A stretch of 64,000 nucleotides of DNA from Oscillospiraceae bacterium. Its GTDB lineage: Bacteria > Bacillota > Clostridia > UMGS1810. Of this stretch, positions 1 to 64,000 are shown piece after piece. The translations under genes and the position numbers were made by a program. Positions within the stretch are counted from its first letter, which is position 1; each line of letters starts with the position of its first letter. Under the pieces are notes generated by a model. It was not told the origin of the DNA. It did not search any database and saw only the letters and a program-made list of their open reading frames with translations. Where the stretch lies: positions 1-64,000 of the forward strand of contig SVJU01000009.1 in NCBI GenBank assembly GCA_015068825.1. The letters are read 5' to 3'.

Positions 1-39
1 AAATATTTGCTAACCTATAATATTATATAATATATATTT

Positions 40-70
40 AAAAGCAGTCCAATTCGGACTGCTTTTATTT
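40..70 (+). terminator. Intrinsic terminator of an upstream gene
   Basis: AAAAGCAGTCC-AATT-CGGACTGCTTTT stem followed by T-rich tract. Confidence 0.7.
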
Positions 71-156
71 TTTGCAAAAATTGTAGCAGTTTGTAGTTTT
101 TGCCCATATAATACATTAAGCTTATATACCAAATAATTTAAAAGAGGTAAAATATT

Positions 157-405
157 ATGTATAAAGGTACTTGCTTAAATGATTTGTCAGTGGGCCAAAA
201 AGCACTTGTAAAAGAAATAAAAGCTACAGGAAGTATGCGAAGACGACTTCTTGATATCGGACTTATAAATAATACCAAAATTGAATGTGTGGGTCAAAGT
301 CCTTCGGGTGATCCTAAAGCATATTTAATAAGAGGCGCTGTTATTGCCATCCGTTCTGAAGACGGAAAGAACATTTTAATAAATCTTATTGATAAGGAGG
401 ATTAA
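157..405 (+). CDS. feoA: FeoA-family ferrous iron transport protein A
   Basis: 82 aa SH3-like FeoA pattern (RRRLLDIGLINNTKIECVGQSPSGDPKAYLIRG); immediately followed by feoB. Confidence 0.9.
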   Translation: MYKGTCLNDLSVGQKALVKEIKATGSMRRRLLDIGLINNTKIECVGQSPSGDPKAYLIRGAVIAIRSEDGKNILINLIDKED

Positions 406-406
406 T

Positions 407-2569
407 TTGGGATTAACAAATGCTTCTGTGGGTAAAAACATTTCTAACGAAAAGCTTATTATTAAAAGAAAAAATCCAAACGACAAAGTCGTTGCACTTG
501 CAGGAAATCCAAATGTAGGCAAAAGCACAGTTTTTAACGCACTTACAGGACTTAATCAGCATACTGGAAACTGGCCCGGAAAAACTGTTGCAAATGCTCA
601 GGGATATTATGAAAGCAAAAAGAATTCTTATGTTCTTGTTGATATTCCGGGAACATATTCTCTTATGGCACATTCGGTCGAAGAAGAGATTGCAAGAAAT
701 TTTATATGTTTTGAAGAAAAAGATGCTGTAATAGTTGTATGTGATGCAACTTGTCTTGAAAGAAATTTGAATCTCGTTCTGCAAACTATTGAAATATATA
801 AAAAAGTTATTGTTTGCGTTAACTTGATTGATGAAGCAAAAAGAAAAAGCATAAAAATAAACATTCAGAATCTAAAAAAACTTCTTGGTGTACCTGTAGT
901 ATGCAGCAATGCGCAAAACAAAAAAAGTCTTGAAAGCTTAATAAATACACTTGATGAAACAGTAAATAACAGCATCGAATTCTCTCCAATACAAATAAAG
1001 TATTGCTACGAATTAGAAACGGCAATCGGCATTGTTGAAGAAAAAATTCCAAATAATATTAAAGATAAATTAAATTCCAGATGGCTTTCGTTAAAATTAA
1101 TTGAAAATGATAAATCATTAATAGATGAAATCAATTGTTATATAGGTTTTGATATTCTAAGTTCAAAAGAACTTAAAAATGCCATCGATAACGCCAGAGA
1201 AATCCTTTTAAAACATGATATTCGTATTAATGAAATTTCAGATTTAATTGTGTCTTCAACAATGACAATAGCAGAGGATATATCAAAAAAATGCGTTACA
1301 TATGAAAAAGATGAATATTCACAATCTGACAGAAAGATAGATAAAATTCTTACAAGTCGCCTTACAGGATACCCTGTTATGATATTGCTTCTTGCTCTTG
1401 TTTTTTATATAACCATCAGCGGTGCAAATTACCCATCAAAACTTCTGTCAGATTTTCTTTTTAGTATTCAGGATAAATTGATGGAATTTTTAATATATAT
1501 TAATTTTCCAAAATTTTTACGGGATATTATTGTACTTGGTATGTACAGAGTACTTGCATGGGTTGTATCTGTAATGCTCCCTCCTATGGCAATTTTCTTT
1601 CCGTTATTTACACTTCTGGAAGACTTGGGATATCTTCCAAGAATTGCATATAATCTTGATAAAACATTTAAAAAGTGCTGTGCCTGCGGAAAACAAGCAC
1701 TTACAATGTGCATGGGTTTTGGTTGCAACGCTGCAGGCATTATTGGCTGCAGAATTATAGATTCACCAAGGGAAAGGCTTCTTGCAATACTTACAAACAA
1801 TTTCGTACCTTGTAACGGAAGATTTCCGGCAATGATTTCAATAATTACTATGTTTTTTATAGGTACAACAAATTTGAATTTTATCACAACTTTATACTCT
1901 GCATTTTTTCTTACGCTTATAATCTTACTGGGAATTTCAACAACTTTTTTGATAACAAAAATTTTATCGTGTACAATTTTAAAGGGTGTACCTTCTTCAT
2001 TTACTCTTGAACTTCCGCCATATCGAAAACCTCAAATAGGAAAACTAATTGTTCGTTCTGTTTTTGACAGAACTTTGTTTGTATTATTAAGAGCTATAAG
2101 TGTAGCTGCACCCGCTGGTATTATTATTTATCTTAGTGCCAATGTGCATATAAACGATATTAGTATTCTCAATCACTGTGCATTGTTTTTAGATCCATTC
2201 GCGCGTTTTCTGGGCCTTGACGGTATAATACTTATTGCATTCATTTTGGGATTTCCTGCAAACGAAATAGTTATACCAATTATAATAATGGCTTATATGG
2301 CAAAAGGAACTTTAATAGAACTAACCGATATTAACGAAATAAAAAATTTATTTATTGCAAATGGTTGGAATTTTATTACCGCTACCTGCACAATTTTGTT
2401 TTCGCTGTTTCATTGGCCGTGTTCTACAACTGTAATAACAATAAAAAAAGAAACAGGAAGCATAAAATGGACTTTACTGTCAATTATACTCCCTACTCTT
2501 ATCGGATTTTTAACATGTGCAATTTTTGCTAATGTAGCAAAATTTATTATTTTTTTAGCCAATATATAA
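407..2569 (+). CDS. feoB: Ferrous iron transport protein B (GTPase + membrane domain)
   Basis: GNPNVGKSTVFNALTG P-loop, DIPGTYSL, NLIDEAKRK, FGCNAAGI and PCNGRFP membrane motifs. TTG at 407 lies 6 nt after AAGGAGG, so the ORF-track start (389) is probably too long. Confidence 0.95.
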   Translation: MGLTNASVGKNISNEKLIIKRKNPNDKVVALAGNPNVGKSTVFNALTGLNQHTGNWPGKTVANAQGYYESKKNSYVLVDIPGTYSLMAHSVEEEIARNFICFEEKDAVIVVCDATCLERNLNLVLQTIEIYKKVIVCVNLIDEAKRKSIKINIQNLKKLLGVPVVCSNAQNKKSLESLINTLDETVNNSIEFSPIQIKYCYELETAIGIVEEKIPNNIKDKLNSRWLSLKLIENDKSLIDEINCYIGFDILSSKELKNAIDNAREILLKHDIRINEISDLIVSSTMTIAEDISKKCVTYEKDEYSQSDRKIDKILTSRLTGYPVMILLLALVFYITISGANYPSKLLSDFLFSIQDKLMEFLIYINFPKFLRDIIVLGMYRVLAWVVSVMLPPMAIFFPLFTLLEDLGYLPRIAYNLDKTFKKCCACGKQALTMCMGFGCNAAGIIGCRIIDSPRERLLAILTNNFVPCNGRFPAMISIITMFFIGTTNLNFITTLYSAFFLTLIILLGISTTFLITKILSCTILKGVPSSFTLELPPYRKPQIGKLIVRSVFDRTLFVLLRAISVAAPAGIIIYLSANVHINDISILNHCALFLDPFARFLGLDGIILIAFILGFPANEIVIPIIIMAYMAKGTLIELTDINEIKNLFIANGWNFITATCTILFSLFHWPCSTTVITIKKETGSIKWTLLSIILPTLIGFLTCAIFANVAKFIIFLANI

Positions 2570-2606
2570 AAACAAGACTGGCATTAAAATGTCAGTCTTG
2601 TTTTTT
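2568..2606. terminator. Bidirectional terminator between convergent feoB and SLH gene
   Basis: AAAACAAGACTGGCATT / AATGTCAGTCTTGTTTTTT inverted repeat with T tract. Confidence 0.8.
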
Positions 2607-2613
2607 AATTTAT

Positions 2614-4449
2614 TTATCCAATTACAATAACGGTTGTAGCTTCAAACACACCAGATGAAATAGAACCAATTACGGTTATATGTGAACCTGCAGCAATTGT
2701 TTTTAATGAAGCTTCTTTACCAGTAGAGTTATTCATAATCTTTGTATTCTTTCCTACAAATACCGACTGAGTAATTTTCTGAGCCATAGCTTCATCAAAA
2801 TATGTTACCTGAATCAATCCATAAGCCGCATTTACAAGATCAACAGTTCCGCTGATCTGAGTTACTGTTTCAACAGGAGAAGTTTCAATTTTAGTAATTG
2901 TATCACTTTCAAGTGTAAGTTTAGCACTTGTAGCAAGTCTCAAATCATAAATCGAACCTTTTACACCATTAACAAAAATTTCAACACTATTTGCAAGTGC
3001 ATATTCTTTGCTTTCACCATTTAGTTTAATTACAACCTTTGGATTATCTGTAATATGAATTTCTTCAACAAATCCTGTTGAATTAGAAGTTTTACTTGTA
3101 GCAATAACTTTTGTGATATATCCATATTCTAAAGTTATACTTACCGAATCACCAGCAACAATATCAGCAAGTGTTGCAGTTGTTTTACTATTTTTGTTAA
3201 CAGATACTGTATTGCCTGCGATACATTCAACTATTCTGTCATCAGTATTCAAAACAGTTAAAACAACGCCATTTGTACCAATTGTTACATCCTCTACAAC
3301 ACCTTTTACAATTTCTGTTTTCTGCTTTGCATTGAGAATAGTAACTTTACCTTTTTTCACTGTAACTTCTGCATAATCACCTGTTTTTAAAGCTGAAACA
3401 GAAGAAGGCTCGCCATCAAAATTAACAACTACTGTATCGCTAACCGGAAATTCAACAGATTCTGTTTCTGTATTTTCTAAAAATTTGTTAAATTTAATAA
3501 CAGTACCAAGTTTAGCACTTTTTGCAATTGAACTGATAGATGCTTTAAAACTTTCTTCGACATCTGGAGTAATAAAATCAACAGAGAACAAAGAGCCGTT
3601 TTTAGTAGTAATTACACCTTCATAACCAACGACTATATCATCTGCAGAAATTTTTTCACCCTCAAATCTGAGTGATGTTTCGTCTTTTATGGTGTATCCA
3701 TACTGTTCGCCATTTTTATCTTTAAATCTTAATACACCAATTAGAGGATCAACACTTGAAACTATAGCACTAAATCTTTCAAAACCAGCAAGTGCTTTAA
3801 GTTTATACAAAACAACTGCCATCTGAGCACGGGTAACTGTTGTATTTGGAGAAAATTCGTTTTCTGATACACCCTGCATTAAACCCTGTTCAGTTACATA
3901 CTCAACATATTTTTTTGCATATGAAGGAATTTCAGATTCATCAGAATAATCCAAAACAGATACAAGGTTCTGTTTTACTTTTTCTTCTGCACCCATTGCT
4001 TTTGTAAGAATAACAGCAAGTTCGTATCTTTTTAATCCCTGATTAACATTAGAACTACCTATGTAATCTGAAAGTTCTTTTTCAAGAAGTGTTCCATTAG
4101 CTAAAAGATAAACAATTTCGTTTTCGCCAAAAGGAAGTTCATATGATTCTACATCTAAACCAAATTTATCATATACAGTACTTATAAAATCTTCATTAGC
4201 ATCATCATTAACACCAAGTACTCTTGCAGCAAGAACTAAAGATTCAAGTTTTGATACTGTTTTTTCCGGACGGAATGTACCATCTTCATAACCTAAAATT
4301 ATTTTTTCACTTGCCATACTCTCGATTGCTTCTGATGCCCATGCATACGATTCGGTAACATCAGCAAATGTTGATGCAAATGACATCGTAAATGTTGAAA
4401 GCACCATCACCATTGCAAGCACAAGGCTCATTAACTTAAACTTTTTCAT
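2614..4449 (-). CDS. S-layer homology (SLH) domain surface protein
   Basis: Signal peptide; SLH motifs FADVTESYAWASEAIESMASEKIILGYEDGTFRPEKTVSK and GVSENEFSPNTTVTRAQMAVVLYK. Confidence 0.9.
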   Translation of the reverse strand: MKKFKLMSLVLAMVMVLSTFTMSFASTFADVTESYAWASEAIESMASEKIILGYEDGTFRPEKTVSKLESLVLAARVLGVNDDANEDFISTVYDKFGLDVESYELPFGENEIVYLLANGTLLEKELSDYIGSSNVNQGLKRYELAVILTKAMGAEEKVKQNLVSVLDYSDESEIPSYAKKYVEYVTEQGLMQGVSENEFSPNTTVTRAQMAVVLYKLKALAGFERFSAIVSSVDPLIGVLRFKDKNGEQYGYTIKDETSLRFEGEKISADDIVVGYEGVITTKNGSLFSVDFITPDVEESFKASISSIAKSAKLGTVIKFNKFLENTETESVEFPVSDTVVVNFDGEPSSVSALKTGDYAEVTVKKGKVTILNAKQKTEIVKGVVEDVTIGTNGVVLTVLNTDDRIVECIAGNTVSVNKNSKTTATLADIVAGDSVSITLEYGYITKVIATSKTSNSTGFVEEIHITDNPKVVIKLNGESKEYALANSVEIFVNGVKGSIYDLRLATSAKLTLESDTITKIETSPVETVTQISGTVDLVNAAYGLIQVTYFDEAMAQKITQSVFVGKNTKIMNNSTGKEASLKTIAAGSHITVIGSISSGVFEATTVIVIG

Positions 4450-4478
4450 CTGTAAAACCTCCTTAAAAATTTAAAAAA

Positions 4479-5483
4479 TTATTCTACACTTAAATAAGGA
4501 ATGGCATTTAAAGTCATATCCTTAAAATTTTTGTTTTGATACTCATAATATCCTGAGCACGCTATCATTGCTGCATTATCGGTGCAATAAACCGGCGAAG
4601 GGTAATAAAGCTTTAATTTGCCTTTTTGTAATTCAAGCTCACTTCTGAGTGCACTGTTTGATGCAACGCCACCCGCAATTGCAATTTTATCCACACCCAT
4701 TTTTTTTGCTGCAGCAATAAGATTTTTTGATAACACCTCTACAACGCTTTTTTGAAAAGAAGCTGCAATATCGCTTATATTATAAGGTTCATTCTTCTGT
4801 TCAAGGTTATGAAGATAATTTATAACCCCTGTTTTAATTCCACTGAAACTAAAATCAAAATTATCTTTTCCAAACGAAACCTGTTTAAAACTTACAAAAT
4901 CAGCGTTGCCCTTCTTCGCCTCTGCATCAATTTTCGGGCCACCAGGATACCCCAATCCCAAAACTCTTGCAACCTTGTCAAAGGCTTCGCCTGCAGCATC
5001 ATCTCGAGTTTGACCTAAAATTTTGAACTTTGTGTAATCTTCAACAAGTATTATGTGACTATGTCCACCCGATGCCACAAGACATACAAATGGCGGCTGT
5101 AAATCTTTGTGTTCAATAAAGTTTGCACAAATATGTCCTCTTATGTGATGAACTCCAACAAGTGGTTTATTAAGCGATAAAGCAAGTGCTTTTGCAGTTG
5201 ATACACCAACTAAAAGTGCTCCTACAAGCCCTGGTGCATAGGTAACAGCGATTGCATCAATATCATCTAAAGTTATATTGGCATCTTTTATTGCTTCTTC
5301 AATTACATCACTTATCACTTCAAGATGCTTTCTTGATGCAATTTCAGGAACAACTCCACCATATTTCTGATGAATTTTTATTTGTGATGAAATCACATTT
5401 GATAAAACCTTTCGACCATCCTCAACAACCGCCGCACTGGTTTCATCACAAGATGATTCAATTCCTAATATTAATGCCGTAAT
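4479..5483 (-). CDS. tsaD: tRNA N6-adenosine threonylcarbamoyltransferase TsaD
   Basis: [27 protein letters not shown]...[12 protein letters not shown]...[14 protein letters not shown]...VASGGHSH. The N-terminal motif lies upstream of the ORF-track GTG (5396); best start is ATT at 5483-5481 behind AAGGGGG. Confidence 0.9.
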
Positions 5484-5485
5484 TT

Positions 5486-5941
5486 CTACCCCCTTAAAAG
5501 CTTTTTGGTCATTAAATAAGCATTTTCGTTGTTATACTTTGTATAATAACCTTTTCTTTCTCCAACAATATCAAAGCCAAGTTTCTGATATAGCTTAACA
5601 GCAGCCTCATTACCTACTCTGACATCAAGATTTATGTAAAGAATAAAATGCTTTTTGCAATAATCAAAAATCTCGTCAAATATTTTAGATGCAATGCCTT
5701 TTTGCCTGTATCTTTCTACAGAACAAATTCGTAAAATCTCGACTTCGTCACAAACATAAGTAATTATTGCATAACCAACTATTGTTTTACCAAGTTTGGC
5801 TACATAAATCACGCAATTACCTACTTTGTAAGTTGATATAATATCATCAACACTCCAGAAATCTTCTTTAAAACACTCTTTTTCAATCTGAGAAATTGTT
5901 TTAAAATCAGTTTCTTCAGCCAAAGATACTTTTATATCCAT
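5486..5941 (-). CDS. rimI: Ribosomal-protein-alanine N-acetyltransferase (GNAT)
   Basis: GNAT motif [16 protein letters not shown]...[23 protein letters not shown]; located between tsaC and tsaD. Confidence 0.9.
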
Positions 5942-5956
5942 TAAATAATACTTCTC

Positions 5957-6958
5957 CTAAACTTCTATAATCTTATATCCGGCAGATTTAAAAATTCTGT
6001 TTTTAACCGCTACTCCAATTCCATTGGAATTTTCAAATTGAGCATATATAACGTCAATACCATTATCGTCAAATTCTCTTAAACTATCATAAAGACAAGC
6101 AGCGTATGATTTCATATCACAACCTGCATATATCACATAATCTGCACCATCGTATTTTGAATCTTTATATGCCAGAACGCCGATTTTTTGAGTTTTGTTA
6201 CTTATTTTATCAAGTATAAACCTCTGGCATTTTTCTTTTTCTCCCATTACAACGAAAACATCAGCATTAGGAGAGTAATGCGTATATTTCATTCCCGGGC
6301 ACTTAGGTGTCTTAACATCTTTTACATCCTTATAGTCATCTTTTATTTTATCAGTCACCGATAAAATATCTTCATATGTAACTGCTCCGGGTCTTAAAAT
6401 TTTAAATTCATCGCCAGACACATCCAAAATTGTCGACTCTATTCCAACATCACAATTCCCACCGTCTATAATAAAATCAACTCTTCCAACCATATCATCA
6501 CAAACATATTTTAAACTTGTTGGGCTTGGAGAACCAGAAATATTGGCAGATGGTGCTGCAACATAACGGGTACTTAATTTAATAAGCTTTTGTGCAGTTT
6601 CATTTGATGGAAATCTTACTGCTACAGTATTTAATCCTGCCGTAACCTTATTTGGAACTATATCTGCCTTTTCAAATATCATTGTAATAGGTCCGGGCCA
6701 GAATTTTTCCATTATTTTTTTTGCATCATCTGATATGTTTTTTGTTATTTTATAAATATCGTTTATATCGGCAATATGAATAATCAAAGGATTATCACTC
6801 GGTCTTCCCTTTGCTTTATAAATTTTTTCTATTGCCTCTTCGTTTAACGCATCTGCGCCAAGTCCATAAACAGTTTCAGTAGGAAAAACCACCGTTCCAC
6901 CGTTTTGCAGGCACTTAGCTGCATCGTTTAAATCATTTGACTTTACAATTTTTGTCAT
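5957..6958 (-). CDS. L-threonylcarbamoyladenylate synthase (Sua5/YwlC/TsaC family with C-terminal Sua5 domain)
   Basis: GGTVVFPTETVYGLGADALN, YKAKGRPSDNPLIIHI, PSANISGSPSPT, ILRPGAVT. Confidence 0.93.
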   Translation of the reverse strand: MTKIVKSNDLNDAAKCLQNGGTVVFPTETVYGLGADALNEEAIEKIYKAKGRPSDNPLIIHIADINDIYKITKNISDDAKKIMEKFWPGPITMIFEKADIVPNKVTAGLNTVAVRFPSNETAQKLIKLSTRYVAAPSANISGSPSPTSLKYVCDDMVGRVDFIIDGGNCDVGIESTILDVSGDEFKILRPGAVTYEDILSVTDKIKDDYKDVKDVKTPKCPGMKYTHYSPNADVFVVMGEKEKCQRFILDKISNKTQKIGVLAYKDSKYDGADYVIYAGCDMKSYAACLYDSLREFDDNGIDVIYAQFENSNGIGVAVKNRIFKSAGYKIIEV

Positions 6959-6961
6959 TAA

Positions 6962-8029
6962 TTACTCACTCATTTTAAGTTTTTCGCTTTGGTCTGCAGT
7001 GATAAGAGCCTCTATTACTTCATTTAAATCACCGTTTAAAACCATGTCAAGTTTATGAAGTGTTAACCCAATTCTATGGTCAGTAACTCTTCCCTGCGGA
7101 AAGTTATAAGTTCTTATTCTTTCGCTTCTGTCACCAGTTCCAACCTGATTTTTTCTTTCTTCAGAAATTTCGGCATTCTGTGCCGAAATTGCCATATCAT
7201 AAACACGTGATCTAAGAATTTTCATAGCTTTTTCTTTATTTTTAAGCTGTGATTTTTCATCCTGACACGATACAACAACACCTGTTGGAATATGTGTGAT
7301 TCTGACTGCAGAGTCAGTTGTGTTTACACACTGTCCGCCAGGTCCGCCAGCTCTGAAAACATCTATTCTTAAATCGTTTGGATTAATATCAACTTCAACC
7401 TCTTCAACTTCAGGAAGAACCGCAACTGTTACGGTAGATGTATGAATTCTGCCACCTGATTCTGTTGAAGGAATACGCTGAACCCTATGAACACCGCTTT
7501 CAAATTTCAATCTACTGTAAGCACCTTTGCCGTTAATGGCAAAAGATACTTCTTTATACCCACCAATATCAGTTTCATTTGCAGAAAGCATTTCGGTTTT
7601 CCAATGCATTGATTCAGCATACATAGAATACATTCTCAAAAGGTCTGATGCAAAAAGTGCTGCTTCATCGCCGCCTGCACCGCCTCTTATTTCCATAATA
7701 ACGTTTTTGTCGTCATTTTCGTCTTTTGGAAGAAGAAGAATCTTTATTTCCTGTTCAATCTCTTCTATTTTTTCTTTGCTTTCACTAAGTTCAAGTTCAG
7801 CAAGCTCTTTCATATCTTTATCGTCGCTTGTTTCAATAATTTCTTTTGCCTCGTCTATATTTTCGCAAACAAGCTTATATTCTTTATATTTTTCAACAAT
7901 GGGAGCAATATCCGAATGTTCTTTACAAAGTTTTTGCCAAAGTTTCTGGTCTGCAATAACCTCAGGATCAGAAATCTTTTTTTCGAGCTCCTCAAATCTA
8001 CCTTCTATAAAGGATAATTTCTCAAACAT
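6962..8029 (-). CDS. prfA: Peptide chain release factor 1
   Basis: GGQ motif [46 protein letters not shown] at 8029 is preceded by GAGGTG. Confidence 0.96.
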
Positions 8030-8191
8030 ATTACACCTCAAAATTCAACAAACAAGTAATAATTTTACTTACATTTATGCTTGTAGTAAGTTTATCATAT
8101 TTTTTTAAACAAATAAAGTATTTTTTATTAAAATTAACATTACTGTAATATTAGCACAAAATGTAGTATATTTTTAACATTTTTTTAACTT

Positions 8192-9307
8192 TTAGACACA
8201 AAGGTCATTAATAACATCCCCCATAGTATCGCCAAGATATTTAATGCTTACCAAAGCCTCATCAAGTGTATTGCCATTTGTACCTACTTCTACCAGAAGC
8301 GAACCTTTTGTAGCATGAAGATTAAACCTCTCCCTTCGTAAATTTATAGGCCGTGCAAGATTTGGATAACACCGTTCTAACCTGTCCTGAAGCTGCATTG
8401 CAAATCTTAAATTATCTTCCCAGGTATCAAACTCAAGTCCCATTGAATCTGTACCACATACAAGCATTATCTGCGCTGCCTTTTCACCGTTTATTTCACA
8501 AGTAAATTTAACCTTATTATCAGCATCTCCAAGTGCATCACGGTGCAAATCAAAGACAATCTGAATAGAAGGATATAAATTTAGATTCTTATTAATGGTT
8601 TTAAGCGTATTAATATACGAATTCGTATATGACGGATAATCATGTACTGTTTTGTCGTGTATAACACCAATCCCCTTATTTTCAAGTATTTTTTTGAGTT
8701 CACTCCCTACCCTTATCACATTATAATTTTCATCCTGCGTTCTGTCTGTATCGCTAACTATATATTCACCGTTCGAATGATACGCTTCAGATGAGTGTGT
8801 ATGAACAATAAGCACCATAGGATTTTCAAATGTCTTTTTAAAAGAAGGTTTTTCACTTAAAATACTCTGCACATCAACCTTATAGCTTGTTTCATTTTTT
8901 ATCTGAAGATTTTTTGATGAATTCTGGCTTTCAACAACATTTGCATTTTCATCTTTTTTCATTTCTGATACTGGATTATTGTCAACAATCTCAACCTTTG
9001 GTATAACACCACCTTCTAAAAGCGAAGGAAAAGTATCAAGCAAAAAACTTTTTGGCGAAAAATATTCTTTATAAATATACTCAATAAATGTTTTTAATAC
9101 CTTTTCGTAAACAGATTTTTCATTTATATTTTTTGAATTTACAATTACATTGCTCAACAAAGATTTTTGAAAACCCGTGCTTGTCTTAAATTCAGGCAAA
9201 TTAAAAAGCAAAAGATATATCGACAATAATATAAAAAAACAAAACAAAAAAACTTTTGCAGTTTCTCTTTTTTTTACCGCTTTGTATTTCAATATTTTTC
9301 CCTCCAT
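8192..9307 (-). CDS. spoIIP: Stage II sporulation protein P
   Basis: VLIVHTHSSEAYHSNGEY, DLHRDALGD, LRRERFNLHATKGSLLVEVGTNGNTLDEA; adjacent to gpr. Confidence 0.93.
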   Translation of the reverse strand: MEGKILKYKAVKKRETAKVFLFCFFILLSIYLLLFNLPEFKTSTGFQKSLLSNVIVNSKNINEKSVYEKVLKTFIEYIYKEYFSPKSFLLDTFPSLLEGGVIPKVEIVDNNPVSEMKKDENANVVESQNSSKNLQIKNETSYKVDVQSILSEKPSFKKTFENPMVLIVHTHSSEAYHSNGEYIVSDTDRTQDENYNVIRVGSELKKILENKGIGVIHDKTVHDYPSYTNSYINTLKTINKNLNLYPSIQIVFDLHRDALGDADNKVKFTCEINGEKAAQIMLVCGTDSMGLEFDTWEDNLRFAMQLQDRLERCYPNLARPINLRRERFNLHATKGSLLVEVGTNGNTLDEALVSIKYLGDTMGDVINDLCV

Positions 9308-9357
9308 AAAATCAACTTCCTTAAGTCAATATTTATGTTCAGGATATCAATTTTATG

Positions 9358-10323
9358 TTAAACTTTTAAATTTTCCATTGTATTATGAACAGCACCATTA
9401 ATACCATTTGCAATAATTTTTGACACATTGTCAATTATTAAATCCACTTCTTTAGGTGTTACTATAAGATCACCAACATGAGGTTTCAAAACTTCTTTTA
9501 TAAGCGGATATCTTAAATCAGTATCGGTAATTTCAAGTAATTTGCCGATATCATCTTTAAGTTCAGTATTAGCTTTTATATTTTCGCAAAGAATTTCTAT
9601 TGTATCGTTCGCAACAGTTGCTGCATCAACTACAGTAGGCACTCCAATTGCAATAACAGGGACATTAAAATATTCTTTTGTAAAACCAATTCTTTTATTG
9701 TCTATTCCAGAACCCGGAGTAATACCAGTGTTTGAAATTTGGATAGTTGTACTTATCCTTTCAATCTTTCTTGATGCAAGAGCATCTATTGCGATAATTA
9801 AATCAGGTTTTATTCTATCGCAAATCCCTTTTGTAATTTCGCCCGTTTCAATACCTGTAATACCTAAAACCCCCGGAGATATTGCACATAACGAATTAAG
9901 ACTTTGTGTAATATGCTCGGGTATGTTTTCAAAAAGATGACGGGTAACAACAAGGTTTGACACCACCTTTGGACCTAACGCATCAGGGGTGATATTCCAA
10001 TTACCAAGCCCCACAACAAGCACGGTATCAGTTTTTTTTATGTTTATAAGTTTTTTTAAACACTCGCATATAGCTAAACTTGCATCATTGAAAGTATCAT
10101 CGTCATTATCTTTAATCTTTGGACACTCAATGGTTATATAAGTTCCTATTTTTTTACCAATTTCCTTCTCACCATTTTTATTTGTTATTCTTATAGTTGT
10201 AATGGTTAAGTTTTTTCTGTTATCTTTATCAATCTCTACTCCGTCAATTTTACAAAGTTCACTTTGCGACTTATTAAGAAGTGTTGCTGCTTCTATTGCA
10301 AGATCCGTTCTTACATTAAACAA
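9358..10323 (-). CDS. gpr: Germination protease GPR
   Basis: N-terminal FNVRTDLAIEAA; VLVVGLGNWNITPDALGPKVV; PGVLGITGIETGEI; GVPTVVDAATVA. Confidence 0.95.
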   Translation of the reverse strand: MFNVRTDLAIEAATLLNKSQSELCKIDGVEIDKDNRKNLTITTIRITNKNGEKEIGKKIGTYITIECPKIKDNDDDTFNDASLAICECLKKLINIKKTDTVLVVGLGNWNITPDALGPKVVSNLVVTRHLFENIPEHITQSLNSLCAISPGVLGITGIETGEITKGICDRIKPDLIIAIDALASRKIERISTTIQISNTGITPGSGIDNKRIGFTKEYFNVPVIAIGVPTVVDAATVANDTIEILCENIKANTELKDDIGKLLEITDTDLRYPLIKEVLKPHVGDLIVTPKEVDLIIDNVSKIIANGINGAVHNTMENLKV

Positions 10324-10383
10324 ATAAAATCAATCCTTTATATAATTTTATATTAAATTTTGTATTTTGATATAAAATTATAC

Positions 10384-10425
10384 AAAAAGACGGTTTTGAT
10401 TAATAACAAAACCGTCTTTTAAAAA
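10384..10425 (-). terminator. Intrinsic terminator downstream of pnp
   Basis: AAAAAGACGGTTTTG / CAAAACCGTCTTTT inverted repeat with flanking A/T runs. Confidence 0.75.
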
Positions 10426-10429
10426 TCAA

Positions 10430-12523
10430 TTATTTATTTTCGTTTTCTAAAAGTGCATCTTTTCTTGAAAGATTTACTCTGCCTTGTTTGTCGATTTCGA
10501 TTACTTTAACCATAATTTCATCGCCAATATTTACAACATCTTCAACCTTTTCTACTCTCTTTGTATCAAGTTTAGAGATGTGAACAAGACCATCTTTGCC
10601 TGGAAGCACTTCTACAAATGCACCAAAAGGCATAATTCTTACAACTTTACCAAGATATGTTTTTCCAAGCTCAATTTCAGCAACAATACCTTCAATGATA
10701 TCAACTGCTTTCTTTCCTGCTTCCTGGTTCTGTGCAAGAATAAATACACTTCCGTCATCTTCGATATCAATCTTAACACCTGTATCGGCAATGATTTTCT
10801 GAATTGTTTTTCCGCCGCTGCCAATAACATCACGGATTTTTTCAGGATCAATATGCATTGTGATAACTTTTGGAGCATATTTAGAAAGTTCTTCTCTTGG
10901 CTCAGGAATTGCTTTTAGCATTACTTCATCAAGAATATATTCTCTTGCTGTTTTTGTTTTGGAGAATGCTTCTTCAATAACTTCGTAAGAAAGACCTGTA
11001 ACTTTTATATCAACCTGAATTGCTGTAATACCTTTTTTAGTACCTGCAACTTTAAAGTCCATATCACCAAAGAAATCTTCAAGACCCTGAATATCAACAA
11101 ATGTTAAATGGTCATCACCATCTGTTACAAGACCGCAAGAAATACCTGCAACAGGAGCTTTAATCGGAACACCAGCATCCATAAGTGCAAGTGTGCTTCC
11201 GCAAACACTACCCTGAGAAGTAGAACCGTTTGAGCTTAATACTTCTGATACAAGTCTTATAGCATATGGGAATTCTTCAACAGAAGGAATTACAGGAGCA
11301 AGAGCTCTTTCTGCCAAAGCACCATGACCGATTTCTCTTCTTCCAGGACCTCTTGAAGGACGTGTTTCACCAACACTGTATGAAGGGAAGTTATAATGGT
11401 GCATATATCTTTTTGTTTCTTCTTCATCAAGACCATCAAGCATCTGAACATCTGCAAGAGCACCAAGTGTTGCTATAGTTAAAACCTGTGTCTGACCTCT
11501 TGTGAAAAGTCCTGAACCATGAACTCTTGGAAGAATACCAACTTTTGAAGCAAGCGGTCTTATATCCAAAAGACCTCTGCCATCAACTCTCTTATGGTCT
11601 TTAATAAGCCATTTTCTAACAATTTCTTTTTGTAATTTATAAAGACATTCGCCAAATGCAGCCTGCATATCAGGATATTCTTCTGCAAAATGTTCGCAAA
11701 CTTCTTCTGTAACTTTACCTATGCCTGCATCACGAGTCTGTTTATCATCTGTATCTAAAGCAACGCTTACTTTATCATAAGCAAATTCTTTGATTTTTTC
11801 ATATAAATCATGGTCAACATCAACTGAAGGATAGCTAAATTTTGGTTTTCCAACCTCCAATGCCATCTTATCAATGAAATCACATAGCTTTTTAATTTCT
11901 TCGTGGGCTGTTTTAATAGCATTAAGCATTATATCTTCGGGAACTTCTTTTGCGCCTGCTTCAATCATAACGATTTTTTCTCTTGTAGCAGCAACAGTAA
12001 GTTCAAGATCACTTTTTTCTCTTTGCTCTAATGTTGGATTGATAATAATTTCGCCATCCACCAAACCTACAAATACACCTGCAACCGGTCCGTTAAACGG
12101 AATATCTGAAATTGCAAGAGCAGCACCTGTACCAATCATAGCAGCTATTTCAGGAGAATTATCAATTTCAACCGACATAACAGTTGCGACAATTGAAACA
12201 TCGTTTCTTAAATCTTTTGGGAAAAGAGGTCTTATAGGTCTGTCAATTACACGAGATGTAAGTATAGCCTTTTCGGTTGGTTTACCCTCTCTTCTTGTAA
12301 AGCCGCCGGGAATTTTACCAACAGCATAAAGTTTTTCTTCATAATCAACACTTAACGGGAAAAAGTCGATTCCCTCTCTTGGTTTTGCTGCTGCAGTCGC
12401 GTTAACAAGCACAACAGTTTCACCGTATCTTACAAGTACAGAACCGTTAGCAAGACCAGCAAGCTCGCCTGTTTCTAAAGTAAGCTCTCTGCCTGCCAAA
12501 GTTGTAGTAAATTTCTTTAACAT
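10430..12523 (-). CDS. pnp: Polyribonucleotide nucleotidyltransferase
   Basis: Two RNase PH domains, KH ([20 protein letters not shown]) and S1 ([28 protein letters not shown]) domains. Confidence 0.98.
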
Positions 12524-12541
12524 TTTATCCTCCTAATTAAA

Positions 12542-12634
12542 TTGGTCGTCTGCCAACTTTTAGCCATTAAATATATCATTTTTAACATTTTAAAATAACA
12601 TATTTAATCGCTAACCGTTAGGCAGATTGTCCAA
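12542..12634 (-). promoter_or_regulatory. Long imperfect hairpin in pnp 5' leader
   Basis: Nested complementary arms TTGG/CCAA, TCTGCC/GGCAGA, TTAGC/GCTAA, ATTAAATAT/ATATTTAAT immediately upstream of the pnp RBS. Confidence 0.6.
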
Positions 12635-12637
12635 GTA

Positions 12638-12683
12638 TTAAAACAGACAAAAACGGTATAGAAACCGCTTTTGTCTTGTTTTT
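12638..12683 (-). terminator. rpsO-pnp intergenic terminator
   Basis: GACAAAAGCGGT / ACCGTTTTTGTC stem then TTTTAAT on the minus strand. Confidence 0.65.
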
Positions 12684-12687
12684 GTTA

Positions 12688-12951
12688 CTATTTTCTAATG
12701 TTTAACTTTTTAATGATATCACGGTATCTTTCGATATCAATTTTCATTAAGTAGTTAAGTAGGCCTCTTCTGTCACCAACCATCTGAAGTAGACCTCTTC
12801 TTGAGTGATGGTCTTTCTGGTTAGATTTAAGATGCTCTGTTAAATGATTAATACGATAAGTCAAAATAGCGATCTGAACTTCAGGAGAACCTGTGTCATT
12901 TTCGTGTCTTTTGTAAGTATTAATAATTTCCTGCTTAATTTCTTTCTGCAT
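12688..12951 (-). CDS. rpsO: 30S ribosomal protein S15
   Basis: [65 protein letters not shown] before ATG 12951. Confidence 0.97.
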
Positions 12952-13037
12952 ATTTTTCACCTCCATTTTTAAAACGCCATATCACAAAGCAGTGGTTGGT
13001 GTGTCCAAAAACCTTGCGATAGGTTAACAACTATTAG

Positions 13038-13066
13038 ATTATATCACAACATTTCTAAAAAGTAAA
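13038..13066 (-). promoter_or_regulatory. Candidate sigma-A promoter for rpsO
   Basis: TTTACT-17 bp-TATAAT on the minus strand, ~85 nt upstream of the rpsO start. Confidence 0.5.
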
Positions 13067-13086
13067 TAACTTTTTTAAAATATTTT

Positions 13087-13971
13087 TTAATTTTTTCCTT
13101 TTATCGTATTTTTATCCTTTTCAAGTTGCAAAACAAGCTCATTTAAAGATGAAAATTTAACTTCGTCTCTTATTTTATCCATAAATTCAATTTTTATATT
13201 TTCACCATATATTTCCTTGTTAAAATCAATAATATGAGTTTCTATGCGTATGATATTTTTATCCTCCACTGTGGGATTAACGCCAACATTTGTCATTGCA
13301 TCAAAATATGCGTTATTATAAAAAACCTTTGTATGATACACACCGCCTGATGGAAGAACTTTGGTGCTATCATACCTTAAATTCGCGGTGGGAAATCCCA
13401 TTTTTTTGCCAAGATGCTTTCCATCTTCAACAACCCCTGACAAAGAAAAATTTCTGCCAAGCATATTGTTAGCTTTTTTTATATCTCCTAAAGATATATA
13501 TTCTCTTATTTTAGATGAGCTTATAACATCATCATCTGTTTTTAATCTTTCTATAATTGTTACGCCAATATTATTTTCATCGCACAGTTTTTTTAGAAGA
13601 TTAACATCACCTTCACGGTTTTTACCAAAATGCCAGTCATCTCCTACAACAATGTGTTTTGCACAAAATTTTGATACAAGCATATCAAAAAAACTTTTTG
13701 CACTCATATTTTTAAATTCATCACTAAAGGCCTGATAATACAAAAAATCAATATTCAAATTTTTAAATATTTCTTCTTTTTCATCTTTTGTGATAATAAA
13801 GTTATGCTTCAAAATTTCAAAAGAAAACACAAGTGTTTTAAGATTTTTTTCTTTTGCTTTTTTTAAAATTTCATCAAGAATTTTTTGGTGGCCTTTATGT
13901 ATTGCGTCAAACTTTCCAAGTGCTATGGCGCATTGAGGGATTTTATTAAATTTTCCACTTATAATCTGCAT
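13087..13971 (-). CDS. ribF: Bifunctional riboflavin kinase/FAD synthetase
   Basis: IALGKFDAIHKGHQKIL, VGDDWHFGKNREGD, SSKIREYI, GRNFSLSGVVEDGKHLGKKMGFPTANL. Confidence 0.94.
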   Translation of the reverse strand: MQIISGKFNKIPQCAIALGKFDAIHKGHQKILDEILKKAKEKNLKTLVFSFEILKHNFIITKDEKEEIFKNLNIDFLYYQAFSDEFKNMSAKSFFDMLVSKFCAKHIVVGDDWHFGKNREGDVNLLKKLCDENNIGVTIIERLKTDDDVISSSKIREYISLGDIKKANNMLGRNFSLSGVVEDGKHLGKKMGFPTANLRYDSTKVLPSGGVYHTKVFYNNAYFDAMTNVGVNPTVEDKNIIRIETHIIDFNKEIYGENIKIEFMDKIRDEVKFSSLNELVLQLEKDKNTIKGKN

Positions 13972-13983
13972 ATTTTTATCTCC

Positions 13984-14883
13984 CTATACATAAAAAAGCT
14001 TTTCAGATACAATTACATTTCTTTTGTTGTAAAATATTACTTTACCTACGCAGATAAAATTACCATCTTTATCATAAACACGGTATTTTCCTTCATCTTT
14101 GTCAAGAGTAGATTTAGCACCATTGATAAGGCGCATTTTTATTTCATCATTTACAACAATTTTTTCGTAATCTAAAAAAACCTCATCAATATTTATAATA
14201 TAATCTTTATAATTGTCAAGATTTAAGTCATCAATTTTTATAGATTTTTCAATATCAAAAATTGAACTTTTTGTTCTTACAAGACTTTCCATACACGCAC
14301 CAAAACCAAGCTTTTTTCCTATATCATCGCAAAGAGTGCGGATATATGTGCCTTTTGAGCAGCTAACCTTTATAAGTGCGTTTTCTTTGGAAACTTCACA
14401 AATTTCAATTTTTTCAATTTTTACTTTTCTTGATGTTCTTTCAACCTCAACACCACTTCTTGCATATTCATAAAGTTTTTTGCCATCAACCTTGATTGCA
14501 GAATACATTGGCGGAATTTGTTCAATCTCGCCTTCAAAGCTCAATATTGCTTCTTTTATTTCTTCAATTGAAGCACAAGGCTCTTTTTGCGAAATTACAT
14601 TACCAAAAATATCCTGAGTATCGGTTGTAATTCCAAATTTTATGCCTGCTATATATTCTTTTTGTGAATTTAAAATCATATCGCATATTTTGGTTGCCTT
14701 ACCTATACAAACAGGTAAAACACCTGTTGCTTCGGGGTCTAATGTGCCCGTATGCCCTATTTTGCGGGTATTTAAAATTCTTCTTAATTTTGCAACAACA
14801 TCGTGCGATGTATAGCCTTTTTCTTTATTTATAACAATTATTCCGTTTATATCATTCATATCTTTTTTTGATTTCATTTTCAA
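13984..14883 (-). CDS. truB: tRNA pseudouridine(55) synthase TruB
   Basis: GIIVINKEKGYTSHDVVAKLRRIL, KIGHTGTLDPEATGVLPVCIGKATK, SKGTYIRTLCDDIG. Confidence 0.96.
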   Translation of the reverse strand: MKMKSKKDMNDINGIIVINKEKGYTSHDVVAKLRRILNTRKIGHTGTLDPEATGVLPVCIGKATKICDMILNSQKEYIAGIKFGITTDTQDIFGNVISQKEPCASIEEIKEAILSFEGEIEQIPPMYSAIKVDGKKLYEYARSGVEVERTSRKVKIEKIEICEVSKENALIKVSCSKGTYIRTLCDDIGKKLGFGACMESLVRTKSSIFDIEKSIKIDDLNLDNYKDYIINIDEVFLDYEKIVVNDEIKMRLINGAKSTLDKDEGKYRVYDKDGNFICVGKVIFYNKRNVIVSEKLFYV

Positions 14884-15814
14884 TCGCCTTTATAAGTTTA
14901 TTACACACATCTTCAAACGAAGTATCAAAGAAGCTTACGCCTGCGGCTCTTACATGTCCGCCACCGCCAAAGGATGCTGCAATTTTAGAAACATCAATAT
15001 ATTTGTTTGAACGAAGACTTACCTTTATTTCGTCTTTTCTTATCTTTATAAACATACCAACTTCAACACCTTTTATCTGTCGTGGAAGTGACGACAAAAA
15101 TTCAACCTCGTCAAAGCTAAGTCCGTTTTTTTCAAGATAGTCGTAATGAACATAGGAATAAGCAATTTTTCCATCCATAACAAGCTTTAAATTTGACAAA
15201 ACATATTCATTTGCTTTAAGCTGATTTAATGTAACCTCATCGTACATTGCGCGGGTAATATCAGAAAATTCACCGTAAATATCATAAAGCTCACCGGCAA
15301 TTTTAAATGTTTTTGATGTGGTATTTGAAAACTTGAAATTACCCGTATCAGATGAAATAGAGCAAAACATATACATTGCATCATTTTTATCGGGCAGGAT
15401 ATCAAAAATTTTATACATACTGTGTATAACTTCACCTGTTGCCGATGCATTTGAATCAACAAAAGAAAAGAGAGCAAATTCATTATTTGTTACATGATGA
15501 TCTATTGAAAAAGATGTTTCGCATTTATTAAAAACTTCATTATCGAAAAGGCGCATTTTATCAGCACAGTCTACACAAAAAGCAGTTTTGTATTCAAAAT
15601 CAGAAGGTGCAACAAACCCATCAAGCGATAAAAAATCAACATTTTTAGGCATATTTTCACTGATGTTAACAATATAAGCAGTTTTGTTCAACTTTCTTAA
15701 AAGCGAACACAAAGAAAGTGCTGAACCAACCGAATCACCATCTGGATTTATATGCGGTATTATTATAAAATCGTCATATTTTAAAACATTTTCACAAATA
15801 TCAAACAAATTCAT
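14852..15814 (-). CDS. DHH/DHHA1 phosphoesterase (NrnA-like oligoribonuclease/pAp phosphatase)
   Basis: IIPHINPDGDSVGSALSL, SIDHHVTN, FGGGGHVRAAG. Confidence 0.93.
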   Translation of the reverse strand: MNLFDICENVLKYDDFIIIPHINPDGDSVGSALSLCSLLRKLNKTAYIVNISENMPKNVDFLSLDGFVAPSDFEYKTAFCVDCADKMRLFDNEVFNKCETSFSIDHHVTNNEFALFSFVDSNASATGEVIHSMYKIFDILPDKNDAMYMFCSISSDTGNFKFSNTTSKTFKIAGELYDIYGEFSDITRAMYDEVTLNQLKANEYVLSNLKLVMDGKIAYSYVHYDYLEKNGLSFDEVEFLSSLPRQIKGVEVGMFIKIRKDEIKVSLRSNKYIDVSKIAASFGGGGHVRAAGVSFFDTSFEDVCNKLIKAIENEIKKRYE

Positions 15815-16179
15815 TATTCTTCACTCTCGTTTTTATTAATCTTATGAATAATTTCGTTTATGTGTATTCCGTATTCAACAGAATTATCAAGCACAAACTT
15901 AAATTCGGGGGTATTTCTTAAATCAAGTCGTATAGAAATTTCTCTTCGAACAAACCCCTTGGCATTATTCAGAGCATCAACGCTGTTTTTCTTTTCTTCG
16001 TCAGTTCCCATAACACTAATATATGCTTTTGCAAACTTTAAATCCTTTGTAACATCAACTGCAACTACCGATACCAAAGGCGCAAGTCGGGGATCTTTTA
16101 ATGTACGGATAACATCTGAAAGCTCGCGTCTTACTTCTTCTTTAATTCTTTCGATTCTATTGCCAGCCATAATTAACAC
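15814..16179 (-). CDS. rbfA: 30S ribosome-binding factor A
   Basis: NRIERIKEEVRRELSDVIRTLKDPRL...VTKDLKFAKAYISVMG; syntenic with infB and truB. Confidence 0.94.
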   Translation of the reverse strand: MLIMAGNRIERIKEEVRRELSDVIRTLKDPRLAPLVSVVAVDVTKDLKFAKAYISVMGTDEEKKNSVDALNNAKGFVRREISIRLDLRNTPEFKFVLDNSVEYGIHINEIIHKINKNESEE

Positions 16180-16191
16180 TAACTCCTTTAA

Positions 16192-16226
16192 TTCATTTTA
16201 AGCCGCATAAATTATGCGGCTTAAAA
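16192..16226 (-). other. infB-rbfA intercistronic hairpin
   Basis: TTTTAAGCCGCATAA / ATGCGGCTTAAAA inverted repeat; no clear minus-strand T tract. Confidence 0.5.
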
Positions 16227-16232
16227 ATTTAA

Positions 16233-18536
16233 TTATCGTGCAACTTCTTCCATAACAAACGATTCTATAATGTCGCCTTCTTTAATGTCATTAAAGTTTT
16301 CGATACCGATACCACATTCGTATCCTGATGCAACTTCTTTAGCATCGTCTTTGAATCGTTTTAAACTTGAAAGAACACCTTCGTGAACAATAATGCCGTC
16401 ACGAACAATTCTTGTCTGTGAGTTTCTTGTGATTTTGCCGTCAAGAACATAACATCCTGCAATTGTACCTACATTTGATACTTTAAAGGTTGTTCTTACT
16501 TCTGCATGACCCAAAACATTTTCTTTAAATTCTGGTGCAAGCATACCCTTCATAGCAGCTTCAATTTCTTCGATTGCATCATAAATAATTCTGTATAGAC
16601 GCATATCAACATTATCTCTTTTTGCTGATGCAGTAGCACCGCTGTCAGGTCGTACATTAAAGCCAACTATAATAGCATTTGATGCAGATGCAAGCATAAC
16701 GTCAGATTCCGTAATACCACCAACACCGCCATGAATACATCTTACTCTTACTTCTTCGTTAGATAACTTTTCAAGTGACTGTTTAACGGCTTCAACAGAA
16801 CCCTGAACATCGGCTTTAACAATGATGTTAAGGTCTTTTACTTCACCTTCTTTAATCTGGTCAAATAAAGCATCAAGAGAAACAGCCTGACGAGATAAAG
16901 TATTTTCATCTTTGATTTTCTGTTTTCTCTTTTCAACAACATTTCTTGCCTTTTTCTCATCTGTAACAGCATAGAAGATATCGCCACCAACGGGAACTTC
17001 GCTAAGACCGATAATTTCAACAGGAACTGATGGTCCTGCTTTTTTAACAGCATTACCTCTGTCATCAACCATTGCTCTTACTCTACCTACCGCAGTACCG
17101 GCAACAACTATATCTCCTGCTCTTAAAGTACCATTCTGAACAAGAACTGTTGCAACAGGCCCCCTACCTTTATCAAGCTGAGATTCAATAACTGTACCTT
17201 TTGCTTTTCTATCAGGATTTGCTTTTAATTCCTTCATTTCGGCAACCAAAATTACCATTTCAAGAAGTTCTTCGATATTCTGTCTGTGTTTAGCAGAAAT
17301 CTGAACACAGATTGTATCGCCACCCCATGCCTCAGGAATAAGTTCGTACTCTGTCAATTCCTGCATAATTCTGTCAGGGTTTGCACCCTCTTTATCAATT
17401 TTATTTATTGCAACAATAATTGTAACACCAGCAGCTTTTGCATGGTTAATTGCCTCAATTGTCTGTGGCATAATACCATCATCAGCCGCAACAACCAAAA
17501 TTGCAATATCAGTAACCTGAGCACCTCTTGCACGCATTGCAGTAAATGCTTCGTGTCCCGGTGTATCAAGGAAAGTAATCTTTTTATCGTTGATTCTTAC
17601 ACGATAAGCACCGATGTGCTGTGTAATACCGCCCGCTTCGCTTGCAGTAACATTTGTACTTCTTATTGCATCAAGAAGTGAAGTTTTACCATGGTCAACA
17701 TGGCCCATTACAACAACAACAGGAGAACGCGGTTTTAAGCTTTCAGGTGCATCCTCAGTATCATTGAACAAAACATCTTCTTCTGTAACAATAACCTCTT
17801 TTATAATAGAAAATCCTAAATCTTCACCAACTAAAGAAGCCGTATCAAAATCTATAACCTGACTCACTGACGCCATTATACCAAGTTCAAAAAGTTTTTT
17901 AACAACAGTTGCTGCATTAACCTCAAGTCGTTCCGCAAAATCACCAACAGAAATTTCATCAGGAACCATAATATCTTTTACTTCAACAACTTCTTTTTTC
18001 TCTTTTTCCTTTTTAGCAACAGGCATATTCTTTTCAATCTTTTTATGCTGCGAGCCTTTTTTTAGTTTTTGCTTTTTCTCAACATTTGATACCTTTTCAA
18101 TATCAACAAGCTGTTCAATTTTTTCTGTATCAAGTTTTTCCAAATCAACAACATTCTGTCGAGTGTCGACAACTTTTAAATTATCCTGTTTAACTATTTT
18201 TAAAGATTCTTCGCTTACTTCTTCAATAACGATTTCTTCTTTTTTATCTTCTGTTTCTTTCGAATCTGCTTTTTCTTCTTTTGCTTTTTTCGATTTTTCT
18301 TCAGCAATTTTTTTCTTTTCTTCTTTTTGCTGTGCAAAATACTCTTCTATTGTTTTTCCGTCATCAAATTTATTTAAGTATATTGCAAAAATAAGATTTA
18401 TATCGTCAGGCTCAAGCTTTGCAGAATGGTTTTTCATAACAATACCATGATCGGCAAATACACCTATAAGTTCTTTACTTTGAACGCCAAAATCTTTTGC
18501 TATTTCGTGAATTTTTGGTTGTGCCAAATCTACCAC
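16233..18536 (-). CDS. infB: Translation initiation factor IF-2
   Basis: [56 protein letters not shown]. Start may be the TTG at 18527 rather than GTG 18536. Confidence 0.97.
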
Positions 18537-18541
18537 CTCCG

Positions 18542-18844
18542 TTAAATTTGAAGCAGGTTCTTTTTAACAAGTCCTGCCAGACCCTCGTCACAAACTGCCA
18601 CACAAGCATTAAAATCGTTTCCGATAGCATGCCCGAGGTTTAACATATTACCAAATGTTACATACTCAACATTATAGTATTTACAACTGTCAGTAATATT
18701 TTTATGTGTGTTTTTTGAAATATCTTCTGCAAGTATCACAAGATACGCCATACCGCTTATAATTGCATCTTTGCAGTTTTTTTCACCGCTTTTCACTTTT
18801 CCGGCTCTTTTTGCAAGCCCTAATGCTTTATATACTTTATCCAT
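18542..18844 (-). CDS. L7Ae/L30e-family ribosome-associated protein (YlxQ-like)
   Basis: [23 protein letters not shown]...[19 protein letters not shown] 18844 just upstream of the ylxR stop; nusA-infB synteny. Confidence 0.88.
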
Positions 18845-19109
18845 TATCTTCACCGCACATTTTGAATAGCTCATCATAAACTTTACTTTCAACCTCGCAT
18901 CTTAGCGCCCTTGAAAGCTTGGATTTTTTTTGCGCATTAGCTATACATTTTTCGTTTTTGCATAGATATGCTCCTCTGCCAAAAGTCTTGTTATCCAAAC
19001 CTAACACGACTTCTCCGTCTTTTTGTCTGACAACTTTTAAGAGCATATCCTGACTAAACTTTTTCATACAACCTATGCAAGTGCGGGTAGGAATATAAGT
19101 TTTATTCAC
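18837..19109 (-). CDS. YlxR/DUF448-family RNA-binding protein
   Basis: PTRTCIGCMKKFSQDMLLKVVRQKDG...KTFGRGAYLCKNEKCI. Confidence 0.93.
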   Translation of the reverse strand: MNKTYIPTRTCIGCMKKFSQDMLLKVVRQKDGEVVLGLDNKTFGRGAYLCKNEKCIANAQKKSKLSRALRCEVESKVYDELFKMCGEDNG

Positions 19110-19131
19110 AAAACCACCTCATACCACATAA

Positions 19132-20163
19132 TTAGTCTCGGTCGCTTTTTATATCGATTTTAAATCCTGTAAGTCTTGCCGCAAGACGGGCATTCTGTCC
19201 TTCTTTACCGATAGCTAAAGAAAGCTGAGAAAAAGGAACAATAATATGTGCCTGCTTATTGTCTTTATCAACATCAAGCGAAATTACCTCTGCAGGACTT
19301 AATGCTGCTCTTATAAATTCGCCTGCATCTTCACTGTATTTAACAATATCAATTTTTTCACCATTCAGCTCATCAATAATAACCTGAACTCTTGCGCCTT
19401 TTGCGCCGATACAAGCACCAATCGGGTCAACATTTTCGTTGTTTGTTTTAACAGCCATTTTGGTTCTTGAACCAGCTTCACGCGAAATGCTCATTATTTC
19501 AACAATTCCATCCTGAATTTCAGGAATTTCATTTTCAAACAATTTTTGAACTAACTGTGCTTTTGATCTTGATACAGTAATTATAGGTCCTTTTGTGGTT
19601 TTTCTTACTTCACTCACATAAACCTTTAAGTGCTTATGGAAAGTATATAATTCACCAGGAACCTGTTCTGATGGTGGAAGAAGTGTTTCTGCCTTACCAA
19701 CATCAAGATATATGTTTTTCTTTTCAATTCTCTGAATAACACCTTCAATAACAGTATGTTCTTTTTGAGAAAATTCTTCGTAGATATTCTCTCTTTCAAC
19801 TTCTCTTATTTTTTGTGTTACCATTTGTTTTGCAGTTTGTGCTGCTATTCTTCCAAATGTTTTTGGGGTTGCATCAATTTCAACTTCACTTCCTACATCA
19901 TAATGCTTGCTTATTTTCTGTGCTTCTTCAAGTGAAATTTCAACCTGAGGATCAACAACCTCTTCAACAACCTGTTTTTTTGCAAAAACCCTTACAACAC
20001 CAGTCTTGTTATCGATATTTACAAAAACATTGTCCTGATTTGTATTGTAATTCTTTTTGTAAGCCGATATAAGTGCGGTTTCAATGGTTTCAAGCAAAAC
20101 TTCTTTCTTAATATTTTTTTCTTTTTCAATTTCGTCCAACGCCATTATAAACTCGCTGTTCAT
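19132..20163 (-). CDS. nusA: Transcription termination/antitermination factor NusA
   Basis: VYVSEVRKTTKGPIITVSRSKAQLVQKLFENEIPEIQDGIVEIMSISREAGSRTKMAV, DPIGACIGAKGARVQVIIDELNGEKIDIV. Confidence 0.97.
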   Translation of the reverse strand: MNSEFIMALDEIEKEKNIKKEVLLETIETALISAYKKNYNTNQDNVFVNIDNKTGVVRVFAKKQVVEEVVDPQVEISLEEAQKISKHYDVGSEVEIDATPKTFGRIAAQTAKQMVTQKIREVERENIYEEFSQKEHTVIEGVIQRIEKKNIYLDVGKAETLLPPSEQVPGELYTFHKHLKVYVSEVRKTTKGPIITVSRSKAQLVQKLFENEIPEIQDGIVEIMSISREAGSRTKMAVKTNNENVDPIGACIGAKGARVQVIIDELNGEKIDIVKYSEDAGEFIRAALSPAEVISLDVDKDNKQAHIIVPFSQLSLAIGKEGQNARLAARLTGFKIDIKSDRD

Positions 20164-20203
20164 TTTGTTATACGCCCCTTTTCTTTATACAAATATTTAA
20201 TTA

Positions 20204-20668
20204 CTAAAATTTTATTGCAAGCTTTATATAAGCACATTTTTGAATTTCAATATTTATTTCTTCTTTTCCAGTTTTTATTACAATATAATCATCACCATAA
20301 GAAGAAAGTTCACCTGTAAGTACTTTCTGACCGTTCATTTTGTTATAAAGTCCAACATCAATGTCAAAACCTAAATATTTTTCATAATCATCATTATTAC
20401 GAAGCGGTCTGTCAATGCCGGGTGATGAGACCTCTAGCAAATATTCATTTGGAATTGGGTCTTTCTTATCAAGCTCATCACTAAGCTTTCTGCTTACCTT
20501 TTCGCAGTCATCAATCGAAATGTGCTCATCCACATTCTCTTTTTCAATAAAAACTCGAAGAACATAGTCTGTGCCTTCTTTTTTATATTCAACATCAAAT
20601 ATTTCACAGCCGTTTTCTTTAGCAATAGGATAAGCAATCTCATAAACAGCATCGGTAATTTTTGCCAT
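20204..20668 (-). CDS. rimP: Ribosome maturation factor RimP
   Basis: MAKITDAVYEIAYPIAKENGCEIFDVEYKKEG...LEVSSPGIDRPLRNNDDYEKYLG; ATG 20668 preceded by AGGAGGGG; the longer ORF-track start is unlikely. Confidence 0.93.
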   Translation of the reverse strand: MAKITDAVYEIAYPIAKENGCEIFDVEYKKEGTDYVLRVFIEKENVDEHISIDDCEKVSRKLSDELDKKDPIPNEYLLEVSSPGIDRPLRNNDDYEKYLGFDIDVGLYNKMNGQKVLTGELSSYGDDYIVIKTGKEEINIEIQKCAYIKLAIKF

Positions 20669-20695
20669 TTTACCCCTCCTTTTTTTATTTCCCCA

Positions 20696-20735
20696 TACAA
20701 TACGAAAGAGTGGGTTTTGCCCACTCTCAAAGTTA
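20696..20735 (-). ncRNA. Candidate rimP-leader RNA hairpin
   Basis: Minus strand GAGAGTGGGCAAAACCCACTCTTTCGTATTG directly upstream of rimP; matches my recollection of the Firmicutes rimP (ylxS) leader motif. Confidence 0.6.
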
Positions 20736-20820
20736 AATAGTATTAAGTTATTTATATGATAACACATATTTTATAAAAAATCAAGCATTTTTACCTTATT
20801 TTTCAAGTTTTATAAGTATT

Positions 20821-21468
20821 TTACTCGTTTATAACTTTTTTATGCACTTTTTTTGGGATTTTTATATCAATAACCATTACTTTTCCTGTATAAAGTCTTG
20901 TTTCTGCGCTCTTATGTGCATATTTTAAACTGTCAAACGAAAGTGTAAAATCAGCTTTTATGGTGTCAGAAACCGCAACACACAAATCTGCATTAAGACC
21001 ACTTGGAATATCCAAGGCTACTTTTGGTGCATCTGATGAATTTATAAATTTTGCAACTTCGCAAATCTCATCCTTAAACTCTCCGTGAAAACCAGTTCCG
21101 TATATGGCATCAATAATAACATCAGCATCAACTTTTCCTTTTGCAATTTTAAAATCGCAATATATATTTACATTCATATCGTTCAAAAGCTCATAATTTT
21201 TACATGCATCTTCGGTTTTTGGATAACCACAACACAAAACAACATTGCACAAAACGCCATTATTAGCAAAATATCTTGCAACAACAAATCCATCTCCGGC
21301 GTTATTTCCGTTTCCGCAAAAAATCGTTACACTCTTTGGATTAAATTTTTCCTTTATAAATTTATATGCACCAAATCCCGCATTTTCCATCATTTGATAG
21401 TAGCTATGCCCCATTAAATCTGCCTGTTTTTCAATTTCCTTCATTTGTGCAACACTTACTACTCTCAT
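20821..21468 (-). CDS. nnrE: NAD(P)H-hydrate epimerase (YjeF N-terminal domain only)
   Basis: MRVVSVAQMKEIEKQADLMG, FCGNGNNAGDGFVVARYF, DVIIDAIYGTGFHGE, DIPSGLNAD; no dehydratase domain. Confidence 0.88.
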   Translation of the reverse strand: MRVVSVAQMKEIEKQADLMGHSYYQMMENAGFGAYKFIKEKFNPKSVTIFCGNGNNAGDGFVVARYFANNGVLCNVVLCCGYPKTEDACKNYELLNDMNVNIYCDFKIAKGKVDADVIIDAIYGTGFHGEFKDEICEVAKFINSSDAPKVALDIPSGLNADLCVAVSDTIKADFTLSFDSLKYAHKSAETRLYTGKVMVIDIKIPKKVHKKVINE

Positions 21469-21485
21469 TTTTACCACCCTTTCAA

Positions 21486-21515
21486 AACAAAAACTCCGCA
21501 AAAGCGGAGTTTAAA
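21486..21515 (-). terminator. Intrinsic terminator downstream of CD1247-like gene
   Basis: Minus strand AACTCCGC-TTTT-GCGGAGTTTTTGTTTT. Confidence 0.75.
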
Positions 21516-21522
21516 TTTTGTT

Positions 21523-21945
21523 TTATTCTTCGTCACAGTCGCAGCAATCACAATCGCAGTCATCTAAATCAATTTCGATTTGTGTTTCGCAGTTAGGACA
21601 ATAAATGTCTTCGTCATTTAAAAGAACTGATTCATCGACACAAACGATTTCACCACATTCAGGGCACTCAACTTCGTAGTACTCATCATCGCAGTCACAA
21701 CAATCATCATCGCAATCGCAGCAATCCAAAAGTTCTTCTTCAACTTCAGCTAAATCTTCATCAATCTGATCAACTAATTCAGCAACTTCGTCCTGATAAT
21801 CATATAAATCATCAATTGCGTCGTTTACTTCTTCAAGTACAGCAACAAGTGCTTTAAAAGCTTTTGCTTCGTTTGAATTGTCGTCAAATTTTAGTCCATC
21901 CATAAGGCCCTGGACATAAGAAAGTTTGTTAGATATATTTTCCAT
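21523..21945 (-). CDS. CD1247 N-terminal-domain-like protein with zinc-ribbon-like Cys pairs and an Asp/Cys-rich tail
   Basis: MENISNKLSYVQGLMDGLKFDDNSNEAKAFKALVAVLEEVNDAIDDL; CPECGE...CPNCET; DCCDCDDDCCDCDDE. Confidence 0.75.
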   Translation of the reverse strand: MENISNKLSYVQGLMDGLKFDDNSNEAKAFKALVAVLEEVNDAIDDLYDYQDEVAELVDQIDEDLAEVEEELLDCCDCDDDCCDCDDEYYEVECPECGEIVCVDESVLLNDEDIYCPNCETQIEIDLDDCDCDCCDCDEE

Positions 21946-21968
21946 ATTATTATACCTCCAAATCAAAA

Positions 21969-22526
21969 TTATGCTCTTTCCATATATTCGCCTGTTCTTG
22001 TATCAATTCTGATCATTTCACCCTGATCAATAAATAAAGGAACATTAAGTGTTGCACCTGTTTCAACAGTTGCAGGCTTTGTAGCACCTGTTGATGTATC
22101 GCCTTTAAATCCTGGTTCAGTTTCAGTAACCTGAAGTTCTACAAATGTAGGTGGTTCAACACCAAACACACTGCCTTTGTAAGAAAGCACTTTAACAACC
22201 ATATTTTCTTTTACGAATTTGAAAGAATCGCCCAATGCATCTTTGTTAAGCGGCATTTGTTCGAAAGTTTCCTGATCCATGAAATAATATAGTTCGCCAT
22301 CTGTATATAAATACTCATAATCCTTTCTTTCGATATGAGCTTTAGGCATTTTTTCAGTTGGTCTGAATGTTTTTTCAACAACACCACCGGTAATAACATT
22401 TTTTAATTTTGTTCTTACAAAAGCTGCACCTTTACCCGGTTTAACATGCTGGAATTCTACAATCTGGAATACATTTCCTTCCAACTCAAAAGTTACGCCA
22501 TTTTTAAATTCTCCTGCTGAAATCAT
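21969..22526 (-). CDS. efp: Elongation factor P
   Basis: [47 protein letters not shown]...TGEYMERA. Confidence 0.97.
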
Positions 22527-22647
22527 TTGTTTATACCTCCAATACATATATTTAATGCCGGATTTTTACATTTTTACCGACACAAAATTCCATAATATAT
22601 ATTTTAACCTATTTTCCATAAAATAGCAAGACTTTTTTAAAAAATAT

Positions 22648-23706
22648 TTATTCTACATATAAAAGTTCTTTTGGAGAATTAGTAAGAATATGTGTTTCGT
22701 TTTTAGAAACATATACCAAATCTTCGATTCTTACACCACAAAAATCTGGTATGTAGATACCCGGTTCAACAGTAACAACATTGCCAGTTTCCAAAACCTT
22801 GTCATTCTTAGGGCTTAAATTGGGGTTTTCATGAATATCAAGCCCAACGCTGTGCCCAAGAGAATGACCGAACATCCCCTTGTAATCTTTTTCTATAATA
22901 TTTTGCGCAATATTATGGATATCAGAACACTTATTCCCCTTTTTTACTGCCTCAAGAGCAGTTTTTTGTGCATATAAAACTGTATCATATACTTTCTTTT
23001 TATCTTTATCAATATCACCTACTGCAAAAGTTCTTGTAATATCAGAACAATAACCACGATATACACAGCCAAAATCAAGCACAACCAAATCACCATATTC
23101 AAGTTTTTTTGATGTAGGAAATGCATGAGGAAGTGCTCCACGCGCTCCCGATGCACAGATTGTATCGAACGAATTTGAGCTTGCACCTTTTCTTTTCATA
23201 AAGAAATCTATTTCATTCGCTATTTCAATTTCTGTCACACCACATTTAGCAAATTTTAAAATATGCAAAAAAGCATCATCGGCGATTTTTACAGCTTTTT
23301 TAATACTTTTTACTTCATCAATAGACTTTTTAGCTCTGAATCTTAAAATCATATCGTTAACAGGCAATAAGTTTTTAAACATTTTACAATAATTGATATA
23401 TTGGTTATATCCTATTGAAAGATTTTCAAATCCTGTTGCAAAAAATTTACTGCAAATTGATTTTACATCAGTTTCTTTAAAATCAATAATTTTAAAAAGC
23501 GGGCACTGCTCTTTACATTGTGTAGTGTAACGAAAATCAGTAATAAGATACAAATCTTCCAACGAAATTATAAGATATGCACTTGTTCCTGTATAACCAC
23601 TATAATAAAAAACATTTTTAAGATCTGTAATTAAAATACTGTCCATTTTGTTTTTTTTAAGTGCTTTTCTTAATTTTTTTATCCTCATCTCTTTTATATC
23701 AGCCAT
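22648..23706 (-). CDS. M24 aminopeptidase P/Xaa-Pro peptidase
   Basis: FDTICASGARGALPHAFPTSKKLEYGDLVVLDFGCVYRGYCSDITRTFAVG, FGHSLGHSVGLDIHE, VVTVEPGIYIPDFCGVRIED. Confidence 0.92.
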   Translation of the reverse strand: MADIKEMRIKKLRKALKKNKMDSILITDLKNVFYYSGYTGTSAYLIISLEDLYLITDFRYTTQCKEQCPLFKIIDFKETDVKSICSKFFATGFENLSIGYNQYINYCKMFKNLLPVNDMILRFRAKKSIDEVKSIKKAVKIADDAFLHILKFAKCGVTEIEIANEIDFFMKRKGASSNSFDTICASGARGALPHAFPTSKKLEYGDLVVLDFGCVYRGYCSDITRTFAVGDIDKDKKKVYDTVLYAQKTALEAVKKGNKCSDIHNIAQNIIEKDYKGMFGHSLGHSVGLDIHENPNLSPKNDKVLETGNVVTVEPGIYIPDFCGVRIEDLVYVSKNETHILTNSPKELLYVE

Positions 23707-23726
23707 TTTAATTGCCCCATTAATAA

Positions 23727-24581
23727 TTAATTTTTAAACTGCTCAAGATACATTGTTTTCATACAAAGTGCATCTTCTGCCATTGTACCATTAGACTCGC
23801 AGATTATAGTCGGAGAAATATTTTTTTTATAAAGAATTTCGGCAATCGGCAAAAACTCAGGTCCATACATTGTGTCCTTGAATGTATGGTGTTTCTTCTC
23901 GCCACCTTGCGTAAATTCAATACGACTAAAATGCGCATGAAAAACATTTAATCTGTCAAATCCAAGTCCATTTTCTATTTTATCAAAAATTTCAAGATAA
24001 TCACTGTATTCTTTAAGACCGCCAAGTGTACGTGCATTAAGATGACCAAAATCTATCGTAGGAAGCAGTGAATCATCCATTTGACAAAGTTCTATAACTT
24101 CATCAAGATCACCAAGCTGATTAATTTTGCCCATCGTTTCAGGACATATATGAATATGGTCAAGGTGAAGATTTTTAGCTTCGCAAAGTGCAATGTGCAA
24201 AGTCTTTTTTGCATATTCCATTGCTTTTCTTCGTTCCATTTTTGCACATGCACCTGAATGAACGACAATTTTTGTTGCGCCCATATAATCTGCTGCTTGC
24301 AATGTGTCGGTAATATACTTTACACTTTTAATTCTTTTTTCTTCATCATCTGTAGCAAGATTAATGTAATACGGCGAATGAATACTAAGTCTTATGTTGT
24401 TTTCTTTTGCCTCACTGCCAAGTTTTTTCGCAGTTTCTTCAGTTATTTTAACTCCCTTTGAGCATTGATACTCATAAGCATCAAGCCCTAACTTATTAAG
24501 CCATTTGGGCATTTGAAGAGAAGATTTAAAACCTTCAGCATAAAAACTTTCCGAATTACCACTCGGTCCAAAATATGTCAT
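23727..24581 (-). CDS. TIM-barrel endonuclease IV (AP endonuclease family 2)-like protein
   Basis: IRLSIHSPYYINLAT, IVVHSGACAKMERRKAMEYAKKTL, ICPETMGK, TIDFGHLNAR. Confidence 0.8.
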   Translation of the reverse strand: MTYFGPSGNSESFYAEGFKSSLQMPKWLNKLGLDAYEYQCSKGVKITEETAKKLGSEAKENNIRLSIHSPYYINLATDDEEKRIKSVKYITDTLQAADYMGATKIVVHSGACAKMERRKAMEYAKKTLHIALCEAKNLHLDHIHICPETMGKINQLGDLDEVIELCQMDDSLLPTIDFGHLNARTLGGLKEYSDYLEIFDKIENGLGFDRLNVFHAHFSRIEFTQGGEKKHHTFKDTMYGPEFLPIAEILYKKNISPTIICESNGTMAEDALCMKTMYLEQFKN

Positions 24582-24598
24582 ATTTTATCTCCCCTTCT

Positions 24599-25744
24599 TT
24601 AAGCATTATTTTCTTCTGCTATAATTTTCTTTGAACTTTCTTTTTTATCCAAAAGTTCCAGAAACAAAACCCTTACAAGTGCAAATGTAGGCACTGCAAG
24701 AAGTATTCCTATTATTCCAAAAAAGTTTCCGCCAACAAGTATTGCAAATATTACCCAGAAAGGTCTTATTGCAAACGAATTATTTACAAGATTTGGCTGA
24801 ATTACATTTGCATCGATTTGTTGAAGAATTATAAGTGCAACTGCAACTATTACACCCATTGTAAAATTGGCAGTAAAGCATGTGATAATAGCTGTTGTTG
24901 CAGATGCCACAATTGCACCAAAATATGGTACAAGATTAAACACACCAAGCATAAGTGCAAGAAGATGTGCATATTTAACTTTCAGAATTGACAAAATTAT
25001 AAACGACAATATAAATATGATAACCGCATCTATAATAAGACAATAAAGATATTTATAAATAAATTCTGTCGCCATTTTAACATAACGCGAAATTCTGAAA
25101 TACTTTTTCTCGTTTAAAAAAGCTTTTAAAATTCTTTTAGCACCAGAAACAAGTTTTTCACGGTCTATCAAAACATAAACAGAAACAATAATCCCCATAA
25201 AAAATTTCACAAACGAAGCCGAAAACGAAGCAACACCTGCTGCATACTCATTTATACTTTCTAAATTTATATGTTGCATAATTTTATCAACAGTAAAAAT
25301 GTTTTTCAAATATTCATAGTCAATTTTAATTCCAAAACCTTTTACATATTGTGAAATACTCTCTAAAATATATGGAAACTGATAAGCAAAATCACGAATA
25401 CTTTTTGCAAGTGGCGGAACAACAAAATACATAACAAGTGCTATAATTCCAATTAAAATAACAAAAGTTGTTGCAACTGTAATTCCACGCCTGTTTTTAC
25501 TGATAAAATTCATTTTACATTTTTTTAACAGCTTCTCGATTTTAGCACACAAAGGATAAAGTAAAAGCGCAATTACAAAACCTACTGCAAACGGAGTAAG
25601 TATGCTCATAAGTGTCCTGAAAAAATCGATTATAATACCAAAATTATCAAATGTTTTATATACAGCTATTAAAAGCACACCAATAATAAATAGTGGCAAA
25701 TAGCCTTTTAATATTTTTGTTTTCATAATATCACCTCTTAGCAA
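24599..25744 (-). CDS. AI-2E/PerM-family transporter (YtvI-like)
   Basis: Multiple TM helices; IILQQIDANVIQPNLVNNSFAIRPFWVIFAILVGGNFFGIIGILLAVPTFALVRVLF. Confidence 0.88.
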   Translation of the reverse strand: MLRGDIMKTKILKGYLPLFIIGVLLIAVYKTFDNFGIIIDFFRTLMSILTPFAVGFVIALLLYPLCAKIEKLLKKCKMNFISKNRRGITVATTFVILIGIIALVMYFVVPPLAKSIRDFAYQFPYILESISQYVKGFGIKIDYEYLKNIFTVDKIMQHINLESINEYAAGVASFSASFVKFFMGIIVSVYVLIDREKLVSGAKRILKAFLNEKKYFRISRYVKMATEFIYKYLYCLIIDAVIIFILSFIILSILKVKYAHLLALMLGVFNLVPYFGAIVASATTAIITCFTANFTMGVIVAVALIILQQIDANVIQPNLVNNSFAIRPFWVIFAILVGGNFFGIIGILLAVPTFALVRVLFLELLDKKESSKKIIAEENNA

Positions 25745-25770
25745 TGATATATTTCCCCTGCATAATTAGT

Positions 25771-25810
25771 TTAATACCTCCCCGAATGAACGCGGGGAGG
25801 TATTAAGTTA
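25771..25810 (-). terminator. Hairpin downstream of large SLH gene
   Basis: AATACCTCCCCG-AATGAA-CGCGGGGAGGTATT, strong GC stem, weak T tract. Confidence 0.6.
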
Positions 25811-25829
25811 TAAAACTTATTTTAATTTA

Positions 25830-28823
25830 TTATTTAAAAATTACTATTACAGAAATGTTACCTGTTCCACTTCTTGAAACAAAAATCTTAGAAGCAGCAC
25901 TTGGCGCAACATAGTTAGTTCCATTAAATAGTGGAGCAACAACCGATTCAGCACTCGTGTAAATTTTAATTCTTTCTTCTACTGCATTTGCTGTTGAATC
26001 AACATAGTAAACCTTTGCAGATGAAGAAGTTGTTAAAATTTCTTTTTCAAGTTCTGCAAGTTTTTCAGCATAATCTTCAGCATCTACATCAAGATCAATA
26101 TCAAGGTCTTTTATTAATTGAAGCTGATTGTCTGCATAAGAGAACACAGTACCCATAAACGCATTATAGTAATCAGGATCACCGCCATATAAATCTTGCA
26201 TATAAAATTCTGTTGCTACATCCTGAGTTCCATCTTCTTGAGCAGGCTTATAAAGAACCTTGTCAATAACAACTTTTTCTATAAGTGTTACAAGTTCATC
26301 GTCGCCAAATTTTTTCTTTCCTACCTTAATAATATCGCCGGCTTTCAATCCCGCAACAGATACAGCTGCATCAGTAACAAAGCTTTGTACGTCATCAGAA
26401 CCACCAAGTTCATAATAATAAACTGTACTTGCTTTATCGCCTTTAATATTATAAACATTATCAGGTTTAACTTCCTGAATAATATATGCTTTTGTAGCGC
26501 CTGTAACCTCAACAGGGGTTCCGCCATATACAACAACGATTTCAGCATTACCTGTTGTAGAATCAACATTGAAGCCTTCTACACAATATGTTTTATCTGT
26601 TGTGAAATATCCCGATGTTGTTCTTACCGTATATTCTTCTTCATCGCTTCTGTCAGAAGGAACAACAAATACTTTTGTTGTTACAGAGTTTGTTGTACTT
26701 GAAGAAGTACCAAATTTCATTGAAAATACTGTACTTGAATCTCTTTTGAACACATTACCTGATGCAAATGTTGATTTTATACCACCAGACACAGCACCTT
26801 TATTATATTCAATATAATTTTCATCATCACTATCTGCAGCAACAGTAGAAATTGTAGAAATCATATTGCTTGAGCTTGATTTTGTTTTAAATATAATCGG
26901 CTGAGAATAAGTTGCATTATCTGCAAGACCTGCAGCCTCTTTGCCGTTTGTTACATTGATTTTATCTGCAGAAGCTTTTAGAACGTCAGCAACCTCTGAA
27001 GGCTCATAAGACTTGCCATTAATTGTAACACCGTTTTCATTTAATTTGTAATCAGCTGCGATTGAAGAAGTAGAGGTTACCATTCTTACGGTAACATCAT
27101 TTCTGTTTGCTCCTTCTGGCTCAATTACATCAATGATATAACCATATTTATTTGTATCGGTAGCTGAAATCGCAACAAGATTTCCTGCATAGTCAAGATA
27201 ATATGTTGCAGCATCACCTGTTTCAAGAACCTGAGAAGGTTCCTGCTGAACAAGTGCTAAATAATATTTAGAAGCTTTAATATCATTTGAACCAATTGTG
27301 TAAATATCGTTATTTGCATCAATACCAGTAACAACACCTGTTGTTGTATTTGTAGAAATAATAACAGTTGTTTTTCCATAAGGTGTGGTTGTATCATAAG
27401 GTCTTGCAACAGAAATTACAGAGTTTTGTCTGATTGCACTGAATGTTGACGAAGCACCTGAAGCAGTTTTAAATTCAATATTTTCTTCTTCTTCATCAAA
27501 TGTAATGCTTTTTGCAACATTTCCGTTTTTAAAATATTTATCAGTAACAGTTTTTGTAACAGACTCACTTGTTGAAACAAAGAATGTTTCGTAAGTTGTA
27601 ACAAAAGCTGTATCATACGAACCGTTAACATCACCGTCAACTAATTTAATAGAACCATTATCAATATCAAGTAGTGTTTCGATTAATTCACCATCAACAT
27701 CAGCAACACCAACACCATTGTAGATAATTTTCATATCATTTTCAAATTTCAATTTAGTTGTTTTTGTGCTGTCTTCGTTTTTGTAGTATGTAAGGTGATC
27801 AGAAAATACATCTTCAATCTGTTCCGGTTCAAGTTCAATTACATCATTAAGGCCGTTTGTAGAGAAAGATCCCTGAATAATATTTTTAGAACCGTCCTGA
27901 ATATAAACAACATCAATATAATAACCCAAATATTTTTCTAAGCTTTCTATATCAATATTGCCAATTTTGAAAACAGTATCTTCAATCATAATTTCATCTC
28001 TTGAAAGACCTGCTTCACCTTCAACACCTTTTTGGAATACGCCTGTAACCATACCGGCAATTTCGTATTCGTCTTCGTCATCATCGTTATCATTTAAAAT
28101 AAAGTTTCCGCCGCCAGAGCCAGAGCCTGCATTTCCACCAGGAATAACAGAAACCTGTTTTTTAGATGTGTTCATATTGTAAATAAGCTGTGCAACCAAA
28201 CCTCTTGAAGCTGGTTCTTCAGCAGCACTGTAAGCACCGTTACCGGTAATTCCAATTTGCTGAGCAACTTTAATATAACCATTGTACCATGGTTCTGTTT
28301 TTTCAATAACAGAAGCATATCCCATAGCACAAACTACCATTTTTACTGCTTCAGAATATTTAACAGTATTTTTTGCTCTGAAAGTTCCGTCTTCATATCC
28401 GTTTACAATAGCAGCTTTTACAGCATAATCTACATAAGGGATTGTCCAGCTTAAAGTAGGATCTGTATCAACATCGCTAAATCCGCAAGTTGTTGCATTT
28501 AAAGTTGTTGGAACATTTTTAATTTTTGATGCAACCAAAAGTTTTGCAAACTCGCCTCTTGTAATTGTATCAAGCGGTTTAAAAGTTCTTGTTCCATCTT
28601 CTGCAAGATAACCGTCAACAATTTTGTCATCATACAATTTTTGAATTGCAGTAGCATACTGGGTATCGCCAGTTACATCTGCAAATACCGAACCTGTACC
28701 TGCAACAGTTGTTGCTGTTTCTGTTGTTGCCGCAGTAGTATCTGCACTAGCATTTAGAGCAATACAAGAAAACATAAAAACAACAAGAGTAACAAGTGCT
28801 GTCATTCTTTTCATTTTCATCAT
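25830..28823 (-). CDS. Large SLH-domain protein, candidate S-layer/cell-surface structural protein
   Basis: Signal peptide; SLH repeats (VFADVTGDTQYATAIQKLYDDKIVDGY...TFKPLDTITRGEFAKLLV; NGYEDGTFRAKNTVKYSEAVKMVV); Gly/Ser linker; long beta-rich remainder. Confidence 0.88.
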   Translation of the reverse strand: MMKMKRMTALVTLVVFMFSCIALNASADTTAATTETATTVAGTGSVFADVTGDTQYATAIQKLYDDKIVDGYLAEDGTRTFKPLDTITRGEFAKLLVASKIKNVPTTLNATTCGFSDVDTDPTLSWTIPYVDYAVKAAIVNGYEDGTFRAKNTVKYSEAVKMVVCAMGYASVIEKTEPWYNGYIKVAQQIGITGNGAYSAAEEPASRGLVAQLIYNMNTSKKQVSVIPGGNAGSGSGGGNFILNDNDDDEDEYEIAGMVTGVFQKGVEGEAGLSRDEIMIEDTVFKIGNIDIESLEKYLGYYIDVVYIQDGSKNIIQGSFSTNGLNDVIELEPEQIEDVFSDHLTYYKNEDSTKTTKLKFENDMKIIYNGVGVADVDGELIETLLDIDNGSIKLVDGDVNGSYDTAFVTTYETFFVSTSESVTKTVTDKYFKNGNVAKSITFDEEEENIEFKTASGASSTFSAIRQNSVISVARPYDTTTPYGKTTVIISTNTTTGVVTGIDANNDIYTIGSNDIKASKYYLALVQQEPSQVLETGDAATYYLDYAGNLVAISATDTNKYGYIIDVIEPEGANRNDVTVRMVTSTSSIAADYKLNENGVTINGKSYEPSEVADVLKASADKINVTNGKEAAGLADNATYSQPIIFKTKSSSSNMISTISTVAADSDDENYIEYNKGAVSGGIKSTFASGNVFKRDSSTVFSMKFGTSSSTTNSVTTKVFVVPSDRSDEEEYTVRTTSGYFTTDKTYCVEGFNVDSTTGNAEIVVVYGGTPVEVTGATKAYIIQEVKPDNVYNIKGDKASTVYYYELGGSDDVQSFVTDAAVSVAGLKAGDIIKVGKKKFGDDELVTLIEKVVIDKVLYKPAQEDGTQDVATEFYMQDLYGGDPDYYNAFMGTVFSYADNQLQLIKDLDIDLDVDAEDYAEKLAELEKEILTTSSSAKVYYVDSTANAVEERIKIYTSAESVVAPLFNGTNYVAPSAASKIFVSRSGTGNISVIVIFK

Positions 28824-28865
28824 AATACAACCTCCATTTTATATGTACAATTTGATGTATATACT

Positions 28866-28894
28866 ATTTTAACTTACATTGTCAAATAAGTCAA
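28866..28894 (-). promoter_or_regulatory. Candidate sigma-A promoter for large SLH gene
   Basis: TTGACT-17 bp-TAAAAT on the minus strand, ~40 nt upstream of the start codon. Confidence 0.55.
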
Positions 28895-28928
28895 CATATT
28901 ATTTATTTTGAAAAAAATATGTAATATT

Positions 28929-30356
28929 TCAACGTTTATAAAGGTTATTTAATTCTTTATAATAGTTTTTGTCAATTGATAAAAGTTGCTCTTCTGTAAT
29001 TCTGTAAAGCCAGTTGTTTTCTGATGTACCGGGAGTATTAAGTCGCGTATCAGACCCGTATTTTAAAAGATCCTGTATTGGTAAAATAACTGTATCGGCA
29101 CTGCTGGCAAAAATAGTTCTTACAATACTGTCATACCCTCCTTCCCAGTTTTCATTATCATAACCGCAATACCTTAAAAGTGTTCTTTTTTTGTCGGCTT
29201 GAAGCTCCCATAAATATCCTAAAAGTGTATTGTTATCATGTGTGCCTGTATAAGCAACACAATTTTTTATATAATTATGCATTTGGTGGGGATTGTCATC
29301 ATCCGATAAAAATCCAAACTGTAAAACTCGCATTCCAGGAAATCCACTGTCGACTACAAGCTTTTCAACCGCAGGAGTTATTTCACCTAAATCTTCCGCA
29401 ATTATAAGTTTATCACCTGCAATTTTTTTGATTTCGTTTATAAAATCCATTCCCGGTCCTTTAATCCACTTACCGTTTTTAGCTGTTGTTTCGTTTGCAT
29501 CTACTGCCCAGAACGACTCTAATCCCCTGAAATGGTCAATTCTTATGCCATCAAACAGTGTAAGCATATGTTTTACTCTGTCCAGCCACCATTTATATCC
29601 GTTTTTCTTCATTTTATCCCAGTCATACAAAGGATTCCCCCACAACTGACCATCATTAGAAAAATAGTCAGGCGGAACTCCGGCAACAAGCTTTGGATAC
29701 CCTTTTTCATCAAGCATAAATTCTTCTTTATTGCTCCATAAATCAGCACTGTCATATGCAACATAAATAGGAATATCTCCTATTATTTCTATTCCCTTAC
29801 TATTTGCGTATTCTTTGATTTCTGCCCATTGCGTAAAAAGCTCATACTGAATAAATTTCCATCCAAAAAGAACATCAGGATCTACATCAAAATTTTGCCA
29901 TTTATTCCATTCAAGATTATTATTTACACTTTTTAATGCCATAAACTCACAAAATTTTTCTAAATATGTATCTTTTTTAATGAAAGCTTCAATTTCTTCT
30001 TTTTCATTACTTCTTTTCGACACCTCAATCAAAAAAGGTATTCTTTCATTGTATAATCTTTCGTATTCACAACTATAAGGTGTGTTTTGTTTATAAAAGT
30101 TAAGTTCATCAACTGACACAAGCCCCTTTTTATGAAGCTTTTTCAAATCAATAAAATACGGATTTATACCAAAAGCCGAATATGACTTATATGGTGAATT
30201 ACATTCGTCCGCAATAGAAAACGGCAAAACCTGCCATAGTGAAAATCCGCAGTCGGATAAAAAATCGACAAATTTTTTTGCTTCGTCCGAAAAACTACCT
30301 ATTGAATAATCACCATTTAAAGTTGAAATATGCATAAGCACACCACTTTTTCTCAC
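28929..30356 (-). CDS. malQ: 4-alpha-glucanotransferase
   Basis: WQVLPFSIADECNSPYKSYSAFGINPYFIDL, IEIIGDIPIYVAYDSADLWSN, IRIDHFRGLESFWAVDA, IAEDLGEITP, TGTHDNNTLLGY. Confidence 0.96.
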   Translation of the reverse strand: MRKSGVLMHISTLNGDYSIGSFSDEAKKFVDFLSDCGFSLWQVLPFSIADECNSPYKSYSAFGINPYFIDLKKLHKKGLVSVDELNFYKQNTPYSCEYERLYNERIPFLIEVSKRSNEKEEIEAFIKKDTYLEKFCEFMALKSVNNNLEWNKWQNFDVDPDVLFGWKFIQYELFTQWAEIKEYANSKGIEIIGDIPIYVAYDSADLWSNKEEFMLDEKGYPKLVAGVPPDYFSNDGQLWGNPLYDWDKMKKNGYKWWLDRVKHMLTLFDGIRIDHFRGLESFWAVDANETTAKNGKWIKGPGMDFINEIKKIAGDKLIIAEDLGEITPAVEKLVVDSGFPGMRVLQFGFLSDDDNPHQMHNYIKNCVAYTGTHDNNTLLGYLWELQADKKRTLLRYCGYDNENWEGGYDSIVRTIFASSADTVILPIQDLLKYGSDTRLNTPGTSENNWLYRITEEQLLSIDKNYYKELNNLYKR

Positions 30357-30492
30357 ATCATATCACCCTTTTAAAAATAAGTACAGATATGATTTTAACA
30401 CAAAACATTTAATTTGTAAATCAAAAAAGAACTTTTTATTATATGTAAAAATAACAAACAAAACCAAATACTGGTTTGACAAAATTAATATA

Positions 30493-31017
30493 TTGTGGTA
30501 TCATAAGTGTCAGAATTTGTTGAATATTTTGCAAGGGGTGAATATTTTGCAGTTTTTATTCAGAAGAATTATTGAAACACTTGTAACAAGTATTATTATC
30601 TCTTTAGCGGTTGTAATGGCAAGTGCTACTCAAATATTAACAATAAATATTTTATACATTTTTGTTGCTATCTTTTCTTTAGTTGCATTTTGCGTTGCCG
30701 TGTTTTTTCAGGCACGCGAACATTATGATGCAATAGAAGAAAAACAAATTTATTATAAAACGAATATCTGTGCCGGAATAATTATTTCATTAATAGGTTG
30801 TATATTTTGTTTTTTTGCACAGATAAGCAATTTTTTACAACCCTATTATTCACTTATTTTCTCACCAATGATGTCGTTAGAATGGTTATACAGTTTTTTT
30901 GTTGAAAGTGAAAATGTTGTAAGCTGGCTTTCACTTGCAACCACATCGCTTATTATACTTGGAGTAATTATAATTGTACCATTGGTATTTTCTCCCACAA
31001 CATTTGATGAAGAATAA
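30493..31017 (+). CDS. Small membrane protein of unknown function
   Basis: ORF with about four hydrophobic helices; true start probably within the annotated N-terminus (GTG/TTG near 30540-30547). Confidence 0.55.
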   Translation: MWYHKCQNLLNILQGVNILQFLFRRIIETLVTSIIISLAVVMASATQILTINILYIFVAIFSLVAFCVAVFFQAREHYDAIEEKQIYYKTNICAGIIISLIGCIFCFFAQISNFLQPYYSLIFSPMMSLEWLYSFFVESENVVSWLSLATTSLIILGVIIIVPLVFSPTTFDEE

Positions 31018-31023
31018 TTTTAT

Positions 31024-31057
31024 AAAAACCTCCTTATAAATAATAAGGAGGTTTTAT
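31024..31057 (+). terminator. Terminator-like hairpin between membrane-protein gene and YfiH/PgeF gene; 3' arm contains GGAGG
   Basis: AAAACCTCCTTAT / ATAAGGAGGTTTTATT inverted repeat. Confidence 0.6.
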
Positions 31058-31084
31058 TATGAACCCAGCAAGGAGAATTTGTTT

Positions 31085-31921
31085 ATGAATTTAAAATCAA
31101 AAAACAGCATTATTAACGAAAATAAAGGTGTAGTGTTTGTTACCTATCCAAATCTTGAAAAGCTTGATTTTATAAATCACGCATCATCAACAAGAATCGG
31201 TGGTGTTTCAAAAATAAGTCATCTTGCTCAAATGAATTTAAGGTTTAACTCTGAAGATACAAAAGAAACTGTTATACAAAATTACAAAATATTTGCTGAT
31301 GCAATCGGCACCGATATAAATAATATGGTTTTTTCAAAACAAATGCATAATGACAATATAAAAATCGCAGCAGAGTCTGACCGGGGAAAAGGAATTACAA
31401 ATGATTTGGATTACACTAACATAGATGGCCTTATTACCAACAAAAAAAATGTCGCACTCACCATTTTCGGCGCAGATTGTGTGCCTATTCTTTTTGCAGA
31501 TAAAAACAAAAAAGCAATCGGTGCAGCCCACTGCGGATGGAGAGGTACTTATAAAGAACTTGCAGGTATTATGGTAGAAAAATTTAAAGAGCTTTACATG
31601 AGTAATCCTGAAGACATAATTGTTGCGATTGCACCTTGTATACACAAATGCTGTTACGAAGTTGATAAAAAACTTTTTGAGGATTTTAAAAATAAATTTA
31701 ATAACATATCAAAAACCGATGCTTTCGTTGTTAAAAATGAAAAATTTTATCTTGACCTTCCTGATATAAACCGACAAATTCTTTTAAAATCCGGAATAAA
31801 AAGCGATAACATTCTTGTAAGTGATTTATGCACAGGCTGTGCACCGGATATGCTTTTTTCGCATAGAAAATCAAACGGAAAACGTGGCGTTATGGCAAGT
31901 GTAATTGAAATTATAAAATAA
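31085..31921 (+). CDS. YfiH/PgeF/LACC1-family multicopper-type polyphenol oxidase fold protein (purine nucleoside phosphorylase/peptidoglycan editing factor)
   Basis: FGADCVPILFADKNKKAIGAAHCGWRGTYKELAG, IAPCIHKCCYEVD, DLCTGCAPDMLFSHRKSNGKRGVMASVI; ATG 31085 preceded by AAGGAGA. Confidence 0.92.
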   Translation: MNLKSKNSIINENKGVVFVTYPNLEKLDFINHASSTRIGGVSKISHLAQMNLRFNSEDTKETVIQNYKIFADAIGTDINNMVFSKQMHNDNIKIAAESDRGKGITNDLDYTNIDGLITNKKNVALTIFGADCVPILFADKNKKAIGAAHCGWRGTYKELAGIMVEKFKELYMSNPEDIIVAIAPCIHKCCYEVDKKLFEDFKNKFNNISKTDAFVVKNEKFYLDLPDINRQILLKSGIKSDNILVSDLCTGCAPDMLFSHRKSNGKRGVMASVIEIIK

Positions 31922-31966
31922 CATATTATTTCTTTTATATTGTGTTGAATTTTTTTAAAAAAACTC

Positions 31967-31995
31967 TTGCTTTTTTTAAAATGATGTTGTATAAT
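31967..31995 (+). promoter_or_regulatory. Candidate promoter for tRNA-Leu
   Basis: TTGCTT-17 bp-TATAAT, 20 nt upstream of the tRNA. Confidence 0.6.
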
Positions 31996-32014
31996 AGCAA
32001 GGTAGTTTATTTTT

Positions 32015-32101
32015 GCCGATGTGATGGAATTGGCAGACGTAGCGGACTCAAAATCCGCCGGTAGCGATACCGTGCCGGTTCGACTCCGGCCATCGGCACC
32101 A
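32015..32101 (+). tRNA. tRNA-Leu (anticodon CAA)
   Basis: GCCGATG acceptor pairs with CATCGGC, encoded CCA, long variable arm, anticodon stem GCGGA-CTCAAAA-TCCGC, TTCGACTCC T-loop. Confidence 0.96.
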
Positions 32102-32103
32102 AC

Positions 32104-32139
32104 AAAAAACAAGACTTCATTTTGAAGTCTTGTTTTTTT
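32104..32139 (+). terminator. tRNA-Leu terminator
   Basis: ACAAGACTTCA-TTT-TGAAGTCTTGTTTTTTT. Confidence 0.85.
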
Positions 32140-32173
32140 ATATTGCATATAATTAATATTCAGCTTTTTATCT

Positions 32174-34021
32174 TTATTCACCTAAAACAATATAATCGTT
32201 TGATTTGATAATTGTTCCATCAAAATCTTCATATTCTTCATCTTTAAAATTTGCAATTACGCTGATCCCATTTTCAAATGTTGTTTTCTGAACAAGAAAA
32301 TCATCTGTAATATATTCAAACGAAACCATTTTTTTGCCACATGTAAGATAAGCAACCTTAGTTGCTCTTTTATACGATTTTGCAATTTCCTCTTTCATAT
32401 TGTGCCACTGAGTAACATTTATACTGTATAAAGGAGGTGTACCATAAAGGGCATTTATTAAATCTCTTTTTTGTGTATATTCAGGGCAACACATTTGCGA
32501 ATCACCCCAATACCAATACGAAACAACACAATCGTGGTATATAAGCTCCCATAATGGTGCTCTATACTTTGCGTTAAGCATATATTGAGAAATTCTTTCA
32601 GGAACATTATCACCATAATAAAGTGTTGTCATATTTCTTCCTGCATCGGGAGCACGATAATACGAAGGACTCATATTTCCTTCATTATAGTCGAAAGAGT
32701 TTACCCCCTCCTCCATTGCACACTCTGTACCACAAATGACTCCCATATCACGAATAAACCTTAATAAAATTTTGCGATAACGCATGCAATCTCTTCGTGT
32801 CATAGGATGTTTTGGATTGTAACACTCCATAAGTTCAGCCGCCATAGTTGTATCTACAAACCTTGCAGTATATCCGTTTTCTTCAATATCATCGGGGATT
32901 TTTTTAGTTGCATATTTTATAGCACACATATCACAAAGAGAATTCTGGTCATATTTATTACCATCAATTCCTGTTAAATACCATGCCTTGTGCATAGAGC
33001 CGTCATTATCAACTATCATATCATTTGGCCAGGCTTCAATATGTTTACATCTGTCTTTCCGTACCGGTGTCATAAGATGTAGGACATCTTTTGGAATTAC
33101 ATCCTGATATATATCATAACTTCCAACAATATATCCAAGACTTTTTATGTATTCAATAGTATCTTTATTGGATTTTTCAAAATCGTTCCACATTACCCTG
33201 TCTATCCCCATATCTTTCATTTCCCGGGCAATTTTTCGTCTTTCATTAAGAATTTCGTCTGTTATTGCTCTTACCTTTGCATCTTTTAAATAAAGACTTT
33301 CAAGACCTCCATCATTCCAAAGCCACACATTTGCTGCACCTTTAAATTTGTTAAGATTCGGATTTAATTTTGCTCTTTCATCAAATGTTATAAGCTTTTC
33401 TTTTTCTTCTCTGTATTTTCGGTATGTATGACACATTTTACTTATGCTGCCTTTTCCAAAATAGAAACGCATATTCCTTTTATATCCTAGACATCCCTTT
33501 TCATTTATCCACGAAACATAAGAGGTCAAATTACCATCATCGCAACGCACAGTATGTAAATGAGCATCTTCTATATTTTCTACAACGCACAAAAGATAGG
33601 CATCATTTCGTAAAAATCCCCAGAAACCCATACTTATATCACCGTACATTTTACGCATTGGTTTATATACCAAATCCTGTTTGTCTACAGGATACACATA
33701 TCCTTCACCTATTGGATACACACCCAAATCACCTTTTTGAGTACCAAATGGCTGAGGATATGCAACATTAGTCATTTTATCATCAGAAAACAACGATATT
33801 TGGGCATATTCATCTTTAAGCGAAAAAGCTGTTTTATAAATTACATTGTCACTAATTAAATCAAAACAAATTGTGTTATCATCTTTTTGGCAAGCATTTT
33901 GAACAGTATAATTTTTTAAAAAGTCGCTTTGTTTAAAAACCACATCGTCGAATGATATATCGAAAAGTCCTGTTTTTTTATAAAATACTACCTTAGCTAA
34001 ATTATTTTGTAAAATTATCAT
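32174..34021 (-). CDS. Putative glycosidase, GH129/GH101-like TIM-barrel family
   Basis: No signal peptide; IDRVMWNDFEKSNKD, ICGTECAMEEGVNSFDYNEG, YRAPLWELIYHDCVVSYWYWGDS resemble the GH101/129-related family; last gene of the PUL-like cluster. Confidence 0.5.
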   Translation of the reverse strand: MIILQNNLAKVVFYKKTGLFDISFDDVVFKQSDFLKNYTVQNACQKDDNTICFDLISDNVIYKTAFSLKDEYAQISLFSDDKMTNVAYPQPFGTQKGDLGVYPIGEGYVYPVDKQDLVYKPMRKMYGDISMGFWGFLRNDAYLLCVVENIEDAHLHTVRCDDGNLTSYVSWINEKGCLGYKRNMRFYFGKGSISKMCHTYRKYREEKEKLITFDERAKLNPNLNKFKGAANVWLWNDGGLESLYLKDAKVRAITDEILNERRKIAREMKDMGIDRVMWNDFEKSNKDTIEYIKSLGYIVGSYDIYQDVIPKDVLHLMTPVRKDRCKHIEAWPNDMIVDNDGSMHKAWYLTGIDGNKYDQNSLCDMCAIKYATKKIPDDIEENGYTARFVDTTMAAELMECYNPKHPMTRRDCMRYRKILLRFIRDMGVICGTECAMEEGVNSFDYNEGNMSPSYYRAPDAGRNMTTLYYGDNVPERISQYMLNAKYRAPLWELIYHDCVVSYWYWGDSQMCCPEYTQKRDLINALYGTPPLYSINVTQWHNMKEEIAKSYKRATKVAYLTCGKKMVSFEYITDDFLVQKTTFENGISVIANFKDEEYEDFDGTIIKSNDYIVLGE

Positions 34022-34054
34022 AAAATAATTCCTTTCTTAAAATGTCATCTTACT

Positions 34055-34088
34055 AAAAAACGGCCCAAATATGTAAGGCCGCTTTTAT
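34055..34088 (-). terminator. Terminator downstream of GH42 gene
   Basis: Minus strand GCGGCC...GGCCGTTTTTT. Confidence 0.6.
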
Positions 34089-34108
34089 TTTGAAAATAAA
34101 CTATTTTA

Positions 34109-36154
34109 TTATATCTCTTTTTTAAACACCTTTGCATCAAATGCTTCAAGTTCAAAATCACCTGTAACTATGCTGTTATCCAAAACATCGATATATGTGT
34201 CTTTTGTATTGAATTTTACTTTTTTATCGTTAAAATTCTGAACAAACACATAGGTATTTTTTTCATCATAACGGGCATTCACGCTTGTTCCGTCAACTAA
34301 TTTAAAGTCTACCACTGATTTAATGTTTGCATCGTGTAAAATTTCAGAATACAAAACATCAACAAAGCTGCCGTCATCACGGAATCCCACATAATACGCC
34401 TCGCCGTTTCCATATTTATTTTTAATAACGGCAGGAGTATTAGCATAAAAATCATTTTTGTATGTTGCAATACCCTTTCCGCCATTTTTTTCGTGAATAA
34501 CAGCGCACATATCATAAATGCGGTAATTATTTCCTTTATATTCAACATAATTTTCGTCCTGTGGATAAAGTGAATCAATTTCTTCTGCCCATGTACCAAA
34601 AACATCCATAAGCTTAGTAGCAGGGAAACCGCCTAAATATGTCATACTTTCTTCGTTTACCATTCCTGAATAATATGTTGTAACAAATTTTCCGCCATCT
34701 TTAACATACTTTTCAATCTTATCAATAAACGCATCATTTACCATATGCATCATTGGTGCAATTATTACTTTGTATTTTGATAAATCGGTGTCATAACCAA
34801 CTATATCTACACCAATTCCTCTTTTCCAGAACGGCATATGGTGCTTATACAAGGTTTTTAGAAAATTTTTGTCATCAGTATTATTAAAACCTTTTGTTAA
34901 TGTTGCACTCCACATATTTTCCCAGTCAAAGAAAAGACCTACCTCAGCTTTTGTGGTTGTGCCAATGATGTCTTTTAATCTTTCCAAATCTTTACCAAGC
35001 GATGCAACCTCTTTAAATACCCTTGTTTCATCAGTTCCTGTATGATCAACAACTGCACCGTGATACATTTCAGACCCTGCTCTTCCGGCACGCCACTGGA
35101 AATAAAGAATTGATTCTGCACCATGTGCAAGTTGCTGAATTGCAGAAAGACGATGCATATTAGGTCTTTTTAATTTGTTTACCGCTGTCCAGTTAGTTGC
35201 ACTAGGGGCATTTTCCATTATCATATATGGTTTATTTTTATAAGAACGCATAAGATTTGCAGTAAACGATGCCATATTTCCAATATAGTTTGGCCCAAAA
35301 TAGTGATGCCAGTTTGGATAATCATCATTTGAAACAACATCAAGTTCTTTTGCAAGTTCTTTATAGTTAAGACCATAAAACGAACCCATAAAGTTTGTTG
35401 TAACAGGAATATTTGGTGTATGCTCTTTTATAGCTTTTATTTCTATTTTCATAAAATCGGTTGTCTGATGCGTTACAAAGCGTTTCCAATTAAGAAGATG
35501 TGTCCAGTTACGCATTTCACCAAGCGGCGACGGTGGGTCAATCTGATCCCACGAAGTATATTTATGACCCCAGAAATTATTCCACCATGCAAAATTAAGA
35601 GCATCAAGGTCATTGTTATATCTTTCTTTAAGCCAATTTCTGAAAGCTTCTTTACACAAATCACAATGACATTCTCCGTTATACTCATTAGACAAATGCC
35701 AAAGTGCAAGCGCAGGAGAATTTTTGTATCTTTTAGCAAGCTCACCGTTGATTTTTGCGACAAGTTCACGATATTTTGGTGATGTAAAACAATGGTTATG
35801 ACGATTGCCAAAAAGATTCTTTTGACCCACTTCGTTTGTTCTTAAAACCTCGGGATACTTCTTAGCAAGCCATGCAGGACGCGCACCGCTTGGTGTACCT
35901 AAAATTACAAGGCCTCCTCTTTTTTCCATTCTCTCAAAAATATCGTCAAGATAAGAAAAATCATATTTCCCCTCTTCTGGTTCAATGGTAGACCACGCAA
36001 ACATATTAAGGGTTACCGTATTTACATTAGCCAGCTCCATAAGGCGCATATCTTCATCAATAATTTTAGGCTCGTATTGCCATTGTTCAGGGCAGTAATC
36101 ACCGCCATGCCATATAAAAGGGAAATTCGGATTAATCGGTTGATGCTTTTTCAT
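34109..36154 (-). CDS. GH42 beta-galactosidase
   Basis: WHGGDYCPEQWQYEPKIIDEDMRLMELANVNTVTLNMFAWSTIEPEEGKYDFSYLDDIFERM, ALWHLSNEYNGECHCDLC, TTYYSGMVNEESMTYLGGFP. Confidence 0.95.
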   Translation of the reverse strand: MKKHQPINPNFPFIWHGGDYCPEQWQYEPKIIDEDMRLMELANVNTVTLNMFAWSTIEPEEGKYDFSYLDDIFERMEKRGGLVILGTPSGARPAWLAKKYPEVLRTNEVGQKNLFGNRHNHCFTSPKYRELVAKINGELAKRYKNSPALALWHLSNEYNGECHCDLCKEAFRNWLKERYNNDLDALNFAWWNNFWGHKYTSWDQIDPPSPLGEMRNWTHLLNWKRFVTHQTTDFMKIEIKAIKEHTPNIPVTTNFMGSFYGLNYKELAKELDVVSNDDYPNWHHYFGPNYIGNMASFTANLMRSYKNKPYMIMENAPSATNWTAVNKLKRPNMHRLSAIQQLAHGAESILYFQWRAGRAGSEMYHGAVVDHTGTDETRVFKEVASLGKDLERLKDIIGTTTKAEVGLFFDWENMWSATLTKGFNNTDDKNFLKTLYKHHMPFWKRGIGVDIVGYDTDLSKYKVIIAPMMHMVNDAFIDKIEKYVKDGGKFVTTYYSGMVNEESMTYLGGFPATKLMDVFGTWAEEIDSLYPQDENYVEYKGNNYRIYDMCAVIHEKNGGKGIATYKNDFYANTPAVIKNKYGNGEAYYVGFRDDGSFVDVLYSEILHDANIKSVVDFKLVDGTSVNARYDEKNTYVFVQNFNDKKVKFNTKDTYIDVLDNSIVTGDFELEAFDAKVFKKEI

Positions 36155-36205
36155 TTTGTAAAAATTCCTTTCGTTATGTTTTTCTATACTTTTTTCGAAA
36201 AATAA

Positions 36206-36235
36206 GGGAGGGGATTTAAAACTCCCTCCCCTAAA
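36206..36235 (-). terminator. Hairpin/terminator between SGNH gene and GH42 gene
   Basis: Minus strand GGGAGGG AGTTTTAAATC CCCTCCC TTATT. Confidence 0.5.
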
Positions 36236-36253
36236 GGATTTGATTTAAATTTT

Positions 36254-38908
36254 TTATTCCTGTGCAAGATATGCTTTTAATTTATCTGCAATAACTCTGT
36301 GTCCATCAACGTCAGGATGAACATTATCAAGATTAAATGTAATATCTGCATTCCAGCTTTCGGTATCAATATATTTTACAGAAGTATCAGAAGCATAAAA
36401 CTCGCCTAATTGGTCAAACGCATTCGCTCTTGCAACTTTGTCTGCATCTAAAGTAGCACTTGTAATGCAGAACGGCTTCATAATATAAATAGTTGCATTT
36501 GGATGCTGTGTTTTAAGTGCTGTTACAAACGATTTGTATTTTTCAATAAACGCCGCACTCTTTGTTCCATCTGTATCATCTACAAAATAGAACTGTGTAT
36601 CGTTTGTACCAAGATTTACAAAAATCTTATCGGGATTTTCGTTTTCAAAAGCCCATTCTGATGTAGTCCAATTAGATGCATCAAGATTTGTAGGTCTTAA
36701 TGTTCTGCCGCTAAAATATGCACTTTCCATACCAATAGTAGAAGCATCAGAATCTTTAACTTTTACATAACCACTTCCATCTATTAAACCAATACCCGAG
36801 CGAGCAATAATTGTAAAGTTGTATCCAAGCTCCATAGGAACTAAAGATGAATAGTTCTTCCAGCCGTTTGCAGTTATTGAATCACCTATAAACTGAACAA
36901 CATCCGCATCCGATTCGGTTTTTGTCAATGTTGCTTCACAATCTGTGTAAATAGCATTTAAAGTAAATGGTTTTGCTTCTGCAATACTATAAACACGAAT
37001 TGAATGACTTGAACCATTTAACTGATTGTTTGCAATATCAATCTTTCCTGATGCGTTTGAATAAGTAACCTCATTACCGCCATCAATTGATACACTAAAG
37101 CTTGTAGAATCATTTATATCAAGCATCAAAGTATATGCGTCTTCTATATCAAATTCAAAATACGGACGCATCCAGTTACCTCTTTTAGCACCATTTACAT
37201 CTTCCCATCTTCCGTAATAGGTAATCCATTCCTGAGAAGGTGTATATTTAACAGTAAAGCCTTCAAGAGTTTCAACTTCGTTTTCTATGTCTGATTTTGT
37301 TATTTCAATTATATCTTTTATCGGAGATAAGGTTATTCCGTTCCAGAAAAGCACTTTTACCGTTGCATCTTCTGGCATATCTTCATTTAATGCATAACAA
37401 GCCATTTGTCCGCCATTTGTTGCACTAACATCCATAGAATCAACATCTACTGCAATTAGTTTGTTATTCTCACCATAAATGGTTGTAAACATTTTTACTG
37501 GTGTAACAGTAAAATCAAGTGGAGCTTTTACTTCGGTAAGCGCTGCAACCTGTGGGATAGTTGTGGTAACAGTATCTTTATAAAGAGTTACCTCACCTAT
37601 TGACAAACCTTCTTTAATACCTGTAATTTTAAAGTTATCAATTATAGTATTTGCACGAACTGATCTAAGTTCTATACCACCTGTTGGATATGTTGCATCG
37701 GTATATGTATAACTATAATCTGCATTGTTTATAGTAAGAGTTGCTGTATGGTCTTCAACTACAAGTTTAACAGGATATGTAACATCATTTTCACTTACCC
37801 AGCTTGTTACATTGGATGCTGCTCTCTTTTTACCGTTAGCACCATCTTTACGCCATACAATATTTTGTGAATCGGTTCTTTGTGCATCAAAGAACACGTT
37901 ATAGTCAGCAGTATTTAGCTGTCTGTGGAAGGATAATTGTAATCCAGAATTTGCAACATTCTGAACATCTGTAATTGTCATATCAAATTCTACTGTATAT
38001 TTATTTGCATAAGGCATATTAATTGCAAGTGCAGCAATTGGAGTTGTAGTATCAGTTGCTTCTAAAGCAGATAAAACAAGTTTTCCGCCTTCGATTTTAT
38101 ACTCGCCGCCACTTTGCATAAAGCTTTCGTGCCAAGCTGATTTTATATCTGTATCGAATGTATCTTCAAACACAACTTCAGGCTGTGCCGGTTCGGGCGG
38201 TGGAGGTGGAAGTTCAGCTCCATCTGCAAAAGTTATAACAGGTATCCATACAACACCCTGATTGCTTAATTTATCAGATGTAATCTGATTAGCTCCTGTA
38301 CCTATTTTTGCTCTTTGAACTTCAAAAATAAGTGAATCACTACCTGCAAGTTCAACAGCTAAATTTAAAGAATCCTTTTGATCTGCAATTCCTTCAAGAT
38401 AATACCAATCAGAAGATGTAGGCCAGATTTTTGTGCCGTTTTTTAGAATTCTTACATAAGCCTTTGTATTTGCAGATTGTCCTGCCAATGCATCAGCGGT
38501 AATTGTTGCACTTCCAACATAAGGAGATACAAATTCTTTAATTGGATTATGGAATACATTATCAGAACCATTATCCCAATTATTTCCTGCAAACCAAACA
38601 TTCTGAGTATAGTTACCTGCATCATCAGGACCGCAAATCATACCTCTTGTACGATCTGTTCCTGTTGAATACCATCTGTTATTAGATGTTGCATAAACAT
38701 ATTCAGTTACTGTATCTTCGCTACTTGTAAGTCTTCGGTATTTATAATACCAGTTATTCTGTCCCTGAATGCCCGAATAATCTTCTGAAGCATTGAATAC
38801 TAAATCCAATTCAGAATCAGTTGCAAACGCAATAAAGCTTGGACATAAAAGAGTTAATACAAGTGACAAAGCAATAACTATGCTTAATAATTTTCTCATT
38901 ATATCCAC
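36254..38908 (-). CDS. Large secreted protein: N-terminal 'QGxNNWYYxYR' module, LamG/DUF1080-like module, C-terminal SGNH/GDSL hydrolase
   Basis: Signal peptide; Pro-rich linker PPPPPEPAQPE; SGNH blocks QFIGDSITANGW, VNLGTNDTQF, DNVHPDVDGH. Confidence 0.8.
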   Translation of the reverse strand: MDIMRKLLSIVIALSLVLTLLCPSFIAFATDSELDLVFNASEDYSGIQGQNNWYYKYRRLTSSEDTVTEYVYATSNNRWYSTGTDRTRGMICGPDDAGNYTQNVWFAGNNWDNGSDNVFHNPIKEFVSPYVGSATITADALAGQSANTKAYVRILKNGTKIWPTSSDWYYLEGIADQKDSLNLAVELAGSDSLIFEVQRAKIGTGANQITSDKLSNQGVVWIPVITFADGAELPPPPPEPAQPEVVFEDTFDTDIKSAWHESFMQSGGEYKIEGGKLVLSALEATDTTTPIAALAINMPYANKYTVEFDMTITDVQNVANSGLQLSFHRQLNTADYNVFFDAQRTDSQNIVWRKDGANGKKRAASNVTSWVSENDVTYPVKLVVEDHTATLTINNADYSYTYTDATYPTGGIELRSVRANTIIDNFKITGIKEGLSIGEVTLYKDTVTTTIPQVAALTEVKAPLDFTVTPVKMFTTIYGENNKLIAVDVDSMDVSATNGGQMACYALNEDMPEDATVKVLFWNGITLSPIKDIIEITKSDIENEVETLEGFTVKYTPSQEWITYYGRWEDVNGAKRGNWMRPYFEFDIEDAYTLMLDINDSTSFSVSIDGGNEVTYSNASGKIDIANNQLNGSSHSIRVYSIAEAKPFTLNAIYTDCEATLTKTESDADVVQFIGDSITANGWKNYSSLVPMELGYNFTIIARSGIGLIDGSGYVKVKDSDASTIGMESAYFSGRTLRPTNLDASNWTTSEWAFENENPDKIFVNLGTNDTQFYFVDDTDGTKSAAFIEKYKSFVTALKTQHPNATIYIMKPFCITSATLDADKVARANAFDQLGEFYASDTSVKYIDTESWNADITFNLDNVHPDVDGHRVIADKLKAYLAQE

Positions 38909-38920
38909 CCCATATAAGAA

Positions 38921-41275
38921 TTAATTTGTAATCTGCGCTTTTGTAGTTTCTAATACAGCTTTTAGCGGAGACAAATATTTATTTGAGGTTGAATCGTTAT
39001 CCCAGAAGAAAACTTTAACCTTTGCACCATCTGCAATTGCATCAGCACTTTCAGCTTCACAAGTTAAAACCCTTCCGTTTGCAACTGTTGCAGTTATACT
39101 GTCAACAGCAACCGCAATAAGTGTATTGTCTTCAGCATTATAAACAGCCGTAATCATATTAATATCTTTTTTCACATCAAAATCAAGCGGTACTTTTACT
39201 GTAGATGTAGCGGTTATCTTGTTTGTATCAGAAACAAGTGAAACATCACCAATTGATAAACCTTCTTTTATACCTGTGATTTTAAAGTTGTCGATTACAG
39301 CATCACAACGAACTGCTCTTAACTCAATACCACCTGCGGCATATAAAGGATCAGTGTAAGTATATGTATAAGTCGAATTATTTACTTCAAGTGTTGCTGT
39401 ATAATCTTTTATTGTTAACTTGACAGCATATGTGGTATCTGTATCACCTGAATCCCATTTTTCTACATTTGATGAAATTCTTGATTTTCCAACACCACCA
39501 TTTGCACGCCAAACAATATTCTGTTTTTGTGAATCTATTAATTCTTGTCCTGCACGGGCAGCATCAAAGAACACATTGTAATCAACGCTATCTTGCTGTC
39601 TATGGAATGAAAATTGGAAACCTGAATAAATCTGCCAATCAGTAGTAGGATATCCTTCTTTTATTGTCATATCAAATTCAACTATGTATCCATTTGCATA
39701 TGGCATATCCATATAAACTCCGCAAACCGGTGATTTAAGTTTATCTTCCATTACATCTTCAACTATAGAATTTAAATTTAGTTGTTCATTATCAAAGTTA
39801 TAAGTTGCGCCGTTATTTTCAATAGATTTATTCCATTTACACAAATTTTCTTCATCATATTTAAATGTATCATTAAATACCGTTTCGTACACTGGAAGTG
39901 TTGCATCAGAAGAATATGTAATTACAGGAATCCATTTAACAGTCTGCTTTCCATCAGATAAATCTGCAGTTGTTAAATCAACACCAACAGTTCCTCTCTG
40001 CGCTTCAAAAACAAGTTTGTCACCAAATTTCAAATTTACAGATAAGTCACCAATTTGACTTGCGTATTCAGTAGTATTTCCTGAAATATCAAACCATCCA
40101 TTAGAAGGCCATATCTGCACATTATTTTTCAATATTCTTACTTTCATTCTTGAATATAGAGATTTTCCTTTTAATGTATCAGCAGTAATTTTAGCAGTAC
40201 CATTATATGGGGACACAAACACTCTTGCCGGATTATAGAATAATGTGTCAGCAGTAGTACCTTCTACATAAGTTGTAGTGGGGCTTGTTATCATCATATT
40301 TACAGCACTTGTATCAGATGGTCCTGTTATTACACCATAATTTAAGCTTTTTTCTTTCGACCATCTACCGCCATTCCAACTACTAAAATATGTATAATTT
40401 TGAAGTTCGCTTTCTTCACCATTATCAACTGTTCTATATGCATAATACCAATTATTTAATCCCTGTTCACCTGCGTAATTCACCGAAGCATTAAACACCA
40501 AATTATCAAGTGGCTTTATAGCACCTTCTGCATAGGTAATAGTTGGCTGAAAATAAATTCGTTGGTTGTCTTGGTTAACAGTCTTATCATCAAGAGGGGT
40601 TCCTAAACTATCGGTAACACCTGTTTGTGTTGCGCCAGTTAAATAATACGACTCAAATTCAAAAACAAGTTCATCATCCGCCTTCAAATCAAGTGTCATA
40701 GCAGGAAAATCATAATCTACAGTTCCCTTATAACGATAATACTCATCATCTGAAGGCCAGATTAATTCACCATTAAGAGTTAAAGTAACCTTCAAATCAG
40801 TATAAGCACTATTGCCTTTAAACATCTTTGTATCAATTGTAGCACTACCGTTATATGGAGATTTAAACTTTAAAGCAATATTTCTATGAATCTCTGTTTG
40901 TGAATCTGTTGCTGCGCGGGCAAGATGGGTTGCAAACATAGAAGCTGCAGTATCGTCCTTTGAACCAGAAATCCAAGTAGAACCCTCGCCATAATATCTA
41001 TAAACTGTGCTATTAGCATTTTTAACTTTATAATTAGACATTTCAGTTAAAGCTCCACGATTGCTTCCATCTATTTTTCTATATAAGAAATACCAATTAT
41101 TTGTACCTTGCGGGAAAGTAGTTTCCAGACCTGTAAAATCTTCTGCAAAGTCAAACACCAAATCAAGTTCCCCTTCAGTAGCAAAAACACTAAAACCAGG
41201 GCACAAAAGTGTTGCCACAAGTGTTAGGCATGCTACCAAACAAACAGCTTTTTTAAACATATTTTTCACAATCAT
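38921..41275 (-). CDS. Large secreted protein with two 'QGxNNWYYxYR' modules and LamG/DUF1080-like module; paralog of the adjacent SGNH protein without its catalytic domain
   Basis: Signal peptide; modules at residues about 36-250 and 257-455; shared FDMTI...SFHRQ...DYNVFFDA...NIVWR...IDNFKITGIKEGLSIG segment. Confidence 0.75.
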   Translation of the reverse strand: MIVKNMFKKAVCLVACLTLVATLLCPGFSVFATEGELDLVFDFAEDFTGLETTFPQGTNNWYFLYRKIDGSNRGALTEMSNYKVKNANSTVYRYYGEGSTWISGSKDDTAASMFATHLARAATDSQTEIHRNIALKFKSPYNGSATIDTKMFKGNSAYTDLKVTLTLNGELIWPSDDEYYRYKGTVDYDFPAMTLDLKADDELVFEFESYYLTGATQTGVTDSLGTPLDDKTVNQDNQRIYFQPTITYAEGAIKPLDNLVFNASVNYAGEQGLNNWYYAYRTVDNGEESELQNYTYFSSWNGGRWSKEKSLNYGVITGPSDTSAVNMMITSPTTTYVEGTTADTLFYNPARVFVSPYNGTAKITADTLKGKSLYSRMKVRILKNNVQIWPSNGWFDISGNTTEYASQIGDLSVNLKFGDKLVFEAQRGTVGVDLTTADLSDGKQTVKWIPVITYSSDATLPVYETVFNDTFKYDEENLCKWNKSIENNGATYNFDNEQLNLNSIVEDVMEDKLKSPVCGVYMDMPYANGYIVEFDMTIKEGYPTTDWQIYSGFQFSFHRQQDSVDYNVFFDAARAGQELIDSQKQNIVWRANGGVGKSRISSNVEKWDSGDTDTTYAVKLTIKDYTATLEVNNSTYTYTYTDPLYAAGGIELRAVRCDAVIDNFKITGIKEGLSIGDVSLVSDTNKITATSTVKVPLDFDVKKDINMITAVYNAEDNTLIAVAVDSITATVANGRVLTCEAESADAIADGAKVKVFFWDNDSTSNKYLSPLKAVLETTKAQITN

Positions 41276-41320
41276 TTCCTCCTTAAAATATTTTCATATT
41301 TTCATATTTTAATATTTTTA

Positions 41321-41363
41321 CTATGCGTTAAAGTGCTTAGCCGAAAAAATCTTTAACGCATAG
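41321..41363 (-). other. Intercistronic inverted repeat downstream of solute-binding protein gene
   Basis: Perfect 13-bp arms CTATGCGTTAAAG / CTTTAACGCATAG, 17-nt loop. Confidence 0.6.
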
Positions 41364-41376
41364 CTTTAATCTTTAA

Positions 41377-42933
41377 TTATTTTGCACCAGCTACACGGTT
41401 TACTTCTTCAATAAACACAGTTCCTTTTGTATCAAGCCACTGTTTTTTGAATGCTTCAAATTCAGCCGAAATATCAGCATTTTTAGACATTGTCATACTT
41501 GCAACTGCCTGCAAGGTCATATCTCCAAGTGTTTTAATATCCTGCTGAGGCATTTTTGTGTCATCAAGCTGAAGATACTTTTTAGGGTCTAAGGTTGCAT
41601 AAGTTCTTGGTGATACAAGTGAAGCTTCAACTTCTTCTCTATTCTTCACAGAATCATCAAGCTGATAATTTCTCCATCTTGCAAGGTTACCAAGCTGTGC
41701 TGCGGGAGAAACCTTAGAAAGCGACTGCTCTTTTCCGTCTGCACCTTTTGGAATTATGCTTACATATTTATCGTTTTCTTTTGTAAAGTGAACACCTTCA
41801 ACGCCCTGTTCAAAAAGTTCACAACCTTCTTCAGTAAGCATATATTCAAGAATATTTAAGATAGTATCTCTTTTTGTTTCGCTAACATCGCCTCTTATAC
41901 ATGCCATACAGAAGAATGCAAGGTTACCATCAATTCTTCTTGTGCCGTAAGGTCCTTCTAAAATTTCAAGATGTGTAAAGTAATCTTTTGCATTTGTACC
42001 TGGATATGCAGATTCAAATTTATCAAAAATCTGATTATAAACAGCTCCCATTCCATCAGGGAAAATACCAACTTTATGTGTAATGAATTTTTCATAAACC
42101 TGTTCTTGTGTATTTACAACAAAGTCAGGGTCCAGAATTCCTTCCTGGAACATTTTATGTAAGTATTCAATAGCAGTTTTCATATTATCTGTAATTGCTT
42201 CGGGCATCAATTTTCCGCTGTCATCTTTATAGAAATTATAATAGCTTGTGTTAAAGCTGTTAATCATTGGGTACATCCACCAAACACCGCCGCTTGTTAA
42301 GCCATAAGTGTCTTTTTTGCCGTCACCATCAGGGTCATTTTCGGTAAATGCTTTTGCTACTTCATAAAGCTCTTCTGTTGTTGCAGGAAGCTTTAAACCA
42401 AGTTTTTCTACCCAGTCTTTTCTGATCCAGAAGCCATGCTTATTTATGACACCATTTTCGTTTGCTTCACCGTTTTGAATTGGAAGGCCATAGTGTTTTC
42501 CTTCTGTAACAGGCAAAATATCATTATACATATTAATTGTTTTATAAAGATTTGGATATTTGTCTTCTGTTATAAAATCAGAAAGTGGAAGAAGAAATCC
42601 TTCTTTTATCCATTTTTTGTACTGAACATCTTCTGTACCTGCACAGATAAATAAATCCGGAATATCACCTGATGCAAAAAGAAGATTTAATTTTTCTCTC
42701 CATTGTGCATAAGTAGCTGTAACAGGTTCAAATTCAATTTTGAATTTTTCAGAAAGCTTATCGTATATTGGATCTTCCCCACTACCAAGAGAGTCTAAAT
42801 CCCACATAAATACCGATAACTTTAATTTTCCGTCAGCTGTTAATTCATCTTTTGCTGTTTTGGTTCCACCACAACCTGAAATGCCAAACACAAGTGCCAT
42901 AACAAGTATAAGTGCTGTGATTCTTTTTTTCAT
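41377..42933 (-). CDS. Extracellular solute-binding lipoprotein (LplA/YtcQ-type oligosaccharide ABC importer)
   Basis: Lipobox FGISGCGG; SGDIPDLFICAGTEDVQYKKWIKEGFLLPLSDFI; next to two permeases. Confidence 0.9.
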   Translation of the reverse strand: MKKRITALILVMALVFGISGCGGTKTAKDELTADGKLKLSVFMWDLDSLGSGEDPIYDKLSEKFKIEFEPVTATYAQWREKLNLLFASGDIPDLFICAGTEDVQYKKWIKEGFLLPLSDFITEDKYPNLYKTINMYNDILPVTEGKHYGLPIQNGEANENGVINKHGFWIRKDWVEKLGLKLPATTEELYEVAKAFTENDPDGDGKKDTYGLTSGGVWWMYPMINSFNTSYYNFYKDDSGKLMPEAITDNMKTAIEYLHKMFQEGILDPDFVVNTQEQVYEKFITHKVGIFPDGMGAVYNQIFDKFESAYPGTNAKDYFTHLEILEGPYGTRRIDGNLAFFCMACIRGDVSETKRDTILNILEYMLTEEGCELFEQGVEGVHFTKENDKYVSIIPKGADGKEQSLSKVSPAAQLGNLARWRNYQLDDSVKNREEVEASLVSPRTYATLDPKKYLQLDDTKMPQQDIKTLGDMTLQAVASMTMSKNADISAEFEAFKKQWLDTKGTVFIEEVNRVAGAK

Positions 42934-42999
42934 TTTCTACGCATCCTTTCATTACTTAATATATCTTTAAATAAATTTTACTCTATCTGATGTAACTCT

Positions 43000-43893
43000 T
43001 TATGCTTTAACAGCACCAACCATAACACCTTTTACAAAGTATTTCTGAACAAACGGATAAACAATTATAATCGGAACAATCGCTACTATAACAGTTGCCA
43101 TTTTTACCGATTCTGAAAGCATCATGGATTCGCTTACATATTCACCCTGCATACTGTTCATATCTGTTTTTACAAGAATATCTCTTAAAACAAGCGCCAT
43201 AGGCCAGAACTTTTTGTCATTCAGATAAAGCATAGGCCCATACCAGCTGTTCCAAAGACTAACTGCAACAAAAAGAGCAATTGTTGCAAAACTCGACAAA
43301 GACAATGGCATTATAATTCTGAAAAAGATTTTAAAATAGCTTGCGCCATCTATTCTTGCCGACTCCTCTATTTCGTAAGGAATGCTTGTAAAGAACGATT
43401 TCATAACTACCATATTATAAGTACTTATCGCATGCGGTAGTATCATAACCAAAGGATTGTCAATAAACCCTAATGACTTATATAATAAATATGTAGGAAT
43501 AAGTCCGCCGCCAAAGAACATTGTTACAATAATTATATTAAAAAGTATATTTCTGCCAGGTAAATCTTTTTTTGTAAACGCATACGCGGTAAGTGATGTG
43601 ATAAGAACCTGATAAACAGTACCTAATATTGTTACACCTATTGAAACAAAAAGGCTATTTGTAAATCTGTCGGTAGAAAGTACATATTTATATGAGTCCA
43701 TTGTAAAGCCTGTTGGTATAATCAAAAATTTTGATTTAATCGCTTCTTCAAAAGGAAGAATTGATTTTAAAAGTACATACCAGAAGGGATAAAGTGTTGT
43801 AAATGCCACAAGTGTTAAAAATACATAATTGAACACTTCAAAAACTCTGCCGCCAACACCCATTCTCTTTTTTGCCAAAGTGTTTTTTCTCAT
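43000..43893 (-). CDS. Carbohydrate ABC transporter permease (LplC/YtcP-like)
   Basis: EESARIDGASYFKIFFRIIMPLSLSSFATIALFVAVSLWNSWYGPMLYL. Confidence 0.93.
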   Translation of the reverse strand: MRKNTLAKKRMGVGGRVFEVFNYVFLTLVAFTTLYPFWYVLLKSILPFEEAIKSKFLIIPTGFTMDSYKYVLSTDRFTNSLFVSIGVTILGTVYQVLITSLTAYAFTKKDLPGRNILFNIIIVTMFFGGGLIPTYLLYKSLGFIDNPLVMILPHAISTYNMVVMKSFFTSIPYEIEESARIDGASYFKIFFRIIMPLSLSSFATIALFVAVSLWNSWYGPMLYLNDKKFWPMALVLRDILVKTDMNSMQGEYVSESMMLSESVKMATVIVAIVPIIIVYPFVQKYFVKGVMVGAVKA

Positions 43894-43907
43894 TATATAT
43901 TCCCTCC

Positions 43908-44858
43908 TTAGTATAATCCGCTGCCGCCCATTGCTTTAGACGATTTGTCGCTTGCAATAAGCATTATCATATTAATAAGGTTAAGGAATAGACCAACCGC
44001 CGTTGCTGTGGCAAATCTTCCCTGTGTTAAACCTGTTCTGTAGTTGTAGGTATCTATAATATCGCCAACCTCATAAACAGCTTCGTTATAAAGGTTGAAT
44101 ATCTGGTCAAAGCTACCTGCCATAAGTCCACCAAGTTTCATTATTAAAAGAACTGAAATTGTAGGAACAATTGATGGAAGTGTTATATAAATTATCCTTT
44201 TAAATCTGTTGGCTCCATCAATCTCGGCTGCTTCATACATATCCTGCGAAATACCAGATATTGCAGCAAGATAAATAATTGTTCCCCATCCCATTTCTTT
44301 CCAGATATCAGAAATTATAACAAGGGGTCTAAATGCCTTTGTACTTGTTAAAAAGTTTATTTTATCAAGTCCAAATTCTGCAAGAAGTGAATTTACCATA
44401 CCATCGTTTGACAAAAGCGCAAACAAAATACCTGAAATTACAACCCATGAAATAAAGTGTGGAAGATAAATGATAGTCTGAATACATCTTTTATACTTCA
44501 TAGACCCCATTTCATTGATTAACAACGATAAAATAATCGGTACGGGAAAACCAAATATCAGTCTTCCTATATTAATAATAAGTGTATTTCTGAATACTTG
44601 CCAGAACTTTGCAGATGCAAAAATTTCTTTAAAATTTGCAAGTCCTACCCATGGACTTCCCCATATGCCCTTACTTGCCCAATAATCTTTAAATGCAAGA
44701 ATTACTCCATACATTGGTCCGTAACAAAAAATGAAATAATACAAAAATGCAGGTATGAGCATTATGTAGATTTCTCTGTAACCGTACATTTTTTTAAGTA
44801 CTTCACTTCGGCTTTTTTTAACTTGTTTTTCTTTTTTTACTGCCTTAGTGCCAAACAT
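43908..44858 (-). CDS. Carbohydrate ABC transporter permease (LplB-like)
   Basis: MYEAAEIDGANRFKRIIYITLPSIVPTISVLLIMKLGG, NYRTGLTQGRFATATAVGLFLNLINMIMLI. Confidence 0.93.
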   Translation of the reverse strand: MFGTKAVKKEKQVKKSRSEVLKKMYGYREIYIMLIPAFLYYFIFCYGPMYGVILAFKDYWASKGIWGSPWVGLANFKEIFASAKFWQVFRNTLIINIGRLIFGFPVPIILSLLINEMGSMKYKRCIQTIIYLPHFISWVVISGILFALLSNDGMVNSLLAEFGLDKINFLTSTKAFRPLVIISDIWKEMGWGTIIYLAAISGISQDMYEAAEIDGANRFKRIIYITLPSIVPTISVLLIMKLGGLMAGSFDQIFNLYNEAVYEVGDIIDTYNYRTGLTQGRFATATAVGLFLNLINMIMLIASDKSSKAMGGSGLY

Positions 44859-44890
44859 AACTTACATTTTCACTCCTTATTTTAAAAGTA

Positions 44891-47800
44891 TTATTCTATA
44901 ATGTTATCGTATATAAGAGGACTGTCAACACCCGAAATATAAATTGCCTTGTTTATATCGTCAGTTATATGCTCACTCTTTTCAAAGGTGTTTCCATAAA
45001 TTTTAAGATTATTACCATTAGTTACATAAATACTTGAACGGTATTCATTTTTTTCAGGTCTTTCTTTATAACCATAAAATTTATTATTTCTTATAGTTAC
45101 ATCTTCAAAAAGGTCGATTCTTATGCCTTTTCCCATAGGATTGATAAATGTGTTATCTTCTATAAGAAGTTTACTTATAAGAGCTGTTTTTGGAATATAA
45201 CCGGGTGCAAGGTTATGAGTAAAGTTCATTACCGCTTCCTGAGCCTCAGATTTATTACAATCTATAAATGTATTATTTCTGAATATCATATTTGATGATG
45301 GAAGACCCGAAACCCAACCAACTGTAATTTCAACCTCTGTCATTGTAGCCGATGACATTGAACGCTCAAATTTATTATTTTCAATAAGTATATGGTCACC
45401 TCTTATAAGAAGATTTCTTCCAAGATTATCATGGTAGTAATTATTTCTTATAATTCCCCATGTATTCTGACCAACAGTTCTGTTTGAAACAATACAACTT
45501 TCAGGAAGGTTCTGCGGAACTTCCCTGTCAAGTTTTAGTTTAAGTCCTACATTATCAAGATACTCTGTTGAAATGATTTTTGCTTCAAAACCAGTAGGTG
45601 TAAAATCATCATTTAAAATCATCATAGTATCACCGCCGCGAAGTGGTGTAGACCAGTCCGCTTTGGTTGCAATAAGGCTGAATCTATCATCTTCTACAAA
45701 CTCAATACCTTGCGAAATTCTCTGGTGAATGTTGTTACAGTCGTCACCCATGTGACCGAATGAACAATTTTCAATTCTGTATCGGCTATCCTTTGCCTGG
45801 CCGTTACCCTGAAGTCCATCCTGCGAAGTAGATATAGGTCTTATAAGCTCTTCGCCCTCGGCAATATCAATTGTTGAATTAATCATTTGCCAGTATGTTG
45901 TCTGCATACCTTCTGATACCGATTCGTGCAGAGTATAAATTGTGTATCCGATACCACTTGTTGAACGAACATTTACATTATCAAAGGTAAAATCCTGAAT
46001 ACTGTAACCTACAAAAAAGTTTCCTCTGTATTTAAAGTATTCAAGCTTATAAAAACAACCCGGCTGAACCTGATCGTCAAGCTTACCCGTAAGCATCCAT
46101 ACTTTAAATTTATTGTCTGCCACTCTTACAGTTTTATTTGGATCAATATGATACTGTACCCTGTACTGAACATTATTAATACCATTATCGTAACCTGGAG
46201 TTAAAGTTTCGGGATCAAGAGGAGTTGTATCATTTAACGACACATCTTCTATAGGTACATAATCTCTGCTTAAATATTCAATTTCAAGATAACCTTCATC
46301 ATCATTTCTGTCAGTAACCTTTATAATATCTGCAAGATATTTTGAATCCCAGTCCCATTCATAGTTAATGTTTCTTAGTTCACATCTTTCACATTTTTCT
46401 GCACGTAGAAAATGAACAGGTGCTTTGTTTACAAATGTTGAACCCTGGCCATCTATTATAAAGTCAGAAAACTTATCAAGTCTTACAATAGTTTCGGTTG
46501 CAAAATAATAATATCCTTTTGGGAACACAAGTTTATCTGCATTAACTTCTTTACAATATGCCAGTGCATCAACAAGCATTTGATGATTGTCAAATCTGTC
46601 TTCAGGTTTATCGGTCTGAGGATTAAACTGTTTTCCGCCAAACTTGGCAAAATCAACTACGATGCCCGTTTTTTCTCTTGCAGCATAAACCTCAACATCA
46701 AGCGCAACAACAGGCAAAAGTCCTTTTGCTTCTGCTTTTTTGAACACATTCGCAAATACATGCGCCATATAATCTCTTGTGATTATTTCGTCAGGCTTGA
46801 ACATATCGTTTTCCAATTCGATAAATCCCATTTTTACAGAAGATGCAATATCTTTTTTCTCTTCATCCAAAAGATGAGCTATATCAGAAATCAAAGATAC
46901 ATCGCCTGAATCGTTATCAAGACCTGTCGCATTTTTATAAGCTCTTACACTAATTGCTGCAAGCTCTTTTTTTGTTATGTTTTCACCCGGATTTATATTA
47001 TTTCCGTCCACAATATAATCTGCAATAAGATTTGCAACCGAAGCGGTTCTTATATAACGAGAGAACCAATCTGAAACTTCAACATCGTCATAAACACCAT
47101 TTACAGGATATTCATATCCGTTAAGTCCTGCAACTTTAGGACTGTTTTTATCGCGTGCACGAAGAAGGTCATAACCCATTGCTTTTACTGCCATAGTGTA
47201 AAGCTCGGCTCTTGTTACATTATTATAAGGGTTATATTTTCCATCTCCTGAGCCTGATATATATTCTCTTGCAGCAAGATATTCTATATCTTTTTCATAT
47301 TTGTTATCTTTAATGTCATCAAACTTTGCAGCCACAACATTTACTTTGAAATCAACTTTATGATTACCGTCATTTGTAATCATTCTTACATTTGCACTGC
47401 CAGGTCTTAACCCTTTAACAGAACCATTATTAGCTTCAACAACGGTAGAATCATCACATTTTATAACAGATGATACATCATAAACGCCCTGAGGTTCTAT
47501 TTTTAAAGGAAGCCAAGCTGTTTCCCCTACTCCTATTGTAATTTCTTTTTCAATCGCCGAAGCTGATTCCATTTTTACAGGAGGGATTGGCTCAATTTTG
47601 ATATTATCAAGTTTTGCAGATGCGGTTGACCAGTTTTCTGATGTAAATTTAAATGTACCACTTTCAAGGTCGGTATCCATAGCAGATATAAACACCGCAC
47701 CATTTAAATAAAAGTCAACTTCCTTTTTCTTTACAACAAGTTTTATATTAACCTTATCGCCAAGTGTAAAGGTATAATTACCCTTCTCACTAAGCCACGT

Positions 47801-48268
47801 GGTTTTTCCATCTTTTATCTTTCTTATTGACAAAATTGCTTTTGCTTCATTTACGCAAATCATTGCTGAATAATAATTTCCGTCTTTTACTCTGTAATTT
47901 ATTCTGAACCAACCATATTCAGTCATTATAAGGTCAGCTTCAAACACAAAGTCTGTCCATTCTTCATCTATTATTGCAGATGTTCCGTTAGGAATGTAAA
48001 TCATCTGATTTTCATTTTGTGTGCTTTCATTTGCAATGCTTACCTTGGATGAAGTAGAATCAACAGGATTCAACCTTGCCGGAATTTCACCATTTTCAAA
48101 ATCAGCAAAAAAAGGATCCGGAATGGTAAAAGCTTCTGAATCAGGTACTTCAACATCTTTTAAAGTTATGTTACATCTTCCGTCAGCAAATACAACACTT
48201 GGAAGAAGCATTACCATACAAAGAAGAATGCTTAAAATCCTTTTCATATATTTTCCCCCTTTTAACAA
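44891..48268 (-). CDS. SLH-anchored right-handed beta-helix protein (putative glycoside hydrolase/polysaccharide lyase)
   Basis: Signal peptide, LamG-like and Big-like segments, SLH repeats (FDDIKDNKYEKDIEYLAAREYISGSGDGKYNPYNNVTRAELYTMAVK), C-terminal beta-helix repeats (LLIEDNTFINPMGKGIRIDLFEDVTIRNNKFYGY). Confidence 0.8.
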   Translation of the reverse strand: MLKGGKYMKRILSILLCMVMLLPSVVFADGRCNITLKDVEVPDSEAFTIPDPFFADFENGEIPARLNPVDSTSSKVSIANESTQNENQMIYIPNGTSAIIDEEWTDFVFEADLIMTEYGWFRINYRVKDGNYYSAMICVNEAKAILSIRKIKDGKTTWLSEKGNYTFTLGDKVNIKLVVKKKEVDFYLNGAVFISAMDTDLESGTFKFTSENWSTASAKLDNIKIEPIPPVKMESASAIEKEITIGVGETAWLPLKIEPQGVYDVSSVIKCDDSTVVEANNGSVKGLRPGSANVRMITNDGNHKVDFKVNVVAAKFDDIKDNKYEKDIEYLAAREYISGSGDGKYNPYNNVTRAELYTMAVKAMGYDLLRARDKNSPKVAGLNGYEYPVNGVYDDVEVSDWFSRYIRTASVANLIADYIVDGNNINPGENITKKELAAISVRAYKNATGLDNDSGDVSLISDIAHLLDEEKKDIASSVKMGFIELENDMFKPDEIITRDYMAHVFANVFKKAEAKGLLPVVALDVEVYAAREKTGIVVDFAKFGGKQFNPQTDKPEDRFDNHQMLVDALAYCKEVNADKLVFPKGYYYFATETIVRLDKFSDFIIDGQGSTFVNKAPVHFLRAEKCERCELRNINYEWDWDSKYLADIIKVTDRNDDEGYLEIEYLSRDYVPIEDVSLNDTTPLDPETLTPGYDNGINNVQYRVQYHIDPNKTVRVADNKFKVWMLTGKLDDQVQPGCFYKLEYFKYRGNFFVGYSIQDFTFDNVNVRSTSGIGYTIYTLHESVSEGMQTTYWQMINSTIDIAEGEELIRPISTSQDGLQGNGQAKDSRYRIENCSFGHMGDDCNNIHQRISQGIEFVEDDRFSLIATKADWSTPLRGGDTMMILNDDFTPTGFEAKIISTEYLDNVGLKLKLDREVPQNLPESCIVSNRTVGQNTWGIIRNNYYHDNLGRNLLIRGDHILIENNKFERSMSSATMTEVEITVGWVSGLPSSNMIFRNNTFIDCNKSEAQEAVMNFTHNLAPGYIPKTALISKLLIEDNTFINPMGKGIRIDLFEDVTIRNNKFYGYKERPEKNEYRSSIYVTNGNNLKIYGNTFEKSEHITDDINKAIYISGVDSPLIYDNIIE

Positions 48269-48269
48269 A

Positions 48270-50816
48270 TTATTTTATGCAAAGTACAATCATTTTTGCC
48301 GCTTCACATCTTGATGCACTGTCTTTTGGATTAAAGAATCCATTATTGCCTGAAACTATACCATTTGCAAACAATACTTTTACCGCATTAAGTGCATAAT
48401 CTGAAATATTATCAGCATCTTTAAAAGAAAGATTTTCACTATCTGTTAAAGAAGGAAATGCCCTTGATAGAATAAGAGATAAATCCTCTCTTGTTATTTG
48501 AGAATCAGGATAAAATTTTGTTTCGCTGACGCCATTAACCAAACCATTTGTATATGCTATATTTACATATTTATAATACCAGTCATTTTTGTCAACATCT
48601 TCAAATGCTATTTCTGATTCCTTTTCAAGTTTAAGAACTTCAACCAGAAGCTTTACAAACTCAGCCCTTGTAATTTTTACATCAGGATTAAAGTTTCCTT
48701 TATCATCGCCACTTACTGCACCAAGTGAATATAGCTTTTCAACATAATCAAATGCCCAATGTTCTTTTGGTAAATCTTCAAAATGTTGTTTTATATTTTC
48801 GTTAGTATTTGTTTGTGGTACTTTATTTACTGGTGAAGTAACAACCATACCCGATGCAATTGAGCCAGGTTTTCTTGAAGATGAAGAACCACCGCCTGAT
48901 GAACCTGATGAACTTGGTCTTGAAACTGTAACATAAGGATTAACCTTTATAGTGTATATTTTTTCGGTTTTATCTTCTGCCACTACTTTATATTCAACTT
49001 CATTTGTAAAATCATTTTCAGTTGTACCACTTACCTGAAGTGTTTCGCCAACATAAGCCAAAGCTTTATCCGATATTTCAAACATAGCAATCATACTTGT
49101 GATATCGGTTGTTTTTGTAAGGTCAACTGTTATCTCATTTCCAACAATTCTACCATTGACACCGTCTAAAGAGAACATTGTCATGTCACACAAGTCAAGC
49201 GCTCTTATATAATCACATTCTGCACTTAAGTTTTCTATTGAAATTGAAACAGTAAATTTTCCACTTTCAAGTTCATAAGGTATTGTATGTTCTACTTTAA
49301 AATTACCTTTTTCATCAACATTGGCAGTTTCGGTTGCAGAATAATTTTCAGGACCCGTAATGCCTATTGTTGCTGTTTGGTTTTTAAGGTTATATACCAT
49401 TCCGTCAATTGTAAGAATTTTTGTAGCTGTATCGGCAACTCCTCTTATATATGCAAAAGAACTCATTACACTTGCCATTCTTGCTTCAAAAGCAGCCAAA
49501 GCGACTTTATTTGAAACAAGTTCTATTTTTTCAAACGCTGTTGCAACATTATCCGCATTTGTATCGGCAACTGCTGTGTTTATAGCAGTTTCGGCATCAC
49601 CGATAAGTAAAAGCTGTGCATCATCTTTTTCAATTGCTTCAATTGCAATGTCTTCAATTGTTACTGCATTGTCAGTGCGAATTGCAACATTGCCACTTTG
49701 AACATTTTCATTTTTATCAAAATATGATATTACTTCAACACCATCTACAAAAGCTGCTGTATATGTTCCGTTATCAAAATTATAAGCTGCCGCTTTTACC
49801 AGATATGATGTATCGGCATCAAAAGTATATGTTACACCAGCTTTTTCCACACCATCTTTTAAAATTTTAACACCTGCACTATTTACGCAAACAGAATATC
49901 CGTTTCCTTCATCATAATAAGGATATATATTTACATTACCTGTCAAAGAAGCAGGTTTAATTTTTGTGCAAACAGCTAAATTGGAAAATTCACCCGACAT
50001 CGTTAAAGTATCGGCTGAAGATGATGTTAACCCGCTTTCAGATACTGTAAAACTATTGTTTTCATCTTCCCAGCCATATTTTTCGCCAGCAAAATCATAA
50101 ACCTTTATACCAGAAAGAAAATCGTTTTTGTATGTTATAACAGGAGTCCATGCAACACCCTGATTAGCAACAACACCAGAACTAATTTCATTATCCCCTG
50201 TGCCAACGGTGGATCTTTTTACCTCAAAAACAAGAGTATCATCCTTCGAAACTACTTTTTCAATAGAAGAAAAATCCACATTGCCATTACCAGTAATAAA
50301 ACGCCAGTCATCTGATACAGGCCATATTTTTTCGCCGTTGTGAAGTATTCTTAAATATGCTTTTGTGTTCGCACTTTGACCATGTAAAACAGATGCTCCT
50401 ATTTCTACAATACCTGTATATGGAGCTTTAAATTCCCTTGCAGATGTGTATAAAACAGTATCACTGACTACTCCACTTACTTTGTTTACATACATACCTG
50501 TAAACATTACATTCTGTGTCCAGTTACCTGCATCATTAGGTCCACAAATCATACCTAAATCTCTGTTTGCGCTTGTTTCAGCATACCATCTGTTATTAGT
50601 GTGATAAACAGCTTGCTGTGTAAGTTCGCCTTCAACACCATTATCAATTTTTCTGTATTTGTAATACCAGCCATTCTGCCCCTGAACGCCTGAATAATCA
50701 TCACCCGCATCGAAAACAAGCTTTTTTTCATCTGCAAAAGCTACATTTATGCAAAAGCTTGAAATAATCAATGTTATTACCAAAATGCAAGAAAAAACTC
50801 TTTTTATATTTTTCAT
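48270..50816 (-). CDS. SLH-anchored protein with N-terminal 'QGxNGWYYKYR' module and cadherin-like beta segment
   Basis: Signal peptide; module at residues about 31-229; Ser/Gly linker; C-terminal SLH repeats (FEDLPKEHWAFDYVEKLYSLGAVSGDDKGNFNPDVKITRAEFVKLLVEVLKL, then two more). Confidence 0.85.
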   Translation of the reverse strand: MKNIKRVFSCILVITLIISSFCINVAFADEKKLVFDAGDDYSGVQGQNGWYYKYRKIDNGVEGELTQQAVYHTNNRWYAETSANRDLGMICGPNDAGNWTQNVMFTGMYVNKVSGVVSDTVLYTSAREFKAPYTGIVEIGASVLHGQSANTKAYLRILHNGEKIWPVSDDWRFITGNGNVDFSSIEKVVSKDDTLVFEVKRSTVGTGDNEISSGVVANQGVAWTPVITYKNDFLSGIKVYDFAGEKYGWEDENNSFTVSESGLTSSSADTLTMSGEFSNLAVCTKIKPASLTGNVNIYPYYDEGNGYSVCVNSAGVKILKDGVEKAGVTYTFDADTSYLVKAAAYNFDNGTYTAAFVDGVEVISYFDKNENVQSGNVAIRTDNAVTIEDIAIEAIEKDDAQLLLIGDAETAINTAVADTNADNVATAFEKIELVSNKVALAAFEARMASVMSSFAYIRGVADTATKILTIDGMVYNLKNQTATIGITGPENYSATETANVDEKGNFKVEHTIPYELESGKFTVSISIENLSAECDYIRALDLCDMTMFSLDGVNGRIVGNEITVDLTKTTDITSMIAMFEISDKALAYVGETLQVSGTTENDFTNEVEYKVVAEDKTEKIYTIKVNPYVTVSRPSSSGSSGGGSSSSRKPGSIASGMVVTSPVNKVPQTNTNENIKQHFEDLPKEHWAFDYVEKLYSLGAVSGDDKGNFNPDVKITRAEFVKLLVEVLKLEKESEIAFEDVDKNDWYYKYVNIAYTNGLVNGVSETKFYPDSQITREDLSLILSRAFPSLTDSENLSFKDADNISDYALNAVKVLFANGIVSGNNGFFNPKDSASRCEAAKMIVLCIK

Positions 50817-50848
50817 ATTCCGTCCTCCTATAAACTTTGCAATTTAAA

Positions 50849-53548
50849 TTATTTGTACCTGAATATTACAAGCTCTTTAGGGCTGGCATAATCATATGTC
50901 ATAAGAACTCTGTCACCTTTTACAATATCTCCCGGAAGACCTACTTTGATTTCGTTTTCTTTTTCATCATAAATATAAATTATTGCATCAAATCTGTCAC
51001 CATCAAAGTTAACTGCTTTTTCGTTTTCTGCATCTATTATCGCGGCAACTGATGAAACTCTTACTACATCGTTATATACCATCAAAAGATCCGTTGATGC
51101 AACTCTATCTAAATCAGTATATTCGCCAAATGCATGTCTGTAGAATGTTGAAGCTTTTTTATCAGGTCTGAAAAGTATACGGAATCCGCTTATTTCACCC
51201 GAAGTATCAAGAGAATATTGAATTACATCACCTCTTTTTAAATCTTCAAGCTTAACATTCTGATACGAAACCTGAACAACATTGTCATCGGCATCGGTAT
51301 ATTGCCAACCCCATTTTTCTTCTGTACCGGTTAAATTCACAAGACCCGTTTCAGCAGCTGCAATCTTTATTTCTTTACCATTATAAAGTCCTGTTACAGA
51401 TGTTGTATGGTCGCCATTGGCATTTATCATTTTTCCAACTTTATCAACAAGCATAATTCTTGCAGTTTTTGCAACACTGTTTGAAGAGTTGCTCTTCATA
51501 ACAAGCGCACCCGCAAAATTATCTTCATCCAAATCGTAAATCTCAACGCCGTCATAATATTTATTAGTTTCAATTCCCGTTACGCTCAAAAGCTGATATT
51601 GCTTATAATCATCTACTTTTTCAGGTATACCAAATATTTTTGTTTCCGTTGCAGAGATATAATATTTACCCTGAAAACGTCTTGCTATAAAATGAACTTC
51701 ATCACCCGAAAATGCTTTTGAAAAATTGTCATAACTTGCGGTGTTGGTATGTTTAGTTATAGATTTTAAAGTTTTATCTGTGTTAAGCGAATACATTATA
51801 AGCTGATTTTCTGTAACTTTTTCGCCATCTTCTGTTTTTTGAAATTTTTCAATCAACTCAGAAGGTTCAAGTTTATCTTCAATACCATTGTAAGTAAATT
51901 TCACCTCATCAGTTGCTATATATTCTTCAACATTGCCGCTTTTATTGAATATTTTCATTATTAGTTTATTTTTTGATGCATCAGACAAATAAGCTTCTAT
52001 AAGATAGCCATAATCTTCTGTTTTCTGATTATAATCACAGGCAGCAATTTTATTTTCAACATTCAAATAAAAAATACCGTTTCTGCCAAGTTCAAAAGCA
52101 TATCCTTCTTTTTCAAAATCAGCAGAAATTTTATATTCTTTTTCGTCGATAACAACATAATCATCGCCAATGGCATTTACAGCGCCTTTAAGCTCATTTT
52201 TTACAACAACGATATTTGCATGTGAATTTGGAACACCGTTGTAATAATCTTTGCTTCCTGCAACCGAAACAATATTCCACTCTTCCAAAGAAAGATAGTC
52301 CACACTGTTTCCTTCCACATCTGTTAAAGATACATTGTCATTTATATCGAGTTCGCTGTTTTCAGCCTTAACATAAATCTTCTCATTATTTTTTGACACA
52401 TGGTCAACTGCATAGGATTTATAATCAGTTACAAACACAACATCAATTGTACCATCACTGTCATTATCAAGAAGATATACATTTCCCGAATCTGGCATAA
52501 GGTCATTTGCGGTAACATTGTTTGTATAAATCTTGCCTAAAAATACTTCGTTATAAATTACACTTGTGTTATCTCCAAGTTTTAATCTTTTTGCAACCGT
52601 ATCATTTTCATCTTTGAAATATCTGAATGAATTTTTAACGGTTTCATCACTAATTAAATCACTTTTTACAGAATAAGCAGTATTTGAATCATTTTCACGG
52701 ATAAACAATACTTTATTTGTATCTTCATCTATGTAAACCAAAGAATTAAACCCGAGATATTTTCTCTGCATTCTTTCATCTGCAACATACGCAGTATCGT
52801 TAATCACAATTCTGCCTTCGCCTGCAGCATTTTTTGAATAGATGCTTGTGTTACCATTTGATGTAATTATACCTTCTTCAACCTTTACACCAAGGTATGT
52901 ATTCAGTAAGGTTTTGCCGTCCTGAATTTTGTAATTTGTTTTTTCACCAAGAATGTCTGTTGCCATTATTTCAGTTTCGGCAGCAACAAATGCAAGATGA
53001 TATGCTTCTTCCCTTGTTATAACTTCATCGGCACTTTTACCGATGTCAAAATCCATAGCATTTGCTACTTTTAAATATCCATACGGATATCCACCTTCGT
53101 AGGTTGCACGCACATTATATCCTAAAAGCACAACCAAAGTTTTTACAAACTCTGCATAGGTGGTTTCATCCTTTGGTCTGAAAAATCCGCCATTTCCACT
53201 TATAAGATTGTTTTGATATGCATAATAAATATAATCTCCGTTTAATGAATCTGAAGCTACATCTTCAAATACCGGTTCACAAACATAACCTTTGGCAATA
53301 TCTGCTCCACCAATAAGACCAACAACAATTTTTGCCATTTCATGACGCAAAAGCGGTGCCTTTAAATTTTCCTCTTCGCTGTCATACTCTTTGATTACAT
53401 TTACCGCCTGCAAAAAAGAAGGAGCATTTGAATAAATCACTTCACCTTCAGCATAAGTACAAACCGGTGCAGTAAATAAACCTGATACCATTGATACACA
53501 CAACAAAACTAATATTAATCTTCGTTTCATTTGTCTGCCTCCCGTCAC
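50849..53548 (-). CDS. Large N-terminal SLH-domain surface protein
   Basis: Signal peptide; VFEDVASDSLNGDYIYYAYQNNLISGNGGFFRPKDETTYAEFVKTLVVLLGY; long beta-rich C-terminus like 25830..28823. Confidence 0.82.
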   Translation of the reverse strand: MTGGRQMKRRLILVLLCVSMVSGLFTAPVCTYAEGEVIYSNAPSFLQAVNVIKEYDSEEENLKAPLLRHEMAKIVVGLIGGADIAKGYVCEPVFEDVASDSLNGDYIYYAYQNNLISGNGGFFRPKDETTYAEFVKTLVVLLGYNVRATYEGGYPYGYLKVANAMDFDIGKSADEVITREEAYHLAFVAAETEIMATDILGEKTNYKIQDGKTLLNTYLGVKVEEGIITSNGNTSIYSKNAAGEGRIVINDTAYVADERMQRKYLGFNSLVYIDEDTNKVLFIRENDSNTAYSVKSDLISDETVKNSFRYFKDENDTVAKRLKLGDNTSVIYNEVFLGKIYTNNVTANDLMPDSGNVYLLDNDSDGTIDVVFVTDYKSYAVDHVSKNNEKIYVKAENSELDINDNVSLTDVEGNSVDYLSLEEWNIVSVAGSKDYYNGVPNSHANIVVVKNELKGAVNAIGDDYVVIDEKEYKISADFEKEGYAFELGRNGIFYLNVENKIAACDYNQKTEDYGYLIEAYLSDASKNKLIMKIFNKSGNVEEYIATDEVKFTYNGIEDKLEPSELIEKFQKTEDGEKVTENQLIMYSLNTDKTLKSITKHTNTASYDNFSKAFSGDEVHFIARRFQGKYYISATETKIFGIPEKVDDYKQYQLLSVTGIETNKYYDGVEIYDLDEDNFAGALVMKSNSSNSVAKTARIMLVDKVGKMINANGDHTTSVTGLYNGKEIKIAAAETGLVNLTGTEEKWGWQYTDADDNVVQVSYQNVKLEDLKRGDVIQYSLDTSGEISGFRILFRPDKKASTFYRHAFGEYTDLDRVASTDLLMVYNDVVRVSSVAAIIDAENEKAVNFDGDRFDAIIYIYDEKENEIKVGLPGDIVKGDRVLMTYDYASPKELVIFRYK

Positions 53549-53683
53549 ATAAAATTTAATATTTTATCAAATTGGTTTCATAGACTTTCAATGCAAATAT
53601 TACAAGGGCAAAAAAGGAATTTTAACCATCTATAACCATTTGCACAAAAAAAGTTTGCCTATTGTAAAAAATATTGTAACACA

Positions 53684-53712
53684 TTGACAAAGACCAAACA
53701 ATATGCTATTCT
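53684..53712 (+). promoter_or_regulatory. Candidate promoter for AraC regulator gene
   Basis: TTGACA-17 bp-TATTCT in the divergent intergenic region. Confidence 0.5.
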
Positions 53713-53868
53713 ATTATCATTGATAACAATTCTCTTATTTTTGTTTTAGGACTATTCCTGTTTTTTTCCTTTAAACAAGTGCTTTTAATCTTTTTAAAAA
53801 ACAATTAAAATTATACATAGTTCTCTTATTTTGGCAAAAGTATGCAAACAAACCAAGGAGTGATTTTT

Positions 53869-54663
53869 ATGGACATAAATGTAAATGCAAACGAGATTTG
53901 CCTGACAAGTTTTGAAGTTCTTCAGCACAGGTTTTATAACAAATATGTATATGATGGAAGTATGGGGAAAATTGATACAAGTTTTGGATGCATAATTAAG
54001 GGTCAAGCTATCTTTAAAGGAAAAAACTTTGAAATTCTTTGTAAAGAAGGAGACTGTTTTTATATTCCGGATGAAATATCATACCAAAGCTTCTGGACAG
54101 GCTCTCCGGATATACTTTTTTATGGAGTGAATTTTCGGTTTGCGGTAACAAATCCCGGAAATGGTTCACTTGACAGAAATTTCAGACTCCAAAAAATCAA
54201 TTCAGCAAATAATAGTAAACTTGCTGAAAAAATTGAAAATCTCTACTTTTTACAAGAAAAAAGTATGCCGCTTGCAATTTCGGGATTTTATGATGTTATA
54301 AACGATATCCTACCCTTTTTGGAAAAATCAACAATACCTGTTATAAATCCATTGATTTTACCTGCAGTTACATACATTGAAAAGCATCTGTCACAAGATT
54401 ACGACAACAAGTTTCTTGCAGGACTTTGTCACCTTAGCGAATCGCAGTTTTATAATCTTTTCAAAAAATCTGTAAAATACACTCCCGTTGAATATAAAAA
54501 TTTTGTGAAAATAAAAAAGAGTATTTACTATCTTAACGAAAAACATCTGTCAACAGAACAAGTTTGCGAACTTTTAAACTTCAACTCAACAGCATATTTC
54601 AGAAAAACATTTAAAAAAATTACAGGTGTAAGTCCAGGTAAATATCATAGCTGCAGAATATAA
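53869..54663 (+). CDS. AraC-family transcriptional regulator
   Basis: Cupin-like N-terminus; HTH FLAGLCHLSESQFYNLFKKSVKYTPVEYKNFVKIKKSIYYLNEKHLSTEQVCELLNFNSTAYFRKTFKKITGVSPGKY; ATG 53869 likelier than 53842. Confidence 0.92.
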   Translation: MDINVNANEICLTSFEVLQHRFYNKYVYDGSMGKIDTSFGCIIKGQAIFKGKNFEILCKEGDCFYIPDEISYQSFWTGSPDILFYGVNFRFAVTNPGNGSLDRNFRLQKINSANNSKLAEKIENLYFLQEKSMPLAISGFYDVINDILPFLEKSTIPVINPLILPAVTYIEKHLSQDYDNKFLAGLCHLSESQFYNLFKKSVKYTPVEYKNFVKIKKSIYYLNEKHLSTEQVCELLNFNSTAYFRKTFKKITGVSPGKYHSCRI

Positions 54664-54771
54664 AAATCGTAGAATAGTTTCTTTTTTAAAAAGTAATGTG
54701 GATTGTATTTTTTTCTCACAAATGATACACTTATCCCAACCGATATACATTAATCTATTAGGAGGATTATT

Positions 54772-57060
54772 ATGGACAAACTCGTTCTTGACGGAAAATG
54801 GCGCCTGTCATTTTTTAAACAAGGAGAATATGATGTAAAATCATATGAGGATATTTCAAAATACAATATTAAAACTATTGATTGCACTGTTCCTGGAAAT
54901 GTTGAATTAGATCTTATGAATGAAGGATATCTTCCCGAAGATATTTTCTTTGGTGAAAATATTCTTAAAGCAGAGGAATACGAAAACCACGAATGGTGGT
55001 ATCATACTGAATTTGACGGCAAAACTCTTGCAGACAAAAAATGCAGAATTATTTTTAACGGTGTTGATTGTTTTGCTACATACTATCTTAATGGTGAATA
55101 TTTGGGAAAAAGTGAAAATGCACTTATCCCATTTGAATTTGAAGCTTATATAAAAGAAAAAAACACTCTTACAATAAGAATTGCATCTGCAATGCTAACT
55201 GCTGCAGAAAAAAATTACACCATGTCTGATATGTGCCACTTTTTTGTAACAGGCAAAAATCCTGCCGAATTATACTCAAGAAAGCCTTCACACTCTTACG
55301 GTTGGGATATACTTCCAAGAAGTGTAAGTGCAGGTATTTACAGAAGTGTTTATGTAGAAGAAATAAAAGAATTTGAAGTAAAACAACTTTGCTATGCTGC
55401 GCCACACACACGAAACTATTTAAGAATTTTATACGAAGTTAATACAATGCCAGAAGGCTGTGAATTTGAAATTTACGGCAAATGCAAAGACAGTGAATTC
55501 CACAAAATAAAAAAAGCAGATTTCAGATGCGGAAGATTTGATATTCCATTAAAAAACCTTCTTTTATGGTGGCCAAGAGGATATGGTGACCAGAACATTT
55601 ATGACATCACCTTCCGTATGACCAAAGATGGAAAAACTCTTTGCGAAAAAACAATTAAAGCAGGTGTAAGAAAAGCAAAACTTCTTTATTCAGATACAAC
55701 AGACGGCGAAAATGGTCAGTTTGTTTTTGAAATAAACGGAGAAAAAGTTTACTGTCTTGGTGTTAACTGGTCTGCAATGCACCCCTACCACAGTCTTGAC
55801 AGAACAAACAAAAAACAAATGCTGGATATACTGCTCGATTCAGGCAGTAATATGGTTCGTATCTGGGGCGGAAGTGTTTATGAAGAAGATGACTTTTTTG
55901 ATTTTTGTGATGAACACGGTATAATGGTATGGAACGATTTTGCACTTTCATGTGATGTTTATCCGCAAAGCGAAGATTTCTTGAAAGCACTAAGAGAAGA
56001 GGCAGATTGCATAATCAAAAAATTAAGAAATCACCCATCTATTGTTTTATGGGCAGGCGATAACGAATGTGACCTTTGTTATGCAGCAAGAGGGTTAAAT
56101 CCAGCTCACAACAAGGCAAACAGGCAAGTTTTGCTTGATGCAGTTGAAATGCACGACCCATACACAACATATCTTCCAAGCTCACCATACATTTCAGAAG
56201 AGGTATTTAAATCAGGAAGAACAATCCCAATGCCCGAAGACCATCTTTGGGGCATACGAGATGATTATAAAGGCGATTACATCAGAAAATGCAAATCACA
56301 TTTTGTGAGCGAAACCGGTTGGTATGGTTCACCTTCTGTAAAGTCAATAAAGAAATTTATGTCTGAAGACGCTCTTAAATGCTGGCCAGACAAAATTTAT
56401 GAAAATAACGAATGGATACTTCATTCGTCTGATCAGTCAGGTAATCCTTACAGAGTACATTTTTTAACCGACCCTGTAATGCAATCTTTTGGACACATAC
56501 CAGAAAAAATAGAAGATTTTGTTTGCGAATCGCAAATAGTCCATGCAGAAGGTACAAAATTCATTATTGAAAACTCGCGTTATACAAGGCCCAACAAAAC
56601 AGGTATTTTAATATGGAATTTATTTGACGGCTGGCCAGTATTTACCGAGGCTTTGGTCGACTATTTTATGGAGAAAAAACCCGCATATTATTACTTAAAA
56701 CAAGCTCATCAGCCAGTTCTTATAATGCTTAGAGAATGGTCAAATTACGGAATGACTATTGTTGCAGATAACTGCACATTAAAAGACGAATCGGGAACTT
56801 ATGAAATTATTGATGTTGATACAGGTGAAGTTCTTGCGGACGGAGAATTTTGTGCACAGGCGAACAAAAATACAGTTTTAGGAAGAGTAAAAACCAACCT
56901 TCCTGACAAAAGAATGTTATCTATAAGTTGGAAAACCGAAAACCACCAAGGAAGAAACCACTATCTTTGCGGTCAGTATCCTTATGATGCTAACCAATAT
57001 ATAGGCTGGCTCAAAAAACTACGCAAATTGGGACACTTTGAAGGAATGAAAATAGAATAA
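54772..57060 (+). CDS. GH2 beta-mannosidase-like glycosidase
   Basis: GVNWSAMHPYHSLDRTNKKQMLDILLDSGSNMVRIWGGSVYEEDDFFDFCDEHGIMVWNDFALSCDVYP, NHPSIVLWAGDNEC, HFVSETGWYGSPSV. Confidence 0.88.
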   Translation: MDKLVLDGKWRLSFFKQGEYDVKSYEDISKYNIKTIDCTVPGNVELDLMNEGYLPEDIFFGENILKAEEYENHEWWYHTEFDGKTLADKKCRIIFNGVDCFATYYLNGEYLGKSENALIPFEFEAYIKEKNTLTIRIASAMLTAAEKNYTMSDMCHFFVTGKNPAELYSRKPSHSYGWDILPRSVSAGIYRSVYVEEIKEFEVKQLCYAAPHTRNYLRILYEVNTMPEGCEFEIYGKCKDSEFHKIKKADFRCGRFDIPLKNLLLWWPRGYGDQNIYDITFRMTKDGKTLCEKTIKAGVRKAKLLYSDTTDGENGQFVFEINGEKVYCLGVNWSAMHPYHSLDRTNKKQMLDILLDSGSNMVRIWGGSVYEEDDFFDFCDEHGIMVWNDFALSCDVYPQSEDFLKALREEADCIIKKLRNHPSIVLWAGDNECDLCYAARGLNPAHNKANRQVLLDAVEMHDPYTTYLPSSPYISEEVFKSGRTIPMPEDHLWGIRDDYKGDYIRKCKSHFVSETGWYGSPSVKSIKKFMSEDALKCWPDKIYENNEWILHSSDQSGNPYRVHFLTDPVMQSFGHIPEKIEDFVCESQIVHAEGTKFIIENSRYTRPNKTGILIWNLFDGWPVFTEALVDYFMEKKPAYYYLKQAHQPVLIMLREWSNYGMTIVADNCTLKDESGTYEIIDVDTGEVLADGEFCAQANKNTVLGRVKTNLPDKRMLSISWKTENHQGRNHYLCGQYPYDANQYIGWLKKLRKLGHFEGMKIE

Positions 57061-57062
57061 AG

Positions 57063-57097
57063 AAAAAATATCCACCCATTCGGGTGGATATTTTTTA
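57063..57097. terminator. Bidirectional terminator between convergent GH2 and MFS genes
   Basis: AAAAAATATCCACCC-ATTC-GGGTGGATATTTTTT. Confidence 0.85.
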
Positions 57098-58381
57098 TCT
57101 TATAACAACCTTTTGTTTTTCTATTACTTTTTTCAAAAATACTATTGCAACAAAAGTTATAACAAATGATATTCCCGAGAAAAGCTGTTGTGCATAAATA
57201 TGTATTCCAAAAATCTGATTGCCATTTTTTTGAATTACATCAAGAATTGAGCCTGCAACAAGTGATGCTGCAAAACCAAATATACCGCCAATACAGTTTT
57301 TAATTGCCATTGCCTGGGTAATATATTTTTCATCCACATAACTATAAGTTATATTGAACGAGTTCTGATTTGTACCTGCTACGCTGCAATTATAAAGAAT
57401 AGTATATATAACAACAAATATCCATGTTTTATTTGTAGTAAACATATTTATAAAAAATCCTATTGCTGCAATACATAACGCCATTCTGAAACCTTTGGCA
57501 AATGAATGTTTATCTGAATATCTGCCAAACGGTTTTGAAATTATCATTCTTGCAAAATTTGCTATTATATTTACAACCTGCACAAAAAGCACAGACATCA
57601 TAAGGTCTTTTGTTTTAAAAACACCTATAAATCCAACTGTAAAATATCTTGCTACATCCCATAAAACTGTAAGAATTATTATATTCCTGAAATTTTTGTC
57701 AGATATTGTATTTTTTAAAACCTCACGCATTGGGATTGTTGAATCTTCCATTTGTTCTTCTTTTTTTATCATACAAAGACACACAAAGTTACTTATATTA
57801 AGTATGAGTATAAAAGCGGCAATAAACAAAAAACCACCGTTTAAATTGCCCACATCTTCATAACGGTCAATTATATATCCGGTAATTAAAGTAAATATCA
57901 TACCCGAAAAGAGAGAAATCATTTCTTTTACAGCCGAATATTCTGCCCTGTGATTAGGGTCTACAAACGAATTTGCCCACTTAAAGCATATTGAATGTAT
58001 AAGATACTTTCCTGCATAAGCTGCTATAATACTTACTACTATAAGAATAGTTTTTTGTGTTTTATCAATTGGTATAAACGGCACAACATATAAAAACATA
58101 AAAAAGAATATGCTTATTGTATCAAAAAATATAACAAGCTTTTTTGTGCTCACCTTTACTTTAACAAGAAATATTGACATAAGCTGAATAACAAAAGCCA
58201 AAGTTATAAAAGATGATATAATACCTATTATCATATCACTTATTCCAATGCTTGATAACAGCTTTGCCAAAAAAGCATCTGTTACAAGGAGCGAAACAAA
58301 ATACTCTACCGTACATTGCGCCATATACGCATTTCTTGAGCGTTTATACTCGATTGAATTGAAATCTTTCATTTTATGCAC
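57095..58381 (-). CDS. MFS transporter
   Basis: About 12 TM hydrophobic protein; MIISKPFGRYSDKHSFAKGFRMALCIAAIGF. Confidence 0.82.
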   Translation of the reverse strand: MHKMKDFNSIEYKRSRNAYMAQCTVEYFVSLLVTDAFLAKLLSSIGISDMIIGIISSFITLAFVIQLMSIFLVKVKVSTKKLVIFFDTISIFFFMFLYVVPFIPIDKTQKTILIVVSIIAAYAGKYLIHSICFKWANSFVDPNHRAEYSAVKEMISLFSGMIFTLITGYIIDRYEDVGNLNGGFLFIAAFILILNISNFVCLCMIKKEEQMEDSTIPMREVLKNTISDKNFRNIIILTVLWDVARYFTVGFIGVFKTKDLMMSVLFVQVVNIIANFARMIISKPFGRYSDKHSFAKGFRMALCIAAIGFFINMFTTNKTWIFVVIYTILYNCSVAGTNQNSFNITYSYVDEKYITQAMAIKNCIGGIFGFAASLVAGSILDVIQKNGNQIFGIHIYAQQLFSGISFVITFVAIVFLKKVIEKQKVVIR

Positions 58382-58502
58382 TTCCTTTACCGCATAAAAT
58401 TTTATAAAATTTCAATTTAAAAGTCAATGATATTTTTACGAAACTTTTTCGTAATTCTGATTTTTTATAAAGATACTATTTTGCATATCAAATGGCACTT
58501 AT

Positions 58503-60299
58503 CTAAATCAAATCACACGCAAAAATATTTATTTTGTCACTACCCCAGGTTTCGTTAAATTTGACGCATACATGTTTTGCATTTAAATTAAGAGACAGAC
58601 GAACAAACGAAACATAATTCTCTTTATTTTCAAACACAAGCTCTTCATCTACAAAAACGCAAAAATGTTTAACAATGGTTTTTGCAACCCTAACAGGAAC
58701 AAAATCCAGTCCCTGATTAAGCTTTTGAGCAAACCATGTCATTTTCATATTAGGTGATACAGACTCGTGTCCAAAATCCAAATCAAACTGAATTCTTAAC
58801 TCTTTTATAAATCTCGAATTATCAAATTCAAAATGTATTTCATCGCCTTTGTTAATCGAAATAAAGTTTTTATCTTCATCATTTCTTGGTCTTTCAACAC
58901 CATTAAACAAAATCTCTCTGTCGGCATCAGACAAATTCATTTTTGCCTGTTTTGATAAATCAGAAATTTCTCGTTTTACACCAGGTAAAAAAATACCGTC
59001 ATTTAAAATTTGCTGCTGGAGTGATTTTATATATCCGTCATTCAATTTCCTTGGAAATATGTTGTTATCAATGCAAATTGCAGCCGCATTACCTACTGCC
59101 TGACCTAAAAGCGAGCATGTCCCCATAACTCTTGCAGAACTCATTGCAGCATGAGTAGCACTTATATTTCTTCCTGCAAAGAATAAATTATCTATATTTT
59201 TTGAGTATAACACTCTGTATGGAATGCCATACGGAGATGGTGCAGGAAACATTTTTGACGGAACCTCATCTTTACCAATAGCCTTAATTCCTTTCGGATT
59301 ATGATCATCCATAGGCCAGCCTCCATAAGCTATTACATCATCAAATTTTCCGCCGTTTTCTATGTCATTCTGTGTAAGAGTATAATCACCTGTGCATCTT
59401 ACCGTTTCACGCTTACCCGGCAGAAAACCTACCCACTCAAGCTCCCAGTTTTCAGCACCATGGTCACCGTAATTTTTTATATGATCCCATATTCCAAAAA
59501 CAACCTTTAATAGTTCGTCTCGCACATTTTCGGTGTCTAAAATAGCTTTACTGTCACCACCCAATTCCATCCACCATAAATTACATCCACTTGTACCAAT
59601 TTTATGGTCACGAAAGGTTGAATAGTTTTCTTTTGAATAAACCTTTGCAAAATCATCATCACTTTTATAAACATTTGCCCATTTAGGTGGTGTAAATTTA
59701 ACAGGATGATCAGTTTCGCGCGCCTGCAAAAGACAACTCATTCCCATTGTTTTTGAATCAGAAATTTCAGGACCTATTTGTTCATTAAATTCACTTTTAG
59801 CTTCTCTGCCAATTTTAAAAAGAGCACCAGAAAGCTGTGCCAGAATAGAATCTCCCGAACAATCAGCAAATAGTTTTGCATTAATTTTATGATAACAGTA
59901 TGTAGTAAGCTGCCACGCAGTAACACTTTTTATTTTGTTTTTGTCGGTTTCGGCATCTAAAACAGAACTATTAAGAAGAAGTGTTATGTTTTTATTTTCT
60001 TTTATCTTTCCATACAGAACACTGTCCCATAAAGTTGGTGCAAGAGTTGGATTATAATAAATGTTTTCTTCTTCAAATTCTGAAAGTATACCCGTTTCAC
60101 GATTATACTTTCCTTTTGCACCTCTTACCCACATACGGATTTCAGAAGACGAATTGCCACCAAGAACAGGTCTGTCTTGTATAAGTACAACATTTAGTCC
60201 TTTTCGTGCTGCTGAGAGTGCTGCTATTGTTCCTGCAAGTCCACCACCCACAACACAAAAATCACATTCATATACTTTTGTATCAAATATTTTATTCAT
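58503..60299 (-). CDS. FAD-dependent oxidoreductase (FAD_oxidored family)
   Basis: CDFCVVGGGLAGTIAALSAARKGLNVVLIQDRPVLGGNSSSEIRMWV; FFAGRNISATHAAMSSARVMGTCSLLGQAVG. Confidence 0.92.
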   Translation of the reverse strand: MNKIFDTKVYECDFCVVGGGLAGTIAALSAARKGLNVVLIQDRPVLGGNSSSEIRMWVRGAKGKYNRETGILSEFEEENIYYNPTLAPTLWDSVLYGKIKENKNITLLLNSSVLDAETDKNKIKSVTAWQLTTYCYHKINAKLFADCSGDSILAQLSGALFKIGREAKSEFNEQIGPEISDSKTMGMSCLLQARETDHPVKFTPPKWANVYKSDDDFAKVYSKENYSTFRDHKIGTSGCNLWWMELGGDSKAILDTENVRDELLKVVFGIWDHIKNYGDHGAENWELEWVGFLPGKRETVRCTGDYTLTQNDIENGGKFDDVIAYGGWPMDDHNPKGIKAIGKDEVPSKMFPAPSPYGIPYRVLYSKNIDNLFFAGRNISATHAAMSSARVMGTCSLLGQAVGNAAAICIDNNIFPRKLNDGYIKSLQQQILNDGIFLPGVKREISDLSKQAKMNLSDADREILFNGVERPRNDEDKNFISINKGDEIHFEFDNSRFIKELRIQFDLDFGHESVSPNMKMTWFAQKLNQGLDFVPVRVAKTIVKHFCVFVDEELVFENKENYVSFVRLSLNLNAKHVCVKFNETWGSDKINIFACDLI

Positions 60300-60322
60300 A
60301 CTTTTTCTGCCTTTCTTATAAA

Positions 60323-61651
60323 CTAAAATCTTTCATCACTAATTTTTAATTCATCAATTATACCTAAATCCCACGCAAGTCTTGATAAAACATATTTATC
60401 TCTTATATCCTTAGTAGATTTAAATGTCATAGAAAGAATTTCGCTATTTACCCCTATTTTTTCACTCTTATCAGGTAAATCAATTTTTTCATACAAATCT
60501 TTTAACTGCACAAAATCAGGTAATTCACTGTTTATAATATCAAGAATATCATTCCATTTTTCTATTATTATATCAAGGCGTTTTTTGTGTTTGTCAGCAT
60601 TGTATTTTTGTTCTTTTTCTTCTTGTGCAATCATAACATCCGAACCACTGCCAAGAAATGTTTTTAATTCATTGCTCCATTTTTCAAAATCAAAAGTTTT
60701 TGCATAATTTATACCTTTTTGTTTGTCAGGAGTGATTTTTTTAATCTGATTATATAGTTTAACAGCTAAATATGTGCCATAAGCGCACTGAATACCATGA
60801 AGTTTGGTATCAATACCAAATTCAAGTCCTCTCATATCCCAAATATGCGAAAAATAATGTTCAACTCCTGATGCAGGGCGTGATATGCCTGCGTATGCCA
60901 TTGCAATTCCACATACAACAAGCCCTTCAAAAACCAATTCAATACTAGCATCATCCCGTTCTAAAAGTCCTTCGGCATTATCGACACATTTTTTAAGTGA
61001 TGTTCTTACTAAATTTGCAATAACCTCGCAATAATACTCACCTGTAATTAAATTTGAAATACGCCATTCACAAATGCTTATATATTTTGCCAGCATATCG
61101 CCAAGACCTGCTTTAAGCATATTGACCGGTGCATTTTTTAAAATATTTGTATCACCAATTATAACATCAGCACATTTTGATGATAACGATACTTTTAGTC
61201 CATCCATTGACATAGAAGATGTTGACGAAGCATATCCATCCATCGAAGGTGCAGTGGCAACAATTATATATGGCTTATTTGAAGTATTGCTTAAAATTTT
61301 TGATATGTCATTTATAACACCTGAACCAATGCCGATAATTACGTCACAAGTATGGTCATAATGCATTATTGCACTTCCAACACTAAATTCATCAGGCTCA
61401 AGCTTTGCTTCTTTAAAAATGTATTTTGAGTATGGTATGCCCGCATTTGAAAGCACATTGATTACACGCTCTCCAGCTGCGTTATATGCGTTTGTATCTG
61501 TAAGTAAAAAAACTTTTTTCGCATTAAATTCTTTTAATTCTTCAGGAAGTTTTTCAATTGTATTTTTACCAATCAATATATTCTTTATATCAGACAGATG
61601 TTTTTTTCCACAACTGCAATGGTTTAAGTTTTCCAAAAAATTGATTTTCAT
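60323..61651 (-). CDS. sn-glycerol-1-phosphate dehydrogenase-like protein (AraM/EgsA family)
   Basis: DVIIGIGSGVINDISKILSN, VATAPSMDGYASSTSSM, GLGDMLAKYISICEWRISN, SGVEHYFSHIWDMRGLE, LHGIQCAYGTYLA. Confidence 0.9.
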   Translation of the reverse strand: MKINFLENLNHCSCGKKHLSDIKNILIGKNTIEKLPEELKEFNAKKVFLLTDTNAYNAAGERVINVLSNAGIPYSKYIFKEAKLEPDEFSVGSAIMHYDHTCDVIIGIGSGVINDISKILSNTSNKPYIIVATAPSMDGYASSTSSMSMDGLKVSLSSKCADVIIGDTNILKNAPVNMLKAGLGDMLAKYISICEWRISNLITGEYYCEVIANLVRTSLKKCVDNAEGLLERDDASIELVFEGLVVCGIAMAYAGISRPASGVEHYFSHIWDMRGLEFGIDTKLHGIQCAYGTYLAVKLYNQIKKITPDKQKGINYAKTFDFEKWSNELKTFLGSGSDVMIAQEEKEQKYNADKHKKRLDIIIEKWNDILDIINSELPDFVQLKDLYEKIDLPDKSEKIGVNSEILSMTFKSTKDIRDKYVLSRLAWDLGIIDELKISDERF

Positions 61652-61714
61652 ATTTACATCACCTCAATATAATTATATCAAAAAAAGGTTTATAATCAAT
61701 ATAAGAACATATTA

Positions 61715-61744
61715 TTGACAAAATAATCAAAAAGTGATTATAAT
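61715..61744 (+). promoter_or_regulatory. deoR promoter with embedded palindromic operator candidate
   Basis: TTGACA (61715-61720), 18-bp spacer, TATAAT (61739-61744); palindrome ATAATCA-AAAAG-TGATTAT at 61723-61741. Confidence 0.6.
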
Positions 61745-61775
61745 ATTAATAATAATGATTGTAAGGTGATTATAA

Positions 61776-62471
61776 ATGTCTGTTTATACAAGAGAAGAAA
61801 AATACATAAAACTTCTTTCGCAAAAAGAACATACCGTAAAAGAGCTTTCAGAAAAACTTTTTATAAGCGAGCCAACAGTAAGACGCGATATTATAACGCT
61901 GAAAGAAAAAGAACTACTTATATGCAACAGGGGAATTGTAAAGCTAAAAGTTAAATATGCTGATCAAAGAATACCATTGTTTATCAGAAATTTAGAATAT
62001 AATGATGCGAAAAAGGAAATTGCACAAAAAGCTTCACAATTGATTAAAGATGGGTACGTAATAATGCTTGATGCATCTACTACTGTTTATCATCTTTTAC
62101 CACATCTTGCTTTGTTTAAAAACATTCTTGTTATAACAAACGGAGCAAAAACCGCACTTGAAGCTGCAATGCTTGGAATAAAAACAATTTGCACGGGCGG
62201 TAATATGACGCTTGATTCTTTTTCGTATGTTGGCGTGGATGCCGAAAAAATGCTTAAAAGCTATAATGCGGATATTGCTTTTTTTTCGTGCCGTGGAATT
62301 TTTGATGATGGAATAATTACAGACAACTCAATTTTAGAAAATTCATTAAGACAGATAATGATTAAAAACTCTAAAAAAAGTTATTTGTTATGCGATAAAA
62401 GTAAATTTGGTCAAAAACATTTAAATACACTATGCCACAAGGACGAAATTGATGGCATTATAACAAATTAA
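61776..62471 (+). CDS. DeoR-family transcriptional regulator
   Basis: HTVKELSEKLFISEPTVRRDIITLKEKELLICNRGIVKL; VMLDASTTVYHLLPHL; TNGAKTALEA; KSYLLCDKSKFGQKHL. Confidence 0.93.
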   Translation: MSVYTREEKYIKLLSQKEHTVKELSEKLFISEPTVRRDIITLKEKELLICNRGIVKLKVKYADQRIPLFIRNLEYNDAKKEIAQKASQLIKDGYVIMLDASTTVYHLLPHLALFKNILVITNGAKTALEAAMLGIKTICTGGNMTLDSFSYVGVDAEKMLKSYNADIAFFSCRGIFDDGIITDNSILENSLRQIMIKNSKKSYLLCDKSKFGQKHLNTLCHKDEIDGIITN

Positions 62472-62481
62472 CTAAGTTAAT

Positions 62482-62520
62482 AAAAAAGAATTCAAAACAA
62501 AATGTTTTGAATTCTTTTTT
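62482..62520. terminator. Bidirectional terminator between convergent deoR and trpB
   Basis: AAAAAAGAATTCAAAACA-AAA-TGTTTTGAATTCTTTTTT. Confidence 0.85.
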
Positions 62521-62523
62521 ATT

Positions 62524-63768
62524 TTAGTCTATTTTATAGTCAAGCTTGAATTTTTCGCCGCAACCATATTTTTCATAAACATAATCAATATCTTTATCGC
62601 CTCTTCCGGAAAGACATGCAAGAATTGATCCTGTTTTATGCTCTTTTGCATAACGGATAGCATAAGCAAGTGCGTGTGCACTTTCGATTGCTGGGATAAT
62701 ACCCTCATATCTTGAAAGAAGGAAAAATGCTTCCATAGCTTCTTCGTCAGAAACAGTTTCGTAGTTTATTCTTTTTGCATCTCTAAGATATGCATGTTCA
62801 GGACCAACACCAGGATAGTCAAGACCGCTTGCAATAGAATAAACAGGTAGTGGCTCACCGTTTTCATCCTGAAGAACATAGCTTTCAAATCCATGGATTA
62901 TGCCTTTTGTACCAAATTTCATTGTTGCTGCGTGGTCGCCAACACCTTCACCTCTTCCCAGAGGTTCAACGCCATAAATTTCTACAGGGTCTGCAAGGAA
63001 CGGAGTAAACATACCAAGTGAGTTTGAACCGCCTCCGACACATGCACAAATTGCATCAGGCATAATACCTGTCATTTCTAAAAACTGATCTCTTGCTTCA
63101 TATCCTATAACAGACTGAAAATCCCTTACCATTTTTGGAAATGGATGCGGACCTGCTGCAGTTCCTATACAGTAAATTGCCGTTTCGTATTCATTAAGAT
63201 ATGCTTCAAAAGCAGCATCACAAGCTTCTTTTAATGTTTTAAGTCCTTTAGTAACAGGAATAACATTTGCACCAAGCATTTTCATTCTGATTACATTAGG
63301 ATGCTGTTTTACAATGTCAACTTCACCCATATAAACATCGCACTTCATACCAAAATATGCTGCAGCGGTTGCGATTGCAACACCATGCTGACCTGCACCT
63401 GTTTCTGCAATAATTTTCTTTTTGCCCATATATTTTGCTAAAAGACCTTCACCCATACAATGATTTAATTTGTGAGCACCTGTATGATTTAAATCTTCTC
63501 TTTTAAGATAGATCTGGCAGTTTCCAAAAATTTTGGAAAGTCTTTCACAATGGTAAACAGGGGTTGGTCTTCCCTGAAATTCTTTTCTTATTCTTCTTAG
63601 TTCGTTTATAAACTGTGCAGAATGACAAATTGCTTCATAAGCATCATCTGCTTCTTTAAAGGCTTCCTGAAGCTCTTTTGCAATAAAAGAACCACCATAT
63701 TCGCCAAAATATCCGTCTTTTGACGGGAATTCTTTAAGATAATTGTCAAAATCTCTGTATTTATTCAT
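62524..63768 (-). CDS. trpB: Tryptophan synthase beta chain
   Basis: [95 protein letters not shown]. Confidence 0.96.
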
Positions 63769-63844
63769 AATACACATTCCTCTTTTTAAAACATATTACA
63801 GATTAGTATAACACAAAAAAATTAAAATGTCTATATTTTTTTAT

Positions 63845-63873
63845 TAAAAAAAGCCGATTTTCATCGGCTTTTT
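63845..63873 (-). terminator. Terminator upstream of trpB / downstream of edge CDS
   Basis: AAAAAAGCCGAT-TTTC-ATCGGCTTTTT. Confidence 0.75.
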
Positions 63874-63891
63874 AAATGTTTTTTAATATTT

Positions 63892-64000
63892 TTATAGAGC
63901 AGATTGTGTATCGTTTGGATCACCGTTTATTGCAAGGTCATATTCATGTGACCAGTCAAGACCACGGTATTCAGCTGCTCTTTCATCTTTTTCGATAAAG
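63892..64000 (-). CDS. Partial CDS at window edge, C-terminus only, product not identifiable
   Basis: Reading frame ...FIEKDERAAEYRGLDWSHEYDLAINGDPNDTQSAL* followed by a terminator; start is outside the window. Confidence 0.55.
   Translation of the reverse strand, partial: FIEKDERAAEYRGLDWSHEYDLAINGDPNDTQSAL

Follow-up and report, generated by a model that had tools for sequence, protein, structure and literature searches.

A candidate carbohydrate-binding jelly-roll module repeated in the secreted proteins of an S-layer-associated glycan-uptake-type locus

Gram-positive polysaccharide utilization loci (gpPULs) contain an ABC importer, intracellular glycoside hydrolases (GHs), an AraC regulator, and surface enzymes. 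In Bacteroidota, SusC and SusD act at the outer membrane. The locus described here resembles gpPULs in all four of their components. It lies in a 64,000-nucleotide stretch of an Oscillospiraceae contig (the window) and encodes a module of approximately 200 aa, present in four copies (A to D), for which a carbohydrate-binding module (CBM)-like role was considered.

Gene content of the module locus

Ten minus-strand genes (32174..53548), separated by intergenic gaps of 1 to 101 bp, look like a single operon; a promoter scan of the sequence was near background (83 found versus 66 expected). Read from 53548 to 32174, the gene order is N-SLH protein, C-SLH protein with module D, beta-helix/SLH protein, two permeases, solute-binding protein, A-B protein, module C SGNH esterase, GH42, and GH129-like hydrolase. 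The features of the locus are as follows.

50849..53548, minus strand: 899-aa N-SLH protein, the other member of a recurrent gene pair
48270..50816, minus strand: 848-aa secreted protein with signal peptide, module D, a middle region of ~430 aa, and three C-terminal SLH repeats; the C-SLH member of the recurrent pair
50127..50729, minus strand: module copy D, N-terminal in the 848-aa C-terminal-SLH protein
44891..48268, minus strand: 1125-aa secreted protein with Big_2-like and SLH repeats and a right-handed beta-helix (polysaccharide-lyase-like)
41377..44858, minus strand: ABC sugar importer (solute-binding lipoprotein, 41377-42933; permeases, 43000-43893 and 43908-44858)
38921..41275, minus strand: 784-aa secreted protein with signal peptide, modules A and B, and two C-terminal domains
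40526..41170, minus strand: module copy A, placed right behind the signal peptide in the 784-aa protein
39911..40507, minus strand: module copy B, the second, tandem module of the 784-aa protein
36254..38908, minus strand: 884-aa secreted protein with signal peptide, module C, domains in common with the A-B protein, and an SGNH/GDSL esterase domain
38222..38815, minus strand: module copy C, N-terminal in the 884-aa SGNH esterase
34109..36154, minus strand: GH42 beta-galactosidase (E 9e-144), no signal peptide seen
32174..34021, minus strand: GH129/DUF5696-related hydrolase (E 3e-28), last gene of the apparent operon
53842-54663, plus strand: AraC-type regulator, divergent from the operon
54772-57060, plus strand: GH2 glycosidase, on the divergent strand beside the AraC-type regulator

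A sequence-only reading of this DNA had assigned the module proteins to a glycan-uptake-type cluster, and that assignment was correct, since all three are encoded in the same ten-gene minus-strand run. Behind their modules, the 784-aa and 884-aa proteins are alike (47% identity over 256 aa and 42% over a further 69 aa). The 884-aa protein carries the esterase domain (E 4e-13) and a weak, subthreshold match to CE2_N (E 0.077); a search of the 784-aa protein for enzyme or anchor domains recognized none.

A tRNA-Leu(caa) gene (32015-32101, plus strand) lies directly past the last gene of the run. Because 39 related genomes have no full-length match to the beta-helix protein of the locus and the module is missing from near relatives, this tRNA may mark an insertion site; a flanking direct repeat was looked for and not found. 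Outside the module locus, another N-SLH paralogue (25830-28823) is encoded beside a 4-alpha-glucanotransferase-like gene (28929-30356).

Homology and distribution of the module

The existence of four homologous modules in three secreted proteins, as first noticed from the sequence, was confirmed, and each copy is translated without a stop over the coordinates listed above. BLASTP related C to D (E 7e-67, 50% identity), A to C (E 1e-24), and A to B (E 5e-22, 29% identity), and 37 columns were invariant in a four-way alignment. A profile of the four copies gave strong matches in the whole 2.0-Mb genome only at A to D, with E values (1e-86 to 2e-93) that are self-matches to the copies from which it was built. 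The module had been described as directly following the signal peptide in every protein; this is true of A, C, and D, while B follows A. It had also been described as belonging to one locus; A to D are indeed found there, but the family to which they belong is widespread. With a broader profile, two further, highly divergent tandem copies were detected on another contig (C20) of the same genome (E 3e-29 and 2e-25). Both reside in one 604-aa protein (L048), and the product of the gene just before it matches the window N-SLH protein (E 7e-10). In a tree of 68 modules, A to D formed one clade (support 0.998), a monophyly that traces their origin to duplication inside the locus.

The view that the module belongs to no named family held within Pfam-A, NCBIfam, and PDB, where searches with the parent proteins and with the modules found no sequence family that covers it. 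Within the modules, no Pfam or NCBIfam hit exceeded the cutoff; those to TMEM145_N, PUB62-63_C, and Peptidase_A4 were weak, confined to single members, and inconsistent and were rejected as chance. A genome scan identified relatives in Paenibacillus, Brevibacillus, Cohnella, Planctomycetota, Verrucomicrobia, Microcystis (cyanobacteria), and one proteobacterial metagenome-assembled genome, and iterated profiles aligned these relatives across the whole core. Those of the first five groups (L023-L035) are whole-core homologues of the window copies (iterated profile E 1e-20 to 1e-56) at 16 to 27% identity to copy D, which differs from them in having insertions and in lacking an HP/GDG/D polar motif. 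The window modules are a divergent branch of a broad family absent from Pfam-A and NCBIfam.

Few genomes of the window's own group carry the module. None of 15 genus- and family-level relatives had it, which suggests a recent gain, and a narrow profile found it in 7 of 391 genomes of the class; for the phylum the count was 5 of 399, with the window's own genome counted both times. The module profile matched an incomplete (62%) genome from a different bacterial family (G046) at least 26 times, and many of these matches come with SLH repeats or beta-helix domains (L046, L049, L050, and L097-L101).

The relatives were found fused to GH2 with NPCBM and F5/8C domains (L045), GH10 (L043), SLH repeats (L042), a beta-helix with SLH repeats (L046), and a rhamnogalacturonase-like beta-helix (L092); a further fusion partner was weakly RG-I-lyase-like, below the cutoff (L025). 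As is characteristic of CBMs, the module is thus a discrete, noncatalytic unit of carbohydrate-active proteins, joined to GH2, GH10, beta-helix, and esterase domains. Relatives often occur in tandem, and several adjoin sugar ABC transporters. Three Paenibacillus proteins (L023, L028, and L032) consist almost entirely of the module, four in tandem, and the neighbors of their genes encode secreted proteins with YD-like N termini ('YLYDNAGRLVQ').

Other relatives were in non-carbohydrate proteins, namely, a subtilase (L024) and an RHS/SpvB-type protein (L095). In the latter locus (positions 1-6906), the relative lies inside a protein of the RHS/SpvB/TcdB-middle type. Matches in plasmid records (H1-H8) were to SpvB/TcaC-annotated proteins only (35 to 36% identity over ~62% of the query), and phage records gave no match. 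The family is therefore not confined to carbohydrate enzymes. Taken together, its domain company is that of a CBM, with some exceptions that keep adhesion and oligomerization readings alive.

Predicted fold, conserved residues, and candidate function

AlphaFold2 monomer predictions (from inputs of 25 and 30 sequences) gave a beta-jelly-roll in both cases, copy D (pLDDT 89.8, pTM 0.89) and a canonical relative from Cohnella (pLDDT 97.0, pTM 0.92). The best Foldseek matches of the canonical core in the PDB were CBM35 and CBM6 domains, several of them with sugar ligands (E 2e-5 to 7e-5), and also C1q; copy D matched the same mix. The leading matches overall had E values of ~1e-5 to 1e-3 with TM-scores of only 0.3 to 0.5, and the predicted resemblance is therefore at the level of fold rather than family membership. 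The expectation of a beta-rich, extracellular domain thus agrees with a predicted jelly-roll closest to CBM35/CBM6 and C1q folds. CBM35 and CBM6, which bind carbohydrate and usually have a Ca2+ site, are like the module in core size, in occurring in tandem, in being fused to GH and lyase-like domains, and in their extracellular location, but the window copies are ~50 aa longer, and the TM-scores of the canonical core were only 0.4 to 0.5. No CBM35 or CBM6 sequence match was found with 25 members against Pfam-A at E<=1 or with the four window copies at E<=10.

Our preferred reading, to which we assign a probability of roughly 0.6, is that the module is CBM-like and targets glycans. Evidence in its favor comes from the predicted jelly-rolls, the CBM35/CBM6 structural matches, the fusions to GH and lyase-like domains, the surrounding GH/esterase/ABC cluster, and the monophyly of the window copies; the low TM-scores, the relatives in non-carbohydrate proteins, and the loss of the polar motif weigh against it. 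The modules would then act as extracellular jelly-roll accessory domains that are exported, N-terminal, and facing the medium on the SLH-anchored D protein, the secreted esterase (C), and the stand-alone A-B protein. They might hold one kind of polysaccharide close to the S-layer, where the beta-helix protein and the esterase would trim it; the oligosaccharides would enter through the coencoded ABC importer and be finished inside by the GH42, GH129-like, and GH2 enzymes. That the polysaccharide is acetylated and contains galactose is a guess from the neighboring enzymes only. Local duplication of A to D is compatible with a common ligand for several proteins of a single pathway.

C1q/TNF domains, which have this topology too, often bind proteins as trimers, and the module could instead be a C1q/TNF-like domain for oligomerization or protein adhesion, gathering secreted proteins at the S-layer or docking them to one another. 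A 25-module profile matched cerebellin C1q (E 0.05 for a single domain; E 2e-5 only for one chain of three fused copies) and GITR ligand (E 0.17) in the PDB, where CBM77 (E 0.1) was the only CBM matched. The likeness to cerebellin and BclA comprises the jelly-roll topology and at most a weak profile similarity in an F-x-A-P-x-x-G...N-G stretch; C1q/BclA matches were numerous in Foldseek, and the members within subtilases and RHS/SpvB-type proteins are also compatible with such a role. However, CBM35/CBM6 matched the canonical core equally well or better, no collagen-like stalk was seen, and the module is strongly linked to GH, beta-helix, and sugar-transport genes, so that a C1q/TNF-like role is unlikely.

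The conserved Trp and Tyr residues had been taken as evidence for glycan binding, an argument that the analysis weakened. In copy D, W21, Y23, W48, F100, W136, F168, and W194 fall within predicted strands, mostly at alternating positions, and these positions are hydrophobic in 0.97 to 1.0 of the relatives outside the window. Because this alternating hydrophobic pattern is conserved family-wide, including in the subtilase and RHS/SpvB-type members, the aromatics most likely form the beta-sandwich core, with burial deduced from strand alternation, and are evidence of the fold more than of a sugar-binding role. The window modules have the core motifs QG.N.WYY, W, (F/W).(A/S)P..G, KNG..IWP, GD...F, and W.P.I.Y. 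Canonical relatives also have a polar set (H56-P57, D61, G87-D88-G89, and D145 in reference numbering), with the C-terminal D in 25 of 27 members. In an alignment that included copies B, C, and D and left out copy A, these residues were replaced by K/W/Y, T-K/S-R, and Q, so any canonical site located there is not transferable to the window copies.

The strongest conservation in the predicted hydrophobic core and the loss of the family's polar motif would also suit a structural spacer that pushes functional domains past the S-layer and has no specific ligand. We regard such a spacer as improbable: in the SLH-anchored protein, the module forms the outer, N-terminal end and does not separate the anchor from a catalytic part; the 784-aa protein has two modules and no recognized anchor or enzyme; and some residues identical across A to D differ from the rest of the family (e.g., Y25, R26, and E169), which would be odd for a mere spacer. 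Binding to the cell's own wall or S-layer glycan, for additional anchoring instead of substrate capture, would explain how the A-B and C proteins are retained without recognized SLH repeats and suits the frequency of relatives among S-layer bacteria. It is highly improbable given that the chains with copy D and with several relatives contain three SLH repeats as it is, making a second anchor redundant, and that the module is missing from the 15 related genomes, including ones rich in window-related SLH proteins.

The C-SLH/N-SLH gene pair and comparison with known systems

The 899-aa N-SLH protein was considered as a neighbor specific to module loci and rejected as such, since each of the 12 family-level genomes searched encodes 4 to 20 members of its family. 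The usual N-SLH member of the pair is ~880 aa. Among 48 N-SLH genes, from stretches picked only for holding such a gene, a gene for a C-terminal-SLH protein was immediately upstream on the same strand in 31 (gaps of −29 to 73 bp) and immediately downstream in none; for comparison, among 179 genes located further than two places from an N-SLH gene, only 2 encoded such a protein. The pair loci are window 48270-53548 and L042, L044, L102, L104, L109, L110, and L112-L150. ABC permeases similar to those of the window were near 13 of 51 N-SLH genes in the fetched stretches. The window and the related L042 locus have the pair in reversed order, and there the C-SLH partner has an N-terminal module. 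An ~85-aa beta-sandwich stretch of the D protein showed weak likeness (19 bits) to the cores of the usual partners. We read module D as a ligand domain added to one member of a recurrent surface pair.

Among the listed titles and abstracts on CBM/SLH/C1q, on SLH-anchored loci, and on new CBM families, none described the module or the SLH pair, and a term search of PMC13357471 (2026; a new CBM family from a beta-mannanase of Bacteroides cellulosilyticus) yielded nothing that ties its CBM to this module. If the modules bind glycans, they would constitute a new CBM family that spans several phyla and is missed by current Pfam-A and NCBIfam, and many secreted enzymes would be underannotated. The setting of the locus points to an S-layer-based organization of polysaccharide capture in Gram-positive-type bacteria, for which the C-SLH/N-SLH pair would be a testable marker in genomes without SusC/D.

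A more tentative proposal is that the modules are both a new CBM family and the ligand-capturing part of an undescribed S-layer-anchored glycan-uptake locus, with the C-SLH/N-SLH pair as its hallmark and SusC/D counterpart. That the pair is such an S-layer counterpart is possible by analogy only: like SusC/SusD, it consists of repeated adjacent surface-protein genes that mark many glycan-type loci per genome. No sequence relation to SusC/SusD is claimed, and the C-SLH/N-SLH pair differs in being anchored to the S-layer, with uptake by an ABC transporter. To the components shared with gpPULs, the window locus adds this pair and the new module.
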